From a virus: DNA of 21,377 bases. The DNA is taken from IMG/VR virus record IMGVR_UViG_3300030061_004300, positions 2,859 to 24,235 of that record; one strand, given 5' to 3'. The translations under genes were made by a program, and so were the position numbers. Shown one piece after another: positions 1 through 21,377 of this stretch. Numbering within the stretch: the first letter of the stretch is position 1; each line of letters opens with the position of its first letter. The notes beneath the pieces were generated by a model that was not told the origin of the DNA, searched no databases, and was given only the letters and a program-made list of their open reading frames with translations.

Positions 1-1
1 A

Positions 2-1054
2 ATAACAGGTGAGTCTTTCAAAGACCAAAACTTTGGAAGAGACCAAATACTTGAAGTCAAAAAAGAATTTTATAACAATGCATTTAATTATGCAACAAGA
101 GCATTAGTTAACTTTAGTGGCACAGATTTTACAGCTATGTCACAATCAATTGTTGATGGTAAAATTACCAATCCAATATTCAATTTAAGACTTTATGAAG
201 CTGAGGGTAATAGTGAAATTTTAGCAGGAACTAGTAATGTTTATACTTTAAACTTTCATGCAATATCTCAATCTTGGGAAGAAGGAACTGGTAAGTTTGG
301 TGATAATCCTAAAAATACAAATGGTTGTAGTTGGGAAAATCGTAATAGCATTGCTAACGGAACTACTCAAGCTTGGGATACATCTGGTGTTAAAGTATTA
401 AGTGTAAGTTCATCCATACAAGCTTTTAATAATCAATCACCTGATGTTGATGCTACTATAACTTCTATGGTAAATATGTGGTTACAAGGACAATATTCAA
501 ATTATGGAATACGAATACAAAATGGTGGTGAGGATAATGATACTATGTTTGGACATTTAAAATTCTTTTCAAGAAACACACATACGATTTATTCACCTAA
601 ACTTGAAGTAAAATGGGATGACCATTTACCTTGTACTGGTTCAAATACAGGCTCATTGAATCAATTAGTAGTTAGTGGATTGGAAGATAACTTTTTATAT
701 ATAAAAGGATTAAGAGAAGAATATAGAGAGGGTGAACGAGTTAAGTTTAGAGTTGGTGCTAGAAAAAGATATATTCAAAAATCTTTTACTACATCGGTTC
801 AAACCGTCACTGGTTCTTTTGTACCTGAAGGTAGTGGTTCATATGCAATAAAAGATTTAGCTACTGATGAGTTCATTGTTCCATTTAGTGATTATACAAA
901 ACTTAGTTGTGATAGTAAATCAAATTATTTTATTCAATGGTTAGATGGTTTTTATCCTGATAGGGTTTATAAAATACAATTAAAGTTAAAAACAAATGAT
1001 GGACAAGAACAAGTGTTTGATGATGATTTTGAATTTGTAGTGAAAAGGAAATAG
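2..1054 (+). CDS. Partial phage structural protein with DNRLRE-like domain (5' end outside window)
   Basis: The reading frame is open from the first complete codon at base 2, and the in-frame ATG at 137 is preceded by 45 sense codons that belong to the same fold, so the gene starts upstream of the window; 350 residues are visible. The first ~200 visible residues look like a DNRLRE/CBM96-type beta domain: RALVNF near the start, then FNLRLYEAE, then the hallmark SWEEGTG (residues ~90-96) and GCSWENR. This family is found in extracellular carbohydrate-associated proteins. The C-terminal ~145 residues (ARKRYIQKSF, VPEGSGSY, WLDGFYPDRVYKI) recall a conserved segment of marine phage structural proteins, recognised from memory only. 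It ends with a TAG two bases before the next ATG, so it heads the visible operon. The role is inferred to be a tail- or baseplate-associated adhesin; the exact virion position is unknown. Confidence 0.8.
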   Translation: MTGESFKDQNFGRDQILEVKKEFYNNAFNYATRALVNFSGTDFTAMSQSIVDGKITNPIFNLRLYEAEGNSEILAGTSNVYTLNFHAISQSWEEGTGKFGDNPKNTNGCSWENRNSIANGTTQAWDTSGVKVLSVSSSIQAFNNQSPDVDATITSMVNMWLQGQYSNYGIRIQNGGEDNDTMFGHLKFFSRNTHTIYSPKLEVKWDDHLPCTGSNTGSLNQLVVSGLEDNFLYIKGLREEYREGERVKFRVGARKRYIQKSFTTSVQTVTGSFVPEGSGSYAIKDLATDEFIVPFSDYTKLSCDSKSNYFIQWLDGFYPDRVYKIQLKLKTNDGQEQVFDDDFEFVVKRK

Positions 1055-1056
1055 AT

Positions 1057-2661
1057 ATGGCAAATACAGTAGTTACAATTGAAAACTTATTAGATAAAAT
1101 AGCAGAAACTCTACTTTTAAATCCTGATGTAAAGACCACAATTGAAAATATATCCGAAGGTGTAGATTTTGTACAATATAATCAACAAACAGTTAAGAAC
1201 GGAATTATAAAAATTGGAAGAGAAAATTCAGATAAGTTACTTTTATATCAAACAGATGCAGAAGCTAATAAACAAGATTTATCAACAGACTATGAAGGTT
1301 TAACTTTTACTAACATAGTTGAAAATTACAATGCAGCTGAAAGATTTCTTGAATCTATTGATGTGACAATTATAACATCAGGTGCACAGATTCAATCCTA
1401 CTTAGTTAATACGCAAGATGGTACTCTTGATTATAGTATAACTGAATTAATTGGATTCGGTGGACAAAATACAAGTACAAATTATAATCCCATCAATATA
1501 GGTCAATTCTTAACAATTGATAATGTATCAACATCAGTAAATAAATCTCAAGCTAATGAATTTTTAGATACAAATATTTATGAATTACTTCCTGGTGCTG
1601 GATTAAGACAAGAAAGAATAGATAACGCTATAGCAGAATTAATAAATTTATTACCACCTTCTTTAACCTTAGATGATTTTATAGATCAAAATGGTAGAGT
1701 GGAAAGAGTTCAAGATTCAAATTCTGATCAAAATGGTGAATGGGTAGGTTCTCAACAATATTATTTAGACAATACCACATCTGCTGCTCAAAACAATGAA
1801 GTAGGAGCTGGTGATGAGGAAGATGGTTTTATTACAAGATTAGCAAAAAATGAATCTACAGAAAATTCTTTAAAATCCATTGAGGAGTTAAGAGATACTT
1901 TAAGTAATTATCTTGTAGATATTGATGAAGAACTTACAGAACCAGAAGATAATAGATTGGAATATAGAAATCAATCAGAAGGATATTTAAAATTTAGAAA
2001 TTTAAATCAAGGTATTATAATTAGAAATACAAATCAAGATTTTATCAATGGGTTAAATCCAGAAACACCTGATTATTTAGATACAGGTTTTACCATTACA
2101 ATGTGGGTAAGATTTTTAGACAAAACATCAGAGGGAACTTTATTTAATTTTGGAAATCCAACAAGAGCAGAAAATCCATTTGGATTCAAATTAGAAACTT
2201 TTGTAGTTGGTCCTGATGAAAATGAAAATCTTAAAACAGAATATGGTCTAGAATATAACAATTTAATTGGTTCAACTGATTTGTTTACAGATGGTGATTC
2301 TGAAAGATTTGTTAGACTCGTAGTTAATGATGATGGAACATTATATAATTCACATACTGCTATGAATGGTATACCAAAACAAACATCATTACCTAATGAT
2401 GATGAATTATCAATATTTACTAATATTAAAGTTCCTCAAGATTTTAATGAATGGTATTTCATTTGTGCAACTTATAATTCTGATATAAAAGAAAACGAAA
2501 GTTTTGACTACACTCAATTTCAAGAAAATCATCTTTTTTGGATGAATCATATAAATCCAGATAATGGTGAAAATGTAACACTTTCTGACTTTGGTAATAG
2601 ATGTAAAATAGAAATCATATCACGAAGTGACTTATTACGAGCTCGTGGTTATAAGGTATAA
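1057..2661 (+). CDS. Phage structural protein with C-terminal LamG-like (concanavalin A-like) domain
   Basis: A 534-residue protein starting at the ATG two bases after the upstream stop, with AAGGAA about 7 bases before it as ribosome binding site. Residues ~1-300 are not recognised; they are polar and acidic, with an N-terminal helix-like stretch (ENLLDKIAETLLL). From about residue 305 the pattern is that of a LamG/concanavalin A-like jelly roll: GYLKFRN, then TGFTITMWVRF (~343-353), LFNFGN, and later NEWYFICATYN (~464-474), which are the usual W-containing strands of this fold. The C terminus ends in a basic patch (IISRSDLLRARGYKV). LamG domains bind sugars or proteins on cell surfaces. Between two other surface-recognition proteins, it is probably an adhesive tail component. 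The LamG fold is fairly clear; the function is inferred. Confidence 0.82.
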   Translation: MANTVVTIENLLDKIAETLLLNPDVKTTIENISEGVDFVQYNQQTVKNGIIKIGRENSDKLLLYQTDAEANKQDLSTDYEGLTFTNIVENYNAAERFLESIDVTIITSGAQIQSYLVNTQDGTLDYSITELIGFGGQNTSTNYNPINIGQFLTIDNVSTSVNKSQANEFLDTNIYELLPGAGLRQERIDNAIAELINLLPPSLTLDDFIDQNGRVERVQDSNSDQNGEWVGSQQYYLDNTTSAAQNNEVGAGDEEDGFITRLAKNESTENSLKSIEELRDTLSNYLVDIDEELTEPEDNRLEYRNQSEGYLKFRNLNQGIIIRNTNQDFINGLNPETPDYLDTGFTITMWVRFLDKTSEGTLFNFGNPTRAENPFGFKLETFVVGPDENENLKTEYGLEYNNLIGSTDLFTDGDSERFVRLVVNDDGTLYNSHTAMNGIPKQTSLPNDDELSIFTNIKVPQDFNEWYFICATYNSDIKENESFDYTQFQENHLFWMNHINPDNGENVTLSDFGNRCKIEIISRSDLLRARGYKV

Positions 2662-2666
2662 CTAAA

Positions 2667-5600
2667 ATGGCTGATTTTTCTGTAGAAAAACAAGGAGATT
2701 TTGGAGTTCCAAATGTTAATATTGAACAAACTCTCAATAATAAATTTGATCCATATAGTGGAATTGATTTAAGGGATGATGTTATACAAGACAATGTCTG
2801 TCTTAGATTAGAAGCAATGAGACCTCCAGAGGGAACTAAGAATCAAAATGGTGATGAATATAATTTTATAGCACCACACTTAGATGGTGTCTTTCGACCA
2901 CTTGATGAAAACTACACTAATTTAATTCAAAATGGTACATTTGAAACAAATCAAGGTTATCAAGTACAAACAGCACCATTTTGGGTAAATGGAACTCAAA
3001 ATAATTCAATACTCCGTTTTTCTGAAAATGGAGCTGTTTTTGAAGCTTCACAACATCAATTCTCTACTAATATTTCTACTGATTTTAGTACAGGTAATTC
3101 TCTGAATGTTTCGGATGGGTATTTGTTTCAAGATTTAGAAAATAAATTACAAAAAAATAAAACATACAAAGTTAAATTTGATATAAAATATCTTGCAAGT
3201 TCGATACCTCAAGATTATTATGGTGCACCAGAGGGTGAAGATCGAATATATTTTAAGTTAGGAGGAGACCGTGAAGATTCTACCAATATTGTTTATCTGC
3301 CTGATAATATTAGTCAGTTTGAGACATTTACAGTAGAAAGAACAATTCAAGTTGGTAATTTAAAATTAATTGAAAATAATCAATCTTATAATAGTAAAAT
3401 TGGATTAATGTTTTATGCTGGTGAGAATGATGAAACGGGTATATTCGAACCCTGTTTCGCAGGTTCTATATCCAATGTATCAGTAAGTCTTACAGATGAT
3501 GATGATGGTGATGACGATACTAATGTAACTGAAGATGAATTTACTTGTGATTCAATTATTAACACTTTTGACTTAACAAATATATTTGAAGTAAGAGCTG
3601 TGTGTGCTGATAATTCCACAGTATTGATGGGAAATTCAGGTTTGGATGAAGATATTGAGGGTGAGGATTGGTTTTTTAAAAGTGGAATAGATGCATGTTT
3701 GTACAATATGAAAGAAAATTCAAGTTTTTATTTTGATTCAGATAATGATAAAAGACAAGCTCTTGGTTTATTTAATCCAGTTGATATTAATGTATCTAAT
3801 GATAATTTTACAGACAATATACCAAAATTATTATTTCAACAACTTGTAAAAGAAAATTTTATAAACAATGGTTCAGGAAGGTTAGTTAAGATAAATGAGT
3901 ATGAAACAGACTCATTATCAACTGATTCATACAAACCAGCTGGTGATTGGACTTATTTGGGGCTTGATGGTGTGGGTATAAATCTAACAGACGAAAATGA
4001 TCCAAGTGAGAGTAGAATTGAACAATATGTACAAGCAGGTTTTGACTTCTCACCAGATCCAAATGATTCATATGGTTATGCTGGATGGGCCCCATATATA
4101 TTTCCATTTGAAGTTACTCAAAACCTTGATTGGAATGCACAACATGATACAATTTATGGTGAAGATGCAACAAAACCAATAAAAATTCCATTCGATTGGG
4201 CCCAATGGATTAAAAGTGATGAATGTTATTCATATGGTAAATGTTTAAATTTTTCCACTGTAGGACATAATTATGATAGTGAAACTTTAAATGATGCAAC
4301 AAATGGATTATTAGGAGTAGTGGATGGTAATGAATACAGAACATTAAATCAAGCTCAAAGAATTTATAATCAATATACTGTGACATCAGGTGAAGAAACA
4401 TTGAATCCATATAGTTCATTGGAAATTAGTTTTTGGATGAAAACAATTGAGGCCAAAAATGATAACCTTGAAAATACTTATGTTGAAAGTGGTATTCAAA
4501 GACAATTAGATTTAAACAGACCTTATAAAACTCAATTTAACCTTAACCCTATTGAAGATGATGGTGAAGGTGTTGATGTTGATGTTGTAACTGTTAATGT
4601 AAATCAAATACTTTTATCAAATTTAGGTGGTACTCCTGAGGGAACTGATACAGAACCTGTTGGCCAATATCCAAGCACAGGCTTCGCATTGGGATCAAGA
4701 TATGGTATGCTTGGTTTTACAGACATTAAGTCAGCTGTAGATTATTTGGGTATAGATTATGGTAATTATGCTTTAACTAATATAAAACTAAAAAAACTTT
4801 ATGCTACAGGTGATTTAGATGGCGTGCACCATAATTTCGATGGTTACCACAATCATGAATTTATAGAAAAAATTTCAATAGGAGGACAAACATCTGCAGG
4901 GGCTATGCATAACAATGATGGAAGTTATTTAAGAAGATTTGATGAAAACTTTATATCACCTACATATTATCCAAGTACTTTTTACAATAATTCAAATTTG
5001 GATTCAGAATTTTTATATAATAATACAGACTATAGTTATAATTCTAATAATGGTAATCCATCTGATTATGTTTTACTTAGTTTTCAAAATAATCCCCTAA
5101 TGAATTATTTTGATGAAGGTTTAGCTGATTTAGGCGGCAGTGAAGAACCATTGGAAATTTGGAATGACCAATTAGGATTTGGTACTCATCCAAATGGAGA
5201 TTCAGGTCATGAATTTCAAATACGAAATTCAAATGAAGATTTTAGGCCTACAACTAGTAATACAGATATATTGAGTTCAACTGGAATTGATTTAGGAGTT
5301 TATTATAACAATGCTGATGCATCTACAGTTGGTGAATTTACTTATAAGTTTGGTACTTATATGCAATTTCAGAATGGTGTAAGTGGGGACGAGGGCATTG
5401 GTAATTTATCAGGTGAGAAGCTTATTGTTTATGCAGATTTAGAATTAGAGTTTACAGAAATAGAACAAGAAGATGCACCACTTCCAGCTTTTGGAGCGTT
5501 TTTTACTGAGAAGAATTATTTATCTCAACAAGGATCTTATAATTCATTATCATCAAATGGTAATACATCCGTTCAATCCTTTGGTTCAATAAATAGATTT

Positions 5601-8258
5601 AAAAATTCTACTTTAAATAAATGGGAAAAATTTAAGTATACTTTTAATTTAACTAAGGATATGACTATAGATGATTATCCACAAAATGTTGAAAGTTTAA
5701 ATTTCATAATACAAACAAGTGGTAAAGATGCATTAAATGGATTTAGAGGTAATGTTTTAATTGACAATATTGAGGTTAAAGAATCTTATAAATTTACTCC
5801 TGATGTTGATGTTAGAAAGAAAAAAGGACCAAATGATTATGGAGTGGGTGATTTAACAAAATATTATGATAAAGATTTACAACCTGATGAGTACAATGAT
5901 ACAACTGCTCCATTGGAAGTACAATTTTATTTTTATCCAAGATATTATCTAAATGAGGTATTTGAAGAAAAGCCAATAATATATAATGATTTTAGACAAG
6001 GTATGTTTTATCTCTATGATGTGGATTGGGGTGATGCATCTCCAAAAGAATTTACTTCTAAACCTGAACTACTTGGTGAAAATATTTCCGTGTATCATAC
6101 ATATCAAACGAGTGGTATTTTTGAAATTACGGGTACGATGATTAGAATGAAACCCAATAAAAACTATGAACCACTTGGTATTATTCATCACGAAAAATTT
6201 AAATTATTTATAAATGTAAATGAAGGATTGGATGAAGATTTTCTATATTTTGGTACAGAGGGTTCTTCATTTATACCTTATAAAAATACATTACCTGTAG
6301 TTGGTGGTTTTGGAGAAAATAGTCTTTATTATAAATCAATTAAAAGACAACTCGGTATATTGACAAATGAATCAAGTATTAGAACTCAATTTAAAAGTAT
6401 AGGTGATGAGTTAAAAACTGAAATTGCATTAGATAAAATGGATTCATCATTTAGTAATGATTTTAATGTATTGAATGAATATAAAAAACAAAGATTTATT
6501 GAAATAGAATCAACAGACGAGATTCAACCTTTTGAAACTTTTTATGCAGATGAAAATTTAGTCGATTTCCCTTTTGATGGTGATGGTGACCAGCTTGTAA
6601 ACGCACCATACTTTGCAACTTTACCATTCCCACAATATGTTGAAGAACTTGATATAGATGATAATGGATTTTATTCATACTTACCATCTACTGATGAAGA
6701 CCCTTCCAATACTTGGGGAAGTAACTATTATAGACACGATATTGAACTAATGTTAACAGTATTAGCATATGGTATTTCTATTGGACAATCTGGCATAGAG
6801 GGTGAATCATCGTGGGGTTATGTTTATCCTGATTATGCTCGTAGTTGGAATAGTCTTTCAGATATACCTACCTTTAGTACCGAACCTATAATTGAAACAA
6901 TTTACAATGGTGTAAAAACAAATTCAGAAGAACTTGGAAAAACAATTGGTGATGTTGATATAACAAATATTAGATATTTTGATAAACCAAAACAAATGTA
7001 TGAAATGTTAGGATATGAAACTTTTATTGAACCTGAAATTCCAATACCAGAATATAATTCTGGTGTGATGCCAGTACCAACATTAGAAAATGGTTCAGAT
7101 GTATGGGATTATGGTGATGATTTAATTTTACAATACCATTTACAAACGGTATATACAGCTATGGTTACGGGTGGTTATGGTAATAATGGTAAAGGTGAAC
7201 CATTTTCAACAACCATATCAGGACTTTATGACCATCATACTGATTGTGATAGCTTTACAACTTGTAACGCCTTAATGGATGTTATGGATTTATCTCAATG
7301 GTATAGATTAAAATTTACTTATATGGGTACTGAAAATTATCCTGATGGTAATGAAGACCCTATAGGTGCTGTAAGTATTAACTTAAAGATGGGAGATGGT
7401 GATAGTTCTCCAGGCCGATACCATAGAATCCATGCTGATGATTGGGATAGACAAAGTGGTCCTGATGGTGCACCACCATCACCTTATTTTGGAACACAAA
7501 TACAATACCAACCTCAATTAAATAGTTCTGGAGTAAAATTAGGAATTTTGAATAGTTCAGGTAATGAAGAAAGTGATTTCTTTGAAAAAGCTAATTGTGT
7601 CGCTGCAGATCATGACAATCCATATGATTATTCAAAGGAATGTACGGTTTGGGTTTTATTAATGCCTACTGATGATGGAGTTGCACCAACAAAACATACA
7701 ATTACTTTTCATAATGGTCGTAGGAATAATAGTACGAAATGGAACAGAATAAGTTTAGACAGAGCAGATTTAATTCCTGCAGAAGAAATAGCACCATTAA
7801 CAGAAGTTAGTAATCCATCTTCATTAAATTATTGGAAAAACATCATACCTAAAGATTATTCTATATTTAATAGAGGTGGTATAGCACAAGATAATGATGG
7901 AAATTATTTTTTAAATGATTTAACTAACGAACAAAATTGGTTAGATAATTATTATTATCCCGTATTACCAAAATATGGTACTGATGGTAAATTTTTAGAT
8001 GATGAATATCCAAATGGAAACCAACCCTTTCCATTAAATGGTCCAATAACTGATGAGAATTATTATGATAGTAGTTTAAAAATATCAATAACAACAGATA
8101 ATGCAGATGTAAATGTTTTAAATGATAAAAGTGGTAACAACAATTATGGATTTAATTTTTCTGATTATAAACCTCAATTTAATGAAGAAACTTTAAAACC
8201 ACAAAAAGTTAAATCAATTGGCAACACACGAACAAGTAAATTCAAAGGGGCGTTTTAA
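2667..8258 (+). CDS. Giant mosaic virion protein: jelly-roll, PKD-like and EF-hand-like modules
   Basis: 1863 residues, start ATG five bases after the previous stop, AAGGT upstream. Visible architecture: a carbohydrate-binding-type jelly roll at ~84-272 (LIQNGTFE at its start, ISNVSVSL closing it); an Asp-rich linker ~275-285; a strand-rich region with EISFWMKT at ~582; a second jelly roll ~915-1030 (WEKFKYTFNL, VLIDNIEVKE); a PKD-like domain ~1082-1160 (DVDWGDASP, then YHTYQTSGIFEITGT); an IGG-type segment ~1208 (VVGGFGENSLYYKSI); an EF-hand/dockerin-like cassette ~1313-1360; an ELGKTIGDVDITNIRYF segment ~1415-1435; a C-terminal region ending NDKSGNNNYGFNFSDYK...GAF. The last four have counterparts in the next gene. 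No signal peptide or membrane segment is seen. Probably a tail fibre or baseplate-appendage protein acting in host attachment. The domain calls are by eye and the role is inferred. The stop overlaps the next start (TAATG). Confidence 0.85.
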   Translation: MADFSVEKQGDFGVPNVNIEQTLNNKFDPYSGIDLRDDVIQDNVCLRLEAMRPPEGTKNQNGDEYNFIAPHLDGVFRPLDENYTNLIQNGTFETNQGYQVQTAPFWVNGTQNNSILRFSENGAVFEASQHQFSTNISTDFSTGNSLNVSDGYLFQDLENKLQKNKTYKVKFDIKYLASSIPQDYYGAPEGEDRIYFKLGGDREDSTNIVYLPDNISQFETFTVERTIQVGNLKLIENNQSYNSKIGLMFYAGENDETGIFEPCFAGSISNVSVSLTDDDDGDDDTNVTEDEFTCDSIINTFDLTNIFEVRAVCADNSTVLMGNSGLDEDIEGEDWFFKSGIDACLYNMKENSSFYFDSDNDKRQALGLFNPVDINVSNDNFTDNIPKLLFQQLVKENFINNGSGRLVKINEYETDSLSTDSYKPAGDWTYLGLDGVGINLTDENDPSESRIEQYVQAGFDFSPDPNDSYGYAGWAPYIFPFEVTQNLDWNAQHDTIYGEDATKPIKIPFDWAQWIKSDECYSYGKCLNFSTVGHNYDSETLNDATNGLLGVVDGNEYRTLNQAQRIYNQYTVTSGEETLNPYSSLEISFWMKTIEAKNDNLENTYVESGIQRQLDLNRPYKTQFNLNPIEDDGEGVDVDVVTVNVNQILLSNLGGTPEGTDTEPVGQYPSTGFALGSRYGMLGFTDIKSAVDYLGIDYGNYALTNIKLKKLYATGDLDGVHHNFDGYHNHEFIEKISIGGQTSAGAMHNNDGSYLRRFDENFISPTYYPSTFYNNSNLDSEFLYNNTDYSYNSNNGNPSDYVLLSFQNNPLMNYFDEGLADLGGSEEPLEIWNDQLGFGTHPNGDSGHEFQIRNSNEDFRPTTSNTDILSSTGIDLGVYYNNADASTVGEFTYKFGTYMQFQNGVSGDEGIGNLSGEKLIVYADLELEFTEIEQEDAPLPAFGAFFTEKNYLSQQGSYNSLSSNGNTSVQSFGSINRFKNSTLNKWEKFKYTFNLTKDMTIDDYPQNVESLNFIIQTSGKDALNGFRGNVLIDNIEVKESYKFTPDVDVRKKKGPNDYGVGDLTKYYDKDLQPDEYNDTTAPLEVQFYFYPRYYLNEVFEEKPIIYNDFRQGMFYLYDVDWGDASPKEFTSKPELLGENISVYHTYQTSGIFEITGTMIRMKPNKNYEPLGIIHHEKFKLFINVNEGLDEDFLYFGTEGSSFIPYKNTLPVVGGFGENSLYYKSIKRQLGILTNESSIRTQFKSIGDELKTEIALDKMDSSFSNDFNVLNEYKKQRFIEIESTDEIQPFETFYADENLVDFPFDGDGDQLVNAPYFATLPFPQYVEELDIDDNGFYSYLPSTDEDPSNTWGSNYYRHDIELMLTVLAYGISIGQSGIEGESSWGYVYPDYARSWNSLSDIPTFSTEPIIETIYNGVKTNSEELGKTIGDVDITNIRYFDKPKQMYEMLGYETFIEPEIPIPEYNSGVMPVPTLENGSDVWDYGDDLILQYHLQTVYTAMVTGGYGNNGKGEPFSTTISGLYDHHTDCDSFTTCNALMDVMDLSQWYRLKFTYMGTENYPDGNEDPIGAVSINLKMGDGDSSPGRYHRIHADDWDRQSGPDGAPPSPYFGTQIQYQPQLNSSGVKLGILNSSGNEESDFFEKANCVAADHDNPYDYSKECTVWVLLMPTDDGVAPTKHTITFHNGRRNNSTKWNRISLDRADLIPAEEIAPLTEVSNPSSLNYWKNIIPKDYSIFNRGGIAQDNDGNYFLNDLTNEQNWLDNYYYPVLPKYGTDGKFLDDEYPNGNQPFPLNGPITDENYYDSSLKISITTDNADVNVLNDKSGNNNYGFNFSDYKPQFNEETLKPQKVKSIGNTRTSKFKGAF
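6603..6752 (+). repeat. EF-hand/dockerin-like cassette, copy 1 (in 1863-aa protein)
   Basis: Encodes YFATLPFPQYVEELDIDDNG followed by a longer variable loop and then W...RHDIELML. It aligns with the copies at 10373-10530 and 12490-12650. The acidic DIDDNG loop resembles a calcium-binding EF-hand or dockerin loop, and an extra FDGDGDQL loop lies just upstream. Confidence 0.55.
8080..8255 (+). repeat. Shared C-terminal tail motif, copy in the 1863-aa protein
   Basis: Encodes ISITTDNADVNVLNDKSGNN, then FSDYKPQF, a basic stretch (KPQKVKSIGNTRTSKFK) and terminal GAF. It aligns with the end of the next protein and marks the two as related. Confidence 0.6.
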
Positions 8259-11200
8259 TGTCAAAAAAAAGATTAATAAAAAACAAACCAACTCAAGGTG
8301 ATTTAGGATTATATACTTATAAAGATGATAATCCAAGTCAAGACTATTTAGACTCTGATGGTATTGCTATTCGTTATGATAAATTTTCAAAACAAGATTT
8401 ATATTCAAATTCAATTGGTGACAATATAAATGAAGCAATTTGTGATTCAAAAATGCAAAATGCTATAAATCCTGACATCGATGCTTTAGGTTTTATAGGT
8501 GATAGTTTTATTCAAATCAATAGTATGAATATAAAAAACAGAGGTGTGAATAGTGATATTAATGATGTTTACTTTCGTATTTATATTTGTTCTGATAGAT
8601 TTTGGAGTCCGTATGGTTCAAATGGAAGTATAAAATCTCACAACACTATGAAAAGTACAAGCAATGGTTTTAGAAGATATAAATCAGGAACAACTGAACA
8701 ACCAGCTTTATTCTTTACACAAAATGGTCCTAATTATAATGAAAATGGTTCACCTGGAACTAGTTTGTTTACAGACATTAGGATTGCAGAACAATTTGAT
8801 ACAATGAATGTTTTAGGAGGTATTCCAGAAGCCAATGTTCAGAGTCCTGAGAATGCTGTTTTCATTCCAGAGTTTTCAAAAAAGTATGAACATTTCGATC
8901 CAAGATTAAGTTTATTAAAAAATGACTCAGACTATGAAGCTCCCATAATTATGGCAGGAGATTGGTCAACATTATTTCAAGAAGATCAGGAGAATCCAAT
9001 TCATATAATAATGCATATGGATGGTGATATGGATACAACCTTTGATAAAAGTAGAAATGAAACAATATCCATATGGTCTTTCAATCCATCTGAATTATTT
9101 GAATTTGATAGTCAAGGAAATATTACTGGAGGAAAATTAACAACATTGGAATGGGATAATCACGATATTGAAAAGTATTCAACTAATCAAGATTATACAG
9201 CTGCATTTACAGGAGAAGCTCTTAGTATTACGATTAACACTTTAGGTGGTGTAGAATTAAATAGTGAAGGTTATAACCCACCAACTGAATACATAGAACA
9301 AAATCCATTAGTAACACCACCCATTGTAGGTTATACAGGATTGGATATTGATGAGTTTATAACTAAAATAAATCCAAGTAGTCAAATTTTAAAATCTTCT
9401 GAAACTTATGGAGAAGAAGTTGGAGATAATGAAATTAGATACACAGCAGAATTTGCAGATTATATTCCTATTCCATATGTTGAATTAATAAATGGAGATA
9501 AAGACTTTCAAATATATTATGAAAGTATAGATGATAGATTATTGGTATCAGCTCCAAATGAGGTTAATTTAAGTTTTGATGTATCAGTTCATCCTGAACC
9601 ATATGGTAGTGATGAATTAACATTATTTCAAGATAGTAATAGTATTGAATTAATTAGTAAGTTTAATACTGATAGTTATGATTTTTATTCTGATGATGAA
9701 ATAACACCAGTTCTAAATGTAAATCAATCAGACTATATGTTTTTTGTTGTTGATTGGGATGATAGAGATAATATTTATAAAACCATAGCTGATGTTTTAT
9801 TAGACTGGCCAAGAACCAATAATGAACTTTTACAAAAAAGAAATCAAAATTTATATCATATTCAACATATTAGTAATACGGCTCAAACAGGATTTAGAAA
9901 TCCATTAAAACATAATTATAATACACCTGGAATGAAACGAATTAAAACCATTATGATTTCTCATAATTCATTGATGAGTAATCAAGGTATATTTCAATCA
10001 TTGGAAACAAATAGATGGAAATTAATAACTACAAAATTATTTGTAGATATACCATCAAATGAATTTCCAGACTTCGGTCAAGTGGGAGGTTCTGATTACA
10101 CAACACTTCCGTGGCCTTATACAACTCCAATTATTGGTGGAGTTAGTGAAGATTCAAAATATATGAAATCAATCGATGATATATTAGGTGGTGGTAATAT
10201 TGGTGATTTGGATATAATTGATGAAACATTTTTAGTTAATGCTAAAGAGAATACCGAACTTGGTAAAGCTATAGAAAAAATGGATTTAGAACAAATAAGA
10301 TTTTTTAATGCAAGTTATGATATGAACACACTTTTAGATATACCTATAAGTGATTTATCTATAACTAATGTAACTCCTGATTATTTACAAACATTACCTT
10401 TTCCATTTTGGTATGAAGAATTTGATGTAAATGCTAATGGAGTAGTATTAGATGAATCTGATGTTAATATATGGGTAAATAATGGAAGACCAGATATAGC
10501 TGATTGGATTACAAGAAATATTGATGGAGATTCACTTGAGGAAAGTGAATTTAATTTACCACTAAATCAACCATATCCACCACTTCCATATCCTGTTGTG
10601 AATACAATAATGATGAGTACACAAGATGAGTTAATGTCACCTATGATACCCACATATCCTATTGTGAATACAATAATAACTAATGAAGAATCTAATCAAA
10701 TTCAAGTAATTGGTAACAGTGGCGGTCCAGCTGGACCTGATTCAAGTATTTATAATCCTGATCCTGAACCATCAATAGGTGGTGGGTTTAATTGGAGTCC
10801 AGGAGGATCTGGATGGGAATGGACAAATGTAGGTGGAGATAGTGTTGATGTATATCAATGGATATATGTTGGATATTCAGATGATGATGATGATGACGTG
10901 TCACCACCACCATCAGTTTCTTATACATGTTATGATGAAAGCGCATTAAATTATAATTCAGGAGGTGATTATGCGTGTCAAAATAACAATTGTTGCATTT
11001 ATCTAAATAACTTAGTAAATGATTGGATTGAATATTTTAATACAATTCCACAATATAATTGGAATAATTATTCAACTACAGTTAACGATGAGGGATTAAG
11101 TGGATTACAACAATTACAACAATTTTTTATAGATGATTTTGCAACTCCTGCATATGTAATTATAAATTGGGCTATAGATAAATTTTATGTTTCTACACCC

Positions 11201-12076
11201 GATGAAGAAGAAGTCATTGGGTCTGGTAATTTTTTAATAATTGATGATGGTTGTGATATTCCAACCGAAGAGAATGAGGGACATATTTTTGTACAAAGTA
11301 ATGGTAGGGTTTTATATAATAATAGAACGAACTCACCCATACATGGTTTTCAATTTAGAGCTCCTGCTAGTTACAATTTACTTGGAGCAGCTGGAGGAGC
11401 TGCAGGTGATAAAAATTTTCAAATAACATATAATAATACTAATGAAGTTCTCGCTTTTACACTTGATGGAAATGCAATTTCAGAACAATGTGGGACACTA
11501 TTAATTTTAGATTTAATGCCAGATTGGGAAGATGAAGCAGACAATCAGTCAAATTTATATAATATGGTTTTTTCTGATTTTAATTCTAATCCAATTCCTA
11601 TGAATTATTTTTATTGGAATGTAGGTTGTACAGATGAATATGCAAACAATTATGATAATAATGCTAATTGGGAAGATAATAGTCAATGTACATATGATAA
11701 TCTTGTGATAGTTTCAGATTTTTATAATTTTGAACAAATAGAAAGATATGCTTATCTAAATCCATATAATGCATTAAATGACGATGGAACTAATTATTGG
11801 GATGGTGAATCACTAATAACAACTTTTTCAGAGGAAAGTTCAGTCGGACAGATATTTATAGATGATAATTCAGATAATGTTCTGAAAGAAAATTGTAAGT
11901 TAGAATTAAATTTAGGAAGTATAAGTGATAGAGCAATTACAGATTCAGGTGGTAATTCCAATAAGGGTTTGTTAATTGGGGATTATAAAATTAAAAAAAC
12001 ACAAAAGAATGAACCGATGAGAAGAGACTCTTACATCAGAATACCACAAAAAGGTAAAGAAAATGGAGCGTTATAG
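8258..12076 (+). CDS. Giant mosaic virion protein with PKD-like, dockerin-like and cohesin-like modules
   Basis: 1272 residues; the ATG overlaps the preceding TAA, with AAGGGG 7 bases upstream, so translation is probably coupled. The N-terminal ~490 residues are not recognised. Then come a degenerate PKD-like segment (~493-570, FFVVDWDD and KHNYNTPG), an IGG segment (PIIGGVSEDSKYMKSI, ~624), ELGKAIEKMDLEQIRFF (~667), and an EF-hand/dockerin-like cassette (~706-757, DVNANGVVLDESD, GRPDI). Next are a Gly/Pro-rich linker with a six-Asp run (~825-885), a cysteine motif (CYDESALNYN, ~889), a cohesin-like domain (~1007-1120), a second cysteine motif (GCTDEYANNYD, ~1122) and a C-terminal tail (DSGGNSNKGLLIGDYK...GAL) related to that of the preceding protein. 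It looks like a paralogue of that protein with extra modules inserted. Inferred role: receptor-binding or appendage-assembly component. Confidence 0.84.
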   Translation: MSKKRLIKNKPTQGDLGLYTYKDDNPSQDYLDSDGIAIRYDKFSKQDLYSNSIGDNINEAICDSKMQNAINPDIDALGFIGDSFIQINSMNIKNRGVNSDINDVYFRIYICSDRFWSPYGSNGSIKSHNTMKSTSNGFRRYKSGTTEQPALFFTQNGPNYNENGSPGTSLFTDIRIAEQFDTMNVLGGIPEANVQSPENAVFIPEFSKKYEHFDPRLSLLKNDSDYEAPIIMAGDWSTLFQEDQENPIHIIMHMDGDMDTTFDKSRNETISIWSFNPSELFEFDSQGNITGGKLTTLEWDNHDIEKYSTNQDYTAAFTGEALSITINTLGGVELNSEGYNPPTEYIEQNPLVTPPIVGYTGLDIDEFITKINPSSQILKSSETYGEEVGDNEIRYTAEFADYIPIPYVELINGDKDFQIYYESIDDRLLVSAPNEVNLSFDVSVHPEPYGSDELTLFQDSNSIELISKFNTDSYDFYSDDEITPVLNVNQSDYMFFVVDWDDRDNIYKTIADVLLDWPRTNNELLQKRNQNLYHIQHISNTAQTGFRNPLKHNYNTPGMKRIKTIMISHNSLMSNQGIFQSLETNRWKLITTKLFVDIPSNEFPDFGQVGGSDYTTLPWPYTTPIIGGVSEDSKYMKSIDDILGGGNIGDLDIIDETFLVNAKENTELGKAIEKMDLEQIRFFNASYDMNTLLDIPISDLSITNVTPDYLQTLPFPFWYEEFDVNANGVVLDESDVNIWVNNGRPDIADWITRNIDGDSLEESEFNLPLNQPYPPLPYPVVNTIMMSTQDELMSPMIPTYPIVNTIITNEESNQIQVIGNSGGPAGPDSSIYNPDPEPSIGGGFNWSPGGSGWEWTNVGGDSVDVYQWIYVGYSDDDDDDVSPPPSVSYTCYDESALNYNSGGDYACQNNNCCIYLNNLVNDWIEYFNTIPQYNWNNYSTTVNDEGLSGLQQLQQFFIDDFATPAYVIINWAIDKFYVSTPDEEEVIGSGNFLIIDDGCDIPTEENEGHIFVQSNGRVLYNNRTNSPIHGFQFRAPASYNLLGAAGGAAGDKNFQITYNNTNEVLAFTLDGNAISEQCGTLLILDLMPDWEDEADNQSNLYNMVFSDFNSNPIPMNYFYWNVGCTDEYANNYDNNANWEDNSQCTYDNLVIVSDFYNFEQIERYAYLNPYNALNDDGTNYWDGESLITTFSEESSVGQIFIDDNSDNVLKENCKLELNLGSISDRAITDSGGNSNKGLLIGDYKIKKTQKNEPMRRDSYIRIPQKGKENGAL
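10373..10530 (+). repeat. EF-hand/dockerin-like cassette, copy 2 (in 1272-aa protein)
   Basis: Encodes YLQTLPFPFWYEEFDVNANG, then VVLDESDVNIW and GRPDIADWI. The DVNANGVVLDESD pattern is that of dockerin type I/EF-hand loops (DxNxDGxVxxxD). This is the most canonical of the three copies. Confidence 0.6.
10587..10677 (+). repeat. Direct repeat of 25 bp, 66-bp period, within coding sequence
   Basis: The 25-mer at 10587-10611 recurs at 10653-10677 with one mismatch (G10595 against A10661). The spacing of 66 bases is in frame and gives the peptides YPVVNTI and YPIVNTI 22 residues apart, in a linker just after the dockerin-like cassette. It looks like a small tandem duplication. Confidence 0.7.
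10921..11002 (+). repeat. Cysteine motif of GCTDxxAxNY type, copy 1
   Basis: Encodes TCYDESALNYNSGGDYACQ followed by NNNCCIY. This follows the GCTDxxAxNYxxxAxxDDGSCxY pattern common in secreted proteins of marine Bacteroidetes and some marine phages. The Gly before the first Cys and the DDGSC core are degenerate. Confidence 0.55.
11279..11620 (+). other. Cohesin-like beta domain in the 1272-aa protein
   Basis: Residues ~1007-1120 run GHIFVQSNGRVLY, IHGFQF, an AAGGAAGD turn, VLAFTLDGNAI, CGTLLILDL and MVFSDFNSNPIPM. This order (I-x-GFQF, then VL-x-F-x-L-x-G, then CGTL, then VFSD) is the pattern of a cohesin-like domain that in Bacteroidetes secreted proteins often precedes the GCTD cysteine motif, as it does here. 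The call is from pattern memory; no alignment was possible. Confidence 0.45.
11621..11697 (+). repeat. Cysteine motif of GCTDxxAxNY type, copy 2
   Basis: Encodes GCTDEYANNYDNNANWEDNS followed by QCTYDN, a near-canonical copy directly after the cohesin-like domain. The two cysteines probably form a local disulphide or the motif binds a metal; that is inference. Confidence 0.65.
11896..12073 (+). repeat. Shared C-terminal tail motif, copy in the 1272-aa protein
   Basis: Encodes LELNLGSISDRAITDSGGNS, then LLIGDYKIKKTQ, a basic stretch and terminal NGAL. The common skeleton is D-x-SGN-x-N-x-G, DYK, basic residues, GA-[FL]. Confidence 0.6.
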
Positions 12077-12078
12077 TC

Positions 12079-15000
12079 ATGCCTAATTTAGAATATGATT
12101 TTAATAATGATGATTATCAATTAATTACTGATGGTAATAATACTGCTCAATTAACATCTGATGATTATGTTAGAATTACTGTTTACGAAAATTTAAGAAA
12201 CGAAATTTATCGATATATAGATTCAGATGGAGTTAGAAAAAAAGCAGTTTTTTATTCTGCTTATGGGAAAGATGTACTTATAATTAATACAGGTGCATTT
12301 TTTAATGAACCTAAATCATCAATAAAAACACTTGGTATGGGTTTAAATGATTTTCCAATATATACAACTGAAAACGAAGATGGAACTAAAAGTCATTATT
12401 TAAAACCAAATGAATTGTTTAATCAAAAACAATTTCCAGAAGGTAATTATAGTATTAAAGTTGACTTTTTAAAACAACTTAATCCACTAAATGTTACAAC
12501 AGCATATCTTTCAACTTTACCATATCCTAATTATTTTGAAGAAGCTGATGTTAATTCAGATACTAATTTAAATAATCAAGACCAACAAATTTGGAGTCTA
12601 CAAGGAAGACCTGATATATCATCTGCAGTAATTCAACATATGCAAGGAGGTGAACAATTTCCTAATTATGCTGGAGAAGGACAAGAACCAAAAACATCTG
12701 AATATTATTATAATCCAAATTTTGTTGGATATACTTATGATTTTATTATTAAAGAAATTTCAACTTCAAGAAAAGAAATTCGTTTAAAATTATTAAATGA
12801 TAATCTTATAAAAGACAGTCAAGTTAGTAAAGATATTGAAAATATATTAACTTCTTTTGGTGAAACTTTTGATTTTAAACATGTATTGAATGTTGGTGAT
12901 GGTAATCATATACCAATTACTAATTTTCATTTTGATGCAGTAAGTGATGGAAAAGATAATCAATCAGTAATTTTAAGATTATATAAACCACTTCCATTAT
13001 CTATAAATAATTTAAAATTAGTTTCAATTGAAAGAGAAGTATTTGTAACTCAAACCACAGATATATATTACTTTTCGGAAATAGAATCAACCCAAAGAGG
13101 TTTAGGTTTAAATCCTGATCAAACAGAAAATTGGATAAATGCTGACGAGGGTAATTCTGATTTTCAAAATTATAATGAATTAACACAATCTTTAACAGAT
13201 ATTAGTTTAAAACAATTTACTTCAGGTAGTTCTCATTATTATCCAAATTTAAATACAAATTTTAATGAGTTTGAAAATCATACATTTTTTGGTTCTGCTA
13301 AAAGAAAATTAGAAAATTTTAAAAACAAAGTAGAAACAATACAATCTTATCATTCTCAAATAGAGGATTCATTAAGTACAGATACTACAATGACTGGAGA
13401 TTCATTACAAGTAAAAAAATTAAGAAAAGATTTATTCAATAAAATAGACGAAGAAATAAATTCATTTACACCATATGAAAGATTTTTATATTTTGATGGT
13501 CAAAGTGAATCAACTGCAAGTGCTCCAGGTGTTGGTAGAAATTATGCTGATACAATAGCCACACAGACGAGTTATACTCAAGGTTCACTTATACATAACG
13601 ATGGTATAACATTAGGACCAAGTGAAGGTTTTAGTGAAGTTTATAAACATTCATCAGAAAAACCATCAGGAAATAATTCACAAGATGTAGGTTTATTTAA
13701 AAGAAAATATTATGTTAGTGATAAACCATTTTTTAATTATGATAAATCAATTTATTTATCTTTTTTAATGAAAGCTGATAGTGGTAGTGCATTAACATTT
13801 ACAAATTCACAAAAAGATTATGGTGTACATAGAGGTGAACAAGTTAACTTTCCAGAAAAGTCAAAATTTAAAGAAAACTTATTAAATCCACCAAGAACAA
13901 GTAGTGTGTATCAGAGATATATTTTTCATACATCACACTCTCATTTTATTCCAGCTGCATCGGTTAACAATGATTTACACAATATAGGTAATTTTACAGC
14001 TGCATCAACGGAATTTCACATATTAAGTCAATCAAAATCTGGTTCAAAACCTATAAAAGATTCAGGTGGTCACTATCAAAGTTATTCAACTGTTACAACA
14101 AGTAGTGGTATACCATTTAAAGGTTCAATAATGCCAAGTGGTGAATTATTTGATATTGGTTTTACTAATCAATCATCAGCAAGTCTATCAGGTTATTGGA
14201 ATATTGATAATGTTGCATCAGCTAGTTCTTTAGTTATTTCCAATGCTATAAATAGTTCTGGAACAACAAATGGTAATGCTACATTAGTATCGGGTGTTAC
14301 TGCTTCAGCTGGTGTACAAGTTCATAATAGACAATATGGTTCATCATATTTTTTTACAAGTGAAAGTAGTGCTAGAGTTGCATTTGAAACTGCAACAAAT
14401 TATAATTTTAATAGAGATAATAATTTTTCATTATCCATATGGGCAAAAAGATTTCATAAAAATACAGGTTCAGCAGACTCATCAGATGGTAATGTACAAG
14501 CAATTTTTACTAGAGGTGGTGGAAATCAATCATATGGAATAGATTATTATTTCCCTGCTAATCAGATTAGAGCTGGTGTGAGAGGTAATGCTTCACAATT
14601 TAATGCTACATTTAATACAACAGATGATTTGTTAAAATGGAATCATATTGTATTTACATATACAAGTGGTTCATCAACTGGTATAAAACTTTATGTTAAT
14701 GGTGAACTAAAAAGTAGTACAACTACAACAGGTGCTAGTTATCAGATAACTGGTTCTAGTCATTTTTCACATTCAGCCGCTGCAGCAGAACCTGAGTTGT
14801 TAAGTATAGGTGCTAATGATACATTGGGTGGAACATCAAGGTATTATAATGGATTCTTACAGTATCCAAGAGTTTATAATAGAGCTATACCTGCGGATGA
14901 GGTTAAACAATTATATTTAACACCTGATGGAAAAACTGAAACAAGAATTACAGATGTAAAAGTAACATTTAAAAATCCAACTAATGCTAAACCATTTAGT

Positions 15001-17964
15001 GACCTTTATCATACAAGTTCTGCGGAATGGACAAATTGGTATAATGGAATGTATGATTCAGCTTCATCTTTTGATACTGATAATATACATAGTTTAGAAA
15101 ATAATCTACCTCTTTACATTCAAGAAAGTTCTGAATACAATGATTTAAAAGATTTCTTATCATTACAAGGTGAACAATATGATGTAATTAGAAACCATAT
15201 TGATTCTGTAGGAACATTAAATGATAGAGGATATAAAGAAACAGATTCTCCACCATCAAATACTTATCCAATGTTATTAGAAAATCTTGGGTATCAAGCA
15301 ATAAATCCATTTAGTGGAAGTTTAACAGATTCATTAGCAAACTATTTAAATGGTGTTACTTCAATTGATGATATAAAAAATAATACTTGGAGAAAAACAC
15401 TTAATAATTTAATATACATTTACAAATCAAAAGGAACACTAAATTCTGTTAGAGGATTATTAAATGTCTATGGTTATCCACCTGACATAATTAATTTACA
15501 AGAGTTTGGTGGAAGTCAAGGTGAAGATTTAATCAAAGATTCAATTCCATCATCTAATAATCAAAATGATACTGATTTAATTAATCAAACTGGTGGTACT
15601 AACTTCAAAAGTTCAGATAAGAAACTATCAAGATATACATTTCAAAATAATTCTGAAAGAGTTTTTAATCTTGATTGGTATATGGATAGTGCAAATATTA
15701 ATTCAATTGAATTTGTTTACAAACATCAAAATACAACCAATGTACAAACAATATTAAAATCAAGTGGTAGTAAAGCAGAAAACCTTTGGGATTTAAGATT
15801 AGTACCAAGTGCAGATGGTTTAAGTTCATCATTTGCATTTAGATTAAATAATTCAAAAACAGGTTCTTTAGCTATAGCTACTAATGCTCTTTCAATGTCA
15901 ACTGCATATTCAAGAATATCTGATGGTCAATTATGGAATGTAATGTTACAAAGAATGACTTCAAGTACTTCAACAAACATTACAAATGAATATAGATTAC
16001 ATAGTTCATTACAAAATGATAAATCTATTGAAACATATAATTATGTAACAATGTCTGTAAGTGGTGGATTATCTATTGACAATAATAATCTTGCAAATCA
16101 AAACTTTATAGGTAGTGGTTCAAGACATGCATTATCATCATCTAACTTAGTAGTTGGTGAGACAGTTACTGGTTCATTAGCTGAAATAAAAGCATGGAAT
16201 AGTCCATTAAGTAAATCTAAATTTAGATTACATACTCTTAATAAATTTTCAGTTGTTGGTAATACAATAAACTCACATGAAAAAGAATTAGTTTATCATT
16301 TTAGATTAAATGAAAATTTTTCAACTTCATCAATTTCAGCTTCAAATCAATTTTTAACAATATCTGATTCGTCTCCAAAGACAACTTTATCAACAGATTA
16401 TTCATTTCAAAAAACTGGTAGTTTATTTGCTAATAAATCAGTTTATGGATTTGACTTAATAAAACAAGTTACAATTGGTTTAAAAAACGATAATCAAGAT
16501 ATTCAAAATGATAGTAAAATAATCATAAGTCCAAAATTTAGAAGTTTAGGAAATTTAAATCCTACACAAAAATCAACATTAGAATCAAAAAATAGTACTT
16601 TAAAAAATTCAGTTAAAATAGAATTAGATAAATCATTAACAAATACTATAAATGAACATATTTTAAATAGAGTTGATAACTTCGATTTTCAAAAATTATA
16701 TGGTGATCCAAAGTATTATTTTTCTTCATCATATATTGAACTTGATAATTTAAGGGAAGACTTTTTTAAAGCTTTTCCAATACAAGTTGATATTAATAAA
16801 TTTATAAAAGCTAATGAGAGTATTTCAAATCATTCTTTATCAGAAGGATTAAAAACATTAGTACCAGCTCGTTCAACATTTAGTGATAAAAATAGTGGAT
16901 TTGGTGTAACTATAAAACCAACTATATTTGAAAGAAATAAATATCAACATAAAAAACACTCAGTTGAAACAAATCCAAATACAGCAACAGGAAGTATTGT
17001 CTTTGTTAAAAATACAGAATATAAACAACAATCATTTACTTCTAATGTTGAATTACCATATAGTCAATCAATTAGTATAGGTAATGCTTATTCTGCTAAT
17101 AGAGACTACATTCACTCACCAGCTTTACAACCAGATGGTGTAACTGGTTCTATTGAATATCCAAAGTCAGGTTCTTCAGTATCTGTGAATGAAAATATTT
17201 TATTTGAAAGTACTAAAATAATTTTCCCTTATTCAGGTTCAATAAGTATGGGCAATACTTATATAACTGAAAGTGCTGAAAATGCTTATGTAACACCTCA
17301 CTTTTTACAATTTGGTGGAATTACATCTTCTATTGTATTTCCATATTCAGGATCTATTAATTACATTCCAACACATTACAATAAATCATTTGTGAATATA
17401 CACGATAGTTGGGGAACAGGTGTTGATAAAACACACTTTATAAATTTTGCTGGTGGTACTGGTTCAAATAATAATTACAATGTTGGACATATTGATACAA
17501 GAAATGTATTTCATATGATTGGAGATAATGAATATTATTCTTCATCATTTGGTAAAGCAAGTGATTTTAGTGATGAGGATAGATTTTATAATAGAACACA
17601 AATAACTGAAAATTTAAAAAGAGGTGTAGAGTATAATTCTTTAATTGGTGGAACTCCAGGAACACAAACTGGAAGAATGATGGGTAAAACAAGATATTTT
17701 CTTACTGGTTCAGATGGAACTATATTAAGTTTACCATCAAATCATGTAACAAAATTTAGTCAACCATTTAAAGAACAGATGTATAAAGGAACGCAATACA
17801 CTAGTAAAGGATTTTTTCCAAAAACATCTACAGAAGATAAAGATGTAGATCACTCAACATCTTCATTTTATAGTGTTACGGTAACTGGTGGTGAAAGACA
17901 AATTATAGTAAAAGAAGGTGGAGCACCAACTTTAGGTACAGATGGTAAGATTACATATAATTAA
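12079..17964 (+). CDS. Giant tail/baseplate protein: EF-hand-like cassette, two LamG-like domains, tail protein I-like core
   Basis: 1961 residues, starting two bases after the previous TAG with GGAG about 10 bases upstream. The N-terminal ~135 residues form a beta-type domain (VRITVYENL, FPEGNYSIKVDFLKQ), followed by the EF-hand/dockerin-like cassette (~139-190) and EISTSRKEIRLKLL (~227). Residues ~405-475 are charged and probably coiled coil. A clear LamG-like domain lies at ~748-950 (NNFSLSIWAKRF, WNHIVFTYTSG, LYVNGEL, PRVYNRAIPADEV). Residues ~1010-1145 (DFLSLQGEQYDVIRNHID, then YKSKGTLNSVRGLLNVYGYP) resemble the phage tail protein I/P2 gpI family, a baseplate component. A second LamG-like region covers ~1175-1420. 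Then come KFIKANE and LVPARS, VTIKPTIFERNK, a tandem repeat at ~1657-1762, and a C-terminal segment (GRMMGKTRYF, FKEQMYKGTQ). I infer a baseplate-anchored adhesin fusion. The LamG call is good; the gpI-like call is moderate. Confidence 0.85.
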   Translation: MPNLEYDFNNDDYQLITDGNNTAQLTSDDYVRITVYENLRNEIYRYIDSDGVRKKAVFYSAYGKDVLIINTGAFFNEPKSSIKTLGMGLNDFPIYTTENEDGTKSHYLKPNELFNQKQFPEGNYSIKVDFLKQLNPLNVTTAYLSTLPYPNYFEEADVNSDTNLNNQDQQIWSLQGRPDISSAVIQHMQGGEQFPNYAGEGQEPKTSEYYYNPNFVGYTYDFIIKEISTSRKEIRLKLLNDNLIKDSQVSKDIENILTSFGETFDFKHVLNVGDGNHIPITNFHFDAVSDGKDNQSVILRLYKPLPLSINNLKLVSIEREVFVTQTTDIYYFSEIESTQRGLGLNPDQTENWINADEGNSDFQNYNELTQSLTDISLKQFTSGSSHYYPNLNTNFNEFENHTFFGSAKRKLENFKNKVETIQSYHSQIEDSLSTDTTMTGDSLQVKKLRKDLFNKIDEEINSFTPYERFLYFDGQSESTASAPGVGRNYADTIATQTSYTQGSLIHNDGITLGPSEGFSEVYKHSSEKPSGNNSQDVGLFKRKYYVSDKPFFNYDKSIYLSFLMKADSGSALTFTNSQKDYGVHRGEQVNFPEKSKFKENLLNPPRTSSVYQRYIFHTSHSHFIPAASVNNDLHNIGNFTAASTEFHILSQSKSGSKPIKDSGGHYQSYSTVTTSSGIPFKGSIMPSGELFDIGFTNQSSASLSGYWNIDNVASASSLVISNAINSSGTTNGNATLVSGVTASAGVQVHNRQYGSSYFFTSESSARVAFETATNYNFNRDNNFSLSIWAKRFHKNTGSADSSDGNVQAIFTRGGGNQSYGIDYYFPANQIRAGVRGNASQFNATFNTTDDLLKWNHIVFTYTSGSSTGIKLYVNGELKSSTTTTGASYQITGSSHFSHSAAAAEPELLSIGANDTLGGTSRYYNGFLQYPRVYNRAIPADEVKQLYLTPDGKTETRITDVKVTFKNPTNAKPFSDLYHTSSAEWTNWYNGMYDSASSFDTDNIHSLENNLPLYIQESSEYNDLKDFLSLQGEQYDVIRNHIDSVGTLNDRGYKETDSPPSNTYPMLLENLGYQAINPFSGSLTDSLANYLNGVTSIDDIKNNTWRKTLNNLIYIYKSKGTLNSVRGLLNVYGYPPDIINLQEFGGSQGEDLIKDSIPSSNNQNDTDLINQTGGTNFKSSDKKLSRYTFQNNSERVFNLDWYMDSANINSIEFVYKHQNTTNVQTILKSSGSKAENLWDLRLVPSADGLSSSFAFRLNNSKTGSLAIATNALSMSTAYSRISDGQLWNVMLQRMTSSTSTNITNEYRLHSSLQNDKSIETYNYVTMSVSGGLSIDNNNLANQNFIGSGSRHALSSSNLVVGETVTGSLAEIKAWNSPLSKSKFRLHTLNKFSVVGNTINSHEKELVYHFRLNENFSTSSISASNQFLTISDSSPKTTLSTDYSFQKTGSLFANKSVYGFDLIKQVTIGLKNDNQDIQNDSKIIISPKFRSLGNLNPTQKSTLESKNSTLKNSVKIELDKSLTNTINEHILNRVDNFDFQKLYGDPKYYFSSSYIELDNLREDFFKAFPIQVDINKFIKANESISNHSLSEGLKTLVPARSTFSDKNSGFGVTIKPTIFERNKYQHKKHSVETNPNTATGSIVFVKNTEYKQQSFTSNVELPYSQSISIGNAYSANRDYIHSPALQPDGVTGSIEYPKSGSSVSVNENILFESTKIIFPYSGSISMGNTYITESAENAYVTPHFLQFGGITSSIVFPYSGSINYIPTHYNKSFVNIHDSWGTGVDKTHFINFAGGTGSNNNYNVGHIDTRNVFHMIGDNEYYSSSFGKASDFSDEDRFYNRTQITENLKRGVEYNSLIGGTPGTQTGRMMGKTRYFLTGSDGTILSLPSNHVTKFSQPFKEQMYKGTQYTSKGFFPKTSTEDKDVDHSTSSFYSVTVTGGERQIIVKEGGAPTLGTDGKITYN
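12490..12650 (+). repeat. EF-hand/dockerin-like cassette, copy 3 (in 1961-aa protein)
   Basis: Encodes YLSTLPYPNYFEEADVNSDT, then LNNQDQQIW and GRPDISSAVIQHMQGG. It has the same order of elements as copy 2 and similar length, but the DNA has diverged well beyond recent duplication. Confidence 0.58.
17047..17364 (+). repeat. Tandem ~57-residue beta repeat near the C terminus of the 1961-aa protein
   Basis: Unit 1 (PYSQSISIGNAYSANRDYIH, LQPDGVTGSIEYPKSGS) and unit 2 (PYSGSISMGNTYITESAENA, LQFGGITSSIVFPYSGS) start 171 bases apart, in frame. A partial third unit (PYSGSINYIPTHY) follows. Regular alternation suggests a beta-structured stalk. Confidence 0.65.
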
Positions 17965-17999
17965 AGTAATTAAAAAACACTCTATTTTTTTAAATTACT
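17965..17999 (+). terminator. AT-rich stem-loop after the giant tail gene, possible terminator
   Basis: Immediately after the TAA, the arm AGTAATTAAAAAA (17965-17977) can pair with TTTTTTTAAATTACT (17985-17999) around the loop CACTCTA, with one bulged base and up to about 13 pairs. It lies in the only gap of any size (88 bases) in an otherwise packed gene block. It lacks a GC-rich stem and its U run is inside the stem rather than after it, so it is not a textbook intrinsic terminator. It could instead be an mRNA end-protecting or processing hairpin, or chance in AT-rich DNA. Confidence 0.35.
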
Positions 18000-18039
18000 A
18001 ATATTTATATATGAATTAAAGTATTAATTATTTCAAAGC

Positions 18040-18055
18040 AGGAGAAAATAATATG
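18040..18055 (+). promoter_or_regulatory. Strong ribosome binding site for the 241-aa protein
   Basis: AGGAG at 18040-18044 lies 8 bases before the ATG at 18053. It is one of only two full AGGAG sites at starts in the window. The other is at 18785-18789, 9 bases before the 372-aa gene start. The upstream genes use shorter or weaker purine runs. This fixes the start and suggests higher translation of these two products. I could not support a promoter in the gap. Confidence 0.7.
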
Positions 18056-18778
18056 GGATATTTAGATAACGCATCAATTACAGTGGATGCAGTTTTAACA
18101 AAAAAAGGTAGAGAAATTCTAAAAGATGGGGGAGCTTTAAACATTAGTTCTTTTACTCTTTCCGATGTAGGTGTCGATTACACATTATGGAATACATCTC
18201 ATCCAAGTGGTTCAGCTAAATATGGTGAAGCCATTGAAAATTTACCACAATTAGAAGCTAGTGTTCATGCAGAATATAATGTAAGGAATAGATTAATTAG
18301 TTTGGGGCAAAATTCTCTAGCCATACCTGCTTTACAAATTGATTCTGGAGTAGATGCAAAAAATGGTAGTGTTAAAACATTTAATGATGGTGAACAATCA
18401 ACAGGCACAATCGTTCTTAGATTAGTTGGGTTTGATGGAAGTAATCAAGGTGTAACTATGATAATTCAAAAACCAAGTGTACTTGGATTGTCAGAGGGTG
18501 GAACATTAGATATGGGATTAAGTGGAACAGCGATGAAAAGAAACTTTTTGTCAACTGAAGAAATTCCACAAGCAGAAGCTTATAATTTAACAAATACAAA
18601 AAAAGTTGGAACTGACCAAGTAACTACTTTAGTTGTTACACCAAAACCACAAACTAAAAAAGGACAAACAACAAATATTATATTTATAGATAATGAAACT
18701 GGATCTCAAAGAATAATGAGCGTAACTAACAATGTGGTAAATCCAATATCAAGTATCATACAAAATCCAACACAATAA
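18053..18778 (+). CDS. Conserved phage protein with MGYLDN N terminus, probable virion component
   Basis: 241 residues with a well-placed AGGAG. The N terminus (MGYLDNASITVDAVLTKKGR) followed by FTLSDVGVDYTLWN and HPSGSAKYGEAIENLP matches, from memory, a small protein that recurs in structural regions of uncultured marine and T4-like phages and has no experimentally assigned function that I know of. It has no membrane segment or signal peptide; the C-terminal third is Thr/Asn-rich and beta-like (TTNIIFIDNETGSQRIMSV). It is the first gene after the 88-base gap and is followed 20 bases later by the 372-aa gene, so these two and the 292-aa gene probably form one translation block. The strong ribosome binding site suggests an abundant product. 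A role as virion or assembly protein is inferred from context only. Confidence 0.8.
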   Translation: MGYLDNASITVDAVLTKKGREILKDGGALNISSFTLSDVGVDYTLWNTSHPSGSAKYGEAIENLPQLEASVHAEYNVRNRLISLGQNSLAIPALQIDSGVDAKNGSVKTFNDGEQSTGTIVLRLVGFDGSNQGVTMIIQKPSVLGLSEGGTLDMGLSGTAMKRNFLSTEEIPQAEAYNLTNTKKVGTDQVTTLVVTPKPQTKKGQTTNIIFIDNETGSQRIMSVTNNVVNPISSIIQNPTQ

Positions 18779-18798
18779 TGAATTAGGAGATTAATAAA

Positions 18799-19917
18799 AT
18801 GGCTATAGCGGGAACAAATATAAAATTAGATAATTCGGAAGGAATGGATAAGATAACAAGTATAGAAAAAGTTACTTCACCTTATCATTCGGATGGTACA
18901 GAAACATTATTAGCAGCTAGTATAGTTTCTACATCTTTATCAGATACAAATGAAAATTATTTTTTCGGAATATCTAATAGTGCTACAGCAACAACTACAG
19001 AGTGGAATGTTGCATTTGGTAGTACTAATGGATTTGGTTCATTAATTGAAGCAAATACAAAAGCTGAAACAGAAGCTATTTATAAACAATATGCAAGTAT
19101 ACTTCTGGCTCCTACAGAAGTTACTGGTGGATTTTTTATATCAAGAAACACAAGTACAGCTACTGTTCCCTCAAATGCAAAAGTTTCAAGTGGTAAAGAC
19201 CAAGAAATATTTGTTCTTTCTGCTAGAAGAACTAATATGAAAGACAGAATTAACAAAGGAACTTGGACTGTTGCATTAAGTGGTTCATCAACAGCTGATG
19301 CTAAATTAGGAGTATCACTACTTGAATTGACTGATGATAGTGTAAATGGAACACCAACTGCAACTCCTGTTGGTGATAGATATAATATTGTTAGTGGTTC
19401 AGCTGGAACTGTTATAAATGCAGCTACTGATAGAACATATGGTTTCTTCTATCCTGATATGGGAATTATGGTATTCAGTGCAGCTGAGTTATCAAGTTCA
19501 ATTCCAGGAAAAGGTGCTAATAAAGCTGAAACTGTTATTTTTGATAAAGCAGAACATAAAGGATTTGGTTTCTCAAGTGATACTAATGCAAATGAAAAAA
19601 CAGCATTGAGGCTTGTAAATTGTTTACAACCTGTTGGTGCTAAACTTTCATTTAGAGATGAAGAAGACCAAGTAAGTGCTCAATATTTTTGTAGAGTTAG
19701 AAGTGGACAAGCAAACTTTTCAAACAATCCAACATTTGTAAGTGGTTCAGAAAATAAATTAAGAGTTGAAAAAATGAGAGGTAATCCAAATACATTCATT
19801 ACATCTGTTCAATTATATAATGATAATCAAGAGATGGTTGCTGTAGCTAACTTATCAACACCATTGAAAAAGAATTTTAGTTCTGAAGCAACCATTAAAG
19901 TTAAGTTAACTTATTAA
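18799..19917 (+). CDS. Phage structural protein, larger member of a paralogous pair
   Basis: 372 residues; AGGAG at 18785-18789 fixes the start. No named enzyme or fold is recognised. Landmarks that recur, from memory, in marine T4-like phage structural proteins are YFFGISNSAT (~52), AIYKQYASILL (~93), RRTNMKDRINKGTWTVAL (~142), YGFFYPDMGIMVFS (~213), NFSNNPTFVSGS (~304), and a C-terminal block FITSVQLYNDNQEMVAVANL...ATIKVKLTY (~332-372). The last four landmarks align with the downstream 292-aa protein (YYGEKIEENTFQI, GNIFYDKGLAIIT, NYSTNYSL, YITTLNLYNEDD), so the two genes share a domain and probably arose by duplication. It is probably a tail or baseplate component made in quantity; the exact position in the virion is unknown. 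Confidence 0.82.
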   Translation: MAIAGTNIKLDNSEGMDKITSIEKVTSPYHSDGTETLLAASIVSTSLSDTNENYFFGISNSATATTTEWNVAFGSTNGFGSLIEANTKAETEAIYKQYASILLAPTEVTGGFFISRNTSTATVPSNAKVSSGKDQEIFVLSARRTNMKDRINKGTWTVALSGSSTADAKLGVSLLELTDDSVNGTPTATPVGDRYNIVSGSAGTVINAATDRTYGFFYPDMGIMVFSAAELSSSIPGKGANKAETVIFDKAEHKGFGFSSDTNANEKTALRLVNCLQPVGAKLSFRDEEDQVSAQYFCRVRSGQANFSNNPTFVSGSENKLRVEKMRGNPNTFITSVQLYNDNQEMVAVANLSTPLKKNFSSEATIKVKLTY

Positions 19918-19926
19918 TGATATGTT

Positions 19927-20805
19927 ATGTTTGTATTTAAAGATATTAATAAAACATCAACTGTCATCCAACAGAATGTAGTAAACTATACACAAAATTT
20001 ATCAGCATCCGCAGATGGAATAAATTCAATAAAAATTGTATCAGGTTCTACTAATGTAAAATATTGGAACTCTCTCAATGTTTTATTCTATACAAGTGGT
20101 TCACCAAGATATTCTGAAGAATCACTTAAATATGCATCATCAGATACAAACTTATCAATTCAAAATATTGGTAAAAAACAATTTTTATCTAAATATCATG
20201 GTTATCCAAACAGTACTTTAATAATAATTCCCTCACAATATTATGGTGAAAAAATTGAAGAAAATACTTTTCAAATTAAAGATTTAAATAACACAAGTAA
20301 TGGTGGTGATAATCCAATAATAAAAGATGATGGAGCTGGTAATTTATATGCAACAAATGCTCATCACTCACAAAGTACAACAAATGCTTCATCATCAGAT
20401 AATTATGTTGGTAACATATTTTATGATAAGGGACTAGCAATAATTACAGAAACTGGTTCTTGGAGTGGTAGTGTGAAGTATTCAGATTTGGGTACAAATT
20501 ATAATTTAAAGTTTGATTCACATAATACAATAACTACTTATGAATATAATTTAACAATACAACCTAATGAATATAATTATTCTACAAATTATAGTTTAAG
20601 AAGTCCAATAAGTGGTTCACTTAATCTTGGTACAAAATATTTATCAACAATAGCTACTGGTAGTGATTTTAGTCCATATATTACAACATTAAATTTATAC
20701 AATGAAGATGATTTATTTAATCCTGTTATTCAAGCTAAACTTCCAAAACCAATAAGAAAAAGTAAAAAAATAACAACAACATTCAAAGTAAGAATAGATA
20801 TATAA
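19927..20805 (+). CDS. Phage structural protein, smaller member of a paralogous pair
   Basis: 292 residues. The start at 19927 is nine bases after the upstream TAA and has no evident Shine-Dalgarno sequence; nearby ATGs at 19917 and 19922 are out of frame. Translation is probably coupled to the 372-aa gene. Visible landmarks: SASADGINSIKIVSGS (~26-41), YYGEKIEENTFQIKDL (~104), an IIKDDGAGNLY turn (~135), GNIFYDKGLAIITETG (~161), TIQPNEYNYSTN (~209) and a C-terminal YITTLNLYNEDD...KPIRKSKKITTTFKVRIDI block. The last matches the C terminus of the 372-aa protein in pattern (aromatic-I-T-LYND, then K-P-K, then alternating hydrophobic K-V-K/R). A virion role is inferred. Possibly the two proteins form a hetero-oligomer or occupy related sites. 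Confidence 0.8.
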   Translation: MFVFKDINKTSTVIQQNVVNYTQNLSASADGINSIKIVSGSTNVKYWNSLNVLFYTSGSPRYSEESLKYASSDTNLSIQNIGKKQFLSKYHGYPNSTLIIIPSQYYGEKIEENTFQIKDLNNTSNGGDNPIIKDDGAGNLYATNAHHSQSTTNASSSDNYVGNIFYDKGLAIITETGSWSGSVKYSDLGTNYNLKFDSHNTITTYEYNLTIQPNEYNYSTNYSLRSPISGSLNLGTKYLSTIATGSDFSPYITTLNLYNEDDLFNPVIQAKLPKPIRKSKKITTTFKVRIDI

Positions 20806-20813
20806 GGAAATAA

Positions 20814-21323
20814 ATGGTTACATTAGGATTAGATGCATCAACGACTTGTGTCGGATATGCATTCACACAAGATAAGAAGATTCTCGATATGGGATTCATC
20901 GACATCAAAAAAGAAAAAACACCCAAAGATAAAGTTCAAAAAGTGCTTGAATTTCTCAATAATATTTCGTATATTGATGATGTAAATGATATTAACATTG
21001 AAGACAATCTATCAGGATTTGCTGGTGGAAGAACTTCACAACAAGTTATTATTAAATTAGCAAAGTTTAACGCAATACTTTGTTTTATGTTAGAGAACTT
21101 TGATTTTAAGGTTCATAGTATAAATCCAATGACTGCTAGAAAAAATGTATTTGGAAAAGCTAGAGTCAAAGGTAAAAAAGCAAAACAATTTGTACAAGAG
21201 GAAATAGAAAAAATGTACAATACCAAGAAATGGTGTAAAAAAACTACACGAGGAAATTGGGACAAAAGGAATATCGATATGTATGATGGATTGGTTATGT
21301 CACTTTTTGAAAAAAAAGCTTGA
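20814..21323 (+). CDS. ruvC: RuvC-like Holliday junction resolvase
   Basis: 169 residues, close to the ~170 of bacterial RuvC. The RNase H-like core is intact: LGLDASTTCVGYA with D7 in strand 1, the acidic strand INIED with E63, the Gly-rich FAGGRTSQQV turn and helix, NPMTARKNVFGK, then KGKKAKQFVQEEI, and the C-terminal NIDMYDGLVMSL pair D155/D158. The three-residue spacing of the last two aspartates matches D138/D141 of E. coli RuvC. The family cleaves four-way DNA junctions with Mg2+; in phages such enzymes resolve recombination or replication branches before packaging. The start is 8 bases after the previous stop, with AAGGA (20804-20808) overlapping that stop. Codons here end in C more often (TTC, ATC, GAC) than in the structural genes, suggesting a different gene module. 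It is the only DNA-processing gene in the window. Confidence 0.85.
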   Translation: MVTLGLDASTTCVGYAFTQDKKILDMGFIDIKKEKTPKDKVQKVLEFLNNISYIDDVNDINIEDNLSGFAGGRTSQQVIIKLAKFNAILCFMLENFDFKVHSINPMTARKNVFGKARVKGKKAKQFVQEEIEKMYNTKKWCKKTTRGNWDKRNIDMYDGLVMSLFEKKA

Positions 21324-21349
21324 CTTTAATACTAAATCTTTCGTATATT
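21320..21349 (+). promoter_or_regulatory. Sigma70-like promoter reading out of the window
   Basis: TTGACT (21320-21325) overlaps the resolvase stop codon and is followed after 18 bases by TATATT (21344-21349). Each hexamer matches the -35/-10 consensus at 5 of 6 positions. It sits in the non-coding DNA after the last gene and points to a gene beyond the window. AT-rich DNA makes TATATT cheap, but the paired TTGACT is less so. Confidence 0.45.
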
Positions 21350-21359
21350 GTATCAAATG

Positions 21360-21367
21360 TATAAATA
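21360..21367 (+). promoter_or_regulatory. T4-late-type promoter box TATAAATA
   Basis: A perfect TATAAATA, the T4 late promoter -10 element recognised by gp55-class sigma factors, lies 36 bases after the resolvase stop and just downstream of the sigma70-like site. The same octamer also occurs by chance inside coding sequence (for example near 13000 and 14248), so only its intergenic position supports it. Confidence 0.3.
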
Positions 21368-21377
21368 CGAATTAGTC

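Follow-up and report, generated by a model that had tools for sequence, protein, structure and literature searches.

The window, meaning the whole stretch of 21,377 nucleotides analysed here, comprises bases 2859–24235 of a 24,618-base IMG/VR virus fragment from a marine phage and holds nine large open reading frames (ORFs), all on the plus strand. Three adjacent ORFs encode giant virion proteins: P3 (1863 aa; 2667..8258, +), P4 (1272 aa; 8258..12076, +) and P5 (1961 aa; 12079..17964, +), of which P3 has a core segment in common with P4 (blastp) and P5 contains a Laminin_G_3 domain. Immediately upstream of the window, the same contig carries two baseplate wedge genes, one gp25-like (phrog_261, E = 2e-19; Pfam GPW_gp25) and the other gp6-like (phrog_219, E = 3.6e-25). 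The order gp25 - gp6 - P1 - P5 - P6 - P7 recurs in Flavobacterium phage immuto, in Microcystis phage Mel-JY01 and in a phage contig within a Marinimicrobia MAG. Given the wedge genes upstream and this conserved gene order, P4 is by position a tail/baseplate-region protein, lying in a cluster of the myovirus baseplate type; within the virion, it presumably sits close to the baseplate. The neighbours of P4 show LamG and weak CBM matches.

Direct searches with P4 against cultured phages, IMG/VR and the PDB returned no matches. Relatives of P5 were found on seven IMG/VR contigs (47–53% best-segment identity) with the same neighbours, and blastp against the seven P4 relatives delimited two conserved parts, residues 1–~700 and ~1178–1272. 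Residues ~770–1152 have no blastp counterpart in these seven IMG/VR relatives. The conserved motifs LEQxRYF and ESSVGQIF are 509 aa apart in the window and 39–440 aa apart in the relatives, and this variable length therefore marks a hypervariable insertion site in P4. In other relatives, the site is occupied by different sequence. The insert unique to the window phage (10565..11713, +), recognized by the blastp gap, the length of the site and its GC3, contains in order an Asp/Gly linker, a first Cys motif, a helical segment, a cohesin-like domain and a second Cys motif. Its GC3 is 0.131, compared with 0.122–0.179 for the rest of the phage, and the reading frame is unbroken. Chimeric assembly was considered as the source of the insert and rejected, since it is in frame and equals the phage in GC3.

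The earlier note on this DNA had described P4 as an ordered series of a dockerin-like loop, an Asp/Gly linker, a cysteine motif, a cohesin-like domain and a GCTD motif, all of which we located. Its description of two GCTD motifs applies to the second copy, GCTDEYANNYDNNANWEDNSQCTY (GCTDEYANNYD...CTY; residues 1123–1146; 11624..11695, +), whereas the first, CYDESALNYNSGGDYACQNNNCCIY (residues 891–915; 10928..11002, +), is a degenerate version, both being read from the sequence.

The cohesin-like domain spans residues ~1004–1122 of P4 (11267..11623, +). AlphaFold2 modelling of residues 1004–1150 with 27 relatives predicts a nine-strand beta sandwich (mean pLDDT 80, core ~95), that is, the nine-strand jelly roll of cohesins, in support of the cohesin-like domain proposed in the earlier note. 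When the model was compared with the PDB using Foldseek, ranks 1–5 were cohesins (5n5p at E = 2.6e-5, Archaeoglobus 2xdh, 6kgc and 2jh2), with a TM of ~0.5 across a query that includes a disordered tail. Carbohydrate-binding modules (cellulose-binding) appear at lower ranks, and glycan binding by the predicted domain is accordingly possible. A four-sequence profile likewise gave cohesin 5n5p as its top solved-structure match (E = 0.0043, near full length; 177,635 sequences), and the same structure again came first with a 28-sequence profile (E = 0.018). The phage domain alone has no match to Pfam Cohesin (PF00963), which matches two of the 28 aligned relatives (best E = 3.3e-5).

Used alone as a query, the phage domain retrieved no relatives in phages or viral contigs. 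Relatives were collected with a bait combining a marine consensus with the window sequence, and the later analyses use the retrieved sequences. These included one protein each of a Flavobacteriales MAG, Marinimicrobia and Planctomycetota, the Flavobacteriales protein showing an apparent signal peptide, the domain, GCTDINACNYD and Dockerin_1. A cohesin-like profile matched hundreds of cellular relatives, well above chance; no copy of the domain was detected in 12 related phage contigs. Structural comparison with BFVD ranked first A0A6J5M064 (E = 9.1e-5), a predicted protein of an uncultured Caudovirales phage that bears a T9SS sorting domain, and the fold is therefore shared by one or more further proteins assigned to phages. 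Despite strong divergence, the domain in P4 retains the hallmarks GFQF, GGAAGD and VLAFTLDG together with the Cys motif.

The main cellular holders of this domain belong to one order of Ca. Neomarinimicrobiota (Fidelibacterota in the tree; hereafter the Marinimicrobia order), where it occurs in 30 of 41 genomes with up to 47 copies each, the frames that carry it reaching 3,967 codons. By comparison, it was detected in 6 of 395 Bacteroidota genomes and in 3 of 114 genomes from the family of the Flavobacteriales MAG. Dockerin_1 is found in 33 of the same 41 Marinimicrobia-order genomes, with up to 109 copies, and the counts of the two domains per genome are correlated (Spearman 0.82, a descriptive value given that genomes are non-independent samples). 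Among 50 copies placed in a tree, that of the phage falls on a long branch within a supported set of eight (98/97), whose other members come from the Marinimicrobia order except for one from Flavobacteriales. The likeness to secreted proteins of marine Bacteroidetes drawn in the earlier note thus stands insofar as a Flavobacteriales protein combines the domain with GCTDxxACNYD and a dockerin; the genome counts and the tree, however, speak for an origin of the Marinimicrobia type, and we rejected a mainly Bacteroidetes one on these grounds. The direction of transfer would have been from bacterium to phage.

The second element of interest is a cassette of ~45 aa with the pattern P..YFEEFD.N.DG.[ILV]...D...W...GRPDI. 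In the window, it is found in P4 (residues 708–753; 10379..10516, +; loop DVNANGVVLDESD, iterated profile), in P3 (residues 1314–1364; 6606..6758, +; profile E = 3.5e-15, loop with an insertion) and in P5 (residues 142–185; 12502..12633, +; profile E = 2.1e-18), in line with the earlier claim that both giant neighbours carry the loop. With an iterated profile and after removal of duplicate contigs, we counted ~25 copies distributed over 13 contigs of related phages, with matches well above chance; their positions vary, and the proteins that carry them are the four neighbouring virion proteins P2–P5. Adjacent pairs occur in P5 of contig L036 and P3 of L042, and two cassettes lie within one P4 in L010 and L038. 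The single P2 cassette (L040) is within a ~250-aa segment that other P2 proteins lack, and the P5 cassette lies in a segment absent from most relatives' P5 (blastp: present in the window and L007, missing from L004, L005 and L008–L010). The cassette family clearly illustrates how a small EF-hand-type unit has been shifted between neighbouring virion genes.

Across the family, P, W, R and D are invariant and I is present in 18 of 19 copies; loop conservation is 18/19 for D1, 13/19 for D/N3, 14/19 for D/N5, 19/19 for the hydrophobic position 8 and 18/19 for D12. A dockerin-type loop (DxNxDGxxxxxD) is accordingly a family-wide feature, with a helix predicted after it. In the window, spacing is normal in the P5 loop (with T in place of G6), the P4 loop is longer by one residue and the P3 loop contains a six-residue insertion. 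Dockerins are the best PDB matches of the cassette profile (2y3n_B, E = 1.8e-5 with 8 rows and 3.4e-3 with 19 rows), followed by EF-hand proteins and more dockerins, with alignments mostly limited to the loop. Weak Pfam matches were obtained for EF-hand_1 in 7 of 19 cassettes (best E = 6e-4) and for Dockerin_1 in 6 of 19. AlphaFold2 predicts the P4 cassette as a helical mini-domain (pLDDT 84–89) with a short helix-loop-helix; outside the cassette the model is poor, and Foldseek with it gave no match. The original label "dockerin/EF-hand-like" is therefore apt for the type of loop. It does not extend to the tandem ~22-residue calcium repeats of a type I dockerin: each cassette has a single loop, and the spacing in P4 and P3 is irregular.

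We used P7 as a marker for the host. Among 245 Marinimicrobia genomes, four had a P7 relative, two of these matches being weak; the 399 Flavobacteriales and 395 Bacteroidota genomes had none (0/794; these samples may overlap). This contrast corresponds to a Fisher p of 0.003, or 0.055 with the two strong matches only, and lends thin support to Marinimicrobia as the putative host. The best Marinimicrobia P7 contig, L050, is a distant relative, lacks cassettes and is possibly misbinned. Hosts of cultured relatives are Flavobacterium, Rhodothermus and Microcystis.

In full-text searches, with subscription journals mostly outside coverage, we found no phage cohesin, which is weak evidence, and no paper containing both 'Marinimicrobia' and 'dockerin'. 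A 'dockerin type I' BLAST match has been reported for gene 40 of Vibrio phage VvAW1 (PMC3558961), and in E. coli phage HSE2 one structural protein has a domain that was modelled on a cellulosomal carbohydrate-binding structure (PMC5967307).

The earlier note conceived of P3, P4 and P5 as docked into one appendage, with their cassettes binding the cohesin-like domain of P4 in a calcium-dependent manner. Both module types do occur in adjacent proteins, and dockerins are the best matches of the cassette profile. Set against this are the single loops, the irregular P4 and P3 loops of the window and the occurrence of ~25 cassettes in 13 phage contigs with one cohesin-like domain, found only here. 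In related phages, assembly of these proteins must proceed with no such domain. Since the cassettes are group-wide and the domain was found once, they cannot generally depend on it, and we regard such docking as highly improbable. A model that needs domain and cassette together is at odds with a domain found once, which favours capture of a host-type adhesion fragment at a site that would be permissive and exposed. On this preferred reading, to which we give about even credence, a host-type adhesion module was captured into P4 and, near the baseplate, touches dockerin-bearing or glycosylated proteins of the host surface. P4 would then be a tail protein of the baseplate region in which a fixed framework surrounds a single hypervariable site for modules, and in the window phage this site would be filled by a captured fragment of Cys motif, cohesin-like domain and Cys motif. 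The source of this fragment would be the type of giant secreted protein that is plentiful in Marinimicrobia, and the module, displayed near the baseplate, would most likely contact a host surface protein at adsorption. The cassettes would be an older, separate element of the phage group that has been relocated among four adjoining virion proteins; a cassette probably folds round one Ca2+ ion to form a rigid contact or linker, and cassettes would generally not be partners of the cohesin-like module.

Alternatively, the domain may act as a beta sandwich that binds glycans or serves as a general adhesin, being one among many receptor-binding decorations that can be exchanged at the P4 site. The cellulose-binding modules in the Foldseek list, the LamG and weak CBM matches in neighbouring proteins and the other sequence held at this site by relatives agree with such a role, which we consider possible if on the unlikely side, because cohesins come first by both structure and sequence profile and dockerins co-occur with the cellular relatives of the domain. 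A role in adsorption may also be lacking altogether, the insert being tolerated in a permissive loop as a passenger, either neutral or a decoy; its absence from every relative found and the long branch of the phage domain would fit this. The retention of GFQF, GGAAGD, VLAFTLDG and the Cys motif despite divergence, along with a phage-like codon make-up, makes this improbable in our view. A bolder extension of the capture reading, which we hold to be doubtful, is that virion cassettes bind the cohesin-like arrays of Marinimicrobia while the captured module binds host dockerins, so that adsorption would proceed via the host docking network. The small Marinimicrobia genomes, with dozens of cohesin-like domains and up to ~100 dockerins, suggest that this uncultured ocean lineage possesses an extensive network of docking proteins that apparently has yet to be described; the capture of one of its modules by a phage, if true, would offer a handle on it.

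Compared with known systems, the tail cluster shares the order gp25 - gp6 - P1 - P5 - P6 - P7 with immuto and Mel-JY01, whereas relatives of P3/P4, the cassette and the cohesin-like domain were all undetected in the stretches of these two phages that were read. The cassette resembles type I dockerins and EF-hands (PF00404, PF00036) in its loop, DxNxDGx[ILV]xxxD, and the helix after it, and differs from them in being single-looped, in its invariant P, W, R and D outside the loop and in its varying loop length. With cohesins (PF00963; Ruminococcus flavefaciens 5n5p, Archaeoglobus 2xdh), the best matches by structure and profile, the domain shares the predicted nine-strand beta sandwich; in contrast to them, it is ~105 aa long, below Pfam detection, phage-encoded and flanked by Cys motifs on either side, with a dockerin partner that is only putative. 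The secreted proteins of Marinimicrobia and Flavobacteriales are cellular, frequently carry the domain as tandem arrays in giants and in some cases end in true two-repeat dockerins, yet they have the same domain in the same domain-GCTD order, and the phage copy nests among them.

The virion proteins P3 (window 2667-8258) and P4 (window 8258-12076) have a core segment in common, at about residues 1179-1353 of P3 and 593-742 of P4, which suggests that the two arose by duplication long ago; by eye, the C-terminal tails of the two proteins look similar as well. In a related phage contig, L040, the P2 relative (2213-4600) has an insertion of ~250 aa that contains the EF-hand/dockerin-type cassette, which thus enters a fourth virion gene too. 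The giant P3 of another relative (L042 2976-9359) hosts an Intein/Hint domain at residues 91-253, starting with CFVAGTKVK, ending at ILTHN|S and lying just ahead of a GCTDSQACNYN motif.

Marinimicrobia of the G002 order (loci L012, L016-L020 and L023-L033) hold a large and apparently previously undescribed cohesin-dockerin repertoire. In these genomes, 1-3 Mb in size, the cohesin-like domains number as many as 47 and the Dockerin_1 domains as many as 109, in many cases accompanied by GCTDxxAxNYD motifs within giant proteins. Binned in a Marinimicrobia genome rich in both domain types is L050 (G136:C60), a phage contig showing the same tail synteny; neither the cassette nor the cohesin-like domain was detected in its 18.9 kb.

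P7 (window 18799-19917) and P8 (window 19927-20805) appear related at their C termini, and both match several tandem genes of the Microcystis phage Mel-JY01.
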